From positions 1 through 56,410 of the forward strand of contig JAIQFQ010000020.1 of assembly GCA_020073245.1 (NCBI GenBank): DNA of 56,410 bases, written 5' to 3'. Both the position numbers and the translations under genes were made by a program. Source of the DNA: Terriglobia bacterium. Lineage in GTDB: Bacteria > Acidobacteriota > Thermoanaerobaculia > Thermoanaerobaculales > Thermoanaerobaculaceae. Position 1 is the stretch's first letter. Each line of letters begins with the position of its first letter. The notes below the pieces were generated by a model that worked only from the letters and a program-made list of their open reading frames with translations, did no database searches and had not been told where the DNA came from. Below are positions 1 to 56,410 of the stretch, one piece after another.

Positions 1-836
1 CGCAGTGCCGCGAGGTCATGGACGGCAGAAAAAGTCGCCGACGAGTGGAGTGGATCCGTCGCCGCCGTCGAGCCGGTCTCGGAGACGAGAAAGTCCAGGC
101 TCTCGTACGGCCTCGATGAGGCAAAAAGCCCGAATGAAAAGCGTCGCTCCAACAGGGAGATGGCGGCCAGGACACCACTCGGGTACGTCAGCTCCCAGGA
201 CGGCAGCAGCTCCTTCAGGTTCGACCGCATCGGGATGAGAGCGACACCGTAGTGGTCCGTGATGGCGCGCACGCGCCGGAGCGCGCCCCGGAAGGCTTCG
301 TCCTTGAGGCGGATGTCGAACCCGTGCACGAACACGCACGCCTCGATCTTCAGCGTGTTGCGACCCCGCCACCCGTGCGTGTGCGCCACCAGCGACTCCG
401 TGCTGTCCAGCCCCCCTGAGTACGCCAGCACCGCCGACCCCTGGCGCGCCGGGTCCCTACCGACCGCCGCCGTGGCGGCCACGTCGCCGATCTCCTCGTC
501 GGCCCGCAGCCTCACCGGGCGGTACTTCGGCCACCACCGGCACGTGATCTCCTGGAAACGCTCGATGTTCGCAAGCAGACGGGTGGATACCCGCCCGTGA
601 ACCGTCAGTTCCCCGCCGGCTTCCATCGCCGACCAGATCGTGGCGCGCAGGAACGCGTCGTGAATGTCGTCGCTCCGGCCGCGGACGGCGAGGAAGTCCC
701 ATACGGTCGCGGGCACCTCGAAGAATATCTTTCCGTCTCGCTGACGCCCTGGATGGCCGCGAACCTCGCCCCAGATTCTCACCGAGTCGTCCAGGATCTC
801 CGGCTGCAATATCTCGACGTGAATCTCCGCGGCCAA
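1..836 (-). CDS. QueC-like PP-loop ATP pyrophosphatase, paralogue 1 (3' end outside window)
   Basis: Reading the minus strand from 836 gives an open frame that runs off the left edge. It is a close paralogue of the protein at 997-2256: both have the segments SDDIHDAFLRATIWSAMEAG and AYSGGLDSTESLVAHT and the motif VHGFDI. The SGGxDS motif is the PP-loop that binds ATP pyrophosphate in the QueC/asparagine synthetase/GMP synthetase superfamily. The zinc-binding C-terminus expected from the paralogue is outside the window. The start is uncertain: a TTG at 836 has GGGGGAGG just upstream, and the aligned position in paralogue 2 is CTG with the same spacing from GGAGG. No ATG lies in this frame near the conserved N-terminus. 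Function is unknown; the family adds ammonia or another nucleophile to an adenylated carboxylate. Confidence 0.75.
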   Translation of the reverse strand, partial: MAAEIHVEILQPEILDDSVRIWGEVRGHPGRQRDGKIFFEVPATVWDFLAVRGRSDDIHDAFLRATIWSAMEAGGELTVHGRVSTRLLANIERFQEITCRWWPKYRPVRLRADEEIGDVAATAAVGRDPARQGSAVLAYSGGLDSTESLVAHTHGWRGRNTLKIEACVFVHGFDIRLKDEAFRGALRRVRAITDHYGVALIPMRSNLKELLPSWELTYPSGVLAAISLLERRFSFGLFASSRPYESLDFLVSETGSTAATDPLHSSATFSAVHDLAAL

Positions 837-891
837 GCCGCCTCCCCCGGAAGTCCAGCCCTCCGGCCTCTGCAAAGACTGATCGCAGCGA

Positions 892-921
892 AGAGTAGCG
901 AAAGCGCCCCGTGCGGATCAA
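892..921 (-). promoter_or_regulatory. Putative sigma-70 promoter of QueC-like paralogue 1
   Basis: On the minus strand TTGATC (921-916) is followed after 18 bases by TACTCT (897-892), about 55 bases before the TTG start. The 26-base block 896-921 is repeated with two mismatches at 2331-2356, in the same place before paralogue 2. Conservation between the two copies is the main support. Confidence 0.45.
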
Positions 922-996
922 TGCTGCGTCCACCCGCACGGCCCTCACCGGCCGGGGTGCGCACGGGGTTGGGGACAACCGGGCCGGAGGTCAGAC

Positions 997-2256
997 CTAC
1001 TTGGTCGGTTGCGGCAAAGGCGGGCGCCGTGACCGAAGCCCGACGAGACGACGCAGCCGCCGGCGCCACAGTGTCCGGAGCGAGCCGAGTGCGGAGCCAC
1101 CGGTTTGCCGGTGGTCCACCGCGTTGTCGAGCACCTGTCGCATCGCGACGAAGACCCCGTCGTCGCCGAGACCCCGCCGGAGAGCGTGTTCGTAGTAGCG
1201 CTGCCACCCCCACAAAACGACAGGCATCGACGGCTTAACCGCGAGCACGGCGGACGGCGTGAGAGGCGCCCGAAACGCCGAGAAGTCCTCCACGCCGCAG
1301 GCTCGCATGCAGAGCATCTGGCGGACGCACTTCTCGCACCGGCCGCAGTTCGTCGAGAGGTCATCCCCCTGCCAGCACACGCGCACGTTTTGCCAGACAA
1401 CGGCATGCCCGGCCAGCCGCGCGACCTTCTCCACCCGGCTTACCGCCAGGTCGGGTACGACGCCGAAGGTGCCGGACGAGAAGAGGGGGTCCGACCACGG
1501 CGTCGATCCGTTGTCCGATTCGACCCACAGCATGTTGTCGTACCCGTTTGCTGCCGTGAGCACGCCGACTCCGAAGCGACGCTCGAAGAGGGACAGCACG
1601 GCGGCAAGAGCCGCGGAGTACGTCGTCTCCCACAGCGGCAGGACGTACTTCAGGTTCGAACGGACCGCCACAAGCCCGGTCGAATAGTGATCGGTGATCG
1701 CCCTGGCCCGCCGGTACGCCCCCTGGAACGCGTCGTCGTGCAGCGGGATGTCGAATCCGTGCACGAACACGCACGCATCGATCTTCAGCGTGTTGCGCCC
1801 TCGCCACCCCTCGGTGTGCGCCACCAACGACTCCGTGCTGTCCAACCCCCCCGAGTACGCCAGCACCGCCGAACCCGTGCGTCCCGGGTCGCCCGCGACC
1901 GCGGCCGCGGCGGCCTCGTCTCCGACCTCCTCGTCCGCCCGCAGCCTCACAGGACGGTACGTCGGCCACCACCGGCACACGATCTCCTGGTAGCGCTCCA
2001 GGTTCGCAAGCAAACGGGTGGATACCCTCCCGTGGACCGTAAGCTCCCCGCCGGCCTCCATCGCCGACCAGATCGTGGCCCGCAGAAACGCATCGTGGAT
2101 GTCGTCGCTGCGGCCGCGGACGGCGAGCCACTCGACCGTCTTCTCGGGCACATCAAAGTAGAAAAGCCCGTTCCGGCGCAGCAGGCGGGGGTGCCCGCTG
2201 ATTCGCCCTGCGATCCTCAACGCATCGCCGAGGACCTCGGGCCGCAACACCTCCAC
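997..2256 (-). CDS. QueC-like PP-loop ATP pyrophosphatase, paralogue 2
   Basis: A 419-residue protein with SGGLDS at residues 135-140 (PP-loop), a GFDIPL motif near 168-172 and a four-cysteine cluster C294-x9-C304-x2-C307-x2-C310. The cysteine spacing is very close to the zinc site of QueC (7-cyano-7-deazaguanine synthase, PF06508). Unlike QueC (about 230 residues) it has about 130 extra residues before the PP-loop and about 110 after the cysteines. QueC converts a carboxylate to a nitrile using ATP and ammonia; the substrate here is unknown. It follows paralogue 1 in tandem on the same strand and lies divergent from an asparagine synthetase gene. The listed start is GTG at 2256. Homology with paralogue 1 continues upstream to a CTG at 2274 that has GGAGG four bases before it, so translation may begin there. 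The context (asparagine synthetases, pyruvyl transferase) suggests glycan modification, by inference. Confidence 0.8.
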   Translation of the reverse strand: MEVLRPEVLGDALRIAGRISGHPRLLRRNGLFYFDVPEKTVEWLAVRGRSDDIHDAFLRATIWSAMEAGGELTVHGRVSTRLLANLERYQEIVCRWWPTYRPVRLRADEEVGDEAAAAAVAGDPGRTGSAVLAYSGGLDSTESLVAHTEGWRGRNTLKIDACVFVHGFDIPLHDDAFQGAYRRARAITDHYSTGLVAVRSNLKYVLPLWETTYSAALAAVLSLFERRFGVGVLTAANGYDNMLWVESDNGSTPWSDPLFSSGTFGVVPDLAVSRVEKVARLAGHAVVWQNVRVCWQGDDLSTNCGRCEKCVRQMLCMRACGVEDFSAFRAPLTPSAVLAVKPSMPVVLWGWQRYYEHALRRGLGDDGVFVAMRQVLDNAVDHRQTGGSALGSLRTLWRRRLRRLVGLRSRRPPLPQPTK

Positions 2257-2326
2257 GTGAATCGAATTGGCCAGGAAGCCTCCCAGGACCAGTTCCGCGG
2301 GCGCAGACGGAGGCCCTTGAGACCAA

Positions 2327-2356
2327 AGACTAACGAAAGCGCCCCGTGCGGAGCAA
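2327..2356 (-). promoter_or_regulatory. Putative sigma-70 promoter of QueC-like paralogue 2
   Basis: On the minus strand TTGCTC (2356-2351), an 18-base spacer and TAGTCT (2332-2327), about 50 bases before the start. The block matches 24 of 26 bases of 896-921 in front of paralogue 1. The rest of the divergent gap up to the start at 2543 shows no convincing signal for the plus-strand gene. Confidence 0.45.
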
Positions 2357-2542
2357 CGGGGTATCGAACCGCACCGCTCTCAGGGGACGGGGACCTTTCG
2401 GGGGTGCGAGCTGAAGTGGCGAACCGGTGCCCTGCCGGCGCCTCCCGAGGTCGCGGCTCGCCATCGTTCCAGGCAAGCGAAAAGCACCGAACCAGGCTAG
2501 AGTGAACGCTCGAGCACCGAGCGCTCGGGAGGCCGGACAGGG

Positions 2543-4432
2543 ATGTGCGGAATCTGCGGCGTCGCCTACGCCGATCCGCAGCGGTGTGCGGAGCAGGCGA
2601 CGATTGAACGGATGATGGCGTCGCTCGCCCATCGGGGCCCCGACGGGAGCGGCAGTACCCGGCCCTCAGGCGCGGCCCTCGGGTGTTGCCGCTTGAGCAT
2701 CATCGATCTCGAGACCGGCGACCAGCCGATCGCCAGCGAGGACGGAACCGTCGTGCTGGTGTGCAACGGGGAGATCTACAACGCCCCGGAGCTCCGCTTC
2801 GAGCTGCAGAGCTCAGGGCATCGGTTCCGCTCGAGGTCCGACGTCGAGGTCATTGTCCACCTCTACGAGGACCTCGGGCCCGAGTGTGTCGCGAAGCTGC
2901 GCGGGATGTTCGGCTTCGCGCTCTGGGACGTGCGCCGCTCCCGGCTGATGCTGGCGCGGGACCGTTTCGGGATCAAGCCGCTCGTCTACTCCCAACGTCC
3001 AGAAGGCTTGTGGTTCGGCTCCGAGGCGAAGGCGATCCTCGCGGCCGGGGTGCCCGGCGGCGAGCCCGATCCCGTCGCGGTCGACGATCTCTTCCGGTTC
3101 GGGTTCGTCGCGGGGGTCCGGACGCTCTTCCAGAACATCCGGAAGCTGCCCCCTGCTCAGTACGCGCTCTATGACAAGGGGTCGCTGAGGGTTCAACGCT
3201 ACTGGTCCCTGCCGTCAGACTTCCAAGAACCGACGCGGCGGGAGAGCGAGTGGGCCGCGGCGCTGGGGACCAAGCTCCGGGAGACAGTGGCCGTCCACCT
3301 CAGGAGCGACGTGCCCGTTGGCGCCTGGCTCAGCCCGGGCGTGGACTCGAGCGGCGTCACCAGCCTCGCGATGAAGTGTCTCGGGCAGGCCCTGCCGACG
3401 GTCACGCTCGGCTTCGAGGATCCGGACGTGGACGAAACGGGGCGGTTTCCGACGCTGAACACCTACCCCGGCTTCGACATGCCGAACGAGCGGCACTGGT
3501 GCGTGATGGAATCGTTCGAGCTGTTCCCGAAAGCCGTCTGGCACATGGAAGAGCCGACCGCCAGGTGTCTCGAGATCCCCCGCATGATCCTCTCGAAGGC
3601 CTCCTCGCGTCAGGTGAAGGTGGTCGTCACCGGCGAGGGATCCGACGAGCTGTTCGGGGGATACGTCCACTACCGCCTGGAGAGGATCTCGCGGCTCGTC
3701 GCGAGGCTCCCCCTGGCGGTGCGACAGAAACTGCTCGCCCCGCTCGTTCCTAGCGACCGTCCAATCGTTTCCAGGCTCCTCCTCGCGCCACGCTCGATGA
3801 GCCGCGACCGCTACGCGCGGCTGATCGGCCCTCTGTACTCCGAGGAACGGAGTCGGCTCTACTCGGCCGATCTCCGGCAACGGCTGGGCATCCAGCCCCT
3901 GGCCGAGGAATGGGTCATCCCGCAGAGCTGGATGCGAACGAAGCACTGGTTCGAGCTGCTGCGGCGGTGCGAGTTCGAGACGAGGCTGCCGGACTTCATC
4001 AACCATTCGTTGGATCGGGGGTCGATGGCGTACGGCCTCGAGGCGCGTGTGCCTTTCCTCGACCACGAGCTGGTGGAGCTGGCCGCGCGCATCCCTCCCC
4101 GGATCCAGGTACGCCGTCCGATGGAGAAATTCATCTTACGGAAGGCGCTTCGGGGCGTGATCCCCGACCAGATCCGTCTCCGCCCCAAGGCCGGGCTGGG
4201 GGTCCCGTTCGAGACTTGGATGCGCGGACCTCTCCCCGAGTTCGCCCGGGACATGCTCTCCGAGCGCCGCCTGCGGGACAAGGGGTACTTCAAGCCGGCG
4301 GTCGTCCACCAACTCCTCCGGGAGCACCAGGAGGGACGGCGCAAGCTGGGCGCGGTGCTGATCGCGGTCCTGGGCGTGCAGCTCTGGGACGAGATCTTTC
4401 TGCGCCGCAACGCGTCCATGCCGCCAGGCTAG
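2543..4432 (+). CDS. Asparagine synthetase-family glutamine amidotransferase with altered PP-loop
   Basis: A 629-residue class II glutamine amidotransferase. It starts MCGICG, so the Cys2 nucleophile is present, and has the usual RGPDGSG (31-37) and CNGEIYN (74-80) glutaminase motifs. The synthetase domain (PF00733) follows with VVTGEGSDELFGGY. The PP-loop reads SPGVDSS (264-270) instead of SGGxDSS, a Gly-to-Pro change at residue 265 (codon 3335-3337) in the pyrophosphate-binding loop. A segment rich in aromatics, LNTYPGFDMPNERHWC, follows. Family members make asparagine or amidate other carboxylates; those in polysaccharide loci are often linked to amidated uronic acids. It is convergent with a second asparagine synthetase homologue at 4488-6302 and divergent from the QueC-like gene. 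The ATG at 2543 is fixed by the need to expose Cys2. Substrate unknown. Confidence 0.85.
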   Translation: MCGICGVAYADPQRCAEQATIERMMASLAHRGPDGSGSTRPSGAALGCCRLSIIDLETGDQPIASEDGTVVLVCNGEIYNAPELRFELQSSGHRFRSRSDVEVIVHLYEDLGPECVAKLRGMFGFALWDVRRSRLMLARDRFGIKPLVYSQRPEGLWFGSEAKAILAAGVPGGEPDPVAVDDLFRFGFVAGVRTLFQNIRKLPPAQYALYDKGSLRVQRYWSLPSDFQEPTRRESEWAAALGTKLRETVAVHLRSDVPVGAWLSPGVDSSGVTSLAMKCLGQALPTVTLGFEDPDVDETGRFPTLNTYPGFDMPNERHWCVMESFELFPKAVWHMEEPTARCLEIPRMILSKASSRQVKVVVTGEGSDELFGGYVHYRLERISRLVARLPLAVRQKLLAPLVPSDRPIVSRLLLAPRSMSRDRYARLIGPLYSEERSRLYSADLRQRLGIQPLAEEWVIPQSWMRTKHWFELLRRCEFETRLPDFINHSLDRGSMAYGLEARVPFLDHELVELAARIPPRIQVRRPMEKFILRKALRGVIPDQIRLRPKAGLGVPFETWMRGPLPEFARDMLSERRLRDKGYFKPAVVHQLLREHQEGRRKLGAVLIAVLGVQLWDEIFLRRNASMPPG

Positions 4433-4487
4433 AGGCCTCCCCGGAGAAACGGGTGCGGTCGCCACAACCTACGGACAGGCTCCCAGG

Positions 4488-6302
4488 CTAGAGGTGGTCC
4501 TTTGCCCACAACGCCAGGATCAGGAGTTGCCTGAGCTTGTGACCTTCGTCGATGAGGTCGCCGACATACCGCACGGGCTGGTCAGGAGGCGGCAGGATCT
4601 CGTCGAGCACCTCAGGGACGAACAGCGTCCTGAGCGCGTCGCGGTGCGGTTCGGCCAGCCGGCGGATTGCGATCCAACCGGGGTTGTTCAGGTTGTGAAT
4701 GCGGTAGTAGTAGCGCCGCTCACCCCACGCGCCGGGGTGACGCCCCCGCCATCGCGTCCGTGCGTATGACGGGAACCTGTCCACCCACCGGCGGAGCCGT
4801 CCCGCCAGAAGGGGAGTGGTGAGAAAACCGTTGCGATCGAGCGGGAGCCGGGCCAGAGACGGGAACTCCCGGCACAGCAGGGCCTGTTCGGCCTTCCGGT
4901 CCACCAGGGTGGTTTGCGGCAACCGGGTCAGCGTGGCGAGCAGATCGCGGTCGAGCGCAATCAGCGCCGGCCACGAGCCAAAGCAGAGGCGCCAGCCGGC
5001 CACACCTCCGTGGAAGCGGGCTCGATGGCTGACGAGGAACCTCCAGAGCCGCCGCAGCGGCTCGTCCGCGGAGGCTTCATAGTCGGTACGCACATCCCGA
5101 AGGGTGCTCCGGAGAAGGTCTCCGAACACTCCGGGACGGAGCAGTCGGCCAAGCAGCGCGGGGGGAAACCCCGAATCGTTGATCTTCCGTGGGAAGACCG
5201 CGTCGAACGAAAGCTGGTCGGGCTCGAGCCCCAAGGTCCTGGCGCCGCCGACAATCCACTCGAGGATGATTCCGTTCGCAAGCCGCGCCGGGAGCGGACC
5301 CAGGAACTCCCGCTGGCCCCACCCATGGGTCACGCTCCAACCGGCGGCGAGGTGCTCCCATCGGCTGGTCAGGGTCTCGGCGAACACCGGATAGCGTTCA
5401 TACCGGAGCTCGGCGGTGCGGTGCTCGATCCCGAGGGCCCGCGCGACGCGCCGTGCACACCTCACGTCGATCTCGCCGGGAAGTCCCAGCGTCAACGCGG
5501 TGGTGGGCGTGCCCTGGCGATCGAGGTACCCGGCCACCAGGCGCGAGTCCAAACCACCGGAGAGCAAGAGCCCGCACGGTTCCTCCGGAGGGGTGTGGCG
5601 CCGGAGCGCTCGCTCGACGGCGCCTCCGAGCGCCTCGAGCTGCTCGGGGGGTGGGAGTCGTGACCAGTCGCGAGAAGTGAGATCGTTCGCCAGGCGACCA
5701 TCCGGGGAGTGCGCGGGCTCGCTCCCGTGCCGCCAGCGGAGGAAGTTCGCCGGAGGTAGCCGGTTAACGCCCTGCCAGAGGGTCCGACCGCGGAACAGGC
5801 CGTTCGTCAGCATGACGCCGACCAGACCTGCCGGGTCGAGTGCGCGTCGGAATGAAGGGTGGTGCTGGAACGGCTCCGCGCTGGAGGCCACAAGCAGGAC
5901 ATCCCCGTCCGACCACTCATAGACGGGGAAGAGCCCGAGCAGGTCGGCGCCCGCGACCAACCCGAACCGCGGGTCGAATACGACCGCGGCAAAGAAGCCG
6001 TCCCACGTCGGCCAGGTGGCCGGATCGCTCCCCGGGTTCCACCGTTCCCGCAACTCGAGCGGCGTGATGCGATCGGCGGAGGCCGGGGAGATCGCCTCAC
6101 CCCAGACGACCGCCGCTCCCAGGGGGTCCGAAACCGAACCGATCGGGGCACGGGGCGAGGCGGCCCAGACGGCCTGGAAGTCGCCGGCGGCACAGCTGCC
6201 GGCCCTCAGCCCGGGAAGCAGGTGGAGGCGAGGAGCGACCGCGGCGATGAAGCGATTCCGCCTCGCAGGATCGCGATCGACGATCAGCGCGAAGTTGGCC
6301 AT
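4488..6302 (-). CDS. Asparagine synthetase-like protein lacking the glutaminase cysteine
   Basis: A 604-residue homologue of asparagine synthetase. The PP-loop is canonical (SGGLDS, 248-253). The N-terminus starts MANFALIVDRD, with no Cys at position 2, so it cannot hydrolyse glutamine in the usual way, although an N-terminal domain of the right size (to about 220) is kept and includes FVYEWSDGDVLLVASS-like sheet sequence. Such proteins use free ammonia, another nucleophile, or only adenylate; lasso-peptide cyclases belong to this superfamily, but no RiPP leader peptidase, RRE protein or precursor was seen here. The ATG at 6302 is preferred over an upstream one because the fold begins there. 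It faces the synthetase at 2543-4432 tail to tail, with only 55 bases between them. Substrate unknown. Confidence 0.8.
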   Translation of the reverse strand: MANFALIVDRDPARRNRFIAAVAPRLHLLPGLRAGSCAAGDFQAVWAASPRAPIGSVSDPLGAAVVWGEAISPASADRITPLELRERWNPGSDPATWPTWDGFFAAVVFDPRFGLVAGADLLGLFPVYEWSDGDVLLVASSAEPFQHHPSFRRALDPAGLVGVMLTNGLFRGRTLWQGVNRLPPANFLRWRHGSEPAHSPDGRLANDLTSRDWSRLPPPEQLEALGGAVERALRRHTPPEEPCGLLLSGGLDSRLVAGYLDRQGTPTTALTLGLPGEIDVRCARRVARALGIEHRTAELRYERYPVFAETLTSRWEHLAAGWSVTHGWGQREFLGPLPARLANGIILEWIVGGARTLGLEPDQLSFDAVFPRKINDSGFPPALLGRLLRPGVFGDLLRSTLRDVRTDYEASADEPLRRLWRFLVSHRARFHGGVAGWRLCFGSWPALIALDRDLLATLTRLPQTTLVDRKAEQALLCREFPSLARLPLDRNGFLTTPLLAGRLRRWVDRFPSYARTRWRGRHPGAWGERRYYYRIHNLNNPGWIAIRRLAEPHRDALRTLFVPEVLDEILPPPDQPVRYVGDLIDEGHKLRQLLILALWAKDHL

Positions 6303-6818
6303 CCCCTCCTCCGCGGCTTGAGGCCGATCACGCGTCACATCCCTGGGAAGTGGGCCCGCTCCGAACGACCATTACGACGCGCCCGCGTGACCACTCTTGC
6401 CATGACCGAGGTCTGGGTGAGGCCTCCCGCCCTGACGATCATCCGCCTACCTCCCAGCATCGGCTACGTCGACGAAAACGAGGACCGTGGACAACGTTAG
6501 CACGCCGCAAGTTCGATCGCCCCGGCGTCGCGGGCTGCGGCCTGTCCGCGCAGGCGACCGCCCTGGCTTGACTCGGCCGGCGGGTGGCGGGCATCCGAGG
6601 CCGCATCGTCCGCACTGCCCACCTCGCATCACCGATATGATGTGTAGGACGATGGACGCGCGCCCGGTCGGGTGCCACGTGAGATGTCATGCCGGACGAC
6701 CAGACCGGGCGAGGAGAGCTGTCAGGAACAGGTCGGACGCGAACGACCGTGCCTCACGGATGGGATCGGGGCAGCGGCGACAAAGCCCCGCTCTCGCCTC
6801 CGGCACGCGAGGTGCCTG
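6303..6818. other. Divergent intergenic region, no gene recognised
   Basis: A gap of about 515 bases between the divergent asparagine-synthetase-like gene and the third QueC-like gene. Frames that cross it have the arginine/proline-rich composition of shadow frames in GC-rich DNA. No promoter, hairpin or RNA motif could be called with confidence, although transcription starts for both flanking genes must lie here. Confidence 0.5.
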
Positions 6819-8054
6819 ATGGAGGTTTCGGGGATCGGGGTCCGTTGCATCGGGGATGGTGCCGAGGTCTGCGGCACAATCCGTTCGCGGCGGTCCGGCG
6901 TGAAGGGCTTCCGCCTCAGATACCGCGTCCCTGCCGAGTTCGCCACATCGCTTCAGGCAACCGGAGACCCCTTCCTTGCGGCCCTGCTCCTCCCCGCGAT
7001 GGCCGTCGGTGAGGACCTCACGGTCGAAGGCCCGGTGTCTCCTTCGCTTCTCCGGAACCTCGAGACGGCCCAGGAGCTTCTCTTGGGCTGGAACCCCCGC
7101 AACCCCTGGTGCCGCCTCGGTCCCGTCGCGCTCCGCGCCCCAGAGCTCAAAGAGGCGGAAGGCGGGCGAGCGTGCGGCCTCTTCTTCACCGGCGGTGTGG
7201 ACTCCTTCTTCTCTACCCACGACCCCGATGGCGACCTGGGGCCCTCCTCCGTTCTGATCTTCGCCGAGGGATTCGACGTGCCTCTCGCGGACGTCTCGCT
7301 GCGAGCCCAGATCGAGGGGCGGCTCCGCGACGCTGCGCGTGAGCTGGGGAAGGCCTTCATGCCGGTCGCCACCAACTACCGGGCCCTGACCGACCCCCTC
7401 CTCCCATGGGAGATGGCCCACGGCGGCGGCCTTGCATCGGTCGGTCTCGCCGTCGGCGGTGCCGTGCGGCGAATCGGCATCAGCTCCTCCGACGCCTACA
7501 TCGCCCGAACGCCCTATGGGACCCACCCCGACCTGGATGTCCTCTGGTCCCGCAGGAGCCTCACGTTCTCCCCCGTCGGCACGCCCTACCCGCGCAGCGC
7601 CAAGCTGGCGACCCTCCTCGGGGACCCCGTGGCGGAAAGGTACCTCCGGGTGTGCTGGGAGAACCGTGGCGGGCTCTACAACTGCCGGCGGTGCGAGAAG
7701 TGCCTCCGTACCATGCTCCAACTGGAGGCCCTGAGTGCGCTGGAGCGCTTCCCGACACTCGCCGGTGAGATCCCGGTCCGTGTCCTGGAAGGGCTGCTGG
7801 AGCCGGAGCATCGGCTCTTCCTCTGGGAGGACCTTGCCGCGGCCCTCGGCCGCGACCCGGTGAAGGCCACCCTCGTGCGGAGCATTCGGCGGATGATCGG
7901 GCGCAGCCGCGCACGGCTGGCTCACCCGGGCCCTCGCGTCGCCATCCAACGCGTGTGGACCCGCCTGAAGCTCTCGGCACGCAGGGTCGCCCCATGGCTC
8001 CGGCGCCCGGGCTGGACCTCCGAGTTCGGCCCCGACGGGACCGGCGGCTCTTGA
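6819..8054 (+). CDS. QueC-like PP-loop ATP pyrophosphatase, divergent member 3
   Basis: A 411-residue relative of the proteins at 1-836 and 997-2256. It has TGGVDS at 124-129 in the PP-loop position, GFDVPL (151-156) matching GFDIPL, and cysteines C279-x9-C289-x2-C292-x2-C295, the same spacing as in paralogue 2 and nearly that of QueC. Outside these motifs it has diverged strongly, so the split from the tandem pair is old. The ATG at 6819 is preferred because it gives MEV followed by the conserved N-terminal beta region; an upstream extension to 6672 has no family support. The pyruvyl transferase downstream lies about 120 bases away on the same strand and may be co-transcribed. Zinc binding and ATP use are well supported, the substrate is not. 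Confidence 0.78.
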   Translation: MEVSGIGVRCIGDGAEVCGTIRSRRSGVKGFRLRYRVPAEFATSLQATGDPFLAALLLPAMAVGEDLTVEGPVSPSLLRNLETAQELLLGWNPRNPWCRLGPVALRAPELKEAEGGRACGLFFTGGVDSFFSTHDPDGDLGPSSVLIFAEGFDVPLADVSLRAQIEGRLRDAARELGKAFMPVATNYRALTDPLLPWEMAHGGGLASVGLAVGGAVRRIGISSSDAYIARTPYGTHPDLDVLWSRRSLTFSPVGTPYPRSAKLATLLGDPVAERYLRVCWENRGGLYNCRRCEKCLRTMLQLEALSALERFPTLAGEIPVRVLEGLLEPEHRLFLWEDLAAALGRDPVKATLVRSIRRMIGRSRARLAHPGPRVAIQRVWTRLKLSARRVAPWLRRPGWTSEFGPDGTGGS

Positions 8055-8172
8055 GCGCGTGACAGGCGCCGCCATCCCGGCCTTCGAGCCGATGACGGCT
8101 CGACCCCGGGGCGTGGCGGTGAGGCTCCTTCAGGGCTGCGGCCCGCGTCCCCCTCGATCCGGTAGACTGCGG

Positions 8173-9240
8173 ATGATGCCCAGCGCCACAGGGTCCGCCC
8201 CCGAGCCCGACGAGGTGGCCGGTCGCCTCCGGCGAATGCTGGACACCGAGCTCGCGGTGATACTCGCCGACCAGCCCGACGTCGCGCTCGCGATCTTTCC
8301 GAACCACTCGAACGTCGGCGACACCGCGATCTGGGTCGGCCAGCTCTCGGTGCTCCAACGGCTCCGGGTCAGCGTGCGGTACGCCTGCGACTTTCGCACG
8401 TACCGCCGTGATGAGCTCCAGCGCGCCCTGCCGGAGGGGCCGATCCTGCTCAGCGGCGGAGGCAACTTCGGTGACGTCTACCCGAACGAGCAGGGGCTGC
8501 GGGAGCGCATCCTCGACGACTTCCCGGATCGGCAGATCATCCAGCTCCCCCAGACCGTGTGGTTCCGGTCCGAGGCGAAGCTGGACGAGATGCGCCGCAG
8601 GTGCGAGCGGGCTCCCCGGTTCGTGCTCATGGTGAGGGACCGGCCCAGCCTCGAGCTTGCGCGCACGCGACTCGCCGTCCCCGTTCACCTGGCGCCGGAC
8701 ATGGCGTTCGGCCTGCCCGACCTCCGCGACCGGCGGGACCCCCCCGACACGGACGTGCTGTGGCTCCTGCGCCGCGACATCGAAGCCGCCGACCGCACGG
8801 CGCGACGCGCGGCCGCGAAGGACCGTCCCGGCGCCGTGCGGGACTGGACGCGGCCCGGCATTGAACTCATCCGCGTGATGTGGAGAGGATACGGCCGGGC
8901 CCAGTGGCTCTCATGGATGCTCCTGAGACTGCCCAAGGCGCTCCTCCGGCGCCGCGAGGCGTGGGTTCAGGGCTCGTTCGCAACCCTGGCGGAGATCCGC
9001 CTCGCTATCGGTCTCCGCCTGCTTTCCACGGGCAGGGTCCTGGTAACGGACCGGCTCCACGGACACGTTCTTGCCCTGTTGATGGGCATCCCGCACGTCT
9101 GCCTCGACAACAGCAACGGGAAGGTGCGCAACCTCTACGAGACGTGGACGTCGGGCCACCCTCTCGTCCGCTGGGGGGGTTCCTTGCAGGAGACGCACCC
9201 TCTCGTCAACGAGCTGCTCAAACGGCCGGAGGCACAATAG
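8173..9240 (+). CDS. Polysaccharide pyruvyl transferase family protein
   Basis: A 355-residue member of the polysaccharide pyruvyl transferase family (PF04230), which transfers enolpyruvate from PEP onto sugars to make ketal pyruvate groups, or acts as a GT-B-type transferase. Diagnostic segments are FPNHSNVGDTAIW near the start, LLSGGGNFGD about a quarter of the way in, and VTDRLHGHVLALLMGIPHVC plus a final NGKVRNLYETW near the end, in the family order. The frame is open from a GTG at 8059, but the N-terminal part before 8173 is arginine/proline-rich with no family match, so the double ATG at 8173/8176 is chosen. It ends the plus-strand pair that begins with the third QueC-like gene and is the clearest reason to read this block as glycan modification. 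Confidence 0.85.
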   Translation: MMPSATGSAPEPDEVAGRLRRMLDTELAVILADQPDVALAIFPNHSNVGDTAIWVGQLSVLQRLRVSVRYACDFRTYRRDELQRALPEGPILLSGGGNFGDVYPNEQGLRERILDDFPDRQIIQLPQTVWFRSEAKLDEMRRRCERAPRFVLMVRDRPSLELARTRLAVPVHLAPDMAFGLPDLRDRRDPPDTDVLWLLRRDIEAADRTARRAAAKDRPGAVRDWTRPGIELIRVMWRGYGRAQWLSWMLLRLPKALLRRREAWVQGSFATLAEIRLAIGLRLLSTGRVLVTDRLHGHVLALLMGIPHVCLDNSNGKVRNLYETWTSGHPLVRWGGSLQETHPLVNELLKRPEAQ

Positions 9241-9360
9241 CTGGCTGCGGCACAGGCCTCCGAGAGCACGCCTCAGGTCATCGCACGTAGTTCGTTCCGG
9301 CCCGAGGTCAGGCGCGCCGCCCACGCTGGGCCGGCGGAGCAGCCTAGGTGAGGCAAGCCT

Positions 9361-11175
9361 CTATGGGGTCGTCCCTCCCTGCCGCTCGGCCTCGATCTCG
9401 CGCATCATCTCGGGGTGGAGCGCCCACTCGACACCCTTCTCCCTGGGCTGGCCGTGCTCGAGCGGCGAGAGATAGCTGCCGCGCTCGGCCTCGGGCTTGT
9501 CGCGCTCCGCCACGAACGGGTGCGCCTGCATCATCGCGTCGTTCCGCCTCGCCGTGACCTGCCAGGACACCTTCACGTTCGGCCGACTCGTGCGGATGGA
9601 GAAGCGGTTGTCCTCGATCTCCCGCTCCACGATTGCCTGGGCGAAGGCGCCGATGCACGTGAGCTGGTAGCGGAAGTCCGTGTTGAGCGCCTGGAACCAG
9701 CCGGGGAGCTGCACGACGGCCTTGCCCTCCCCGTCGGTGACGGTGTTGCCCGAGTACATGTCGAGCACCTCGCTCGACTCCACTGCCGCGTGCCAAAGCT
9801 CCTTGTTCTCCGGATCGAGGGGGTGGTCGATCACGAATGATTTCGTTCCGGTGACCGAGAAGTTGCCAACGACGCGGACCTTACCGCCGAAGTAGCCGGC
9901 ATAGGGCGAGGTGGTAAGGCAGAACCCGAACACCCCGTAGCCGTTGCTGACCTCGGACCGGCCCTCGACCCCGACGCCGCCGTATCCGTAGACGCCGGTA
10001 CCCGAGTTGTTGACGCCGCCTACTCCCGCGTTCTCGGTGCTGGTGGTGGTGCCGTAGATGCCGTACCCGTTCGCGGTGTTGTTCACAGTGAACGCCGTGC
10101 CGAGGGTTCTCGCTGCGCCCGTGTACGGCAGCTTCAGACCGTCGTTTTGCCATGTGAGCGCGCTGCCGTCAGTGCCGAGGACCTGCCCGTCCGTGCCGCC
10201 CGCGGCGGAGAGCTTGCCCTTGCTCACTGCCCCGCCACCGAGCTGAGTCGTGCCCACTCCCCCGCTGGCGATCCCCAAGGGGGTCGCGGTGGTGCCGTTT
10301 CCGGTGAGCGTCCCGTCGTGAGCAACCGAGGTCAGCCCACTGGCGGGGCTATTCTCCGCCAGCAACTCGTCCCGGAAGCTCATCTCGAACGTCGACGGAT
10401 CGTTGGCCCGGTTGGAAGTCCCCGACCCGAACACCACCACCTGCCCCGGCCCCGACGTCACCGCCACCTCCAACCGCACGTTCGTCGTGTTGACCGACGG
10501 CAGCAGGTCCGTGATGTTGTACTGGCTCGCCTGATACCCTCCCAGCGTGTAGCTCTTCGGGCTCCCCACCTGCGCCCCGGTCTCGTCGAGCGCCGTCACC
10601 TGCACCGTGACGGATTTGCCGGTCGTCTCCACGAAGCCGTAGTTGTAGCGGAACTCCGACGTGTTCTGCGGCGTGGTCTGGTAGACCCCCAGAAGCTGCG
10701 TCTTCTGCTGCGCACCGATCGCGAACGACGCCGGGATCGCCGCGTAAAACTGGCCCGTGGTGTCCATGTCGTCGAAGCCCGGCGGCTTGTTGTACGAGCG
10801 CGCGTTGACGATCACCGGTTGGCCCGCCGGCGTGGTCACGCGCACCGCACCGAACGTCTTGGTCGTCACGCCGAACAATGTCGCCAGCGCGTCGTCGTAG
10901 CGCCGGGTGTCGCCGGCCGGGATGGTCTCGTTGTACGCCTGGGCGGAGAGGTTGGCCTGGTCGCGCAGGAGCAGGCGGAAGGTGACGTTGACGGGCGCGG
11001 CGTTGGGGTTGTGGACCCAGATGCAGGCGTACCACTGGGACGAGGCTGAGCCGGACCCGTGTCCCAGCGAAGGGATGAAGACGTCGGTGCCGGCAAAGTT
11101 GGCGAGAGCTGTCCCGGCGGCGAGGAGAAGCGCCGACGCAGCCGCCACGATCTTGTTGCTCGTGAAGGCGTTCAC
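9361..11175 (-). CDS. Secreted glycine-rich surface protein with tail-fibre-like repeats
   Basis: A 604-residue exported protein. The GTG start at 11175 has a near-ideal ribosome site (AAGGAGG, about eight bases upstream) and is followed by a signal peptide (NKIVAAASALLLAAGTALA, cleavage near ANF). An N-terminal beta-rich domain of about 290 residues contains many NTT/SGT motifs. A middle region (about 310-450) is rich in Gly, Thr and Asn with phage-tail-fibre-like phrases such as GNGTTATPLGIASGGVGT and repeated GYG/GVG turns. The C-terminal domain starts near SFVIDHPLDPENKELWHAA and is charged at the end. The shape resembles trimeric fibre or S-layer-associated proteins. No LPxTG, PEP-CTERM or autotransporter barrel is visible. 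Function is unknown; probably cell-surface. Confidence 0.75.
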   Translation of the reverse strand: MNAFTSNKIVAAASALLLAAGTALANFAGTDVFIPSLGHGSGSASSQWYACIWVHNPNAAPVNVTFRLLLRDQANLSAQAYNETIPAGDTRRYDDALATLFGVTTKTFGAVRVTTPAGQPVIVNARSYNKPPGFDDMDTTGQFYAAIPASFAIGAQQKTQLLGVYQTTPQNTSEFRYNYGFVETTGKSVTVQVTALDETGAQVGSPKSYTLGGYQASQYNITDLLPSVNTTNVRLEVAVTSGPGQVVVFGSGTSNRANDPSTFEMSFRDELLAENSPASGLTSVAHDGTLTGNGTTATPLGIASGGVGTTQLGGGAVSKGKLSAAGGTDGQVLGTDGSALTWQNDGLKLPYTGAARTLGTAFTVNNTANGYGIYGTTTSTENAGVGGVNNSGTGVYGYGGVGVEGRSEVSNGYGVFGFCLTTSPYAGYFGGKVRVVGNFSVTGTKSFVIDHPLDPENKELWHAAVESSEVLDMYSGNTVTDGEGKAVVQLPGWFQALNTDFRYQLTCIGAFAQAIVEREIEDNRFSIRTSRPNVKVSWQVTARRNDAMMQAHPFVAERDKPEAERGSYLSPLEHGQPREKGVEWALHPEMMREIEAERQGGTTP

Positions 11176-11263
11176 ACAACACCTCCTTCTGAGTACACGA
11201 CCCGCAGGTGGCTGCGGTGCTCCATTCGGCCGCACTTCGATTGATCGTTCTTCAAACTTAAAT

Positions 11264-11284
11264 CCCTTGCGGAGACTCCGCAAG
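11264..11284 (-). terminator. Hairpin downstream of the sulfatase-fold gene
   Basis: A perfect palindrome (11266-11284, CTTGCGGAG-A-CTCCGCAAG) lies about 130 bases after the sulfatase-fold gene on the minus strand. The minus strand then reads GGATTTAAGTTTG, a weak T-rich tail. A rho-independent terminator is plausible but not strong. The rest of 11176-11414 holds no gene. Confidence 0.4.
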
Positions 11285-11414
11285 GCCAGGCGAGGCCGCT
11301 CTATTCAAACCACGCCGACCGAGGCTCAGGCGCCGGTCTGATCCTCACGCCAAGTCGCTGGTGTGCTGCCAGCTGGGAGTGCCGGTTCACAGGATTGCGG
11401 GGGCTCTCTCCGAG

Positions 11415-13541
11415 CTACTGAACGTATCCGAGCGATCGCAGCCGTCGGAGAGCATCCTCGTCGACGCTCCCGCCGACGCCGCCGCTCAACGGTTTTCCCT
11501 TCAGCCACTCTTCCAGGCGCCCACCCAGAGCACGCGCCGCGGGATCATCCGGACGGTACCGGTTGTTGACCTCCTCGGGGTCGCCTGCAAGGTCAAACAG
11601 CTCTCGTCCGCCGTTCCCCATGGCGATGAGCTTCGTCGTCCCCGAGAACACCGCCCGTTCCATCCGCACGAATCTGGGACCGAAACCATCGTTGGGGAAA
11701 GATTCGCTCATCACGAATCGTGAGGTGTCATGTTCCAGGTCCTGAAGCGGATCGCCCTGGGTCTGCGCCGGCGTCGGAATACCAAGCGCGCTCAGGACGG
11801 TCGGCATCACGTCGACCTGGCTGACCAGCGTTCCGATCACCCGGGGTTGCTCCTGGTTGGGGTACTTGATGATCAGGGGAACATGAACCTGGTCCTGATA
11901 GAGCGAGTAGCCATGTCCGAGCAGGTCGTGTTCGCCGAACGCCTCACCATGGTCGGACGTGATCACGATCATGCTGTTCTGGAAGAGGCCGAGGCCCTTG
12001 AGCTGCGCGACGAGGCGCGCCAGCTGAGAGTCCAGGTACCTGATGCCCCCGTCGTACTGCGACACGAAATGCCGGCGCTCCTCGGCGGACACTCCCCTTT
12101 CCCCGTGCATGACCTGGGCCTGCATCGCTTGGTAGTCCGCAAACCGCAACGAGCGCTCCCTGCCCGGGAAGAGGGTGTTGAAAGGGGCCGGTGGGACATA
12201 GGGTGTGTGCGCATCCATGTAGTTCACGAAGAGGAAGAAAGGGACCGCTTCCCTCTGTGCTTGGACGAGCAGGGCGGACGCGGCCCGGTTGACCTCTCCG
12301 GCCCTCGAAAACTTCACACTCAACTCGTCCGACGAAACGAGGGCATCCACCAACGGGCCGAGATGAGAGCGCAGGAGGAACGGGGAGCTGGCCACGGCCG
12401 GGGCCAGGACGTAGGACGTCTCGAACCCTCGAGTCAGCCCGAAGCCGGGACCAAGGTAGCCATAGTTCGCCACCACGGCCATGGTGCGGTATCCGTTGGC
12501 GGATAGGACCTGCGCGAGGGTGGGATGGCGCCGACTCAGAGGGCGACCTTGAGGCAATTCGGGAGGCGCCAAGTACACACCGTTCCAACTTCCATAGAGC
12601 CCCGTGAACAACGAGGCGTGCGTGGTTAGGGTCAAGTTGCTGGTCGCGACGGCCTCCTCGTAGACCGTGGCCTCCCTGGCGAACTCCTTGAGAAACGGAG
12701 TCGTGTCCCGCGCGTATCCGTACAGGGAGAGATGGTCGGCCCTGACCGTGTCCATGGTCACCAGGATGATGTTCGGGCGGCCTGGCGAACCGCGGAGCTG
12801 CCAGGGCTGCGCCGGAGGAAGGCCCCATCGGGTGGCCGAAGGGGCGAGGCCCAGGACGACAGCACCCGCGAGTGCCAGGATCGCGCCCGCCCGCACAGGA
12901 AGAACAGAATCCGCCGGCAGCCTGAGCATCCTCCAGACGCGCGATCCGAGCAGTCCTGCGCAACCTACGACCAGTACCGTCCCGACCGCTCCAGCGAACT
13001 GCACCAGCTGGACCGAATTGTCCAGCGCACGCCGTCCGATCCACCCTCCGCCGAACATCAGGAGACCCGCCACCCACGGGTTGCCGAGAAACCCCAGCCT
13101 GTCACCCCAGGTCTCGTGCGTCTCGCAAAAGACCAAGCTGGCCGCCAGCCCGACGCTCACCGAGAAGCAGAGCGCCTCGACCTTGCCGAACGGACGCACG
13201 AGCGCCCAACTGACCGACGAGGCCGAGGCGAGCGCCACCACCGCCGCGCTCCGAAAACGCCTCGCGAGAGGGCGCCTGCGGGCCGCCACCGCTCGGTCAT
13301 CCTCCATCTTGAGGGCAAGCCCGGATACCGCCCCCAAGGCGATTCCCAGGACGACGAAGGAAGACATCACCGTCGCGATGACTCGCCAATAGCTTGATCC
13401 GGGCACACTCTCGCACCCTCGCCAAAGGGGAGAGGCGACGCTGATCGCCTGCTCGATCACCGAGTAGGCCCCCCAGACGACGGCCCCGTGCAAGGCCCCC
13501 CCAAGGACGTACTTCCCGGTACCGGCGGGACGGGTCACCAT
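11415..13541 (-). CDS. Membrane-anchored sulfatase/alkaline-phosphatase-superfamily hydrolase with Thr nucleophile
   Basis: A 708-residue protein. Residues 1-245 carry about six membrane segments and the rest forms a sulfatase-type (PF00884) domain facing the periplasm. NIILVTMDTVRADHLSLYGY (257-276) is the metal-binding strand, TSDHGEAFGEHDLLGHG supplies further metal and catalytic residues, and the C-terminus ends LRSLGYVQ as in many bacterial sulfatases. At the catalytic position where formylglycine sulfatases have CxPSR, this protein has T304-L-T-T-H308. It therefore cannot be matured to formylglycine and probably acts as a phosphatase, phosphotransferase or phosphodiesterase on lipid-linked or glycan phosphate. 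The ATG at 13541 follows directly from the divergent gap. No neighbour encodes a formylglycine-generating enzyme, consistent with this reading. Confidence 0.8.
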   Translation of the reverse strand: MVTRPAGTGKYVLGGALHGAVVWGAYSVIEQAISVASPLWRGCESVPGSSYWRVIATVMSSFVVLGIALGAVSGLALKMEDDRAVAARRRPLARRFRSAAVVALASASSVSWALVRPFGKVEALCFSVSVGLAASLVFCETHETWGDRLGFLGNPWVAGLLMFGGGWIGRRALDNSVQLVQFAGAVGTVLVVGCAGLLGSRVWRMLRLPADSVLPVRAGAILALAGAVVLGLAPSATRWGLPPAQPWQLRGSPGRPNIILVTMDTVRADHLSLYGYARDTTPFLKEFAREATVYEEAVATSNLTLTTHASLFTGLYGSWNGVYLAPPELPQGRPLSRRHPTLAQVLSANGYRTMAVVANYGYLGPGFGLTRGFETSYVLAPAVASSPFLLRSHLGPLVDALVSSDELSVKFSRAGEVNRAASALLVQAQREAVPFFLFVNYMDAHTPYVPPAPFNTLFPGRERSLRFADYQAMQAQVMHGERGVSAEERRHFVSQYDGGIRYLDSQLARLVAQLKGLGLFQNSMIVITSDHGEAFGEHDLLGHGYSLYQDQVHVPLIIKYPNQEQPRVIGTLVSQVDVMPTVLSALGIPTPAQTQGDPLQDLEHDTSRFVMSESFPNDGFGPRFVRMERAVFSGTTKLIAMGNGGRELFDLAGDPEEVNNRYRPDDPAARALGGRLEEWLKGKPLSGGVGGSVDEDALRRLRSLGYVQ

Positions 13542-13958
13542 CGCCCCTCAGGGGGCGCTTCGCTCGCTGCGAGCACCGTGGAGGGGGTCAATGCCGTCGT
13601 TCCGGTCTGCGAAAAGAGATCCTTTGCCACGTAAGCCGAGGATAGCATCGGCCACAATCGCCTGCGGCCGCGCAGAATCTCCCTCGGGGTTGCTCCGTCA
13701 CGCCTGCGGCGGGACTCGAAAGGACACAGAGGCCGGGGACAAGCCCAGCTTTCACGTCCCCCTTCGCGGGGCGGAGCGCCAGGCTCTTGCTCCTTCAGTG
13801 GCCGGCGCCGCGTGCCCTGAAGAGAAGGGCGGGGATCGCTCCCCGCACCTGCTGATTCGACGCGTTCGGATCCTGGTGCGCGGAGCGTGGCCACAGGCGT
13901 TCCTTGCAGCGCGGCGCCGGCCACGCTACCCTCCGCCCCAGAACGGAGAGATCCCCAG
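13542..13958. other. Divergent intergenic region with palindrome
   Basis: About 415 bases between divergent genes. It holds the hairpin GCGGGGA-TCGC-TCCCCGC at 13829-13846, nearly the same core as the groEL terminator at 20919-20944. On the minus strand TATCCT (13644-13639) preceded by TGC could be an extended -10 for the sulfatase-fold gene. No gene was recognised; frames across it look like shadows. Confidence 0.5.
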
Positions 13959-14741
13959 ATGAGACATGTCACAGGCGGGCTTGCGTTGGCGTCACTCCTC
14001 ATCGGGGCCTTCGCGGCCGGCGCGCCGGATGCGGCCGAGGTTGCAACCAGGGTTGCGGCGGGCGATGCCGCGTTGGCCAGGCTGGACCTCCACGCCGGCA
14101 TTGCAGCGTACCGCAGCGCCCTCGAGGTCGCGCCGGACAGCTTCGAGGCGCTCTGGAAGCTGACGCGCGCGCTGACCGACGAGGCAACTCTCTCGAAGCA
14201 GCCCAGTGAGCAGAAGAACCTCTGCATCGAGGCCGAGAAGCTGGCCCGCAAGGCGGTCAGCCTCAACCCATCGGATGCGAATGGCCACACCTACCTCGCG
14301 GTCGCGGTCGGCAAGCTGGCGCTGTTCGAGGGCGGCAAACGCAAGGTGGAGCTGTCCAAGGAGGTCAAGGCAGAGGCCGAGAAGGCGCTGCAGCTCAACC
14401 CGAACGAGGACACCGCTCTCCACGTCCTGGCGATCTGGAACCGCGAGATGGTCGAGCTGGGCTGGTTCCTGAAGAGCTTCGCTCAGCTCCTGTACGGGAA
14501 GTTCCCGCCGGCGTCGCTGGACACGGCGCTCGCCGATCTGAAGCACGCCTCCGAGCTCCAGCCGGGCGTTATCCCCCACCACGTCGAACTCGGCATCACG
14601 CTGGCCTCGGCCAAACGCTGGGGCGAGGCCAAGGCCGAGCTCGAGAAAGGCCTCGCGCTGCCGACCGGATGGGTGACCGATGACTACTACCGCGCCCTCG
14701 CACGCGAGAACCTCGCCCGGGTGCAGACCCACGCGAAGTAG
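13959..14741 (+). CDS. Exported TPR-like protein
   Basis: A 260-residue protein with a hydrophobic N-terminal signal (about residues 6-24, LALASLLIGAFAAGAPDAAE) followed by helical repeats. The pattern AxxLxPxxxxAxxxLA repeats, for example ARKAVSLNPSDANGHTYLAVAVG, AEKALQLNPNEDTALHVLAIW and ASELQPGVIPHHVELGITLA, as in tetratricopeptide repeats and the RMD1/regulator-of-microtubule-dynamics family. It is likely a periplasmic scaffold. The ATG at 13959 is chosen because the signal peptide begins there; the longer frame from 13887 lacks family sense. It stands alone, about 200 bases before the polyketide operon. Function unknown beyond protein-protein contact. Confidence 0.72.
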   Translation: MRHVTGGLALASLLIGAFAAGAPDAAEVATRVAAGDAALARLDLHAGIAAYRSALEVAPDSFEALWKLTRALTDEATLSKQPSEQKNLCIEAEKLARKAVSLNPSDANGHTYLAVAVGKLALFEGGKRKVELSKEVKAEAEKALQLNPNEDTALHVLAIWNREMVELGWFLKSFAQLLYGKFPPASLDTALADLKHASELQPGVIPHHVELGITLASAKRWGEAKAELEKGLALPTGWVTDDYYRALARENLARVQTHAK

Positions 14742-14940
14742 GGCGGCAGCTGGAACCGTTTCCGGAGGATCGTTGCGGAGCGACAGCGCTGAGGTTGGGA
14801 AGAACGTGAGGTGACGCCATGGCGGCAGACGTTCAGGTCGGTCGCGGGTTGATAGGGCGGGGTGACGCACGCTCGTGGAGAGTCGCGGAGCGCGTTGCCC
14901 TCTATCAGACGCCGCACGGGGCGCAAGGGGGCAACCGCTG

Positions 14941-16020
14941 ATGGAAGCCGGTCGGGCCCCGCGGATCCGCGCCGTCGGCCGCGCGCTCCCCACACACTAT
15001 GCCGACCAGGAGACCCTCATCGCGGCGTTCCGCGACGCCTGGGCCGGCGCCCACTTCAACGTCGAGCGGCTGGAGGAGCTCCACCGGGCCGTCCAGGTCT
15101 CCGGGCGGCACCTCGCCGTTCCGATCGAGCAGTACAAGGAGCTCGCGTCGTTTGCCCGTCGCAACGAGGTGTGGACGGAAGTGGCGGTGGACCTCGGGGA
15201 AGCGGCCGTTCGCGCGGCCCTCCAGCGTGCCGGCCTCGCGCCCCGGGAGATCGACCACCTCTTCTTCGTCACCACCACGGGGATCGCCACCCCGAGCATT
15301 GACGCACGCCTCGTCAACAGGCTGGACCTCCGGTCCGACGTACGGCGCACGCCGATCTTCGGACTCGGGTGCGCGGCCGGTGCGGCGGGAATCGCGCGTG
15401 CCTCCGATTCGCTGCGCGCCTTCCCGGACCAGGTCGCGGTCCTGCTCTCGGTGGAGCTGTGCTCGCTGACCCTGCAGCGGGACGACTTCTCGATCCCCAA
15501 CATCATCTCCTCGGGGCTGTTCGGCGACGGCGCGGCGGCGGTCGTGCTCACCGGGGGTGCGCGCGACATCCCAGAAGACGGCGCCGCGCCGCGCGTGGCG
15601 GCCACCGGCTCGGTGTTCTACCCGGGGACAGAGCGGGTGATGGGCTGGGACATCGTGGAGACCGGGTTCAAGGTCGTTCTCTCAGCCAAGGTGCCCGAGG
15701 TGGTGCGGGACCACGCGCGGCATGACGTGGACCGGTTCCTCGCGGCGAACGGGCTGGGGCGCTCCAAGATCCGCCACTGGATCGCCCACACCGGCGGTCC
15801 CAAGGTGCTCAAGGCGTTCGAAGAAACGCTGGAGCTGCCTGCGGGCGCCCTCGACCGCTCGTGGAAGTCACTGAGGGAGACAGGCAACCTCTCCTCGGCC
15901 TCGGTGCTCTTCGTCCTCGGAGAGCTTCTGGAGTCCAATGAGGTGAACGAGGGCGACCACGGGCTCCTGATGGCGATGGGGCCGGGGTTCTGCTCGGAGC
16001 TGGTGCTGCTGCAATGGTGA
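14941..16020 (+). CDS. Type III polyketide synthase (chalcone/stilbene synthase family)
   Basis: A 359-residue thiolase-fold enzyme. The catalytic triad is visible: C144 in GLGCAAGA, H283 in WIAHTGGPK and N316 in ETGNLSSAS. The spacings of 139 and 33 residues equal those of plant chalcone synthase (C164-H303-N336). The C-terminal GPGFCSELVLLQW matches the family GFGPG loop. Such enzymes extend an acyl starter with malonyl-CoA to make resorcinols, pyrones or quinone precursors. It opens an operon with a methyltransferase-like protein, an ACP, a fatty acyl-AMP ligase and a flavin oxidoreductase, which points to long-chain starters delivered on ACP and to alkylresorcinol- or alkylpyrone-type products (inference). 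The ATG at 14941 is preferred to a GTG at 14875. Its stop overlaps the next start by seven bases. Confidence 0.9.
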   Translation: MEAGRAPRIRAVGRALPTHYADQETLIAAFRDAWAGAHFNVERLEELHRAVQVSGRHLAVPIEQYKELASFARRNEVWTEVAVDLGEAAVRAALQRAGLAPREIDHLFFVTTTGIATPSIDARLVNRLDLRSDVRRTPIFGLGCAAGAAGIARASDSLRAFPDQVAVLLSVELCSLTLQRDDFSIPNIISSGLFGDGAAAVVLTGGARDIPEDGAAPRVAATGSVFYPGTERVMGWDIVETGFKVVLSAKVPEVVRDHARHDVDRFLAANGLGRSKIRHWIAHTGGPKVLKAFEETLELPAGALDRSWKSLRETGNLSSASVLFVLGELLESNEVNEGDHGLLMAMGPGFCSELVLLQW

Positions 16021-16586
16021 CCTCCGTAGCGCTCTACCTGGCCTTCCTGGGAGTGCTTTACGTCGAGCGGGGCGCGGAGCTGCTGGTGTCGCGCCGCAAC
16101 GCCCGCCTGGCGTTCGCGGCAGGCGGCGTGGAGACGGGCCGCCGCCACTTCGCCGTGATGGTCGCCGTCCACGCCCTCTTCCCGCTCGCCTGTGCGGTCG
16201 AGGTGCTCGCCCTGCATCGCGGCTTTCCGGGCGTCCTTGGTGTGATCGCCCTGATCATTGCACTCGCCGCCCAGGCGCTGCGCTGGTGGGTGGCCGCGAC
16301 GCTGGGCTGGCGCTGGAACACCCGGATTATCGTTGTGCCCGGCGCGGAGCCGGTGACTGCGGGCCCCTACCGCTTCCTGCGCCACCCCAACTACCTCGCG
16401 GTGATGCTCGAGGCTCTCTGCGTGCCCCTCATCCACGGGGCGTGGCTCTCCGCCATTGTGTTCCTGTGCGCGAATGCGGCTCTGTTGACCGTGCGGATTC
16501 CGGCCGAAGAGCACGCCCTGGGGGAGGGGTACTCCAGGGCGTTCGCCGGGGTCCGGCGGCTCACTCCGGGAGGTCGCCACGCCTGA
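16014..16586 (+). CDS. Isoprenylcysteine carboxyl methyltransferase-like membrane protein
   Basis: A 190-residue integral membrane protein with about five hydrophobic segments. The C-terminal GPYRFLRHPNYLAVMLEAL followed by EEHALGEGYSRAF is the ICMT/phospholipid methyltransferase signature that binds S-adenosylmethionine at the membrane face. Homologues sit next to bacterial type III polyketide synthases (as in the Streptomyces srs locus, where one methylates the alkylresorcinol/quinone ring), so it probably O- or C-methylates the lipid made by the upstream enzyme. It overlaps that gene by seven bases, which suggests translational coupling. Confidence 0.85.
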   Translation: MVTSVALYLAFLGVLYVERGAELLVSRRNARLAFAAGGVETGRRHFAVMVAVHALFPLACAVEVLALHRGFPGVLGVIALIIALAAQALRWWVAATLGWRWNTRIIVVPGAEPVTAGPYRFLRHPNYLAVMLEALCVPLIHGAWLSAIVFLCANAALLTVRIPAEEHALGEGYSRAFAGVRRLTPGGRHA

Positions 16587-16602
16587 CCTCGGAGCGGAGA
16601 TC

Positions 16603-16875
16603 CTGGCCGAGATCCGCCGAGTCCTCTCGGTCGAGCTCGAGATCCCCGTGCCGGCGGAGCTGCACCACGAGCTCGCCAAGGACCTAGGGGTCGACTCGAT
16701 GGGCGCCATCGTCCTGGCCGTGGGACTCGAGGACCGTTTCCGCGTCAAGCTCTCCGACGAGGACGCCGGGAAGATCGTCACCGTCACGGACCTCGTCAAC
16801 CTCGTCGAGCGCAGATCCAGGGAAGCCCGGACAAACCACAAACCAGAGCCCGACCAGAGGCAGGATCCCCGGTGA
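16603..16875 (+). CDS. Acyl carrier protein with probable non-ATG start
   Basis: A small acidic carrier protein with the phosphopantetheine site LGVDSMG (Ser at 16696-16698) and a helix IVLAVGLEDRFRVKLSDED, as in type II ACPs. A GTG at 16648 would place the Ser at residue 17, cutting off helix 1. Reading back in frame gives a normal ACP helix 1 (LAEIRRVLSVELEIP), and no ATG, GTG or TTG occurs in this frame between the stop at 16486 and 16648. CTG at 16603, with GGAG eight bases upstream, would put the Ser at residue 32, near the usual position. The start at 16603 is therefore inferred. It lies between the methyltransferase and the acyl-AMP ligase, whose GTG overlaps its stop (GTGA), and should receive the fatty acyl chain and pass it to the polyketide synthase. 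Confidence 0.75.
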   Translation: MAEIRRVLSVELEIPVPAELHHELAKDLGVDSMGAIVLAVGLEDRFRVKLSDEDAGKIVTVTDLVNLVERRSREARTNHKPEPDQRQDPR

Positions 16876-18650
16876 AAGGGCCACCCCCGCCGGTTCCCGA
16901 GCATCGGACCGTCAACGAAGCCCTGGCGCACGCCGCAACGACCCGGTCCGGCATCACGTTCGTCGACCTCCGGGAGCAGGAGAGCTTCCTCTCGTTTCGC
17001 GAGATCCACGAACGCGCCCGCGGGACCGCCGCGGCCCTGCGGGCACGAGGCGTCTCCTCCGGCGACCGGGTCGCGCTCGTCGTGCCGACCTCTCCGGCGT
17101 TCATGGATGCCTACTTCGGCGCGCTGCTCGCCGGCGCGGTGCCGGTCCCGCTCTACCCGCCGTTCCGCCTGGGGCGGTTGCCCGAGTATCACGCCGCGAC
17201 GGCCCGGATGATCGGCGCGGTCGAGGCGTCGATCGTGCTGGCCGACGGGAGGACCCGCGCGCTGCTCGGCCAGGCGATCGAATGGTCCCACCCGCCCCTG
17301 GGGTGTCACACGCTCGAAGACCTGGACTCGAAGAACTACGAGGAGGTGCAGGTCGAGGTCGAGGTCGAGCCCGACGCCCTCGGGCTCATCCAGTTCTCCT
17401 CGGGCTCGACGACCGATCCGAAACCCGTTGCCCTGTCCCATCAGAACTTGATGACCCAGCTGGCGGTTCTCAAGGCTCTGCTCCCGCCCGTGGAACGCTT
17501 TCCTCACCTGGGGGTGTCGTGGTTGCCGCTGTACCACGACATGGGCCTGATCAGCTGCCTCCTGCTCGCGGTCTACTACCCCGGTCCGCTCGTTCTCGTC
17601 CAACCAGACCACTTCCTGACGCGGCCGGCGCTGTGGCTGCGCGCGATCGCGCGGCACCACGCCACCCTCTCGGTCGCACCGACGTTCGGGTACGAGATCT
17701 GCACAAAGCGGGTGAGAGACGATGACCTATCCGGTGTCGATCTCTCGAGCTGGCGGTTGGCCGTCTGCGGAGCCGAGTCTGTGGCGCTCGACGCCCTCGA
17801 GAGCTTCGCTGGGCGCTTTGCCGCCTTCGGCTTCGACCGCCGCGCGCTCCGGCCCGTCTATGGGCTCGCCGAGGCCACCCTTGCGGTGACGTTCACACCT
17901 CCGGACCGCGACATCAGGGCGGTCCACGTGGATCCCGCCCGCCTTGCGGCGACGGGCCACGCCGTTGACGGGCCGCGCGCGATCGTTTCGGTCGGATCGC
18001 CGGTCCCGGGCAATGAGGTCGAGGTCCGCGGCGTGGACGGCAGACCCGTGCCGGAGCGCACCGTGGGGCGAATATTCACCCGCGGCCCATCCATAATGGC
18101 GGGATATTTCGGGCAGCCCGAGGCCACGGCGAGGACCATCGTCGACGGCTGGCTGGACACGGGGGACCTCGGGTTCGTGGAGGACGGGGAGCTGTACGTC
18201 GACGGGCGAGAAAAGGACCTGATCATCATTCGCGGTTCCAACCACGTGGCGCAGGAGTTCGAGGAGTGTCTCGAGGACCTCGACGGCGTGCGGAAGGGTT
18301 GCGCCGTGGCTCTCGGCTTCGTCCCCGAGGAGGGGCGCGGCGAGCAGCTCCTGGTTCTGGCCGAGCGCCCCAGGACGGTCGGCTCGAACCGCAACGACGC
18401 CCGCGTTGGCGAGGTCATTGGGCGGGTGATCCTGAACCGCACCGGCATCAAGCCCCACACGGTGCGGCTGCTCGCGCCCGGGACGCTGCCGCGCACCTCC
18501 AGCGGCAAGCTGAGGCGGGCCGAGGCGCTGCGACAGTTCCTGGCCGGGGAGCTCATGCCGCCACGCAAGGTCGGCCGCGTTCGTCTCCTTCTCGAGGTCG
18601 TCCGCTCTAGCCTTGCGTTCGTGAGAGTCAGGCTCGGCCGTGAGGGCTAG
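16872..18650 (+). CDS. Fatty acyl-AMP ligase
   Basis: A 592-residue ANL-superfamily adenylate-forming enzyme. Motifs in order: QFSSGSTTDPKPV (ATP/P-loop, about residue 173), WLPLYHDMGLI (about 218), YGLAEATLAV (about 333), GWLDTGDLGF and DGREKDLIIIRG (hinge and C-domain), and RTSSGKLRR with the catalytic Lys near the C-terminus. The YHDMGL and GHAVDGPRAIVSVGSPVPG-type segments are typical of FAALs, which make acyl-AMP and hand the acyl group to an ACP rather than CoA. The GTG start at 16872 overlaps the ACP stop by four bases, fitting a dedicated ACP partner. It probably supplies the starter for the type III polyketide synthase. Confidence 0.9.
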   Translation: MKGPPPPVPEHRTVNEALAHAATTRSGITFVDLREQESFLSFREIHERARGTAAALRARGVSSGDRVALVVPTSPAFMDAYFGALLAGAVPVPLYPPFRLGRLPEYHAATARMIGAVEASIVLADGRTRALLGQAIEWSHPPLGCHTLEDLDSKNYEEVQVEVEVEPDALGLIQFSSGSTTDPKPVALSHQNLMTQLAVLKALLPPVERFPHLGVSWLPLYHDMGLISCLLLAVYYPGPLVLVQPDHFLTRPALWLRAIARHHATLSVAPTFGYEICTKRVRDDDLSGVDLSSWRLAVCGAESVALDALESFAGRFAAFGFDRRALRPVYGLAEATLAVTFTPPDRDIRAVHVDPARLAATGHAVDGPRAIVSVGSPVPGNEVEVRGVDGRPVPERTVGRIFTRGPSIMAGYFGQPEATARTIVDGWLDTGDLGFVEDGELYVDGREKDLIIIRGSNHVAQEFEECLEDLDGVRKGCAVALGFVPEEGRGEQLLVLAERPRTVGSNRNDARVGEVIGRVILNRTGIKPHTVRLLAPGTLPRTSSGKLRRAEALRQFLAGELMPPRKVGRVRLLLEVVRSSLAFVRVRLGREG

Positions 18651-19740
18651 CTTCGATGTCGCGGTCGCGGGAGCCGGGCCCGCGGGCCTGGCCACCGCCA
18701 TCTTCGCGGCGCGCGCCGGCCTTGCGACGGTCGTCTGCGAGCGCAATGCCGGCCCGCCGGACAAGGCGTGCGGCGAGGGGCTGATGCCGGCCGGAGTCCG
18801 CGTGCTGGATGCCCTCGGAGCACGGGCCTATATCGGCGCTGCCGATTGCGCGCCAGTCGAGGGCATCCGCTACGTTCAGGAAGACGGCTCCGCGGCCGAA
18901 GGAAGGCTTCCCGCCGGCGGCGGGCTCGGCATCCGGCGGACGGCGCTGGCGTCGGCGTTGGCCCGGCGCGCCGTCGAATGCGGGGTCGAGGTGCGATGGA
19001 GCTGCCCGATCGAGGGGCTGGCCACGACCGGTCGCGCCGTGTCGCTCCGGACGCCCGGCGGGGAAGTGACCGCAGGGGTGTGCGTGGCGGCCGACGGTCT
19101 CCACTCGCGCCTTCGCCGGTGCGCCGGCCTCGACGGCCCCACCGCCCGCTTGCGCCGCTTCGGTCTCCGACAGCACTTCCACCTGCCCCCCTGGAGCCGC
19201 TTCGTCGAGGTCCACCTGAGCCCGGGGGTCGAAGCCTTCGTGACCCCGGCGGGCGCGTCGCGTGTCGGCGTCGCCTTCCTGTGGGAGAAAGGCAGGGTCC
19301 CCGGGTCTGTCGCCGTCGAGTCGTTCCTCGAGCGCTTTCCGGCCCTGCGTGCGCGGCTCGCAGGCGCGCCGGCCGACTCACGGCCGCGCGGCGCGGGGCC
19401 GCTCGCCCAGGCCGCGCGCTCGCCGATCGCCGACCGCCTCGTCCTCGTGGGCGACGCCGCGGGGTACGTGGACGCCATCACCGGCGAGGGCCTCTCTCTG
19501 GCGTTCGTCTGCGCGCAGGCGCTCGGCTCGATCTTGCCTGCGGCCATCGAGGGCGGTGCGGGGCGCGAGACCCTCCTCGCCTATGAACGCTTCTTCACCG
19601 GCACGTTTCGGCGCTATGCGGTGGTCTGCAGACTCGTGCTCGGTTTCGCGCGGCGGCCGTCCCTTCGCCGCTGCGCGCTGCACGTCCTCGCCCGTCGCCC
19701 CCGGATCCTTGATCGCTTGATCAAGTTGGCGCTCGCCTGA
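18640..19740 (+). CDS. FAD-dependent oxidoreductase, geranylgeranyl-reductase/hydroxylase family
   Basis: A 366-residue flavoprotein. The N-terminal dinucleotide-binding loop is VAGAGPAGLATAIFAARAG, then CGEGLMPAG, a second FAD motif near LVLVGDAAGYVDAITGEGLSLAF (about 268), and a helical C-terminus. The family includes geranylgeranyl reductases and aromatic hydroxylases such as SrsC, which turns alkylresorcinols into alkylquinols beside a type III polyketide synthase. Here it overlaps the ligase gene by 11 bases and closes the operon, so ring hydroxylation (or double-bond reduction) of the polyketide lipid is the likely role. Confidence 0.85.
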   Translation: MRASFDVAVAGAGPAGLATAIFAARAGLATVVCERNAGPPDKACGEGLMPAGVRVLDALGARAYIGAADCAPVEGIRYVQEDGSAAEGRLPAGGGLGIRRTALASALARRAVECGVEVRWSCPIEGLATTGRAVSLRTPGGEVTAGVCVAADGLHSRLRRCAGLDGPTARLRRFGLRQHFHLPPWSRFVEVHLSPGVEAFVTPAGASRVGVAFLWEKGRVPGSVAVESFLERFPALRARLAGAPADSRPRGAGPLAQAARSPIADRLVLVGDAAGYVDAITGEGLSLAFVCAQALGSILPAAIEGGAGRETLLAYERFFTGTFRRYAVVCRLVLGFARRPSLRRCALHVLARRPRILDRLIKLALA

Positions 19741-19764
19741 TCGGGACACGGGCCCGGGCGCGGG

Positions 19765-20814
19765 CTAGCGCGGCTTCGCAGCGTTCTGCTGGCCGGCCCC
19801 GGGGAAAGTGAGGAACCGGAGCGGCCTCCGCGGGGCCAGGCCGGCTCCCTTCTCCCACGCCGCGAGCTCCTCGAACGAGCGGGTTCCCGACTCGCTGGTG
19901 AGCGCGAAGTAGAGGTCCAGCAGGGCGGCGGTCTGACCCGCGCGGCGGGTCGACGAGGGCGGGAAGAAGTCCTGGATCACCAGGAGGCCTCCCGGGCGGA
20001 GCGCTCCGGCTGCCCGCCGGATCATGGCGCGGCTCTCGGCCTCGTCGAAATGATGAATCAGGTTCGAGATCAGGATCAGATCGTAGGTCCCGATCCCGAG
20101 TTCGGCCGTCCGCGCGTCGCCGACCCTATGCACGACGCGGTCCCCCAGACCCTCGCGGGCGAGGATGGGAGCCGCCTGCGAAACCGCCTCGGGGAGGTCG
20201 AGGATCTGCGCGCGGAGCCCCGGATGACGCCGGCAGAGGGCGACCGCGAAGAACCCGTGCGAGCCGCCGATGTCGAGCATGGCGCTCGCTCCCCTGGGGA
20301 CGGGGGTTCGAAGCGCCACTTCGCGGGCGAGAGCGCCCGCCAGCGAGCGCATGCCTCGCTGGTACAGCGCCCACTGGTCGCCGGTCATCTCGGTATGGAT
20401 GTCAAGCGGCCGGCCGGAAAGCACGAACTCCTCGAGCCGCCCGACCCACTCCCACTCCACGAACCTGAAGAGCACGTTGTCGTGAAGTGAGTGCGGGCTG
20501 CCCTCGAGCAGCCAGCCCCGGGCGTCGGCCGTGACCGCGTACCTCCCATCGTTCGAGGCCCGAACGTACCGGGTCGCCTCGAGGACGCGGAGCAGCCGAG
20601 CCGTCGCCCGTTCGTCCGTGCCGCACCGGGAGGCCGTCTGGCTGACCGTCAGGGGAGATTCGCCAAGCGCCTCGAACAGGCCGACCCTGGTCGCGACCAT
20701 CAGCGCCTGAGCCAGCAGCAGCGCGGAGTGCGTCTCGAGCAGAGGCCGCGGCCCCAGCCGCAGGAGCACCGCCGCGAACTCGAGCAGGTTCTCCGCAATC
20801 GGACCGATCCTCAT
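19765..20814 (-). CDS. SAM-dependent O-methyltransferase
   Basis: A 349-residue protein with a winged-helix dimerisation domain (about 30-110, with VGLFEALGESPLTVSQTASRCG) and a Rossmann methyltransferase domain (AMLDIGGSHGFFAVAL as the SAM-binding glycine loop near 175, then ISNLIHHFDEAE and GGLLVIQDFF). This is the plant-type/hydroxyneurosporene O-methyltransferase family, which methylates phenols and polyketides. It converges on the polyketide operon, ending 24 bases from the oxidoreductase stop, and could methylate the same product, though it is transcribed separately. The ATG at 20814 fits the family N-terminus. Confidence 0.85.
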   Translation of the reverse strand: MRIGPIAENLLEFAAVLLRLGPRPLLETHSALLLAQALMVATRVGLFEALGESPLTVSQTASRCGTDERATARLLRVLEATRYVRASNDGRYAVTADARGWLLEGSPHSLHDNVLFRFVEWEWVGRLEEFVLSGRPLDIHTEMTGDQWALYQRGMRSLAGALAREVALRTPVPRGASAMLDIGGSHGFFAVALCRRHPGLRAQILDLPEAVSQAAPILAREGLGDRVVHRVGDARTAELGIGTYDLILISNLIHHFDEAESRAMIRRAAGALRPGGLLVIQDFFPPSSTRRAGQTAALLDLYFALTSESGTRSFEELAAWEKGAGLAPRRPLRFLTFPGAGQQNAAKPR

Positions 20815-20918
20815 CGGCTCCCCTCGCCCTCTCCAACCGCCACAACAGACGGTATCCGAGTATGCCTCTTTGAGCGGGGCATGAAAATGGGCGCGGGCCT
20901 ACGCCCCCGCACAAAACA

Positions 20919-20944
20919 AAGGGCGGGGACCGCTCCCCGCCCTT
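20919..20944 (-). terminator. Rho-independent terminator of groESL
   Basis: AAGGGCGGGGA-CCGC-TCCCCGCCCTT forms an 11-bp perfect stem. On the minus strand it is followed by TGTTTTGTG, a T-rich run. It lies about 65 bases after the groEL stop. Confidence 0.75.
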
Positions 20945-20972
20945 GCTGTTTCCTGTCTTCTTCTTGCTTCCT

Positions 20973-21006
20973 TGGTCCACGGACCACGGTCTACGGACCA
21001 CGGTCT
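20973..21006. repeat. Tandem 14-bp spacer repeat beside groEL stop
   Basis: ACGGACCACGGTCT occurs twice in perfect tandem (20979-20992 and 20993-21006), preceded by the palindrome TGGTCC-AC-GGACCA (20973-20986). It abuts the groEL stop codon. Confidence 0.85.
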
Positions 21007-21007
21007 T

Positions 21008-22663
<1,656 letters not shown>

Positions 22664-22954
22664 TTACTTTTCCAGCACGCCGAGGATCTCGTCCTCGCGC
22701 ACGATGACGTATTCCTGGTCGTCGATCTTGATGTCCGAGCCCGAGTACTTTCCTATCAGGATGCGGTCGCCCTTCTTGACGTCGATCGGCATCCGCTTGC
22801 CGTTGTCGTCGAACTTGCCCGGACCGACGGCGATCACCTCGGCCTCCTGCGGCTTTTCCTTTGCGGTGTCGGGAATGATGATCCCGCCCTTCACCACCTC
22901 TTTCTCTTCGAGGCGGCGAATGAGAATCCTATCGTGGAGCGGACGAACGTGCAT
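22664..22954 (-). CDS. groES: Co-chaperonin GroES (Hsp10)
   Basis: A 96-residue co-chaperonin that caps GroEL. It starts [17 protein letters not shown], has the mobile-loop region [19 protein letters not shown] and the roof/base motif [21 protein letters not shown]. First gene of the groESL operon; the ribosome site is GAGGGAGGG upstream of ATG 22954. The promoter and CIRCE operator lie 50-110 bases upstream. Confidence 0.98.
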
Positions 22955-23005
22955 GCGAGTAACCCTCCCTCTTTCTTATATTTACGTTTGCCCGTCGGGG
23001 TGCGT

Positions 23006-23032
23006 CTAGCACTCACCATACGAGACTGCTAA
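23006..23032 (-). promoter_or_regulatory. CIRCE operator (HrcA binding site)
   Basis: CTAGCACTC-N9-GACTGCTAA matches the CIRCE consensus TTAGCACTC-N9-GAGTGCTAA with one mismatch in each arm. It overlaps the expected transcription start of groES, so HrcA would block initiation at normal temperature. hrcA itself is not in the window. Confidence 0.92.
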
Positions 23033-23033
23033 C

Positions 23034-23062
23034 AGTGTAGGGCGAGGTGCGCGCCCTGTCAA
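23034..23062 (-). promoter_or_regulatory. Sigma-70 promoter of groESL
   Basis: Minus strand: perfect TTGACA (23062-23057), a 17-base spacer and TACACT (23039-23034). The start would fall near 23027, inside the CIRCE element. Confidence 0.88.
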
Positions 23063-23210
23063 GAGGGTTCCCGGACTCGGTCTCGCATCTGCGGCACGGC
23101 CGTACTCGGCGGCCTCGTGGACCGGCGATCCGCCCGCTTCCGTCCGCTTTGGCTGCTCCCGCCGACCGCCAGGGCCGGGTCCGGACCCGGCCGACGATCC
23201 GGACGGGCGC

Positions 23211-24116
23211 CTAGGAGTCGACCCGAGGTGCGGTCCGGAGCCCGGCGAGCGCGCGCCCATGGCCGCGAAGGATCGCAGCCGCCGCCGAGCGGCCGGCCTC
23301 GCCCCGCACGACGAGACCGTACCCGGCCGCACGGAGCAGCGCGTAGCTCGAGTGCAGCAACGCCAGGTAGAGGCGGTACGCGAGAGGCCGGTACGGCCGC
23401 AAGCGGGTCGCGGCCATGAGTTCCAGATAGAACGGCGAGCGCGCCGCCGACCCCGTCACAGCGCCGAGACGGTGCACCGCGACCATCGTCGGTGTGTAGA
23501 GAAGGCGCCAGCCCCGACGACGGAGTCGCAGGCAGAGGTCGACGTCCTCGTTGTAGAGGAAGTAGCTCCCATCGAAGCCACCTGATTGCCGCCACGCCTC
23601 CGGGCTGACGGCGAATGCCGCGCCCGGGATGAACCCGATGTCCCGCTCGCGGCTCGCCGCTCCGCGTGACGTCGCCTGCCGGACGGTGCCGGTAAGCCAG
23701 TTCACGCTGCCGCCGGCGTACCAGAGTCTGCCCCCCGGCCGGTCGAGGAAGAGCGGGCCGGCCGCAACCCCGACCCCCGGGCCCTTCAGCGCGACGCATG
23801 CGGCGTCGAGATATCCGGAGGCAACCTCGATGTCGTTGTTGAGCACCACCAACGCATCCCACGGGCCGGGCCCGAGCCGCGCAATCCCCGCATTGACCGC
23901 CGCCCCGAAGCCCGGGTTGTTCGCGAGGCGCAGGACCTCGGCCGACTTGGGCGCTCCACGATCCAGGTTGCCTGAGTTGTCCACGATCACCACGCGACGG
24001 CCGGACCTCGACGCGTCCGCCTCCAGTGCCCGCACACACCCCTCGGTTGGGGTCGGATCGCCGAAGTGCACGACCACGACGCCGGCCCGGACCGGTCCGG
24101 GCTCCGTCGTGCTCAT
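23211..24116 (-). CDS. GT2-family glycosyltransferase
   Basis: A 301-residue GT-A enzyme. AGVVVVHFGDPTPTEGCVRAL opens the nucleotide-sugar fold, VVIVDNSG and NPGFGAAVNAGI follow, VVLNNDIEV carries the DxD-like metal site and GGFDGSYFLYNEDVDLCLRLRRRGW is the acceptor/catalytic segment typical of rhamnosyl-type GT2 (WbbL-like) enzymes. It probably adds a sugar to the lipid-linked repeat unit at the cytoplasmic face. The ATG at 24116 overlaps the flippase stop (ATGA). Last gene of the minus-strand set that starts with the priming transferase at 26727. Confidence 0.88.
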   Translation of the reverse strand: MSTTEPGPVRAGVVVVHFGDPTPTEGCVRALEADASRSGRRVVIVDNSGNLDRGAPKSAEVLRLANNPGFGAAVNAGIARLGPGPWDALVVLNNDIEVASGYLDAACVALKGPGVGVAAGPLFLDRPGGRLWYAGGSVNWLTGTVRQATSRGAASRERDIGFIPGAAFAVSPEAWRQSGGFDGSYFLYNEDVDLCLRLRRRGWRLLYTPTMVAVHRLGAVTGSAARSPFYLELMAATRLRPYRPLAYRLYLALLHSSYALLRAAGYGLVVRGEAGRSAAAAILRGHGRALAGLRTAPRVDS

Positions 24117-25381
24117 TCCGGCTCCACCGCAGGAGGCACCGATTCCCCCGGCCGGCGTGGGTTGCGGACGGCGAGGCTCGCGATCGTCATGCTGATCACC
24201 GTTCCGGACGACCACACCGCCACAGCGACGCCTGCGCAGCCCAGCAGCCCCCACCGCGGTATCGCCAGGAAATCGGCCACCGCCACCACTAGGAGGACGA
24301 AAGCCTGCGTCGGCAGAGACCATCGCTGACGCCCGCACGCCGCGACAAGGACTCCCATGAGCATCCCGAGGCAGGCGCCCGGCAACACCCAGACGAGCAC
24401 CGCCATCACGGGTACCGCGCCGAGGTACTGCGGCCCGAACACGAGCCGGACCAGAGGAACCCTCACGAGCGTGAGTGCCGTCGCGAGCGAGGTGCCGATC
24501 GCCGCGCCGCAGAAGGCGATGGCGAGGACGCGCCGAATGTTGAGCTGGCCGCCCGTCGCCGCCTTCGCCAGGGTCGGGTACGCCGCGACCGCGATGAGCT
24601 GCGCGACGCCCAGCAGTCCCCACACCGGCGCGGCGGCGACGCCGTACAGCCCGATCTGCTCCTTCGGGAATCCGAAGCCCGCCAGCATGAAGGTGTCGAT
24701 GCGCAACAGCGCCTGCAGGCCCAGGCTCAGGACCAGGAAGACGGCGCCCTCGCGCGCCAGGTAGGCGCTGTCAAACCCGGGCTCGACCCCTGGCGGCAGC
24801 TTGTGGAGCGGCCGCAGCACCACGGCAACGCCGGCGGCGGCTCCGGCCGAGAACGCGAGGCCCGTCGTCCACACGGGAGCCGAGACCGATGCCAGGAGCA
24901 CCAGCAGGGCGAGGGCGGATCCAAGCTCCGTGCTCCGCGCGCCGACCTCCACCTCCATGCGGTCTAGCCCCTTGAACACGGCGCCCCGGCTGATCAGGGA
25001 GCTGCGAAACCACGCGTAAGGGATGAACGCGAGCAGGGTCCACCTAAGGACTCCGTCAGGGACGAACGCCGCCGCGACCGCGGAGACCGGAACGACCACC
25101 AGCGCCACCCGACCTTGCCACCCCCGGGAGAGACGACTCAGGCCGCGAGCCGTCGCGGGCCGCCGAGCCGTCTCCCGGATCACGACCTCGACCTGGCCTG
25201 CGGTCAGGAGGAGCATCAGCATCATCGCCGCGCCGTACGCCACGGTGAACGCGCCCATGGCGGCGGGGCCCAGCCCGCGAGCCACCAGGACCCCCGCCGC
25301 GAACAGAGCGCCCTTGAGCACCACCTCGCCGACGCCGAGCCACGCGACGTTGCGCGCCAGCCTCACCGCGACCCGGCTCAC
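24113..25381 (-). CDS. Wzx-like polysaccharide flippase
   Basis: A 422-residue membrane protein with about 12-14 hydrophobic segments and few charged loops. It starts from a GTG at 25381 that overlaps the stop of the priming transferase (GTGA), giving VSRVAVRLARNVAWLGVGEVV, the usual start of polysaccharide-export flippases (MATE/MOP superfamily). Internal segments AYLAREGAVFLVLSLGLQALL and IGLYGVAAAPVWGLLGVAQL fit the family. It likely moves the undecaprenyl-linked repeat unit across the inner membrane. Confidence 0.85.
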   Translation of the reverse strand: MSRVAVRLARNVAWLGVGEVVLKGALFAAGVLVARGLGPAAMGAFTVAYGAAMMLMLLLTAGQVEVVIRETARRPATARGLSRLSRGWQGRVALVVVPVSAVAAAFVPDGVLRWTLLAFIPYAWFRSSLISRGAVFKGLDRMEVEVGARSTELGSALALLVLLASVSAPVWTTGLAFSAGAAAGVAVVLRPLHKLPPGVEPGFDSAYLAREGAVFLVLSLGLQALLRIDTFMLAGFGFPKEQIGLYGVAAAPVWGLLGVAQLIAVAAYPTLAKAATGGQLNIRRVLAIAFCGAAIGTSLATALTLVRVPLVRLVFGPQYLGAVPVMAVLVWVLPGACLGMLMGVLVAACGRQRWSLPTQAFVLLVVAVADFLAIPRWGLLGCAGVAVAVWSSGTVISMTIASLAVRNPRRPGESVPPAVEPE

Positions 25382-26727
25382 CGCCGGGTCCCGACCAGAG
25401 CGACGCTCGCCGTGCGCAGCAGTGTGAGCAGGTAGGTCGCGAGGGATCTCTCTCGGATGAAGTAGAGGTCGTATTCGAGCTTGCGTCTGTGGTCCTCCTC
25501 GGTGACCGCGTAGGGCATGTTCACCTGGGCCCAACCGGTGAGGCCGGGGGGGACCGCGAGCCTGAAGGTGTAATACGGGATCGTTCGCGCCAGCTCCGCG
25601 ACGAACTCGGGACGCTCCGGACGAGGGCCGACGAGCGACATATCGCCTCTGGCAACGTTCACGAGTTGCGGCAGCTCATCAACCCGCAGGCGGCGCAGGA
25701 TCCTCCCGAGCCGCGACACCCGGGGGTCATCCGGGACGGCAAAGGCCGGGCCCTTCTCCTCGGCGTCCGTCCGCATCGTCCGGAGCTTCACGACGCGGAA
25801 GCGGCGGCCGAACTGGCCGACCCGTGTCTGGAGGAAGAACACAGGCCAGCCGTCGAACACCAGCACCGCTAACGCCGCCAGGACCACCAGCGGGGAGAAC
25901 AACACCAGCAGCAATGCAGCGAACGCGATGTCCGCGACCCTGGTCACGCGGTTGAAGAGCTCCCAGTGGATGACGCCGAACCCCGGCTGGTGAAGGAACG
26001 CCGCCGGCGACAAATCCTCGACGGGCAGCCGGCCGTCGAGCCACGCCCACATCTCCGAGGCGACCACGACGGGCACTCCCGAGAAGTGTAGCGACGTCAG
26101 GTCACCTGCAAGACCACCGCCGGCCGATTCGGGTCCCACCAGGACCACGAGCTCGATCCCCGGCCCGTGCGCCTCGTCCGCGACCTCGGCGACCGTCAGC
26201 CCGGCTCCATTGACCGGCGACCACGGCGCGAGAGGGTGATCCTGGAGCTTGCGGCAGACCTCGTCAACCGCGGCAGTCTCGCCCACGACGAGCGCCCTTG
26301 CGTGCGGCCGCTGGCGGAGCCAAACAGCCGTCGCCAACCTCAGAGCGGCCGCGGGCACGGCCCAGGCGACGGTGGTGAGGAGCAGCAGTCCCCTGCCGAA
26401 ACGCCAGCTCGGCTCGATGTATGTCGCGAGGATCAGGCCGGTGCCCCACACGGCGGCGACGACCGCTACTCGCGCGGCCACTTCGCCTCGGCGGCGGAGC
26501 AAGATCGGCTCGTACAGCTCCGCCGCGACCGCCGTCGCCCACATTGCCACCAACGAGAACACCAGCAGGCCCGGGTGCCGCAGCAACTCCTGCCACTTCG
26601 AAGCCCGCTCCGGCCCGGCCGGAAACCGGATCACGTGGGCAAGCCACACCGCGGCGGTCAACAGAACGCCGTCAACCAGCGCCACCGGAAGCCGCAGGCG
26701 GGGCGTGGCCGGGAAGAAGGAGCTCAT
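25378..26727 (-). CDS. Priming polyprenyl glycosylphosphotransferase 1 (WcaJ/EpsE type)
   Basis: A 449-residue polyisoprenyl-phosphate hexose-1-phosphate transferase. The N-terminal half has about five membrane segments and a nucleotide-binding-like linker. The C-terminal bacterial sugar transferase domain (PF02397) has [50 protein letters not shown] and PGLTGWAQV. It starts repeat-unit assembly by moving a sugar-1-phosphate onto undecaprenyl phosphate. The ATG at 26727 is preferred to an upstream one. A TTGACA at 26767-26762 could be a -35 element, but the leader would be very short. A second priming enzyme lies at 38413. Confidence 0.9.
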   Translation of the reverse strand: MSSFFPATPRLRLPVALVDGVLLTAAVWLAHVIRFPAGPERASKWQELLRHPGLLVFSLVAMWATAVAAELYEPILLRRRGEVAARVAVVAAVWGTGLILATYIEPSWRFGRGLLLLTTVAWAVPAAALRLATAVWLRQRPHARALVVGETAAVDEVCRKLQDHPLAPWSPVNGAGLTVAEVADEAHGPGIELVVLVGPESAGGGLAGDLTSLHFSGVPVVVASEMWAWLDGRLPVEDLSPAAFLHQPGFGVIHWELFNRVTRVADIAFAALLLVLFSPLVVLAALAVLVFDGWPVFFLQTRVGQFGRRFRVVKLRTMRTDAEEKGPAFAVPDDPRVSRLGRILRRLRVDELPQLVNVARGDMSLVGPRPERPEFVAELARTIPYYTFRLAVPPGLTGWAQVNMPYAVTEEDHRRKLEYDLYFIRERSLATYLLTLLRTASVALVGTRR

Positions 26728-26909
26728 CGTTGGCCGGGATGGTGCGCGGGTGCGCGCCAAGTGTCAACAGCACGCGCTTGCGGGTTGCTGAAGAGAGCGA
26801 CGCCGATCCGGCGACCCCCACCCGACCCCTCCCCCTGCGCCGCCGCGGCGGCTTCAGGGAAGACTCGTAAGGAGCCGGCTCGTCCCGTCAGAGCCGGGAC
26901 GAGATCCCT

Positions 26910-28037
26910 TCAGGGTCGGCGATAGAAGCCCACGATCGCGGCAACCACCCGTTCGCGCTCGTCCGGCCGCAACTCGGGGAAGATCGGGAGCGCCAGCACC
27001 TCGGCCTCCGCCTTCTCCGATTCCGGGAAGTCGCCCCTGCGGTAGCCGAGCTCGGAGAAGCACTGCTGCTCGTGGAGCGAGATCGGGTAGTAAATCTCCG
27101 CGCCCACGCCCTGGGTAGCCAGGTACTCGCGGAGCGCGTCGCGCTTCGGAACGCGCACCACGTACTGATGGTAGGTATGGCCGCGACCCGGCAGCTCGGC
27201 GGGCAACGTCACCGTCCCGGCCAGGCCTGCGCTCGCGAACAGCTCCCGGTAGTGGGCGGCGCCCGCCTGCCGCTTGGCGATCCACCGGGGCAGGCGCTGC
27301 AGCTTCACGCGCAGTATCGCGGCCTGCATCGCGTCGAGCCGGAAGTTTCCGCCCACGAAGTGGTGAACGTACTTCGGACGCATCCCGTGAACCCGCATGT
27401 CGGCGAGCTTCTCGGCCAGCGCCTCGTCGTTGGTGGTGACGAGGCCGCCGTCTCCGAACGCGCCGAGGTTCTTGGTCGGGAAGAACGAGAAGCAGCCGAA
27501 CGTGCCGATCCCCCCGACAGGGGTGCCCCTGTACTCGGTGCCGATCGCCTGGCAGCAGTCCTCGACGAGAGGCACTCCCGGAGCGGCGGCCTTCAGGGCG
27601 TCCATGTCGGCGGCCTGGCCGTACAGGTGGACCGGGACGACCGCCTTGGTGCGCGGCGTGATCGCGGCCGCCACCTTGCCGGGATCGAGGTTGAAGTCGC
27701 GCGCGTCGATGTCCACGAACACCGGCCGCGCCCCCAGCCTGTGGATCACGCCAGCGGTGGCGAAGAAGGTGAACGTTGTCGTGATCACCTCGTCGCCCGC
27801 TCCGACGCCGAGGGCCATGAGCGAGGCGAGGAGCGCGTCAGTCCCCGAGGAGACCGCAACGGCGCGCTTCACCTTGAGGTAGGTCGCGCATTCCTTCTCA
27901 AGGGCGGCGACCTCGGGCCCTAGGATGAACTGCTGCGTAGCGAAGACGCGCTCGAGCGCCGCGTGCACGTCATCCCGGACCTCGGACCACTGCCGTGTCA
28001 GGTCGAACAGAGGAACGTTCGGTTTCTGGTTGGACAT
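26910..28037 (-). CDS. DegT/DnrJ/EryC1/StrS-family sugar aminotransferase
   Basis: A 375-residue PLP enzyme. VSSGTDALLASLMALGVG binds the cofactor phosphate, VEDCCQAIGTEYRG contains the Asp/Gln pair and FSFFPTKNLGAFGDGG contains the Schiff-base K189. Family members (WecE, ArnB, PglE, WlbE) aminate keto-sugars to make amino sugars for surface glycans. No sugar dehydratase or acetyltransferase partner is in this window, so the nucleotide-sugar substrate must be made elsewhere. It starts four bases after the rhomboid stop on the same strand. Confidence 0.92.
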   Translation of the reverse strand: MSNQKPNVPLFDLTRQWSEVRDDVHAALERVFATQQFILGPEVAALEKECATYLKVKRAVAVSSGTDALLASLMALGVGAGDEVITTTFTFFATAGVIHRLGARPVFVDIDARDFNLDPGKVAAAITPRTKAVVPVHLYGQAADMDALKAAAPGVPLVEDCCQAIGTEYRGTPVGGIGTFGCFSFFPTKNLGAFGDGGLVTTNDEALAEKLADMRVHGMRPKYVHHFVGGNFRLDAMQAAILRVKLQRLPRWIAKRQAGAAHYRELFASAGLAGTVTLPAELPGRGHTYHQYVVRVPKRDALREYLATQGVGAEIYYPISLHEQQCFSELGYRRGDFPESEKAEAEVLALPIFPELRPDERERVVAAIVGFYRRP

Positions 28038-28040
28038 GTC

Positions 28041-28751
28041 TCACTCCCCGAAAGCGGCGTGCCGCGGCCGAGGACGTACCCGCCGCGCCCGTCTGAGCAT
28101 CAGCGCCAGCAACGCCCCCGTGAGGAAGCCGCCGATGTGGGCGAACCATGCGACTCCGCCGGCAGCCGGGCCCGCGGCGGCCAACGCCAGCGTGCCCGAG
28201 AAGAACTGCACTACAAACCAGATTATCAGGAAGATCGGCGCCGGCAGCTCGGCGACCGTGAAGAAGAAGCCGAGAAAGAGGAGCGTCCTGACTCTCGCCC
28301 ACGGGAACCAAACCAGATACGCGCCGAGCACGCCTGCGATCGCACCGGAGGCGCCCACCATCGGGACGCTCGACGAAGGCGCGACGATCGCCTGGCCGAT
28401 CGCGGCCGTAGCGCCGCATCCAAGGTAGAAGGCCAGGTAGGGGACGTGCCCGAGGACGTCTTCGACGTTGTCGCCGAATATCCAGAGGAACCACATGTTG
28501 CCGATCAGATGGAGCCAGCCGCCGTGAAGGAACATCGACAGCAGCACGCTCTTCAATCCGAGGCTCACTCCTCCCCGCACAGCCAAGAGATGGAAGAACC
28601 GCGCCGGCACGAAGGCGTAGACGCGCATGAAGCGCTCGAGGTACGGCCCCAGCGACAGCTCGAACAGAAACACCGCCCCGCATGCCACGATCAGCAGCAC
28701 ATTGACCACGGGTGCGCGGGACGAGGGAACCGAGTCCCGTAGCGGAAACAT
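28041..28751 (-). CDS. Rhomboid-family intramembrane serine protease
   Basis: A 236-residue membrane protein with six to seven hydrophobic segments. It has HGGWLHLIGNMWFLWIFGDN in the second membrane segment, the catalytic S135 in VGASGAIAG and H205 in WFAHIGGFLTG, all in the rhomboid (PF01694) order. It cleaves membrane proteins within the bilayer. Just upstream of the aminotransferase and probably co-transcribed with it; similar rhomboids often neighbour glycan genes without a proven link. Confidence 0.92.
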   Translation of the reverse strand: MFPLRDSVPSSRAPVVNVLLIVACGAVFLFELSLGPYLERFMRVYAFVPARFFHLLAVRGGVSLGLKSVLLSMFLHGGWLHLIGNMWFLWIFGDNVEDVLGHVPYLAFYLGCGATAAIGQAIVAPSSSVPMVGASGAIAGVLGAYLVWFPWARVRTLLFLGFFFTVAELPAPIFLIIWFVVQFFSGTLALAAAGPAAGGVAWFAHIGGFLTGALLALMLRRARRVRPRPRHAAFGE

Positions 28752-28826
28752 GACGCGGGAGTATAGCGTCTCGACGGGCCGCCGGGCGAGCCGCAGCGAG
28801 CGTGGGGGCTCGGGGGTGCTTCAGCG

Positions 28827-29038
28827 CGGGAGATCTGCTTCACCACCAAGGCCACCTATGAGGCGCTCGCGAGGATGGCTGCCGCCACCGACCGGTAGCC
28901 GGACGCTATCCCGCCGTGCCGATCGGAGAAAGGACTGTCCTGCTCGCGCCTTGCGGCGACGGCGCCGAGGTGCGAGCGCTCGGCGACTCCGGCCTCTCGA
29001 AGACGGCCATTCCGGTGGCCCGGCACCGACCGCGGTGA
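28827..29038 (+). pseudogene. Frameshifted 3' remnant of a paralogue of the downstream GT-C-like gene
   Basis: This stretch aligns over its whole length with the last part (about 30307-30516) of the gene at 29071-30516. One base is missing about 65 bases in. The first frame gives EICFTTKATYEALARM, matching AFCFTNRASMEAIENV, and hits a stop; the next frame gives PIGERTVLLAPCGDGAEV, matching PIGGKTVLVEARGDGAEV, and ends RPR then TGA, as the intact gene ends RRR. The rest of the paralogue is gone. It shows a former tandem duplication. Confidence 0.8.
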
Positions 29039-29070
29039 ACCGCAATCAGGACAAGGTACGATGAGACACC

Positions 29071-30516
29071 ATGAGCACTGGCCCGAGGTCGCGAACCATG
29101 CTCCGGGGAAGCACCTGGATCATCTTCGCGGCGCTGACGGTGGGCTACATCGCGGTTGAGCTGAGGTACGCGGCGAACAGACCCATGTGGCTCGATGAGA
29201 GGTACGCGTTGAGCACCTCGATCCGCGGCCAGGGGTTCGTGCAACTCTTGCTGGACGGCGCCTCGGGTCAGGGTAGCCCCTCCCCTCTCGACTTCGTGCT
29301 CGTGAAGGTGTTGGATGGCGCGCGAACGGGTGTTCGTTATCTCGGCCTCCCGCCCCACGCCTACTTTCGCCTGGTCGGTTTGCTGTCGACGGTCGGCGCC
29401 GGGATCTTTGCGTTCCTACTGACGCTCCGTGGCCCGGGGGACTCTCCGACATCCGAGACCGGCGTCACGATGGGCCTCTTCGCCATCCTCGCGTTTGCCT
29501 CGTTCGTCCTTCAGCCTCTTGTCGTTCACTACGCCGCCGAGATGCGGCCGTACGCTCTCTGGACGGCCCTGTGGCTGGTTTCGGCGCTCTCCCTGCTGCG
29601 CACCAGCAGGCGGTGGCGAACCGTGAGCCTCATCGCACTGGTGCTGCTTTCCATGGCTGCAACCGCCTCGGTCTTCCAGCTCGCGGCACTCGCAACGGGC
29701 ACGCTCTCGGTCGGGTTGGTCGGCAAGAGACGGCTCGTCGATATCTCCAAGGACGTGATCGGGCTTTTCAGCCTACCGTTCGCGATCTCTCTCTTCTACT
29801 GTCTGAAAGCGCACCGGTGGGACTATCCGGCCGACATGTGCGCGTGGGCGCGCTTCCTGCCTTTCTGGGCGTCACGCTGGTGGGTGGCCGCCGCGAGCGT
29901 GATCGCGGCTCTCCTGTGCTTGAGGCGGCAGGAAACGCGCGGGTACGCCGTTCCGCCCTTGAGCTTAGTGATCCTCTACCTGATGGGCCCCGGGATCTTC
30001 CTGCTGACGAAGCGGAGCGGGATGTTCTTCGCGGAAAAGCAGTACATCTACTACGCGAGCGCGCTCCCGATCCTCTTCGCAACATCGTCCTTCGTGCTGT
30101 CGGCCTACGGCAGCGCGGCCACGCGACGGACACGGGGAATCGTCGCGGCGTCTGCCGCGGCGTTGTGCATCCTCGGCGCCGCGTACAGCGCCAGGGGCAA
30201 GGTCAGCGTCGCGGCGCACGCCTGGAAGGAGTGGAAGGAGGCGGCGGGAGTCCCCTCGGACTCGTCAGGGATTCTGTCCGGACTGCTGGCGCGCGAGTTG
30301 CCGCGGGCGTTCTGCTTCACCAACAGGGCCTCGATGGAAGCGATCGAGAATGTCAGCCTCGTCGCCGAGTGGATGCCCGTGCGGTACGCCTCCCTTCCGA
30401 TCGGTGGGAAGACCGTCCTGGTTGAGGCTCGCGGCGACGGCGCCGAGGTCGTCGGGCTCGGAGACTCCTGTGAGCCGAACGCAGCGATCCCGGTCGTCGG
30501 GAACCGCCGGCGATGA
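29071..30516 (+). CDS. GT-C-like membrane protein (ArnT/PMT/GT39-type topology)
   Basis: A 481-residue protein with roughly ten to twelve hydrophobic segments. MWLDERYALSTS near residue 35 is in the first outer loop, where lipid-sugar-dependent GT-C glycosyltransferases have their acidic catalytic motif. A small soluble domain ends the protein (about 410-481). It probably uses polyprenyl-phosphate sugars to decorate a glycan or protein on the periplasmic side. A decayed copy of its 3' end lies just upstream. Sequence similarity to a named family cannot be settled by eye. Confidence 0.7.
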   Translation: MSTGPRSRTMLRGSTWIIFAALTVGYIAVELRYAANRPMWLDERYALSTSIRGQGFVQLLLDGASGQGSPSPLDFVLVKVLDGARTGVRYLGLPPHAYFRLVGLLSTVGAGIFAFLLTLRGPGDSPTSETGVTMGLFAILAFASFVLQPLVVHYAAEMRPYALWTALWLVSALSLLRTSRRWRTVSLIALVLLSMAATASVFQLAALATGTLSVGLVGKRRLVDISKDVIGLFSLPFAISLFYCLKAHRWDYPADMCAWARFLPFWASRWWVAAASVIAALLCLRRQETRGYAVPPLSLVILYLMGPGIFLLTKRSGMFFAEKQYIYYASALPILFATSSFVLSAYGSAATRRTRGIVAASAAALCILGAAYSARGKVSVAAHAWKEWKEAAGVPSDSSGILSGLLARELPRAFCFTNRASMEAIENVSLVAEWMPVRYASLPIGGKTVLVEARGDGAEVVGLGDSCEPNAAIPVVGNRRR

Positions 30517-30640
30517 ACCGGACCCGGACCGCTCGCCGCGGTACCCGCCGGATGCGATGGACGAAGGTTGCGTCTCCGGCATTGGGTGTCAGACAACCGG
30601 ACAGAAGCTCGAAGCTCTTCCAAGCCGGAGAATCGTGCTG

Positions 30641-32017
30641 ATGCAGAAACTCGTTGCCGCCGCCGCGGTGGCCGTCCTTCTCCTCCTGGCCGTCTCTGTC
30701 GCTCCGACGATCTCACCGAACCAGGATGCGCCGATCTACCTCGCAGCGGCGCATGGGTATGCGGTTTCCGGGCTCGCGCACCAGTACCCGCGAGAACCGT
30801 TCTATCCGCTCTTCCTGGCAACCGTGGAGAGGCTCGGACTGCCCCTGGAAAGCGCCCTGGCGGTGGTTCAGAACGCTCTCTTCCTGGCGGGACTGCACTT
30901 CTTCCTGCGCTCGATGACTGGGCAGCGCAGGCGGAGCGCCGAGGTGTGGGCGGCGGCGGCGCTGGTCACCCTCATTCCGACGTTTCTGGTGACCGTCAAC
31001 GGCGCGATGTACACCGAGTCGCTTTCGTGCACCTTGATCTTCCTCCTGCTCGGTTCCCTCATCAGGATCTTCAGCACCCTTCCCGACGATCGCAGCATGG
31101 GAGGCTCGGCGGTCGTTCGCTGTACCGCATGGGCGATCGTGGCGATGGCGGCGTCCGCCTCGCTGGCGCTCACCAAGGGCTCCTTTCTCTACGTCAACGT
31201 GGCGTTCGGTATCGTGGGGGCGATCGCGGCAGCATCCATCAGGATGAGGAGCGCACGAAGACTGGTACTGGTTGCTGCGTTTCTGGGGGTCGCGATCGGC
31301 GCGTGGGGTGTAACCACGATGTGGCTGGCATCTCGGAATCCACGCTCGGCCGGGTTCGAGCGCGGCGGGGCGATCTTCTTCGGGCGCACGGAGTTCGCGG
31401 CCCGGTTCGACTTCAGGACGCAGGCCATCCCTTACCTCGTCAATGCGTTGTCCGAGAGCGCGTGCAGGCGAATCTACGACGGTGAGTGTGAATCCTACAC
31501 GTTCGGCGCGGAGAACGGTTTGGGTTTTCGCGAGCGCGACCGAACCAACGGCAACGAGCGGACGTTGTTTGCGAAAGGCATCGACAAGCTGCTCCACCAG
31601 CCGCTGCGCCAGCTCGCTTTTGCGGTCTTCGAGCTGACCAGGTTTGTCTTCCACCACGGCACGACCGGGTTCGCCGAACTCCACGCGCCGGTCCTGGGTC
31701 CCCTCCTCTCCAGTTTGGGAATGAAGGCTCTTCTCAAGCTCTTCAACGTGCTGCTGTATCTCGTGCTGCCGGCGGCAGTGATCGTTCTTCGCAGACGAGG
31801 TTGCCGCTGTCGGGACGCGTGGCGGGCATGGCCCGAGGTGGTGAGGCTCGGAACCGGCCTCTACGTCGCATACGCGTGCCTGTATCTGACCGTGTACGGG
31901 TTTGCCACGACCCTCTTGCGCATGGTGTATCCGGTCGCCCCGTTCCTGGTCTTGTTCGACATTCAGGTGATCAGCGCGGCTCGATGTTTGCTCAGATCCG
32001 AGGCTCCCTCGCGCTGA
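30641..32017 (+). CDS. Polytopic membrane protein, possible GT-C glycosyltransferase
   Basis: A 458-residue membrane protein with about nine to eleven hydrophobic segments. The start MQKLVAAAAVAVLLLLAVSV is the first segment, followed by SPNQDAPIYLAAAHGYAVSG, an early outer loop with an acidic residue in the position used by GT-C enzymes. The middle holds a large loop with several cysteines (SACRRIYDGECESYTFG). ATG 30641 is chosen over the open frame back to 30350, which overlaps the upstream gene and is Arg/Pro rich. It lies about 120 bases after the GT-C-like gene and may be in the same transcript. Function not proven. Confidence 0.65.
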   Translation: MQKLVAAAAVAVLLLLAVSVAPTISPNQDAPIYLAAAHGYAVSGLAHQYPREPFYPLFLATVERLGLPLESALAVVQNALFLAGLHFFLRSMTGQRRRSAEVWAAAALVTLIPTFLVTVNGAMYTESLSCTLIFLLLGSLIRIFSTLPDDRSMGGSAVVRCTAWAIVAMAASASLALTKGSFLYVNVAFGIVGAIAAASIRMRSARRLVLVAAFLGVAIGAWGVTTMWLASRNPRSAGFERGGAIFFGRTEFAARFDFRTQAIPYLVNALSESACRRIYDGECESYTFGAENGLGFRERDRTNGNERTLFAKGIDKLLHQPLRQLAFAVFELTRFVFHHGTTGFAELHAPVLGPLLSSLGMKALLKLFNVLLYLVLPAAVIVLRRRGCRCRDAWRAWPEVVRLGTGLYVAYACLYLTVYGFATTLLRMVYPVAPFLVLFDIQVISAARCLLRSEAPSR

Positions 32018-32255
32018 TCTCCCACGATCGCGACCGCCAGGCCATCGTGGTCGACACCCTCAACGCCGGTCGGCCTGCGTACATGACGAGGAGCGCCACA
32101 GATCTGTCGACCCGAATTCACGACACGACCCTGGGCCGCCTGCGACCCGTCGCCTTGGCTTGGCGAGGGCGCCCGAGCGAAACCCACGCAACGCCATGAC
32201 TGGGCCGCTGTGGTCGAGAACTGGGGTAGACTCGTTTGTGAGCAAAGGGTAACCG

Positions 32256-33641
32256 GTGGGCCGCAAAGAAGTTCGGGTGATTCGAGCGGCTTTTGAGGTC
32301 ACGTTCCTCGGCTATCTGGCCGGGATCACGGCCTTCAGCCGCGCCTTCTCACACCTGCACGTGACGGTTTACGGCGTCCCTCTGTTCGTGGGAGAGCTGA
32401 CACTCCTGACGCTGACACTCTTGGCGGCCGCGATCCACCTCTCCGGCCGGCAGCTCCCTCCCAAGCTCGGCTTCGTAGGCTGGGCCCTGCTGGCTATCCT
32501 CGCAGCGGGCAGCGTCTTTGCCGTCCGAGGGCTCATGGCAGGATGGGGTCTCTCGGCACTCCGGCATTCCGCCCTCGTCTACTACTGCTGGCTGTTCTTC
32601 CTGACGCTCTCGTATCTCGAGCGGGTCGGCACATCGAGGCGGATCCTTGGCGCTCTTCTCTTCGGGGCGATCGCAGGGTCGCTCCTCGCAAGCGTCAGCT
32701 TCTTCGCGTCTCCGGCCCTCGTGTTCGGTCACGGAGCGGCGGGCCACACCGGGCTATTCGCCTGGATGGCGATCTTCACGCTTCTCGCATCCGAGAGTCT
32801 CGGCGTACGGCTGCTACCGAAGCCGCTGGCGGTCGTTGCGATCCTCGTGTGTACCTGTGCGATCTTCTTCACCGGGTATCGCACGCTGCTTCTCGTGGTC
32901 GCGGCTTCGGTGGCGGCCGTGACGTTGGGAGGCACCGGTTTGAAGAGCCCCCCTGCACGCCGGCTCAAGGCATCGCTCTTGGCCTGGACAGCACTTCTGG
33001 CGGCATCGATCCTCGTCCCCCGGGCCATGCTGCGGTCACCCGACCGGTTCATCCCGGACTACGCTCCCGTTCCCCTGGGCGACGCCCTGGCCGCCGTGGA
33101 CTTCCGCTGGACGAGCGCCCAGTACGGCTGGTCGCTGTCGGCGATCCTGGCCTCCGGGATGGAGACCGACCAGGACCTCGTCGACCCGACGCGAAGCATA
33201 TCGTTCCGCAGCAAGGCGTGGCATGAGGCTCTGATTCGCATCGAGACGTCCCCTTGGATCGGCGTCGGCTTCGGGCCTGAGGTCCTCCTTCACCCGGCCT
33301 CCGACTGTGACACCCTGCCGTCGCCGACCTCGAACTGCGGCAGCGCCCACAACACCTACCTGACCCTCGCAATGCGCGTGGGGCTGCCGTTGACGCTTCT
33401 TCTTCTTGGCGTGCTGGGAGCGTTGCTTGTCCGGTCGGCGCGAGCGGGAAGACGGACCGCCCGGGACTCGGCCGACGCCTTCACGACCGTCACCGCAGCA
33501 ACGGCGCTTCTCTCGTTCCTCGTCTTCGGGCTCACGAGCTTGCTGTTCGAAAGCCCCTACCTGTCGTCGATCGTGTGGGTGCTCGCAGGCATCGTGGCCC
33601 ACCACACCGGACCCCGCGAGGTTTCGGAGCGCAGAGCATAA
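32256..33641 (+). CDS. O-antigen ligase/polymerase-like membrane protein 1
   Basis: A 461-residue protein with about eleven hydrophobic segments and one large outer loop (about 280-365) that ends NCGSAHNTYLTLAMRVG. The HN motif before a membrane segment is characteristic of the O-antigen ligase/Wzy superfamily (PF04932), which joins polyprenyl-linked glycan to lipid A, protein or another repeat. The loop carries the pair DCDTLPSPTSNC. The GTG at 32256 is preceded by AAAGGGTAA; a second GTG at 32277 is an alternative start. The preceding gap 32018-32255 holds no gene. Confidence 0.8.
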   Translation: MGRKEVRVIRAAFEVTFLGYLAGITAFSRAFSHLHVTVYGVPLFVGELTLLTLTLLAAAIHLSGRQLPPKLGFVGWALLAILAAGSVFAVRGLMAGWGLSALRHSALVYYCWLFFLTLSYLERVGTSRRILGALLFGAIAGSLLASVSFFASPALVFGHGAAGHTGLFAWMAIFTLLASESLGVRLLPKPLAVVAILVCTCAIFFTGYRTLLLVVAASVAAVTLGGTGLKSPPARRLKASLLAWTALLAASILVPRAMLRSPDRFIPDYAPVPLGDALAAVDFRWTSAQYGWSLSAILASGMETDQDLVDPTRSISFRSKAWHEALIRIETSPWIGVGFGPEVLLHPASDCDTLPSPTSNCGSAHNTYLTLAMRVGLPLTLLLLGVLGALLVRSARAGRRTARDSADAFTTVTAATALLSFLVFGLTSLLFESPYLSSIVWVLAGIVAHHTGPREVSERRA

Positions 33642-33738
33642 TCGGCAAGGCAATCACGGGCCTTCCAGCCGGGCCGACCGCCGACCCCTCAAACGGTCGG
33701 TGACCAGGGCGGAAACCGGCACAACGCCACGGTGCAGA

Positions 33739-35427
33739 TCAGCCGTCGGTCTTCTTCGAGGCGTCAGCACGTCGGCCGGCACGCCAGAAACAGGCCGCAG
33801 CCATGGCCGAAATCGTCAGGACAACCAGGTGGTACCGAAAAAGCGCCCCGAGATCGGCAAGCGATGAAATTCCCCGCTTCCAGTAGTAGTCAAGAAGAGC
33901 CTGCGGGACATGGGCGGCCGCGCCGAACAGCATCCTGGCCGCGAGGCACGGGTAGCCGACGATCGGCGACGCGCCGAAGGTGAGGACCGCACGTCCAGAG
34001 AGAGCGTTCTTCAGTGCTCGGGTCGCGAAGTGCGGAGTCACCCAATCCACGAGCGTTCCGAATTCCGGGTTCGCGACGCCCTCGTCGCGCACCAGGCTTC
34101 TCCGCGGGGTCAATTCCGGAGCGCTCTCGAAGCTTCCGAGGTTGAGTGCTCCGACAAGCACGGCCGCCGCCGCGACGGTCACGCACAGGTGACGCCAAAT
34201 CGGTGCCCGTGCTCTATCCGACGCGGATGCCGTCCCGAGCGACAGCAGGAACGCGAGGTGGAGAAGCCAGTACACCGCGAACGCGTACCGCGAGCCGTAG
34301 CTCGCCCCGACGGACCAGTAGCTCGACGCCAGGAGCAACTGAACTCCGCCCGCAACGGCAAAGATGACGACAACGCTCTTCTGATGCCGGACACGCGGGA
34401 GGAGCCTCCTCCCTCGGACGGCAATGACAACCAGTTCGACCGCCACGAAAGGCGTGAGAAGAACGATGCCCCAGTGAACCCCGATGAAGAACCCTGCCAT
34501 GCGTTGCAGATGGGCGAGCGTCAGCGGCCACACCGACACAAAGTGGTTAGGCGAGTCGTAGGGCGGCAGCGGCGCGCCGCGGAGCTGCGCCCACACCTCG
34601 CCGGCAAGCAGTGCGATCGGCACGGCCGCGCCCAGGAGCCCGAAAAGGAAACCACGAGCCCGAGGCCCACGAGCCCGATCACCCGTCAACACCGCCGCGA
34701 TGAACGCCGCAGCGATCGGCGCATCGTTGAAACGGGTTACCGCGAGCATCGCCGCTGACGAACCCAGAAATCCCGCGAGCATGACCCTGACGCGAGGCGT
34801 CGCAGCGTGAAGATACCGCAGCAGGAAAAAGGTCGCAGCGGAGAACCAGAAGAACTCGGCTGCATGGCCCATGAGCGGGCGACGGAAGACGTAGTAGAGG
34901 ATCGGGTTTCCGAGAGCCATGGCGGTGGTTGCCCAGAACGCCAGTCGTGGCGAGCACCCGAGGAGGACGGCGATTCTCCAGAGCAGGAGCATGGCGCCCC
35001 CGAAGAGAACGAACGCGCCGACAAGACTCCAGAACACCAGAGGGTCGAGAGGCCTGGTCCGTAGGAGACCAGTGTCTTCGAGGACCAGCCCGAGTGCATT
35101 GAGCGGAAGCACGGACAACGCCGGACCGGGCGCACACTTGTTGTACGCCGGGCGGAGCCCTGAACTGCACTGTTCCTTCAGGGTGCGAGAGGTGAAAGGC
35201 GCGGCACACCAATCCCACGTGTGGTAACGCAGCAGCGCCTCGGTATGAGCAAGGTACCCCGCGTCATCGCCCCCGTCCAGCACGATGAACGCGGTCTCCC
35301 TGTTGTAGATCCGCACGAACACGAACGAGGAGAGAGCAACGACCAGACACAGCATCAGCGCGTACCGGCTCGCCGGCCGTTCCGGCGTCTTGCGACCGCT
35401 CTCGTCCACGCCGTCACCCGTCATCAT
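33739..35427 (-). CDS. Polytopic membrane protein with GT-C-like acidic loop
   Basis: A protein of about 562 residues with eleven to thirteen hydrophobic segments. The first outer loop has LDGGDDAGYLAHTEALLRY, an acidic motif like that of GT-C mannosyl- or arabinosyl-transferases. The C-terminal outer domain follows the last long hydrophobic stretch. The frame is open from an ATG at 35448, but that ATG lies inside the conserved EIDG codons of the broken glycosyltransferase at 35414-35632, so the ATG pair at 35427/35424 is the more likely start. It is convergent with the ligase-like gene upstream in the window (stop at 33641). Confidence 0.65.
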   Translation of the reverse strand: MMTGDGVDESGRKTPERPASRYALMLCLVVALSSFVFVRIYNRETAFIVLDGGDDAGYLAHTEALLRYHTWDWCAAPFTSRTLKEQCSSGLRPAYNKCAPGPALSVLPLNALGLVLEDTGLLRTRPLDPLVFWSLVGAFVLFGGAMLLLWRIAVLLGCSPRLAFWATTAMALGNPILYYVFRRPLMGHAAEFFWFSAATFFLLRYLHAATPRVRVMLAGFLGSSAAMLAVTRFNDAPIAAAFIAAVLTGDRARGPRARGFLFGLLGAAVPIALLAGEVWAQLRGAPLPPYDSPNHFVSVWPLTLAHLQRMAGFFIGVHWGIVLLTPFVAVELVVIAVRGRRLLPRVRHQKSVVVIFAVAGGVQLLLASSYWSVGASYGSRYAFAVYWLLHLAFLLSLGTASASDRARAPIWRHLCVTVAAAAVLVGALNLGSFESAPELTPRRSLVRDEGVANPEFGTLVDWVTPHFATRALKNALSGRAVLTFGASPIVGYPCLAARMLFGAAAHVPQALLDYYWKRGISSLADLGALFRYHLVVLTISAMAAACFWRAGRRADASKKTDG

Positions 35428-35632
35428 GGCTGGGACCGTCAATCTCATGGGCAGTGGAGGCGGCGGGCGCCATCACGGTCGTCCCCAGGAGCAAGTCGGT
35501 GCGGTACGTGCTCCACTGCGAGATCACGCTCACTTCGTGATGCCAGGTGAGCTCCATTGCGAGTCGATGCGTGTGGGGCTCTGCTCCACCGATGGCGAGC
35601 GGGTGGCTGGTGAAGGCCAGAACGACTCTCAC
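35414..35632 (-). pseudogene. Truncated N-terminus of a GT4-family glycosyltransferase
   Basis: A 72-residue frame with a good ribosome site (AGGGGGAA before GTG 35632). It reads RVVLAFTSHPLAIGGAEPHT, then LAMELTWHHEVSVISQW and ends just after AHEIDG. This is the first strand, glycine loop and first helices of a GT-B glycosyltransferase (GT4), which is normally about 350-400 residues. After EIDG the frame runs into the start of the next gene and stops. The acceptor half and the whole nucleotide-sugar domain are missing, so no catalytic activity is expected. A deletion or insertion of the following membrane-protein gene explains it. Confidence 0.75.
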
Positions 35633-35747
35633 GGGGCGCGTTCCCCCTCATGCCTCCGGGACTGGCCGCCTTTCGACGCGAAGAGCGTGAGAGTCGCGGC
35701 GCTTGCCGCGCCCAGAGGACGGCGATGCGCGACCACCCCGGTAGCTT

Positions 35748-37319
35748 TCACCTGGTCTCGCTCCCGGCGACAGGTCTCGATCTTCCAATCGTCCCCGAGA
35801 GGCCCTCCAGGGCCGAGCGCAGCTCCGAATTCCGAAGCCACCAGAGCACCAGGACGAAGACCGCCAGACCGGCGCCAACATCGAAGCCGAGCCACAAGGC
35901 CGGGAGGGTTGTCGACCACGCCTTCGTCAGGGTCCACGTCGCGGCCCACGTCGCAGCCATGGCAGCACACGCTCCCGCCACCTGTGCCGTGAAAGGAAGC
36001 AACAGCGCTCCGCTGAACTGTCTCCAGCGCAGCTGGAGAAAACCACCGAGGATCACAACCTGGACCGTTGACACAACCAGGAAGGCCTGCGCCACGCCGA
36101 CAAATCCCGATGTCCGGGCTAGCGCAAGGTCGAGTGCGGCCGTGAGCACCAAGCTCCCCAGCCCCACGCCGGCCAGAAACCAGGCCTTCCTGGCGGCGAA
36201 GAGGACGTGGTTGAACAGATAGGCCACCGAGGCTGGGACGAAAGCCACTGCGTACCAGGCGCACGCCCTCGCGACGTTTCGCGTGGCTTCCGCATCGAAG
36301 GCTCCGCGTTGAAACAACACCCGTACGATCTGAACTCGAAACACGAGCACGCCGAGAGCGAGGGGTACGGCCCCCAGCAACGCCCACCGGAGTGCGGCGA
36401 GCGCCGTACTGCGGAGGCGATCACGATCGCCGCTGGCCGCGTGTCGACTCAGAACCGGGAATGCGCTCAGCGCCACCGCCATCGGAACCGTGCGCACGAG
36501 AATCTCCAGCATCTTGCTCCCGTAGCCGAGGTACGAGATGGAGCCCGCCGGAAGCAGGGACGCCACGAGTCGGTCGATCACCGGCGAGAGCTGAGTCAGT
36601 CCGGCGACGACAAGGATCGGCAGCAGGCCTCCTCCGCCGACGCCCGGTTCGGATAGGGGAACCCCGGCATTCGGCCGGAGGACGTGCAGCCCCCGCAACG
36701 CCGGGAGCAGTGCAACGAACATGGCAAGCGAACCGAGCGACCAGCCGGTCGCCAGCCCCACGAGGCCAAACGGCTTGAGCAGGAACAGAGCGCTCAGGAC
36801 GAGCAGCGCGTGGTTGAGCGAGGGAGCCAACTGAGGGAGGAGAAATCGATCCCGCGAGTACTGGATTGCGGTCAGCACACCCCGGAGGAGATCGAACAGG
36901 CTCCCGATCAGCATGATTCGAAGGAGCGCCGCGGCGCTCCTCACGGCGTCCGGATCGAGGCCCGGCGCCACAACTCTGATGGCGGGGGCCGCGCCAACCT
37001 CGAGGGCAACCACCACCACAAACGCAACCAGCGCGCTCCGCCGGACCGTGGTCGCGGCGAGGGCGGTTGCCGCGGCATCTCCGCGCGTGGTCAGGCGTTC
37101 GTTCAGGGCGGGCACCAGGAAGAACGACGAGACGGTGAGCGAGACGGTCGCCAGCAGGGTAGGCAGCGTGACGGCAACGAGGAAGATGTCCATCTCCCGG
37201 CTCGTCCCGAGAGTCGCCGCGAGCGCGACCTGCACCGCAAAGCCCAAGACAAGGGTGAGCCCCGACAGGACGAGGATCAAAGCGCTCGAGCGCAGGCGAA
37301 TCCCACCCTCTGCCGCCAT
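35748..37319 (-). CDS. MurJ/MviN-family lipid flippase
   Basis: A 523-residue membrane protein with 13-14 hydrophobic segments. It starts MAAEGGIRLRSSALILVLSG at ATG 37319 and has the family features REMDIFLVAVTLPTLLATVS, AAALLRIMLIGSLFDLLRGV and QIVRVLFQRGAFDAEATRNVA. MurJ flips lipid II; in polysaccharide clusters paralogues flip other undecaprenyl-linked glycans, and this one is probably such a dedicated copy rather than the housekeeping MurJ. It lies divergent from the WecG-like gene and precedes the truncated GT4 on the same strand. Confidence 0.85.
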   Translation of the reverse strand: MAAEGGIRLRSSALILVLSGLTLVLGFAVQVALAATLGTSREMDIFLVAVTLPTLLATVSLTVSSFFLVPALNERLTTRGDAAATALAATTVRRSALVAFVVVVALEVGAAPAIRVVAPGLDPDAVRSAAALLRIMLIGSLFDLLRGVLTAIQYSRDRFLLPQLAPSLNHALLVLSALFLLKPFGLVGLATGWSLGSLAMFVALLPALRGLHVLRPNAGVPLSEPGVGGGGLLPILVVAGLTQLSPVIDRLVASLLPAGSISYLGYGSKMLEILVRTVPMAVALSAFPVLSRHAASGDRDRLRSTALAALRWALLGAVPLALGVLVFRVQIVRVLFQRGAFDAEATRNVARACAWYAVAFVPASVAYLFNHVLFAARKAWFLAGVGLGSLVLTAALDLALARTSGFVGVAQAFLVVSTVQVVILGGFLQLRWRQFSGALLLPFTAQVAGACAAMAATWAATWTLTKAWSTTLPALWLGFDVGAGLAVFVLVLWWLRNSELRSALEGLSGTIGRSRPVAGSETR

Positions 37320-37500
37320 CGCGGGGGAGTATAAGCGCCCTGTGTCACCGAGCGGCCTTCGACTGGCGCCGGCCGGGCCTCGGCACGCGGTGAAGGTTCG
37401 CCGCGCCCGGTGTCCGCGGGCCGACCCTGGGATGCGGCCCACATCCTTCCGGTCTCGCCCGTCCTTGACAGCCGCGCCTTGCGGAGCCATCGTCTGGGCC

Positions 37501-38310
37501 GTGGCTTCGAAGGCTCCGCGTCTCAACATCCTCGGCATCGGCGTCAACGCCGTGACGCTCGACGACGCCGTCGCGACCCTGGCCGAGACCATCGAGTCGC
37601 ACTCGCACGAGTACGTCTGCGTTGTCCCCGCGCACTCGGTGATGGCCTGCGTCCGCGATCCTTCCTTGCGCCCGATCTTCAACGGCGCCGGGATGTGCAC
37701 GCCCGACGGCATGGCGATCGTATGGCTTCTCAGGCTCCACGGGCACCGCGAGGTCAGCCGCGTGTATGGGCCCGACCTGATGCTTGCCGTTTGCGAACGG
37801 TCGCTCGCCGCCGGCTGGAGTCACTTCTTTCTCGGTGGCGCCGCGGGCGTCGCGGAGGAGCTTGTCCTTCATCTCGAGAAGCGCTGTCCCGGCCTTCGGG
37901 TGGCAGGCGTTCTGTCGCCGCCCTTCCGCCCGTTCTCGGCCGCCGAGGACGACGAGATGATCGCGCGCATCAACGCCACCGGGCCGGACATCGTCTGGGT
38001 CGCCCTCGGTTCGCCCAACCAGGAGCGTTGGATGGCGGAGCACGAAGGGAAGCTCTCTGCGCCCGTCATGGTCGGCGTCGGTGCTGCCTTCGACTTTCTG
38101 TCCGGCCGCAAGGCTCAAGCGCCTCGCTGGATGCAACGGAGCGGCCTCGAGTGGCTGTTCCGGTGGGCGGACGAACCTTTGCGATTGTTCCCACGCTATG
38201 CACGCTACCCGCTCTTCGCCGTCCTGGTCCTCGCCCAGGCCCTGGGGTTGGTTCGCTACGAGACCGGCGATGCGGGTGCCCGAGGACACGCCCGGGGAGG
38301 CACACCCTGA
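37501..38310 (+). CDS. WecG/TagA/CpsF-family glycosyltransferase
   Basis: A 269-residue GT26 enzyme. It has NILGIGVNAVTLDDAVATL near the start, TPDGMAIVWLLRLHG with the catalytic Asp, GPDLMLAVC, GSPNQERWM and a C-terminal VGAAFDFLSGRKAQAPRWMQ followed by EWLFRWADEPLRLFPRY. Members transfer N-acetylmannosamine(uronic acid) to a polyprenyl-linked sugar as the second step of glycan assembly. It probably acts after the priming transferase at 38413 located 100 bases downstream. The start is GTG 37501; the longer open frame to 36913 lies antisense to murJ. Confidence 0.9.
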   Translation: MASKAPRLNILGIGVNAVTLDDAVATLAETIESHSHEYVCVVPAHSVMACVRDPSLRPIFNGAGMCTPDGMAIVWLLRLHGHREVSRVYGPDLMLAVCERSLAAGWSHFFLGGAAGVAEELVLHLEKRCPGLRVAGVLSPPFRPFSAAEDDEMIARINATGPDIVWVALGSPNQERWMAEHEGKLSAPVMVGVGAAFDFLSGRKAQAPRWMQRSGLEWLFRWADEPLRLFPRYARYPLFAVLVLAQALGLVRYETGDAGARGHARGGTP

Positions 38311-38412
38311 GACCGGCGGGTCACCCCCAGTCGCGCTGACCAGACGGCGCACGGACTCGCGCGCGGGTAGAATTTCCGGCCATCGAAGACTAGGCTGGAA
38401 CTCGGGACACTC

Positions 38413-39945
38413 ATGGCGACCGATCGGGGGACGCGGGGCATCGAGCAGCGACCCACCGCCCATTCGGCGGTCGGCGGAAACTCGTCCGCGGACGCGGCGA
38501 CCAACCGGGAACCGGAAAAGGACGAGGTCTCGCGCATCGAGCCTGCGCTCGCGCCGGCGATGAGGGTCGCGGCGCTCGCAGTCACCGACACCGCCTGCCT
38601 CGCGCTCGCAGCCGCGGCCGCTTTCGTCGTCTGGGCCGGCGGACGGCTCGACCAGCCAGCGAGCATCTATCTGCCCCTGCTCCCCGCCCTGGCGCTGGTC
38701 CCTCTCTTGAACGCGGCCACGGGTCTCTACCCGGGCTTCGGTCTCGGCCCGGTCGAGGTGCTGCGCCGCCAGTGGCGAAACAGCACCGGCGTCTTCCTCG
38801 CCCTCAGCGCCGCCACGTTCGCCTTCAAGATGCCGCAGGTCTACTCGCGCATGACGCTGGCACTTGCATGGCTCGGGAGCATCGCCCTGTTGCCCGTCGT
38901 CCGCGCGGCCGCCGTGCGCATCCTCGGGCGGCGCCCATGGTGGCCTCAGCCGGCGGTCATCGTAGGCTCCGGCACCAGGGCGATCGTCCTGGTGCACGAT
39001 CTCCAGGAGCAGCGGTCTCTGGGCTACCGGCCCGTGGCCCTTCTCATCCCGGGCGTGCAGCCTCCGATCTCCGAAGCCACGCCGAGGGCCACCGACGTTC
39101 GAGTCGGAACGGTGGAGGACGCTCCGGCGTTTGCCGCTGCGGGGGTCAAGGTTGCCCTGGTGAGTGAGCGGAGTGACGCCGGCCACGCGGTTGCGCCGCG
39201 GCTTCAGCGGGCCTTTCCGCATGTGATCGTGCTGCCCGACTCGATAGGCCTCCCGGTCGAGCACGTCGAGGGACGCAACATCGGCGGTGCGCTCGCCGTG
39301 GAGTACACGAACCAACTCCTGCGACCCTTCAACCGGTTCCTCAAGCGTTCGCTCGATCTCGCGATCGGCGGAGCCACCCTCGTGGCGGCGCTCCCGCTCA
39401 TCGGCCTCGCCGCGCTGATCGTCAAGCTCTCCGACCGCGGCCCGGTATTCTACTTTCAGACGCGCGAGGGGCTCGGCGGGAAGCTCATCCTCGTCCCGAA
39501 GCTCCGCACCATGTTCACCGATGCGGAGGAGCGCCTGCGTGCGCACCTTGCCTCCGACCCCGTTGCCCGCCGCGAGTGGGAGAGCCGCTACAAGCTCGCC
39601 CGGGATCCCCGCGTCATCCCCTGGGTGGGCGCTCTCCTGAGGAGCACCAGCATCGACGAGCTGCCGCAGCTCTGGAGCGTGGTGCGGGGGCAGATGAGCC
39701 TCGTGGGACCGCGTCCCTTCCCCGCCTACCACCTCGAGCGTTTCTCCGAGGAGTTTCGTGCGCTCCGCCGTCTCGTTCGCCCGGGGCTCTCGGGCTGGTG
39801 GCAGGTGACCGTACGGAGCGAGGGAGGGGTCGAGGAACAGCAGGCGTACGACACCTACTACATCCAGAACTGGTCGGTCTGGATGGACGCGTACATCCTG
39901 CTGCGCACGCCGGGCGCGATTCTGGCCCGTCGCGGCGCGTACTAG
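38413..39945 (+). CDS. Priming polyprenyl glycosylphosphotransferase 2 (WbaP type)
   Basis: A 510-residue enzyme. A hydrophilic N-terminal tail of about 50 residues precedes four to five membrane segments, a nucleotide-binding-like domain ([19 protein letters not shown]) and the C-terminal PF02397 domain with [50 protein letters not shown] and [15 protein letters not shown]. The arrangement resembles the galactose-1-phosphate transferase WbaP. It starts synthesis of a second repeat unit. A possible upstream signal is not clear. The ORF ends 22 bases before the second O-antigen-ligase-like gene, consistent with one transcript. Confidence 0.9.
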
Positions 39946-39967
39946 CCTCTTGGGCTAATCTCTGGCC

Positions 39968-41647
39968 ATGAAGGTGAGACTGCCCGAGTTCCTTCCAGCG
40001 AGCGCGGTCGTCCTGGTCGTGGCCGTCCTCCCTTTTGCGGTTTTCTGGATGCCGTTCCAAGTCGGTCTGTGGGCGGTCGGCAGCGCACTCGTGGCTATCG
40101 TCGCCGCTCTGGTCGGACTGGGACGCCGTGACACCGTCCAGGCAGTCAGGAACTCACCGCACGCGGTCCGACTCGGGCTCACGCTCTATGTGGGCGCAGC
40201 GGCGTACGGCGCCGTTCTCGGCCTCGTGCTCGGCAACCCCATCCGTTACGTGGTCTCGCAAACGGCCTCGATGGCGATCCTGCCTGCCAGCTTCATCGGG
40301 TTCCGGACGGGATCCAGGCCGAGTCTCAGACGTCTCGCGACCGGCCTCGGTCTAGGCAGCATGGTTGCTCTGGGCGTGCACGTGGGGTTTCTGGTTTTGC
40401 GCGCAGGCGGCCCGGCGGTGACAGGTGAGGCTCTGCGCCTCACGTTGCCCCACGATATCTCGTTCATCGGCACCGCCGTCATGGCGTTTCTGGCTGCGCT
40501 CGTCTGGTGGGCGGAGGCACGATCGGCGTTCGCGGCCGGCGCGGTTGCTGCCTCGGGTTGCCTCCTGGTGGGAAGCATGTCGCGTGGGGCGTGGCTCGTC
40601 AGCCTGGGTGGATTTGGGCTCCTCTGGCTGCTTTCGAGGCGCCGGAGATGGTGGACGCTCGCGCTGCTTGCATCGGCCCCTCTGGCCTGCGTTGCCGTGA
40701 TCCTGGGCGCATCAGGCTGGGTCTGGGGACACGGACGGCCTCTCGTGGCATCGCGTGTCGATTTCTCTCCCCAGACGCTACCCGATAGCGTCATCGAGAT
40801 CGAGCGCGATGTCCCGGTGACGGGCGGACCAATCGAGTTGACGTTCGGCGCGAGCGGCCCCTGGACGCAGCCCCCGGTGCTTGTCGTAAAGGCCCGAGAC
40901 GGTTCCGGAAACATGACATCGCTCGCCGCCCTGACACCAAACCCCAGCGCGCCCTCGGAAGACGTGCGATCCGTTCATTTTCCCCCTATCGGGGTTATCC
41001 GTCTGGACTTCCTGGTGCGGCAAGCCGGAGGGGATAGCCGCGCGCTCCGCCTCGAGGCCCGTGAGCTTCCCGGCGCCCTCGCCGGGTGGGTTCGGACGCT
41101 TGGACTTCGCCTGCGCACGATCGGCACGGCGATCACGAAGCCGGCCGAGGACGACACCATGCAGTACCGTCTCTCGGAGTGGGCAGCGGTCCGCAGGGTT
41201 TGGTTGGGTTCCTCGCCGACCGGTTGGCTCATCGGGCGAGGGCTGGGCGCCACCGTCGAGTTTCCAAACTCTTCGTGGGATGCGCAAGGCCATCGAGTCC
41301 TGGTCCCCACCTCCAGCTACCTACACAATTTCTACGTCTTCCTCGGTTTCAAGCTCGGTCTGGCCGGGATCGCCGCGCTGGCCGGGCTGCTCATGGTCGT
41401 GGGTTGGACCTGCCGCGTTGCGTGGTCCGCCCGCTCGACCGGCGGTTCGTTGCCGCTCGCCGCGGCGGCAGCGTGCTGGTGCGCGTATCTCGCATGGAGC
41501 GTGACGTCGCCGGAGATCATCAACGCCCACACCGCGACGCTGCTGGGCGCGCTCGTGGCGGCTTCGCTCGCGGATGCGGCGCACCACCCCGGACCGCTTC
41601 CTCAGGCGGCTTCTCGCAGCCAGAGTTCGAGCATGAGGAGCGCGTAA
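39968..41647 (+). CDS. O-antigen ligase/polymerase-like membrane protein 2
   Basis: A 559-residue protein with about ten hydrophobic segments and a very large outer loop (about 255-455). The loop ends VLVPTSSYLHNFYVFLGFKLG; the HN pair just before a membrane segment marks the Wzy/ligase superfamily. The loop also contains a beta-rich insert (VIEIERDVPVTGGPIELTFG) not seen in copy 1. It probably polymerises or transfers the glycan begun by the transferase upstream. The last 46 bases overlap the 3' end of the convergent asparagine synthetase gene (41602-41647). Confidence 0.8.
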   Translation: MKVRLPEFLPASAVVLVVAVLPFAVFWMPFQVGLWAVGSALVAIVAALVGLGRRDTVQAVRNSPHAVRLGLTLYVGAAAYGAVLGLVLGNPIRYVVSQTASMAILPASFIGFRTGSRPSLRRLATGLGLGSMVALGVHVGFLVLRAGGPAVTGEALRLTLPHDISFIGTAVMAFLAALVWWAEARSAFAAGAVAASGCLLVGSMSRGAWLVSLGGFGLLWLLSRRRRWWTLALLASAPLACVAVILGASGWVWGHGRPLVASRVDFSPQTLPDSVIEIERDVPVTGGPIELTFGASGPWTQPPVLVVKARDGSGNMTSLAALTPNPSAPSEDVRSVHFPPIGVIRLDFLVRQAGGDSRALRLEARELPGALAGWVRTLGLRLRTIGTAITKPAEDDTMQYRLSEWAAVRRVWLGSSPTGWLIGRGLGATVEFPNSSWDAQGHRVLVPTSSYLHNFYVFLGFKLGLAGIAALAGLLMVVGWTCRVAWSARSTGGSLPLAAAAACWCAYLAWSVTSPEIINAHTATLLGALVAASLADAAHHPGPLPQAASRSQSSSMRSA

Positions 41648-43464
41648 GCGAGGTTCGGCCGGTTGCGGTCTCGCATGACCGTGCCTTCGACCGTCGCACG
41701 CACGAACGCCGGATCCACGTACTCCGCGACCCGACTTCCACGGGCCAGGAGGGCGTCGTGCACGAGCTCGCGGAGGTCTCCTGCCAGCCAGGCCTCGAGC
41801 GGGACCTCGAAACCCCGCTTCTTGCCCTCGACCACCTCCTTGGGCAGACGGTCGCGGTACGCGTCGCGCAACACCGCCTTCAGCCGGCGGCCGCGCACGC
41901 GGTGCGAGACGGGGAGGCGGAGCGCAAACTCAGCCACCTCGTGATCGAGGAGCGGCGACCGGCCCTCGAGGGACGCCGCCATCGTCGCCATGTCCATCTT
42001 CACCAGGAGATCCGACGGCAAGTTGATCCGCAGGTCGCCCGCCACCTGCGTGTCCATGGCCGACAACCCCGATTCAAGCTGCTCCTCGAGCCATGCCTCG
42101 GTCGGCCTCTGCGGCGCCGCGCGCCACACCGGTGCCTTGTCCTCCTCGAGCAGCAGGTCCGCGGTCCAGACGAGGTAGCGCTGACCTGGCGAAAGCGACA
42201 CCCCGCGCCCGAATCGCTGGAGCAGGCCCGCCGCAGAACGCCGTCGGGTCGCGGCAAGGCGCGAGGCCGCGGTCCGGACGACAGCGCGCGCCCCCGGCAC
42301 GCCGGCCACGCTCCCCAACGCCTTCGCGGCCAGGTACCTTCTGTAGCCGCCGCACACCTCGTCGCCACCGTCGCCGTTGAGGACGACCGTGACGTGCTGG
42401 CGCGCCAGCCGAGAGACGGCCAGGCTCGGGACTGCGGACGAATCGGCGAACGGCTGGCCGAAGTGGCGTGCAATCGCCAGGATCTCATCGCGGGGGGCGA
42501 CGCGAAGCGGCAGCACGATGTTTTGGACTCCGAGCCCCTCCGCGGTACGACGGGCGACCGGGGCCTCGTCGAGCTCCTCGTCCGCGACGGATACCGTGAA
42601 CGTGCGCACGTTGCCGCCCAGATGGTGCGCCGCCTCGAATGCGACCGCGGACGAGTCGACCCCGCCGGAGAGGAATACGCCCACGGGGACATCACTGCGG
42701 AGCCGGAGCCGGACCGCCTCCGAGAGCCTGCTCCGAAGTTCCTCCTGGGCATCCCTGTAGGAGACCGTGATCTTCGGCTCCAGCTCCGGACGCCAGTAGG
42801 GGGACTCGCACAGGCCTGTGCTGTCGAAGCTCAGCCGGTGCCCGGGTCGGACGGCGCGGACGCCGTCGTAGATCGTGTCCGGTTGAGGGACCATGCCGAG
42901 CGAAAGGTAGTCGTAGATCCCCTGCTCGCGAATGCGAGGCCTCCGCTCCGCGACGCCCACCAACGGCAGGAGTGCCTTCAGCTCCGAGGCGAACGCCAGG
43001 CTTCCGCCCGGGGAGTGCGAGAAGTACAGCGGCTTCTTTCCGAAGCGATCGCGCGCCAGAAGAAGCCGGCGCGCCCTGCGGTCCCAGATCGCGAAAGCGA
43101 ACATGCCCCGCAGCCGCGCGCACAGCGCGTCGCCCTCGTCCTCGTAGAGGTGGGCGAGCACCTCGGTGTCGCCGTTGGTGACGAGCTCGTGGCCTCGTCG
43201 GCGCAGCGCCTCCCGCAGCTCGAGGTAGTTGTAGATCTCTCCGTTGCAGACCGCGACGATGTTGCGGTCCTCGTTGAAAACGGGTTGGTCTCCGGTGACC
43301 AGGTCGATGACCGCGAGGCGCCGCATCCCGAGGGAGATGCCAGGCTCGTCGAACGTCCCTTGCCCGTCCGGGCCGCGGTGTCGAAGGCTGCGGAGAGACT
43401 CCGCCAGGCGCGAGCCGTCCGGCCCGGCGTCGCCAGGGAGGCAGACGCCGGCTATGCCGCACAT
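41602..43464 (-). CDS. asnB: Asparagine synthetase, glutamine-hydrolysing
   Basis: A 620-residue enzyme with all key residues. It starts MCGIAG (Cys2 nucleophile), has RHRGPDGQG and CNGEIYNYLELR in the glutaminase domain, FLSGGVDSSAVAFEA as a normal PP-loop, VVLNGDGGDEVCGGYRRY and the C-terminal FEVPLEAWLAGDLREL. It makes asparagine, or amidates glycan uronic acids when dedicated to a polysaccharide locus. Of the three family members in the window it is the only one with both active sites intact, so it could be the housekeeping enzyme. The ATG at 43464 is set by Cys2. It overlaps the convergent gene at its 3' end. Confidence 0.92.
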   Translation of the reverse strand: MCGIAGVCLPGDAGPDGSRLAESLRSLRHRGPDGQGTFDEPGISLGMRRLAVIDLVTGDQPVFNEDRNIVAVCNGEIYNYLELREALRRRGHELVTNGDTEVLAHLYEDEGDALCARLRGMFAFAIWDRRARRLLLARDRFGKKPLYFSHSPGGSLAFASELKALLPLVGVAERRPRIREQGIYDYLSLGMVPQPDTIYDGVRAVRPGHRLSFDSTGLCESPYWRPELEPKITVSYRDAQEELRSRLSEAVRLRLRSDVPVGVFLSGGVDSSAVAFEAAHHLGGNVRTFTVSVADEELDEAPVARRTAEGLGVQNIVLPLRVAPRDEILAIARHFGQPFADSSAVPSLAVSRLARQHVTVVLNGDGGDEVCGGYRRYLAAKALGSVAGVPGARAVVRTAASRLAATRRRSAAGLLQRFGRGVSLSPGQRYLVWTADLLLEEDKAPVWRAAPQRPTEAWLEEQLESGLSAMDTQVAGDLRINLPSDLLVKMDMATMAASLEGRSPLLDHEVAEFALRLPVSHRVRGRRLKAVLRDAYRDRLPKEVVEGKKRGFEVPLEAWLAGDLRELVHDALLARGSRVAEYVDPAFVRATVEGTVMRDRNRPNLAYALLMLELWLREAA

Positions 43465-43650
43465 CCGGCCCTCACCTTCTCCAACATCCGACGCGTGGGC
43501 GGAACCGTTTGCGCCCGGCGAGCCGATCGCGACGATGGCGGCATGACGGTCCGAGTATAGCCACTCGCCCGGAGCGCCTCGCCCCGGCGGATCGCACGGG
43601 AGATGCGGTCTCCGCGGACGGCCGGACACCGCCGGGATGGCGGAGTGCCG

Positions 43651-43679
43651 CAAAAGGAGGGGCCGCCTCGCGGCGGCCC
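43651..43679 (-). terminator. Rho-independent terminator of the sigma factor operon
   Basis: GGGCCGCC-TCGC-GGCGGCCC (43660-43679) is a perfect 8-bp stem. On the minus strand it is followed by CTCCTTTTG, a T-rich tail, about 25 bases after the last gene of the operon (stop at 43705). Confidence 0.7.
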
Positions 43680-43704
43680 AGAAGACGCCAGGATCGCCCC
43701 GCGC

Positions 43705-44163
43705 TCAGCGCAGCGGGTCGTGAAGCGGCGGCACGAGTCCGAACAGCCTGAACGCCGGCAACAGCGGAACGGCCTTTTCCGCACGGCGCATGAAGTGGAG
43801 CTTCGCGAGCTGATCCGGCCCCAGCAACCCTTCGAACCCGTCGAGATACGACTTTTCGCCGGCCTCGATCTGGTCCTTGAGGCCGTCGGCCTGGATGACG
43901 AGGGCGCCGACCGCCGTCGGGTCCGGAGTAGGCTGGTCGAGCAGACCCCGGATCTGCTCCCTGACTCCCTTGAGCTGCTCACGAAGGGGCGGGACCGTCT
44001 GCTCCCACGTCGCGATCAGGCCGTCCCACCCCGCGACCTGGTCCGCCGTGAGCCCCAGGAACTGGATGACCTCGTTCTTCGCTCCCCCGGCGATCGGCCC
44101 TTCCTGCCCCACGGCGGGGAGCGCCAGCAAGACGACAACCGCGCACAGCATTGCCTTTCTCAT
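43705..44163 (-). CDS. Periplasmic LTxxQ-like (Spy/CpxP-type) protein A
   Basis: A 152-residue exported helical protein. The signal peptide is MRKAMLCAVVVLLALPAVG followed by QEGP. FLGLTADQVAGWDGLI has the LTxxQ motif of Spy/CpxP-type periplasmic chaperones and metal-resistance proteins (PF07813-like), then long amphipathic helices rich in Gln and Glu. It likely binds misfolded proteins or metal in the periplasm. Last gene of the operon beginning with the ECF sigma factor; about 105 bases after protein B. Confidence 0.75.
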   Translation of the reverse strand: MRKAMLCAVVVLLALPAVGQEGPIAGGAKNEVIQFLGLTADQVAGWDGLIATWEQTVPPLREQLKGVREQIRGLLDQPTPDPTAVGALVIQADGLKDQIEAGEKSYLDGFEGLLGPDQLAKLHFMRRAEKAVPLLPAFRLFGLVPPLHDPLR

Positions 44164-44267
44164 GGTTCTGCCTCCTCTCCTGTGATCTCGGACCGCTTGT
44201 ACTGCAGCCGCACACCGGCGGCGGCCCTCCGAGGGCGCCCTCGGTCGGCCTGCCGCCTCCCGACGGG

Positions 44268-44759
44268 TCAGTCTTGCCAGCGGCGTTGCTGCTGGTTGCG
44301 CTTCAGGCCCGCACCCGGAGTGGGCTGGGCGCCTTCCGAGCTCTCTTCGCGCCTCTCCCTCACCAACTCCTGAAGTCGGCGCCACTGGTCGGTGGCCATG
44401 ATCGCGCGCACCTTGAGCAGCATCTCGAAGCGCTCCGCCTCGAGCCTCTGTCGCGCCTGCTGGAGTACGCCGAAGGCGATGCGGGCTCTCTCGGATTCGA
44501 AGGGCTCCGCCTCGGACGCGGCCTGGAGGTCGAGCGTCGCCTTGTCCACGGACGCCTTGAGGTCGATCATTGCCTTGGCGTGCGGGTACGTCGCGGCGTT
44601 CAGCTTGCTCACCTGCTCCGGCGTGATGCCGAGTCGCCCGGCGATTCGCGGTCGTTCCCACCACTTCCCGACAGGCACGCTGAAGGGCTGGGCGGAAGCA
44701 AACCCGCCCGCACACACTAGAAGCGAACCCAGCAACCAACTCGCTGCACGGCCACTCAT
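44268..44759 (-). CDS. Periplasmic LTxxQ-like (Spy/CpxP-type) protein B
   Basis: A 163-residue exported protein. Signal peptide RAASWLLGSLLVCAGGFASAQ; the mature part has AGRLGITPEQVSKLNAATYP, the motif ITPEQ in place of LTxxQ, and then charged helices ending LKRNQQQRRWQD. The start ATG (44759) overlaps the anti-sigma factor stop (ATGA), so the two are co-translated. Probable role as in protein A: envelope stress or metal response under the control of the sigma factor. Confidence 0.75.
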   Translation of the reverse strand: MSGRAASWLLGSLLVCAGGFASAQPFSVPVGKWWERPRIAGRLGITPEQVSKLNAATYPHAKAMIDLKASVDKATLDLQAASEAEPFESERARIAFGVLQQARQRLEAERFEMLLKVRAIMATDQWRRLQELVRERREESSEGAQPTPGAGLKRNQQQRRWQD

Positions 44760-45208
44760 GACCAGCTCCCTTCTCCGTCCGCCTCGGGGGCGGGGACGAC
44801 GGCTTCGACGACCTCCTCGGGAGCCGCTGCGCTCAGAGGGTCCCGTGAAAGAACGTCGTCCACCTCGGTGAGAACGGCATCCGTGTCGATCTTCGGCCGC
44901 GACACGAGCTCGCTCCGCAACAGCGGAAGCAGGCTGAGCACCACGACCGCCGCGGCCGCTGCGACCCACCGCACCCAGTGGGGCCTCCGGCCCGCGCCGC
45001 TCCACGCCGAGAGCGCCCGCTCGCGGATCCGCGCCCGGGTCGTCTCGTCGGGATCTTCGCCGCACGCGCCGTTCACGGCCGCCAGGAACGAGTCGCGACG
45101 CCGGCGGCAGACGAGACAGGACGCGAGGTGCGCCGCCGCCCCTGCGGGCACCTCCTCGCCGATCAACGCGAGGTCCACCTCGTCGTCAGTGAGATGCTCG
45201 ATGCTCAT
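44756..45208 (-). CDS. Zinc-finger anti-sigma factor
   Basis: A 150-residue protein with a zinc-binding anti-sigma motif H27-x3-C31-x2-C34 (AAHLASCLVC) near the N-terminus and one transmembrane helix (VRWVAAAAAVVVLSLLPLL, about 78-96), followed by a periplasmic tail. Such proteins hold an ECF sigma factor inactive until a signal arrives. Its ATG overlaps the sigma stop (ATGA at 45205-45208), the usual arrangement. It is likely to inhibit the sigma factor encoded just upstream. Confidence 0.85.
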   Translation of the reverse strand: MSIEHLTDDEVDLALIGEEVPAGAAAHLASCLVCRRRRDSFLAAVNGACGEDPDETTRARIRERALSAWSGAGRRPHWVRWVAAAAAVVVLSLLPLLRSELVSRPKIDTDAVLTEVDDVLSRDPLSAAAPEEVVEAVVPAPEADGEGSWS

Positions 45209-45807
45209 GGTTTCGCCTCCTCGACCGCAGCGCGCACGCGCCGCACCGCCCGGTGCAGATGCGTCTTCACTGTGCCGACGTCCACGGCGAGCGACTCCGC
45301 AATCCCTGCGAGGTCCAGTCCGGCGAAGAACCGCAGGGTGAAGACCTCCTGCTGGCGCCTGGGCAGCCGGGCCACCTCGCGGCGCAGCCGCTCCACGGCC
45401 TGCCTCGCCATCGCCACCCGCTCCGGGCTCGGCTCCGACGAGGGCACAACGGCGAGCGGGCCTGCCGCCTCATCTTCGCCGGTCTCGAGCGGTTGGAACG
45501 GAACCAACAGCCGCCGCCGCAGCCTGTCCCGGCAGAGGTTCAGCGCGATGGCGACGAGCCACCCGCCGAAGCTCCCCTCGCCCGAGAACCGGGCGAGGCC
45601 CCGGAGGGCGCGCAGCATCGTCTCCTGGACCGCACCCTCGACGTCCTCGCCCTGCGGGAGCAGCCGCCGGCACAACCGGAAGACCCTAAGCTCATGCCGC
45701 TCGAGCAGCGCCTCGGCGGCGTCGCGGTCGCCCTGCTGCGCCATCCCGACCAACTCGAGCTCGTCCTCGTGCTCCAAGGGTGTCTCCTGCCGCGCGACGC
45801 TCGCCAT
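45205..45807 (-). CDS. ECF-type RNA polymerase sigma factor
   Basis: A 200-residue sigma-70-family protein of two domains. Region 2 is near residues 25-90 (LVGMAQQGDRDAAEALLERH, then DVEGAVQETMLRALRGLARF and WLVAIALNLCRDRLRRR) and region 4 near 135-195 (LPRRQQEVFTLRFFAGLDLAGIAESLAVDVGTVKTHLHRA, a helix-turn-helix). No region 1 or 3. It directs RNA polymerase to stress promoters and is first in an operon with its anti-sigma factor and two periplasmic proteins. The ATG at 45807 fits region 2. Confidence 0.9.
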   Translation of the reverse strand: MASVARQETPLEHEDELELVGMAQQGDRDAAEALLERHELRVFRLCRRLLPQGEDVEGAVQETMLRALRGLARFSGEGSFGGWLVAIALNLCRDRLRRRLLVPFQPLETGEDEAAGPLAVVPSSEPSPERVAMARQAVERLRREVARLPRRQQEVFTLRFFAGLDLAGIAESLAVDVGTVKTHLHRAVRRVRAAVEEAKP

Positions 45808-45874
45808 ACCCTGAATGACGCACACGGCCCGTCGAGGTTGACAATACCGCAACCTGGCAGGCACTCTCCTTCCG

Positions 45875-46720
45875 GTGCGACAACTTCGGCTCGTCACGTC
45901 GTGGGGGGAGCTCCGGGTGGCAGGCGGCTCCCGCGCGGGTGAGGCCTCACTCATCCTCCTCCCCCAGCTCCGTCTGGCGCTCGACGCGGGCCGCCCTGCC
46001 CGAGCGCTGGTCCCCCTCCAGCACGTCGTGGTCTCGCACGGGCACATGGACCATGTCATCGGTCTGCCCGCGTGGGCGAGCCAACGTCAGCTCAACGGGA
46101 TGCCGGGCGGCACGGTCTACGTGCCGTCCTCGCTCGCCGACCTCGTGCGGGAGTTGCTCGCCACGTGCGCGCGGCTCGAGGGCGGCAAGCCGTACGGCGC
46201 CGAGGTGATGCCGATCTCCGCCGGTCAGAGCGTCGCCCTGCGCAGCGGCTTCGACATGCGCTTCTTCGCCACGTCCCACTGGGTCGAGACACTGGGGTGC
46301 TGCGTCGAGTGGGTGCGGCGGCGCCTGCGTCCCGAGCTCGCCGGGACGGCAGCAGACGAGCTGCGGCGCCGCCACGAGGAGGGCCACGCGATCACCGAGG
46401 AGGTCCGTACCCCGCTCCTCGCCTACCTCGCAGACACCGGTCCCGAGGTATTCGCCGACCAGCCTTTCCTCGCGGAGGTCGAGGTGCTCGTGGTCGAGTG
46501 CACGTTCCTTCGCCCGTCGGACCGTGAGCGGGCTCGCCGGTTCGGCCACATGCACCTCGACGATCTTGCAGAGCTCGCGCCGAAGCTCCACAACCGCCAC
46601 CTAGTCCTCACGCACCTCTCGCGCAGGCACCGGCTTGGCCCGGGCGCCAGAGCCATTCGGAAGGCTCTGGCCGCCGCTCTCTCCCCGGAGCTCCACCTGC
46701 TCAACGTCGAGTGGGAATGA
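45875..46720 (+). CDS. Metallo-beta-lactamase-fold hydrolase, RNase Z-like
   Basis: A 281-residue protein. The metal motif is S54-HGHMDH (H55, H57, D59, H60 in VVVSHGHMDHVIGL), followed by the HW in FATSHWVETLGC, a LAYLADTGPEVF loop and the late His in LTHLSRRHR, in the order of RNase Z/ElaC enzymes. It is shorter than tRNase Z and has no clear exosite arm, so a role in tRNA 3' processing is possible but a small-molecule or phosphodiesterase role is also open. The GTG at 45875 is divergent from the sigma operon (gap 67 bases). TTGACA at 45848-45853 on this strand may be part of its promoter. Confidence 0.78.
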   Translation: MRQLRLVTSWGELRVAGGSRAGEASLILLPQLRLALDAGRPARALVPLQHVVVSHGHMDHVIGLPAWASQRQLNGMPGGTVYVPSSLADLVRELLATCARLEGGKPYGAEVMPISAGQSVALRSGFDMRFFATSHWVETLGCCVEWVRRRLRPELAGTAADELRRRHEEGHAITEEVRTPLLAYLADTGPEVFADQPFLAEVEVLVVECTFLRPSDRERARRFGHMHLDDLAELAPKLHNRHLVLTHLSRRHRLGPGARAIRKALAAALSPELHLLNVEWE

Positions 46721-46904
46721 GGCGGTTCGCACGTTCGAAGGTTTGCACGTTCCAATGCCCCGCGGCGGCATGCGAATCGTCAACCGGGAAAGGTCAAGCG
46801 GGAAACGAGAAGTCAAAAAGGGAAGAATGAAGATGTTGAAGTACGGCGAGGCGCTCGACGCCTTCCCTTTGCCCTCTTACCTCTACCGTTTCACCTCCGT
46901 CTGG
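46721..46904. repeat. Convergent spacer with short direct and inverted repeats
   Basis: Two near repeats, TTCGCACGTTCGAAGG and TTTGCACGTTCC, lie near 46733-46760, then GGGAAAGGTCAAGC-type repeats. AAAGGGAAG (46817-46825) and CTTCCCTTT (46862-46870) form an inverted pair that could act as a weak bidirectional terminator. No gene. Confidence 0.5.
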
Positions 46905-47882
46905 TCACCAGAGCGGAAACGGAGCGACCTCGAAGTCGCGGCCCGAGCCGGCGAGACGGGTACCGGCGATGGCCTGAGCGCAGCGGACCAAGGTCAAGCC
47001 GACGCCGCCGTGGTCGGGGTGCCAGCCCCAGCTCGTGAGAACCCCGCGAGCCTTGGCCTCCGCCGGTAGCGCCAGCGGGAAGGGCAGCCCCGGCGACGTG
47101 GGTTCGCCATGGAGCTGGCGAACCCCCACCAACACCCGCGTGGGATGCCCGAACGCCTTCATCCGGGCCATCGTCTCCTGTCCGATGTAGCACCCCTTGG
47201 AGTATGAGATCGTCTCGTCATCGATCCCGACCTCCGGCGGGAGCACGGCCTGGGTCAGCTCGGCGCCCCACGCCGGCGCGCCGCGCCTGATGCGGGCGAG
47301 CTCCACCGTCTGCGGGAGCACGGGTCGAGCACCCTGGGCGTGAAGCGTCTGCCGGACCTCCTCGCCCGCGCCCACCAGCACTGCCCCGGAGATCCCCACC
47401 ATCGAGCGCCCGAACCATGACACGGACCGCCCGCCGAGCGTGCCCGAGTGCCACCCTCCGGCTTTCAGAACACGGGCGTCGCCCCCCAGGGCGGCGGCGG
47501 CCTCCGCCCATCGGGCACCCACGATCGCGGTCGCCCCTTCATGGTCCGGCACGGGCTCCGCGTCGCACCGGGAGAGGAGGAGGTATTTCCGGAGGGCTGC
47601 GGCCAGCTCGCCCTTCCGACCCGGCGGAACCATCAGAAGCGTATCGTCGGCGCCGGAGAAGGCGGCCATGATCGCCCGGAACTGGCCCTTGGGCGCCAGC
47701 AGCAGCGTGAGACGGCCCCCGCCGGGGAGGAGCGTCCGCAGGTCCTGACTCAGGACGCGCTGCAACACGTCGCGATGCCCCGCTCCGCTCACACGCACGA
47801 GGCCCGCGTCGGCGAGATGCAGGGACCCCGCCCCGGTCTCGAGTCGGTCCAACTCCTCCGCGATCCTCGCCTCGTGGCTCAT
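46905..47882 (-). CDS. ygfZ: YgfZ/GcvT-family folate-binding protein
   Basis: A 325-residue protein with the family signature SYSKGCYIGQETMARMKAFGH about two thirds along and an N-terminal part (VRVSGAGHRDVLQRVLSQDL, LLLAPKGQFRAIM) like the aminomethyltransferase GcvT. YgfZ proteins use folate to help repair or build iron-sulfur clusters. The K-G-C-Y-I-G-Q-E motif is intact. ATG 47882 gives MSHEARIAEELDRL. It is divergent from the chromate transporter, about 140 bases away, and probably housekeeping. Confidence 0.9.
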   Translation of the reverse strand: MSHEARIAEELDRLETGAGSLHLADAGLVRVSGAGHRDVLQRVLSQDLRTLLPGGGRLTLLLAPKGQFRAIMAAFSGADDTLLMVPPGRKGELAAALRKYLLLSRCDAEPVPDHEGATAIVGARWAEAAAALGGDARVLKAGGWHSGTLGGRSVSWFGRSMVGISGAVLVGAGEEVRQTLHAQGARPVLPQTVELARIRRGAPAWGAELTQAVLPPEVGIDDETISYSKGCYIGQETMARMKAFGHPTRVLVGVRQLHGEPTSPGLPFPLALPAEAKARGVLTSWGWHPDHGGVGLTLVRCAQAIAGTRLAGSGRDFEVAPFPLW

Positions 47883-48020
47883 GACGCAGCCCACAACACC
47901 TTTCGCGGGTGCGACCTTCCCGGACGTTCCTGCGACTGCGTCTTGACTCTGGGAAACCCGCTGCCGCACACTCCCCACGGGGGTGCCTTGAAGAGCGGCT
48001 CGGCGGTGGGTCGGCTGCGG

Positions 48021-49190
48021 ATGACAGCGACGTTCCTGCGGATCGGCGCGACGTCGTACGGCGGTCCGGCGATCGTCGCCCAGATCCGCAAGGTCACGGT
48101 CCACGACAAGGGTTGGCTCACCGATGACGAGTTCCGCGAATCGCTCGCCTTCGCCCAGATGCTTCCAGGGCCGATCGCGACCCAGACCGCCGCCCATATC
48201 GGCTGGAGGCTTCACCGGGGCGCCGGCGTCCTCCTCGCCATGCTGGCGTACAACTCGCCGGCGTTCCTGCTCATGCTCGCGCTCTCCGCCGCCTACTTCC
48301 ACTTCGAGCGGCTGCCGCTCGTCCATGCGGCGTTCCGAGGGCTGGGCGCCGCCGTGGTGGGGATCGTCGTCCAGTCCATCCTCTCGATGGCGCAGCCGGC
48401 GCTGCGGAACTGGCGCGGCCTCGTGATCGGCGGACTCGCGGCGTGGGGGTTCTTCGGCCGCGCCAACACCCTCCTCGTCCTGCTCGGTGCTGCCGTCGGC
48501 GGGATCGTGATGGGGGCCATCTGGCCGGACTCGCCGGACGCGGGAGGAGGACCCGAGGACATCGGGGACGGGGCACCACCAACCACGAAGTACCGCCGGA
48601 CCGTGCTCGCTGTGTGCGCGGTGGCGCTCGTGTACGCGGCTGCGATCGTCGCCTCGCGTCTGGCGTCGCCGACGCTGCCCACCCTTGGCGTGTCGATGAC
48701 GAAGATCAACCTCGTGGCGTTCGGCGGAGGCTACACCGCCGTGGCATTCATGTATCAGGAAGCCGTCCACAACCTCGCCCACGCCTGGCTCACCCCCAAG
48801 GAGTTCATCGACGGGCTCGCGCTGGGGCAGATCACGCCCGGGCCGGTCATCATCACGGCGACGTTCATCGGCTACAAGGTCGGCGGCGCCCTCGGCGCGG
48901 TGTTCGCCACCGTCTGCATCTTCCTGCCGTCGTCCCTGCTGCTCGTCCTGATCGCGCCGCACTTCGCGCGCTTCCGGCACCTGCGGGTCGTGCAGAGCGC
49001 CGTGGGAGGCTTGCTGGCGGCGTTCATCGCGATGCTCCTCCATGTCCTCGCCCAGGTTGCAAAGAGCGCGTTCATCGGGCCGTGGGACGTGGTTCTGTCG
49101 GTGGCCGCGGTCGCTGCGCTCCGTCTCAGGGTCGACGTTGTCTGGGTCGTGCTGGGCGCCACCGCACTCGCGCTCGTCTTTGTGCGGTAG
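48021..49190 (+). CDS. Chromate transporter (ChrA family, two-domain form)
   Basis: A 389-residue membrane protein with two repeated CHR domains (PF02417). Domain 1: SYGGPAIVAQIRKVTV, FRESLAFAQMLPGP and GWRLHRGAGVLLAM. Domain 2: FGGGYTAVAFMYQEAV, EFIDGLALGQITPGP and IGYKVGGALGAVFA. The repeated GLALGQ/ PGP pattern is the family hallmark. It exports chromate or takes up sulfate-like anions. ATG 48021 is chosen; GTG 48006 is possible. It is followed within 50 bases by the reductase gene on the same strand, hinting at a link with redox metal chemistry (inference). Confidence 0.88.
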   Translation: MTATFLRIGATSYGGPAIVAQIRKVTVHDKGWLTDDEFRESLAFAQMLPGPIATQTAAHIGWRLHRGAGVLLAMLAYNSPAFLLMLALSAAYFHFERLPLVHAAFRGLGAAVVGIVVQSILSMAQPALRNWRGLVIGGLAAWGFFGRANTLLVLLGAAVGGIVMGAIWPDSPDAGGGPEDIGDGAPPTTKYRRTVLAVCAVALVYAAAIVASRLASPTLPTLGVSMTKINLVAFGGGYTAVAFMYQEAVHNLAHAWLTPKEFIDGLALGQITPGPVIITATFIGYKVGGALGAVFATVCIFLPSSLLLVLIAPHFARFRHLRVVQSAVGGLLAAFIAMLLHVLAQVAKSAFIGPWDVVLSVAAVAALRLRVDVVWVVLGATALALVFVR

Positions 49191-49237
49191 ATCACCGGAG
49201 TGTCGTCGAAATTGAGATACAATTGCGATTGGAGAGA

Positions 49238-50650
49238 ATGAACGTGGCGCCGGAAACCATGACCGCAGCGCCCTCCTCCATGCTGGCGCTCGCAACGACG
49301 GTGCACGTCGCGCTGCTGATGTTGCGCAGGTACCGCGGCGTCCTCAAGCTGGGCCAGGCAGGCGTGCTGCTGCCCTCTCTCGCCCTGACCGTCATGCCGT
49401 GGATCTACCCGGAGCCGAGGTGGATTCTTGCAGGCCTCGGGGTCCACTTCCTCTGGTTCGTGGCGTGCGAGAAGCTGGTGCCGAAGCCGGCGGCACCGGA
49501 ACCCGCCCGGCGGGCTGCCGCTCCGGCAGCGGCCACCGCGGCGCCGGCTCGACCGCCCGCTCCACGGGCGCCCGCCGGCTTCCAGTCGGTCCCGGTACTG
49601 GCGGTGTTCGAGGAAAGCGGGGACATCAAGACGTTTCGCATGCTCCGCCCGGAGGGGTTCGAGTTCGTGGCCGGCCAGTTCCTCACGGTGAAGGTCCAGG
49701 TCGAGGGGAAGCCGCTGGTGCGCTGCTACTCGATCAGCTCGTGTCCCTCGGCGACCGGCTACCTCGAGATCTCCGTCAAACGCCAGGGGGTCGTCTCGGG
49801 GATGCTGCACTCGACGATCCGGCCGGGCTCGATGCTGTCGGTCAACCGCCCCAACGGGAAGTTCACGTACCCCGAAGGCGATGACCGCCCGATCGTCTTT
49901 CTCGCGGGCGGGGTGGGGATCACACCGTTGATGAGCATGTTCCGTCATGCGATCGCGGCCGAGCCGGCGCGGCCGGTGACCCTCGTAATCTCCGCTAAGA
50001 CGGAGAAGGACGTCACGTTCCGGCGCGAGCTCGAGTGGCTCGCAGAGCGTTACCCGCAGGCCAAGGTCGCGCTCGCGGTGAGCGGCGGGTCCCTCGCGCT
50101 CGTCGGGGGCGGATCGTCCAGGATCGAGCGCTTCAGCGGCCGGGTCAACGAGACGCTCATCCGCAAGCTCGTGCCCGATACCGCCAACACGATCTTCATG
50201 ACGTGCGGCCCCGGCCCGATGATGGAGGGGATGAAGCAGCTCCTGACCGAGCTCGGCGTACCGGAGGCCCAGATACGCTACGAGGCGTTCGAGGCCGCGG
50301 TCGCGATGTCCAAAGAGGATCGTCCGGCACCGAGTCCGACAGGGGCGGTCGCCCACGCGGCGCCGGCAGCGCAAGCCGCCGCGTCGGGTGACGGGCCGCG
50401 CCTCACCCTGTGTCAAACCGGCGTCACCGTGGTCCTCGGCCCTCAGCAGACGCTTCTGGAAGCCGCCGAGGCCGCCGGCGCCGCAATTCCCAGCTCGTGC
50501 AGAAGCGGCGTCTGCATGACCTGCCGCACCCGCCTCGTCAACGGCGAGGTGGACTGCTCCTCCGACATGCTCGACGAGGACGACCGCGCCGAGGGGTTCA
50601 TCCTCCCCTGCGTGGCGTCGGCCCGCGGCGACTGCACCCTCGAGGCTTGA
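49238..50650 (+). CDS. Membrane-anchored FAD/NAD(P) oxidoreductase with C-terminal 2Fe-2S ferredoxin domain
   Basis: A 470-residue electron-transfer protein. Two to three N-terminal hydrophobic segments (residues about 10-70) are followed by an Ala/Pro-rich linker. The FAD domain has PLVRCYSISSCP, the NAD(P) domain AGGVGITPLMSMF and CGPGPMMEGMKQLL, and the C-terminal plant-type ferredoxin domain has C-x4-C-x2-C (CRSGVCMTC) plus a fourth Cys in ILPCVA. Electrons would pass NAD(P)H to FAD to 2Fe-2S at the inner membrane. The ATG at 49238 has GGAGAG just before it. It follows the chromate transporter by 47 bases and precedes a b-type heme protein, so it may feed that protein. Confidence 0.85.
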   Translation: MNVAPETMTAAPSSMLALATTVHVALLMLRRYRGVLKLGQAGVLLPSLALTVMPWIYPEPRWILAGLGVHFLWFVACEKLVPKPAAPEPARRAAAPAAATAAPARPPAPRAPAGFQSVPVLAVFEESGDIKTFRMLRPEGFEFVAGQFLTVKVQVEGKPLVRCYSISSCPSATGYLEISVKRQGVVSGMLHSTIRPGSMLSVNRPNGKFTYPEGDDRPIVFLAGGVGITPLMSMFRHAIAAEPARPVTLVISAKTEKDVTFRRELEWLAERYPQAKVALAVSGGSLALVGGGSSRIERFSGRVNETLIRKLVPDTANTIFMTCGPGPMMEGMKQLLTELGVPEAQIRYEAFEAAVAMSKEDRPAPSPTGAVAHAAPAAQAAASGDGPRLTLCQTGVTVVLGPQQTLLEAAEAAGAAIPSSCRSGVCMTCRTRLVNGEVDCSSDMLDEDDRAEGFILPCVASARGDCTLEA

Positions 50651-51097
50651 GACCGCCTCGCCGACCGCAACGAGGGGTGACACGTTTGGGCCGCCGCCGG
50701 CGTCGCCAGACCTCGAGTCCGTGGGACAGACCTGGGGCGTGCCGCCCGGGTCCGTAGTTCGCACGGCACCACAGCCGCCACCTCCGTAGTTTCCACGCAG
50801 ATCAACGCAGTCCCGGGGCGGGGTTGTTGCGCTTGTCACAGTTGCGTTTCGTCCCCAGTATGAAATGGAAATGAGGTCTCCAGAGGCGTGATGAAGACCA
50901 GCCAACGGTTGGCGGCGTCCGAACGTACAGGAAAGGACGCCGCAGTCAACACGGAGTGTGTCGGATCTCCGGCAGAGACCGGATTGCCTGGGGCGGGGAG
51001 CGACCTCATGCGTTTTCTTCGACGGAGTCGCCGAGGGCGTCACGGGGGGAGCGGCACCGATGACGATGCCGTGGGGGGCCAAAGGCCAAGAAATAGA

Positions 51098-51117
51098 AAA
51101 GTGACCTCCGTCACTTT
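51098..51117. promoter_or_regulatory. Palindrome AAAGTGAC-CTCC-GTCACTTT, CRP/FNR-like operator
   Basis: A perfect 8-bp inverted repeat with four bases between the arms. The core GTGA-N6-TCAC fits the half-sites of CRP/FNR-family regulators. It lies about 75 bases before the GTG start of the heme b gene, so it may control the cytochrome module by oxygen or redox state. Confidence 0.5.
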
Positions 51118-51149
51118 ATCAGGACGGCGTCTCGGTTTAGGCTCTCGAT

Positions 51150-51164
51150 TGTCAGAATTTGACA
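51150..51164. promoter_or_regulatory. Short palindrome TGTCA-GAATT-TGACA
   Basis: A perfect 5-bp inverted repeat with a five-base centre, about 35 bases after the palindrome at 51098. The right arm overlaps a TTGACA (51159-51164) that could be a -35 box, so it may be an operator or part of a promoter. Confidence 0.35.
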
Positions 51165-51190
51165 CTGGCCCGGGGGGGACAGCACAAAGC

Positions 51191-52270
51191 GTGACTAGAC
51201 GATCCAGCGCCAAGCTTGTGGAGGATTTTGAGGCCGTCGCCGCAAGCGACGCGGCCGACGTGTTCGTGGGTTCTGCACCCCGAGGGACGTCGGCCGGCGT
51301 CCGCGAGGACGTCTTCCTGCCACCCACACCGCGCCCGGGGATTGTCCGTGCAGGCGAGCGCACCGGCCCGGCCCCGGCAGCGAAGCAGGCCCGCGAGCGC
51401 GCACGGGCTCCACGCAGCGTTCTCATCCTCGCACTCCTGGTCACGATCGCGGTCGCAGCCGCCCTGCTGGTGGGCCTCGACGGCTGGACGTACTACCGGA
51501 CCCCGCTGGGCGTCCGCGGCTTCACGCCGGCCCACAAGATCCTGCGGCCTTCGGGCCAGATCGGCCTCGCGCTGGGCATCGGCGGCACGGTTCTGATGAT
51601 TCTGATGCAGGCCTACTCCCTGCGCAAGAAGCTCAAGATTCTGAGGAACGTCGGCTCGGTTCCCCGCTGGCTGGACTTCCATATCTTTTGCGGCATCCTC
51701 GGGCCGGTCCTGATCACCTTCCACACCTCGTTCAAATTCAACGGGATCGTGTCCGTCGCCTACTGGTCGATGCTGCTGGTCCTTGTGTCGGGTTTCGTCG
51801 GCCGCTACTTGTACGTCCGCATCCCCAAGAGCATCCGCGGCCAGGAGCTCTCCGTCGCCCAAGTCGAGGAGCGCGCCGCCGCGCTGAAGGCCGAGCTGCT
51901 CGGAATGAGGCTTCCCACGCACCTCGTGGAGGAAGTCGAGGCGTTCGAGGCCCGGGTGGTACCGCAACGAGACCTCGAACCGCGCTGGGGCGGCCTCCTG
52001 TTCGGCGAGCTGTACATCCGGTTCTCGCTGACTACGCTCAGGCGGCGCATACGTCACGACGGCGTCGGCGCGAGGACGCTTCACGATGTCATCGCTCTCA
52101 CCGTCGAGCGCGCCCTGCTTTTGCGGCGCCTCGCGTATCTCAAGAGGACGAAGAAGCTGTTCGAGCTTTGGCACATCTTCCACCGGCCCCTGGCGTACGT
52201 GATGCTGGCCATTGTTGTCGTGCACGTCGCCACGGCCATCTACTTCGGGTACGCGTTTGGCCACGGGTAG
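51191..52270 (+). CDS. Di-heme b-type membrane protein
   Basis: A protein of 359 residues from GTG 51191 with about five membrane segments. Two His pairs with the same spacing stand out: H-x13-H in FHIFCGILGPVLITFHTSF and H-x13-H in HRPLAYVMLAIVVVHVA. This is the bis-His pattern of b hemes stacked across a membrane. The first 75 residues are polar. A charged segment with VEERAAALKAELLG lies between the fourth and fifth segments. It probably takes electrons from the upstream flavoprotein or quinol and gives them to the giant cytochrome 10 bases downstream. Not assigned to a named cytochrome family. Starts at 50888 or later ATGs cannot be excluded. Confidence 0.75.
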   Translation: MTRRSSAKLVEDFEAVAASDAADVFVGSAPRGTSAGVREDVFLPPTPRPGIVRAGERTGPAPAAKQARERARAPRSVLILALLVTIAVAAALLVGLDGWTYYRTPLGVRGFTPAHKILRPSGQIGLALGIGGTVLMILMQAYSLRKKLKILRNVGSVPRWLDFHIFCGILGPVLITFHTSFKFNGIVSVAYWSMLLVLVSGFVGRYLYVRIPKSIRGQELSVAQVEERAAALKAELLGMRLPTHLVEEVEAFEARVVPQRDLEPRWGGLLFGELYIRFSLTTLRRRIRHDGVGARTLHDVIALTVERALLLRRLAYLKRTKKLFELWHIFHRPLAYVMLAIVVVHVATAIYFGYAFGHG

Positions 52271-52280
52271 AGGAGAGGTG

Positions 52281-55200
52281 ATGAACGCTCGGCGCATCGG
52301 CTCAGGCAAACGGCCTCTGAGATTTCTTGGAGTTTGCGGGGCCGCCGTTCTCCTGATGGTGTCTTCGGCCGCCGCCCAGGAGATCGGCGCTTTGGTGTCG
52401 CCCGGCCCGCTCGCCAAGGCGCACGCCAAGCTCGAGGGGATCGCCAACTGTCAGAAGTGCCACGAGCCCGGCCGCAAGGTCACGGCCGCGAAATGCCTGG
52501 AGTGCCACAAGCCGATCGCAGAGCGCATCGCAGCAAGAAAGGGTGTGCACCGCAACGTCACCGACGACTGCGTGAGCTGCCACATCGAGCACGCCGGCGC
52601 GGACGCGACCATCAGCAAGCTCGACCGACGGTCGTTCAACCATCTCCAGGAAACCGGCTACCCGCTCGACGGCAAGCACACCGCGCTCGCCGCCGATTGC
52701 GCGAAATGCCATAAGACCCGATCGTTTCTCGGCCTCAAGGCCGACTGCGCGACGTGCCATCAAGACCCCCACCGGGGCGTGCTGGGCGCCAACTGCGCCG
52801 GGTGCCACTCGACGGTTGTGGCGTTCAAGGAGTCCGAAAAAGCGTTCGATCACACCAAGACGGCGTTCCCGCTCACCGAGGCACACCTCAAGCTGGAGTG
52901 CGCCAAGTGTCACGTCAACAAGGTCTACAAAGGGATCAAGTTCGCGTTGTGCGTGGACTGCCACAAGGATCCCCACCTCCAGGCGTTCGGTTCCGGGTGC
53001 GTGAGCTGTCACGCCGGCGCGACGTGGAAGACCGACAAAGTGGACCACGGCAGGACCCGGTTTGCGCTCGCGGGCAAGCACACGACCGTCGCGTGCGTGT
53101 CCTGTCACCGGCAGCCGCCGATGCGGGCGAAGCTCGCGTTCGACCGCTGCATGGTCTGCCACGGCGATCCTCACAAGGGCGAGTTCAAACAGGACTGTGT
53201 CGCCTGCCACACGGTGGAGACGTTCCAGAAGGCGCCGTTCGACCACGGCGCGAAGACCGGCTTCCCCCTCACGGGCCGCCACGCCGAGATCCCGTGCGCC
53301 GACTGCCACAAGAAGACCCCGATGGCCCCGGGGCACGGGACCGCGCGCTTCACGACCACGGCGCCCGGCGTCGTCCTGGCCTCGTTCGCGATGACGGGCG
53401 ACCAGGAGACCCCGCCGAGCACGATGCGCGGCGGCAAGGGGTCGGCGGCTGTTGATTTCCGCGGTCTCTCCAAGGCCTGCGCGTCGTGCCACGCGGACGT
53501 CCACGCCGGCAAGCTCGGCACGGCCTGCGAGACCTGCCACGGCAACGACACGTTCCGCCTGACGAAGTTCAAGCACCCGAAGAACGCCGAACTCTACGGC
53601 GGCCAGCACGCCCAGGTCGCGTGCGGCAAGTGTCACGGCGGAGAGGGCGTCACCAAGACCGGTGTGACGGGCAAGCCGGTGGCCGCCCGCGTGTTTCGCG
53701 GCCTTTCCAGCGACTGCGCCTCGTGCCACAAGGACGTCCACCTCGGCCAGCTCGGCGCCAACTGCCAGACCTGCCACTCGGTGGACGCCCCCAAGTTCGC
53801 CGCGGACAAGTTCTCGCACGCGACGACGACGTTCGCGCTCGCCGGCAAGCATGAGAAGGTCGAGTGCGCCAAGTGCCACAAGCGCGAGACCACCGTCTTC
53901 CCCGCCGGGACGGGCGAGGCCGTGCACTTCAAGGGGGTCGCGACCGCATGCGCCTCGTGCCACAAGGACGTCCACCTCGGCCAGCTGGGCACCGGCTGTC
54001 AGAGCTGCCACACCCCGGAAACGTTCAAGCTCGCGAGCTACAAGCACCGCGAGAACCCCGGCTTCTTCGTGGACAAGCACGCGACCGTCCGCTGCCAGGA
54101 GTGCCACAGGAGCGTGGAGGCCGACTTCCCATCCGGTCGCGGCACCGCAGTACGGTACGCGCAGCTCACGTCGGCGTGCGCGAACTGCCACGAGGACGTG
54201 CACAAGGGGACGCTCGGCACCCAGTGCGAGTCGTGCCACACCCCGCATCAGTGGCCGGGCGCGTCACGTGCGTTCCACAAGGCGACTCTCTTCCCGCTCG
54301 ACGGTCAGCACCTCGGCGTTGCGTGCGCGTCGTGCCATCTCGACGGACAGACCAAGGGGACCCCGAACCGGTGCTACGACTGCCACTGGGTCCGTCACCA
54401 GGACGATCGGTTCAGGACCCAGCTCGGCACGAACTGCGAGAACTGCCACCGCACGACCTCCTGGCGGTCGGTGACGTGGGATCACGCGACTGCCACGGGG
54501 TTCGCCCTCGTCGGCGCGCACATGGCCATCGACTGCCAGTCGTGCCACCGAGACCAGCAGTTCGGCGCCACCTCGACGGCGTGCGTCTCGTGCCACCTCA
54601 CCGACTTCAACAAGGCGAAGGCACCCGATCACGTCCAGGCCGCCTTCCCCACCACCTGTGACACTTGCCATAAGTTCGCCGACACAAACTGGAACCAGGC
54701 GCACTTTGACCACGCCGCCACCGCGTTTCCGCTGCTCGGCGTCCATGCGACCCAAGCGTGCAACGCATGCCATGGCGACGGGGTCTACAAGGGCAAGTCC
54801 GTTGCCTGCGTGAGCTGCCATCAGACGGACTTCAACAATTCGAAGAACCCCAGCCACACCGCAGCCGGGTTCTCCACCGCGTGCGACACCTGCCACAAGG
54901 TCAGCGACATGAGTTGGAACCTGGCAACCTTCAACCACGCCGCCACCGCTTTCCCGCTCCTCGGGGCGCACGCCACACAGGCCTGTTCGACGTGCCACGG
55001 CGACAACATCTTCAAGGGCAAACCGACCACCTGCGTGTCGTGCCATATGACCGACTTCCAGAACGCGGTCACGCCTGTGAACCACGTCGCATCCAACTTC
55101 CCGACCACGTGCGACACGTGCCACAAGGTGTCCGACACGTCATGGACCCAGGCCACCTTCAACCACACGGCGTTCCCGCTTGCCGGCGTGCACGCCACGA

Positions 55201-56410
55201 CCGCCTGTGCGAACTGCCATGTGAACAACAACTTCAACACGCCCTTGCCGACCACGTGCGTCGGGTGCCACATCTCCACCTACCAGACCGCGACGACCCC
55301 TGTGAACCATGCCGGCCTGCCGACGACGTGCGACTCGTGCCACAACTTCGCGGATGCCGCCTGGACCCTGGCTTCGTCGTTCAACCACGCGACGTACTTC
55401 GCCCTCGCTGGTGCCCACACGACCGCCGCCTGCACGAGCTGCCACACCAACGGCAACTTCACCACCGTGCCGACCAGCCCGTGCTTCGCCTGCCACGCCA
55501 CCGACTTCGCCAACGCCACCACGCCGGTGCCGCACGCCGCGTTCCCGAACACTTGCGACACGTGCCACAAGTTCTCCGACACCTCGTGGACACAGGCGAC
55601 GTTCAACCACTCGAGCGTCTTCCCGTTGGTTGGCATCCACGCCACGACCGCGTGCGCGAACTGCCACATCACCAACAACTACACAACGGTGCCGACGACC
55701 TGCGCCGGGTGCCACATCTCCAGTTACCAGACAGCGACGACGCCGGTGAACCACGCCGGGCTCCCGACGACGTGCGATTCGTGCCACAGCAACGCCGACG
55801 CCGCCTGGACCCTGGCGTCGACGTTCAACCACGCGACGTACTTCGCCCTCGCCGGTGCCCACACGACTGCCGCCTGCACGAGCTGCCACACCAACGGCAA
55901 CTTCACCAGCGTACCGACCAGCCCGTGCTTCGCCTGCCACGCCACCGACTTCGCCAACGCCACGACGCCGGTGCCGCACGCCAGCTTCCCGAACACGTGC
56001 GACACGTGCCACAAGTTCTCCGACACCTCGTGGACGCAGGCGACGTTCACCAACCACGCGAGCGTGTTCCCGCTGGTCGGAGTGCACGCCACGACCGCCT
56101 GCGCGAACTGCCACATCAACAACAACTACACGACCGTGCCGACGACCTGTGCGGGGTGCCACATCTCCACCTACCAGACCGCGACGACGCCGGTGAACCA
56201 CGCCGGGCTCCCGACGACGTGCGACTCCTGCCACAGCAACGCCGACGCCGCCTGGACCCTGGCCTCGACGTTCAACCACTCGGCGTATTTCGCGCTTGCC
56301 GGCGCCCACTCCACGGCCGCGTGCACGAGCTGTCACACCAACGGCAACTTCACCAGCGTGCCGAAGACCCCGTGCTTCGCCTGCCACGCCACCGACTTCG
56401 CCAACGCCAC
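52281..56410 (+). CDS. Giant multiheme c-type cytochrome (3' end outside window)
   Basis: Open frame from ATG 52281 (AGGAGAGGTG just before it) to the right edge, at least 1376 residues. A signal peptide ends near VSSAAAQ, so it is exported. By reading the translation I count 53 CxxCH heme sites, about one per 26 residues. The first half contains heme pairs with phrases such as CASCHKDVHLGQLG and a single CxxCH after AFPLxGxH. The second half is built of longer, nearly identical repeats (period 444-447 bases, about 148 residues, six CxxCH each). With the b-type heme gene 10 bases upstream and a flavin/iron-sulfur reductase before it, a role in long-range or extracellular electron transfer is likely. 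No anchor or C-terminus can be seen because the gene is cut. Confidence 0.93.
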   Translation, partial: MNARRIGSGKRPLRFLGVCGAAVLLMVSSAAAQEIGALVSPGPLAKAHAKLEGIANCQKCHEPGRKVTAAKCLECHKPIAERIAARKGVHRNVTDDCVSCHIEHAGADATISKLDRRSFNHLQETGYPLDGKHTALAADCAKCHKTRSFLGLKADCATCHQDPHRGVLGANCAGCHSTVVAFKESEKAFDHTKTAFPLTEAHLKLECAKCHVNKVYKGIKFALCVDCHKDPHLQAFGSGCVSCHAGATWKTDKVDHGRTRFALAGKHTTVACVSCHRQPPMRAKLAFDRCMVCHGDPHKGEFKQDCVACHTVETFQKAPFDHGAKTGFPLTGRHAEIPCADCHKKTPMAPGHGTARFTTTAPGVVLASFAMTGDQETPPSTMRGGKGSAAVDFRGLSKACASCHADVHAGKLGTACETCHGNDTFRLTKFKHPKNAELYGGQHAQVACGKCHGGEGVTKTGVTGKPVAARVFRGLSSDCASCHKDVHLGQLGANCQTCHSVDAPKFAADKFSHATTTFALAGKHEKVECAKCHKRETTVFPAGTGEAVHFKGVATACASCHKDVHLGQLGTGCQSCHTPETFKLASYKHRENPGFFVDKHATVRCQECHRSVEADFPSGRGTAVRYAQLTSACANCHEDVHKGTLGTQCESCHTPHQWPGASRAFHKATLFPLDGQHLGVACASCHLDGQTKGTPNRCYDCHWVRHQDDRFRTQLGTNCENCHRTTSWRSVTWDHATATGFALVGAHMAIDCQSCHRDQQFGATSTACVSCHLTDFNKAKAPDHVQAAFPTTCDTCHKFADTNWNQAHFDHAATAFPLLGVHATQACNACHGDGVYKGKSVACVSCHQTDFNNSKNPSHTAAGFSTACDTCHKVSDMSWNLATFNHAATAFPLLGAHATQACSTCHGDNIFKGKPTTCVSCHMTDFQNAVTPVNHVASNFPTTCDTCHKVSDTSWTQATFNHTAFPLAGVHATTACANCHVNNNFNTPLPTTCVGCHISTYQTATTPVNHAGLPTTCDSCHNFADAAWTLASSFNHATYFALAGAHTTAACTSCHTNGNFTTVPTSPCFACHATDFANATTPVPHAAFPNTCDTCHKFSDTSWTQATFNHSSVFPLVGIHATTACANCHITNNYTTVPTTCAGCHISSYQTATTPVNHAGLPTTCDSCHSNADAAWTLASTFNHATYFALAGAHTTAACTSCHTNGNFTSVPTSPCFACHATDFANATTPVPHASFPNTCDTCHKFSDTSWTQATFTNHASVFPLVGVHATTACANCHINNNYTTVPTTCAGCHISTYQTATTPVNHAGLPTTCDSCHSNADAAWTLASTFNHSAYFALAGAHSTAACTSCHTNGNFTSVPKTPCFACHATDFANA
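55305..56410 (+). repeat. Tandem 444/447-bp repeat inside the giant cytochrome
   Basis: Matching landmarks recur at 55305, 55749 and 56196 and at 55481, 55925 and 56372: spacings of 444 and 447 bases. Each unit encodes six CxxCH motifs in a fixed order (CAGCH/CVGCH, CDSCH, CTSCH, CFACH, CDTCH, CANCH). The copies are nearly identical at DNA level, pointing to recent duplication or gene conversion. The repeat continues past the edge. Confidence 0.85.

What the first reader, a model, noticed from the sequence alone, without database searches (positions are those of the whole stretch)
52281..56410. Cytochrome with at least 53 c-type hemes, still open at the edge
I count 53 CxxCH motifs in 1376 residues. 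Well-studied multiheme cytochromes have four to a few dozen hemes, so this is among the larger ones. Dense hemes with short linkers would form a long conductive chain, either periplasmic or extracellular.
Basis: seen in the sequence. Interest (0 to 1): 0.75.

Follow-up and report, generated by a model that had tools for sequence, protein, structure and literature searches.

The report
One-chain cytochrome wire with 53+ hemes
The window ends inside a gene for a cytochrome with 53 heme-attachment motifs whose two parts match two separate proteins of other bacteria and are joined here in one chain, which would likely work as a wire that carries electrons out of the cell.

Summary
Confirmed: the open frame 52281-56410 has 53 CxxCH motifs (shuffles: mean 0.7, maximum 5) and is cut by the contig end, inside 444-nt tandem repeats. 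It is no record: 53 complete homologues of the same build carry 42-81 heme motifs. The chain looks like a fusion. Its first part (26 motifs) matches best the 20-23-heme proteins, and its second part (27 so far) the 19-40-heme proteins, which split relatives (including cultured Emticicia oligotrophica) encode as separate genes. In the 53 complete fusions the first part has 26 motifs (51) or 23 (2); the second has 16-55, always in steps of three. Upstream lie a five-helix protein with the published PCC3 inner-membrane signature and a FAD/NAD/2Fe-2S reductase. In relatives a ~440-residue protein with a confident beta-barrel model follows. Best reading: a PCC3-like porin-cytochrome conduit whose periplasmic and extracellular cytochromes are one chain, with NAD(P)H rather than quinol as the likely electron source. 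The path through the barrel, the direction of flow and the function are inferred. The cytochrome's own fold prediction failed (pLDDT 44), and the barrel gene was not found in this draft genome. It is not filed as PCC3, since separate cytochrome genes are part of that definition.

The parts
49238..50650 (+). FAD/NAD(P)/2Fe-2S reductase with three N-terminal hydrophobic segments; likely the electron entry (start uncertain: first Met of the frame used)
   Evidence: Pfam FAD_binding_6, NAD_binding_1 and Fer2 above cut-off; hydrophobic segments; same place in 11 of 13 window-type loci
50888..52270 (+). Inner-membrane protein (IMP) with two WX3HX13H motifs and SGXXG, predicted to hold two b hemes; the 5' end of the frame is uncertain (the conserved part begins near 51320)
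   Evidence: Motif residues invariant in 13 of 13 aligned relatives; five hydrophobic segments; no Pfam family above cut-off
52281..56410 (+). Fused multiheme cytochrome c, 53 CxxCH, open at the contig end; signal peptide at about 52281-52377 (by eye)
   Evidence: Pfam Cytochrome_C7 195 bits
52281..54407 (+). N part, 26 heme motifs, periplasmic-type
   Evidence: Best match to split 20-23-heme proteins; 26 motifs in 51 of 53 complete homologues
54408..56410 (+). C part, 27 heme motifs so far, extracellular-type triheme repeats of about 74 residues
   Evidence: Best match to split 19-40-heme proteins; 16-55 motifs in steps of three in 53 of 53 complete homologues
55093..56410 (+). 444-nt tandem array within the C part, where the contig ends

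Best explanation
The gene encodes a multiheme cytochrome c made of two parts that match two separate proteins of other bacteria, and it is likely the one-chain wire of a PCC3-like porin-cytochrome conduit that would pass electrons from a predicted NAD(P)H-linked inner-membrane cytochrome b out of the cell. Shown: 53 heme motifs; the two-part match; the order reductase - IMP - cytochrome here, and the same order followed by a barrel-like protein in relatives; an N-terminal motif number of 26 and a C-terminal number that varies in steps of three. Inferred: (1) NAD(P)H reduces the FAD/2Fe-2S reductase; (2) electrons cross the inner membrane through two b hemes of the IMP, as in NADPH oxidases and ferric reductases; (3) they enter the 26-heme part, which spans the periplasm; (4) the chain passes through the downstream barrel; (5) the triheme repeats lie outside and meet minerals, humics or partner cells. 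Export is taken as likelier because it is the downhill direction from NAD(P)H.
For: Fusion: four split proteins of 20-23 hemes prefer the N half (321-354 bits against 158-192) and five of 19-40 hemes prefer the C half (336-512 against 155-236), 9 of 9 consistent. Count pattern: N part 26 in 51 and 23 in 2 of 53 complete homologues; C part 16-55, 53 of 53 with remainder 1 modulo 3. IMP: WX3HX13H twice and SGXXG invariant in 13 of 13, the published PCC3 IMP signature (PMC5566968, section 17). Reductase upstream in 11 of 13 window-type loci; in the split loci a different NAD(P)-binding flavoprotein with 4Fe-4S motifs lies in the cluster in 7 of 7 where that side is held. Barrel: in 14 of 99 genomes, directly after the cytochrome on the same strand in 13 of the 14; model pLDDT 84.8, matching outer-membrane barrels. 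Cytochrome c assembly genes in the own genome.
Against: The barrel was not found in the window's own genome, which is 94.2% complete, and the window's cytochrome is incomplete. Two of 13 loci lack reductase and IMP beside the cytochrome: G033 (short variant) and G004 (only a remnant that looks IMP-like by eye). The split 20-23-heme proteins reach only to about residue 562-637 of the 709-residue N part, and because all parts are related repeats the wrong half still scores up to 236 bits. The IMP is below the Pfam Ferric_reduct cut-off (15.7 against 28 bits). TM-scores of the barrel model to the 50 solved barrels shown are at most 0.50. The cytochrome model failed. No functional data.
Confidence: 0.57

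Rival explanations
1. Same conduit, but the IMP exchanges electrons with the quinone pool, as proposed for PCC3, the reductase only supplements it, and the flow may be inward (oxidation of outside Fe(II) or other donors).
For: This is the published PCC3 hypothesis (PMC5566968, sections 15 and 17); PCC3 genes are expressed in iron oxidisers (PMC12442390, passages).
Against: FAD/NAD-type reductases of two different Pfam make-ups accompany the IMP in window-type and split loci.
Confidence: 0.27
2. The fused cytochrome lies wholly on one side of the outer membrane, as a periplasmic heme store or an extracellular wire, and the downstream barrel is an unrelated porin or a secretion pore.
For: No structure of the complex could be made; no direct evidence of threading exists.
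Against: A fixed N-part count beside a variable C-part count, and the barrel's position directly after the cytochrome in 13 of 14 genomes, fit a trans-membrane chain better.
Confidence: 0.12
3. The fusion or the motif number is an assembly artefact of repeats.
For: The contig breaks inside similar repeats; in 10 of 13 loci that hold the 5' end of the cytochrome the contig ends inside the gene. The repeat number near the window end is therefore not safe.
Against: The junction at 54408 lies upstream of the array and is crossed in frame in 53 complete homologues, among them P0013 on a contig of 2.98 Mb, and in the intact four-gene locus of G077.
Confidence: 0.03

Closest known systems
PCC3 porin-cytochrome cluster (PMC5566968; Sideroxydans lithotrophicus ES-1 Slit_1446-1449 as named in PMC12016527)
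   Same: IMP signature (two WX3HX13H, SGXXG); a periplasmic-type part of 20-27 hemes and an extracellular-type part of very variable heme number; a barrel protein in the cluster of relatives
   Different: The two cytochromes are one chain; a FAD/NAD/2Fe-2S reductase gene is part of the cluster; the barrel is about 440 residues. Sequences were not compared with the published PCC3 proteins
Split cluster of Emticicia oligotrophica DSM 17448, plasmid pEMTOL02 (L095)
   Same: IMP of the same family (34% identity), cytochromes that match the N and the C part in the same order, then a 538-residue protein
   Different: Two cytochrome genes (23 and 40 hemes, overlapping by 22 nt); an NAD(P)-binding Pyr_redox/4Fe-4S protein instead of the FAD_6/NAD_1/Fer2 reductase
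MtrCAB / MtoAB porin-cytochrome complexes
   Same: Works alike as inferred: a heme chain through an outer-membrane barrel; a sub-threshold hit to the DmsE (MtrA-like) decaheme model
   Different: Below that model's cut-off (59.9 against 192.2 bits); 53+ instead of 10 hemes; one chain for inside and outside
NADPH oxidase / ferric reductase (FRD) with FAD-NAD dehydrogenase
   Same: Two helices each with HX13H beside a FAD/NAD reductase; weak Pfam Ferric_reduct hits in 7 of 13 IMPs
   Different: Separate reductase gene with a 2Fe-2S domain; electrons would go to a cytochrome c; window member below the Pfam cut-off
c7-type multidomain cytochromes, PDB 3ov0 (recalled as the dodecaheme GSU1996 of Geobacter sulfurreducens)
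   Same: Pfam Cytochrome_C7 and profile match E 3.3e-10; triheme units
   Different: Far fewer hemes; not known to me as part of a porin cluster (recalled)

Membership tests
[quoted passage not shown]
   Invariant in 13 of 13 aligned sequences including the window; five hydrophobic segments; definition read
PCC3 | Separate genes for a periplasmic and an extracellular multiheme cytochrome | tested here: not met
   One frame covers both parts; therefore called PCC3-like, not PCC3
PCC3 | Beta-barrel porin gene in the cluster | tested here: inconclusive
   Present directly downstream in 13 of 14 relatives that have it; the window's contig ends before that place and the own genome gave no match
PCC3 | Sequence relationship with the published PCC3 proteins (Slit_1446-1449) | not tested
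   Those sequences were not fetched
DmsE/MtrA decaheme cytochromes | NCBIfam TIGR03508 above its cut-off | tested here: not met
   59.9 against 192.2 bits
Ferric reductase / NADPH oxidase transmembrane domain | Pfam PF01794 above its cut-off | tested here: not met
   15.7 against 28 bits for the window member; 7 of 13 IMPs match at E up to 1, best 2.7e-4
Ferric reductase / NADPH oxidase transmembrane domain | HX13H on two helices for two b hemes | tested here: met
   heme binding itself untested
Outer-membrane beta-barrel (downstream protein of relatives) | Closed barrel fold | tested here: met
OmcS-like cytochrome nanowire | Small subunit that polymerises into a filament | not testable with these tools
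   Polymerisation cannot be read from the sequence here

The most novel reading that the evidence does not exclude
A single polypeptide is the complete wire from the outer face of the inner membrane, across the periplasm and through an outer-membrane barrel, to far outside the cell, fed by a split NADPH-oxidase-like module instead of quinol: a quinone-bypassing electron vent whose periplasmic length is fixed at 26 hemes and whose outside length is tuned by adding triheme units.
Probability: 0.38. Interest if true: 0.82.

Novelty: new variant of a known kind. Interest (0 to 1): 0.62.

Why it matters
PCC3 is a predicted conduit whose function its own literature calls untested (PMC12442390, passages). 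A natural fusion of its two kinds of cytochrome suggests that they touch in the split form and gives their order. The fixed 26 against 16-55 motifs in steps of three turns topology into a testable statement: one part spans a fixed gap, the other hangs free. The pairing of the inner-membrane cytochrome with NAD(P)-type flavoproteins of two different make-ups questions the published quinone model. A practical point: because contigs break inside the repeats (10 of 13 loci here), draft genomes will show these proteins too short or miss the partner gene behind them.

Tried and rejected
Tried without result: the AlphaFold model of the first 1,200 residues of the cytochrome (35-row alignment) has pLDDT 44 and pTM 0.22 and was not searched. 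A single-sequence PDB search of the cytochrome gave nothing; a profile gave three matches. The IMP against PDB gave only chance-like matches, alone and as a profile. Pfam found nothing for the five downstream barrel-like frames and the two longer frames of the split loci that I sent. Searches for another copy, the rest of the gene or the barrel in the own genome found none. In the VIA-align second look no cytochrome-conduit barrel is among the 50 entries shown; by the tool's own note this excludes nothing.

Considered and rejected: a chance run of motifs; a chimera at the junction; DmsE/MtrA membership; a record heme number. A first junction count with a strict pattern mapped only 54 of 120 sequences and was replaced by an alignment-based mapping of all 119 listed homologues. 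Of the 119, 53 have both end signatures. The other 66 were left out: cut proteins, proteins that my N pattern missed though they also map to 26 (P0003, for example), proteins without my C signature, and proteins that begin like the extracellular type. Of the 64 with the N signature, 61 have 26, two have 23 and one (P0108, weak mapping) has 8. Counts include CxxxCH and CxxxxCH.

Literature: ten searches listed no paper whose title or shown abstract start describes a fused PCC3 cytochrome; most papers were seen only as listings. Seen in more depth: PMC5566968 (passages, sections 15 and 17), PMC7399161 (passages, section 18), and passages of PMC8100337, PMC11475568, PMC10734462, PMC12016527 and PMC12442390. 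Absence in print is claimed for these searches only; supplements were not read.
Full report
Observation. The frame beginning at ATG 52281 stays open to the end of the window and holds 53 CxxCH motifs in 1,375 codons; residue shuffles reach at most 5. The window equals contig C74 of a 4.38-Mb, 89-contig genome. The contig stops within a 444-nt tandem array. Of the 13 loci that hold the 5' end of such a cytochrome (the window and 12 relatives), 10 contigs end inside the gene (G000, G001, G004, G021, G023, G025, G033, G040, G044, G068) and three reach past it (G006, with a run of N; G050; G077). The cut is thus a common assembly effect.

Organism. Contigs G006:C158 and G001:C69, of two genomes of the same genus as the window, have the lengths of MEKI01000158.1 (Acidobacteria bacterium RBG_13_68_16) and SCRJ01000202.1 (Acidobacteria bacterium FW104_bin.1); for the first the opening 60 bases are also identical. 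The window is therefore taken to come from an uncultured acidobacterium.

Relatives. A protein search gave 2,455 homologues among 7,995 scored candidates; the best 120 are listed, the window itself among them. Names given there include Thermoanaerobaculia and other Acidobacteriota, one Calditrichaeota and one Candidatus Eisenbacteria. Of the 99 genomes searched (own genome included) 24 have a match, 17 of them with E below 1e-40. Closest is P0002: 76% identity, 1,706 residues, 65 CxxCH plus one CxxxCH. It runs 331 residues with 12 CxxCH past the window's end, so a total near 65 is a fair guess for this gene, no more than that.

Two-part architecture. In genomes G039, G087 and G097 (L046, L045, L047) and in Emticicia oligotrophica (plasmid pEMTOL02, L095) the region is split: one 20-23-heme protein near the inner-membrane gene, and further proteins of 19-40 hemes. 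Nine such proteins were compared with the window's two halves (residues 1-690 and 700-1375). All four of the first kind score higher with the N half (321-354 bits against 158-192) and all five of the second kind with the C half (336-512 against 155-236); the halves of the complete homologue P0035 give the same 9 of 9. Limits: the parts are related repeats, and the 20-23-heme proteins reach only to about residue 562-637 of the 709-residue N part. The start signature of the first kind and the end signature of the second are the start and end of the fused proteins. In Emticicia the two genes overlap by 22 nt, in the order of the fusion.

Fixed and variable parts. The junction (residue 710, base 54408) was mapped on all 119 other listed homologues. 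Of these, 53 have both end signatures. Their N part has 26 heme motifs in 51 cases and 23 in two; the C part has 16 to 55, and all 53 values leave remainder 1 on division by three. The window has 26 plus 27 so far. My reading: the N part spans the periplasm, whose width is set, and the C part grows outside by whole triheme units. A published remark holds that 21-27 hemes could span the periplasm (PMC10734462, passage).

Neighbours. Ten bases upstream ends the IMP gene, with five hydrophobic segments, W-x3-H-x13-H on the third and fifth and SGxxG on the fourth; these residues are invariant in 13 of 13 aligned sequences. That is the published signature of the PCC3 inner-membrane protein, thought to hold two b hemes as in ferric reductases and NADPH oxidases (PMC5566968, section 17). 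Before it lies a FAD/NAD/2Fe-2S reductase with three hydrophobic N-terminal segments. Homologues of both stand in the same order in 11 of 13 window-type loci. Exceptions: G033, a short variant with neither gene in the 17.8 kb held, and G004, with only a remnant that looks IMP-like by eye. In the split loci a different NAD(P)-binding flavoprotein with 4Fe-4S motifs is in the cluster in 7 of 7 loci where that side is held: between IMP and cytochrome in L035, L036, L038 and L095, and after the 20-heme gene in L045 (partial, at the edge of the stretch), L046 and L047; L037 does not hold that side (Pfam domains were checked in four of the seven, the rest by sequence match). On a Variovorax plasmid a FAD/NAD/2Fe-2S reductase gene stands directly before an IMP-like gene and a cytochrome c3; on a Bradyrhizobium plasmid another stands before a gene annotated as iron reductase and a cytochrome c3. 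That two different NAD(P)-type enzymes go with one inner-membrane cytochrome makes NAD(P)H the likely partner; this is inference.

An intact example is G077 (L039): reductase 8302-9591, IMP 9727-10767, cytochrome 10772-14875 with 54 CxxCH, barrel 14894-16237, all on one strand.

Mechanism and limits. I commit to a PCC3-like conduit in one chain, fed by NAD(P)H, most likely outward. Shown are the architecture, the gene order and the count pattern. Inferred are the path through the barrel, the direction, the donor and any outside partner. The genome has cytochrome c assembly genes (two PF01578 matches). The cytochrome's own fold could not be predicted; the best solved relative by profile is 3ov0, E 3.3e-10.

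Known or new. Giant heme numbers are known: 85 in one PCC3 protein (PMC5566968, section 15). PCC3 function is described as untested (PMC12442390, passages). A porin-cytochrome cluster in an acidobacterium was reported in 2020, with MtrB- and Ext-type porins (PMC7399161, section 18). A fused PCC3 cytochrome with a NAD(P)-type reductase did not turn up in my ten searches, most of whose papers I saw only as listings. I rate it a new variant of a known kind.

Noticed in passing
L095 (Emticicia oligotrophica DSM 17448 plasmid pEMTOL02), 11818-23616: A cultured bacterium carries on a plasmid a split PCC3-like cluster: ccsA, IMP, NAD(P)-binding flavoprotein with 4Fe-4S motifs, two multiheme cytochromes and a 538-residue protein.
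   Followed up: partly
L103 (own genome G000:C13:4000-14000): The same genome has another frame of 964 residues with 19 CxxCH, and Cytochrome_C7 matches on further contigs.
   Followed up: no
window 47448-49190: A chromate transporter gene precedes the reductase; a homologue also precedes the cluster in G006, and a chromate-transporter-like frame precedes the cytochrome in G004, both of the same genus.
   Followed up: no
L027 (G004), about 1133-1426: Where reductase and IMP would stand, only a short frame that looks like an IMP remnant lies before the cytochrome: a deletion or an assembly join.
   Followed up: partly
L093 (Bradyrhizobium sp. BTAi1) and L094 (Variovorax sp. RA8) plasmids: FAD/NAD/2Fe-2S reductase, small membrane protein and cytochrome c3 genes stand together near multicopper oxidase and copper resistance genes.
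   Followed up: no
P0012, P0058, P0091: These homologues end in tails of 79-138 residues after the last heme motif that look frameshifted, so their heme counts are lower bounds.
   Followed up: no
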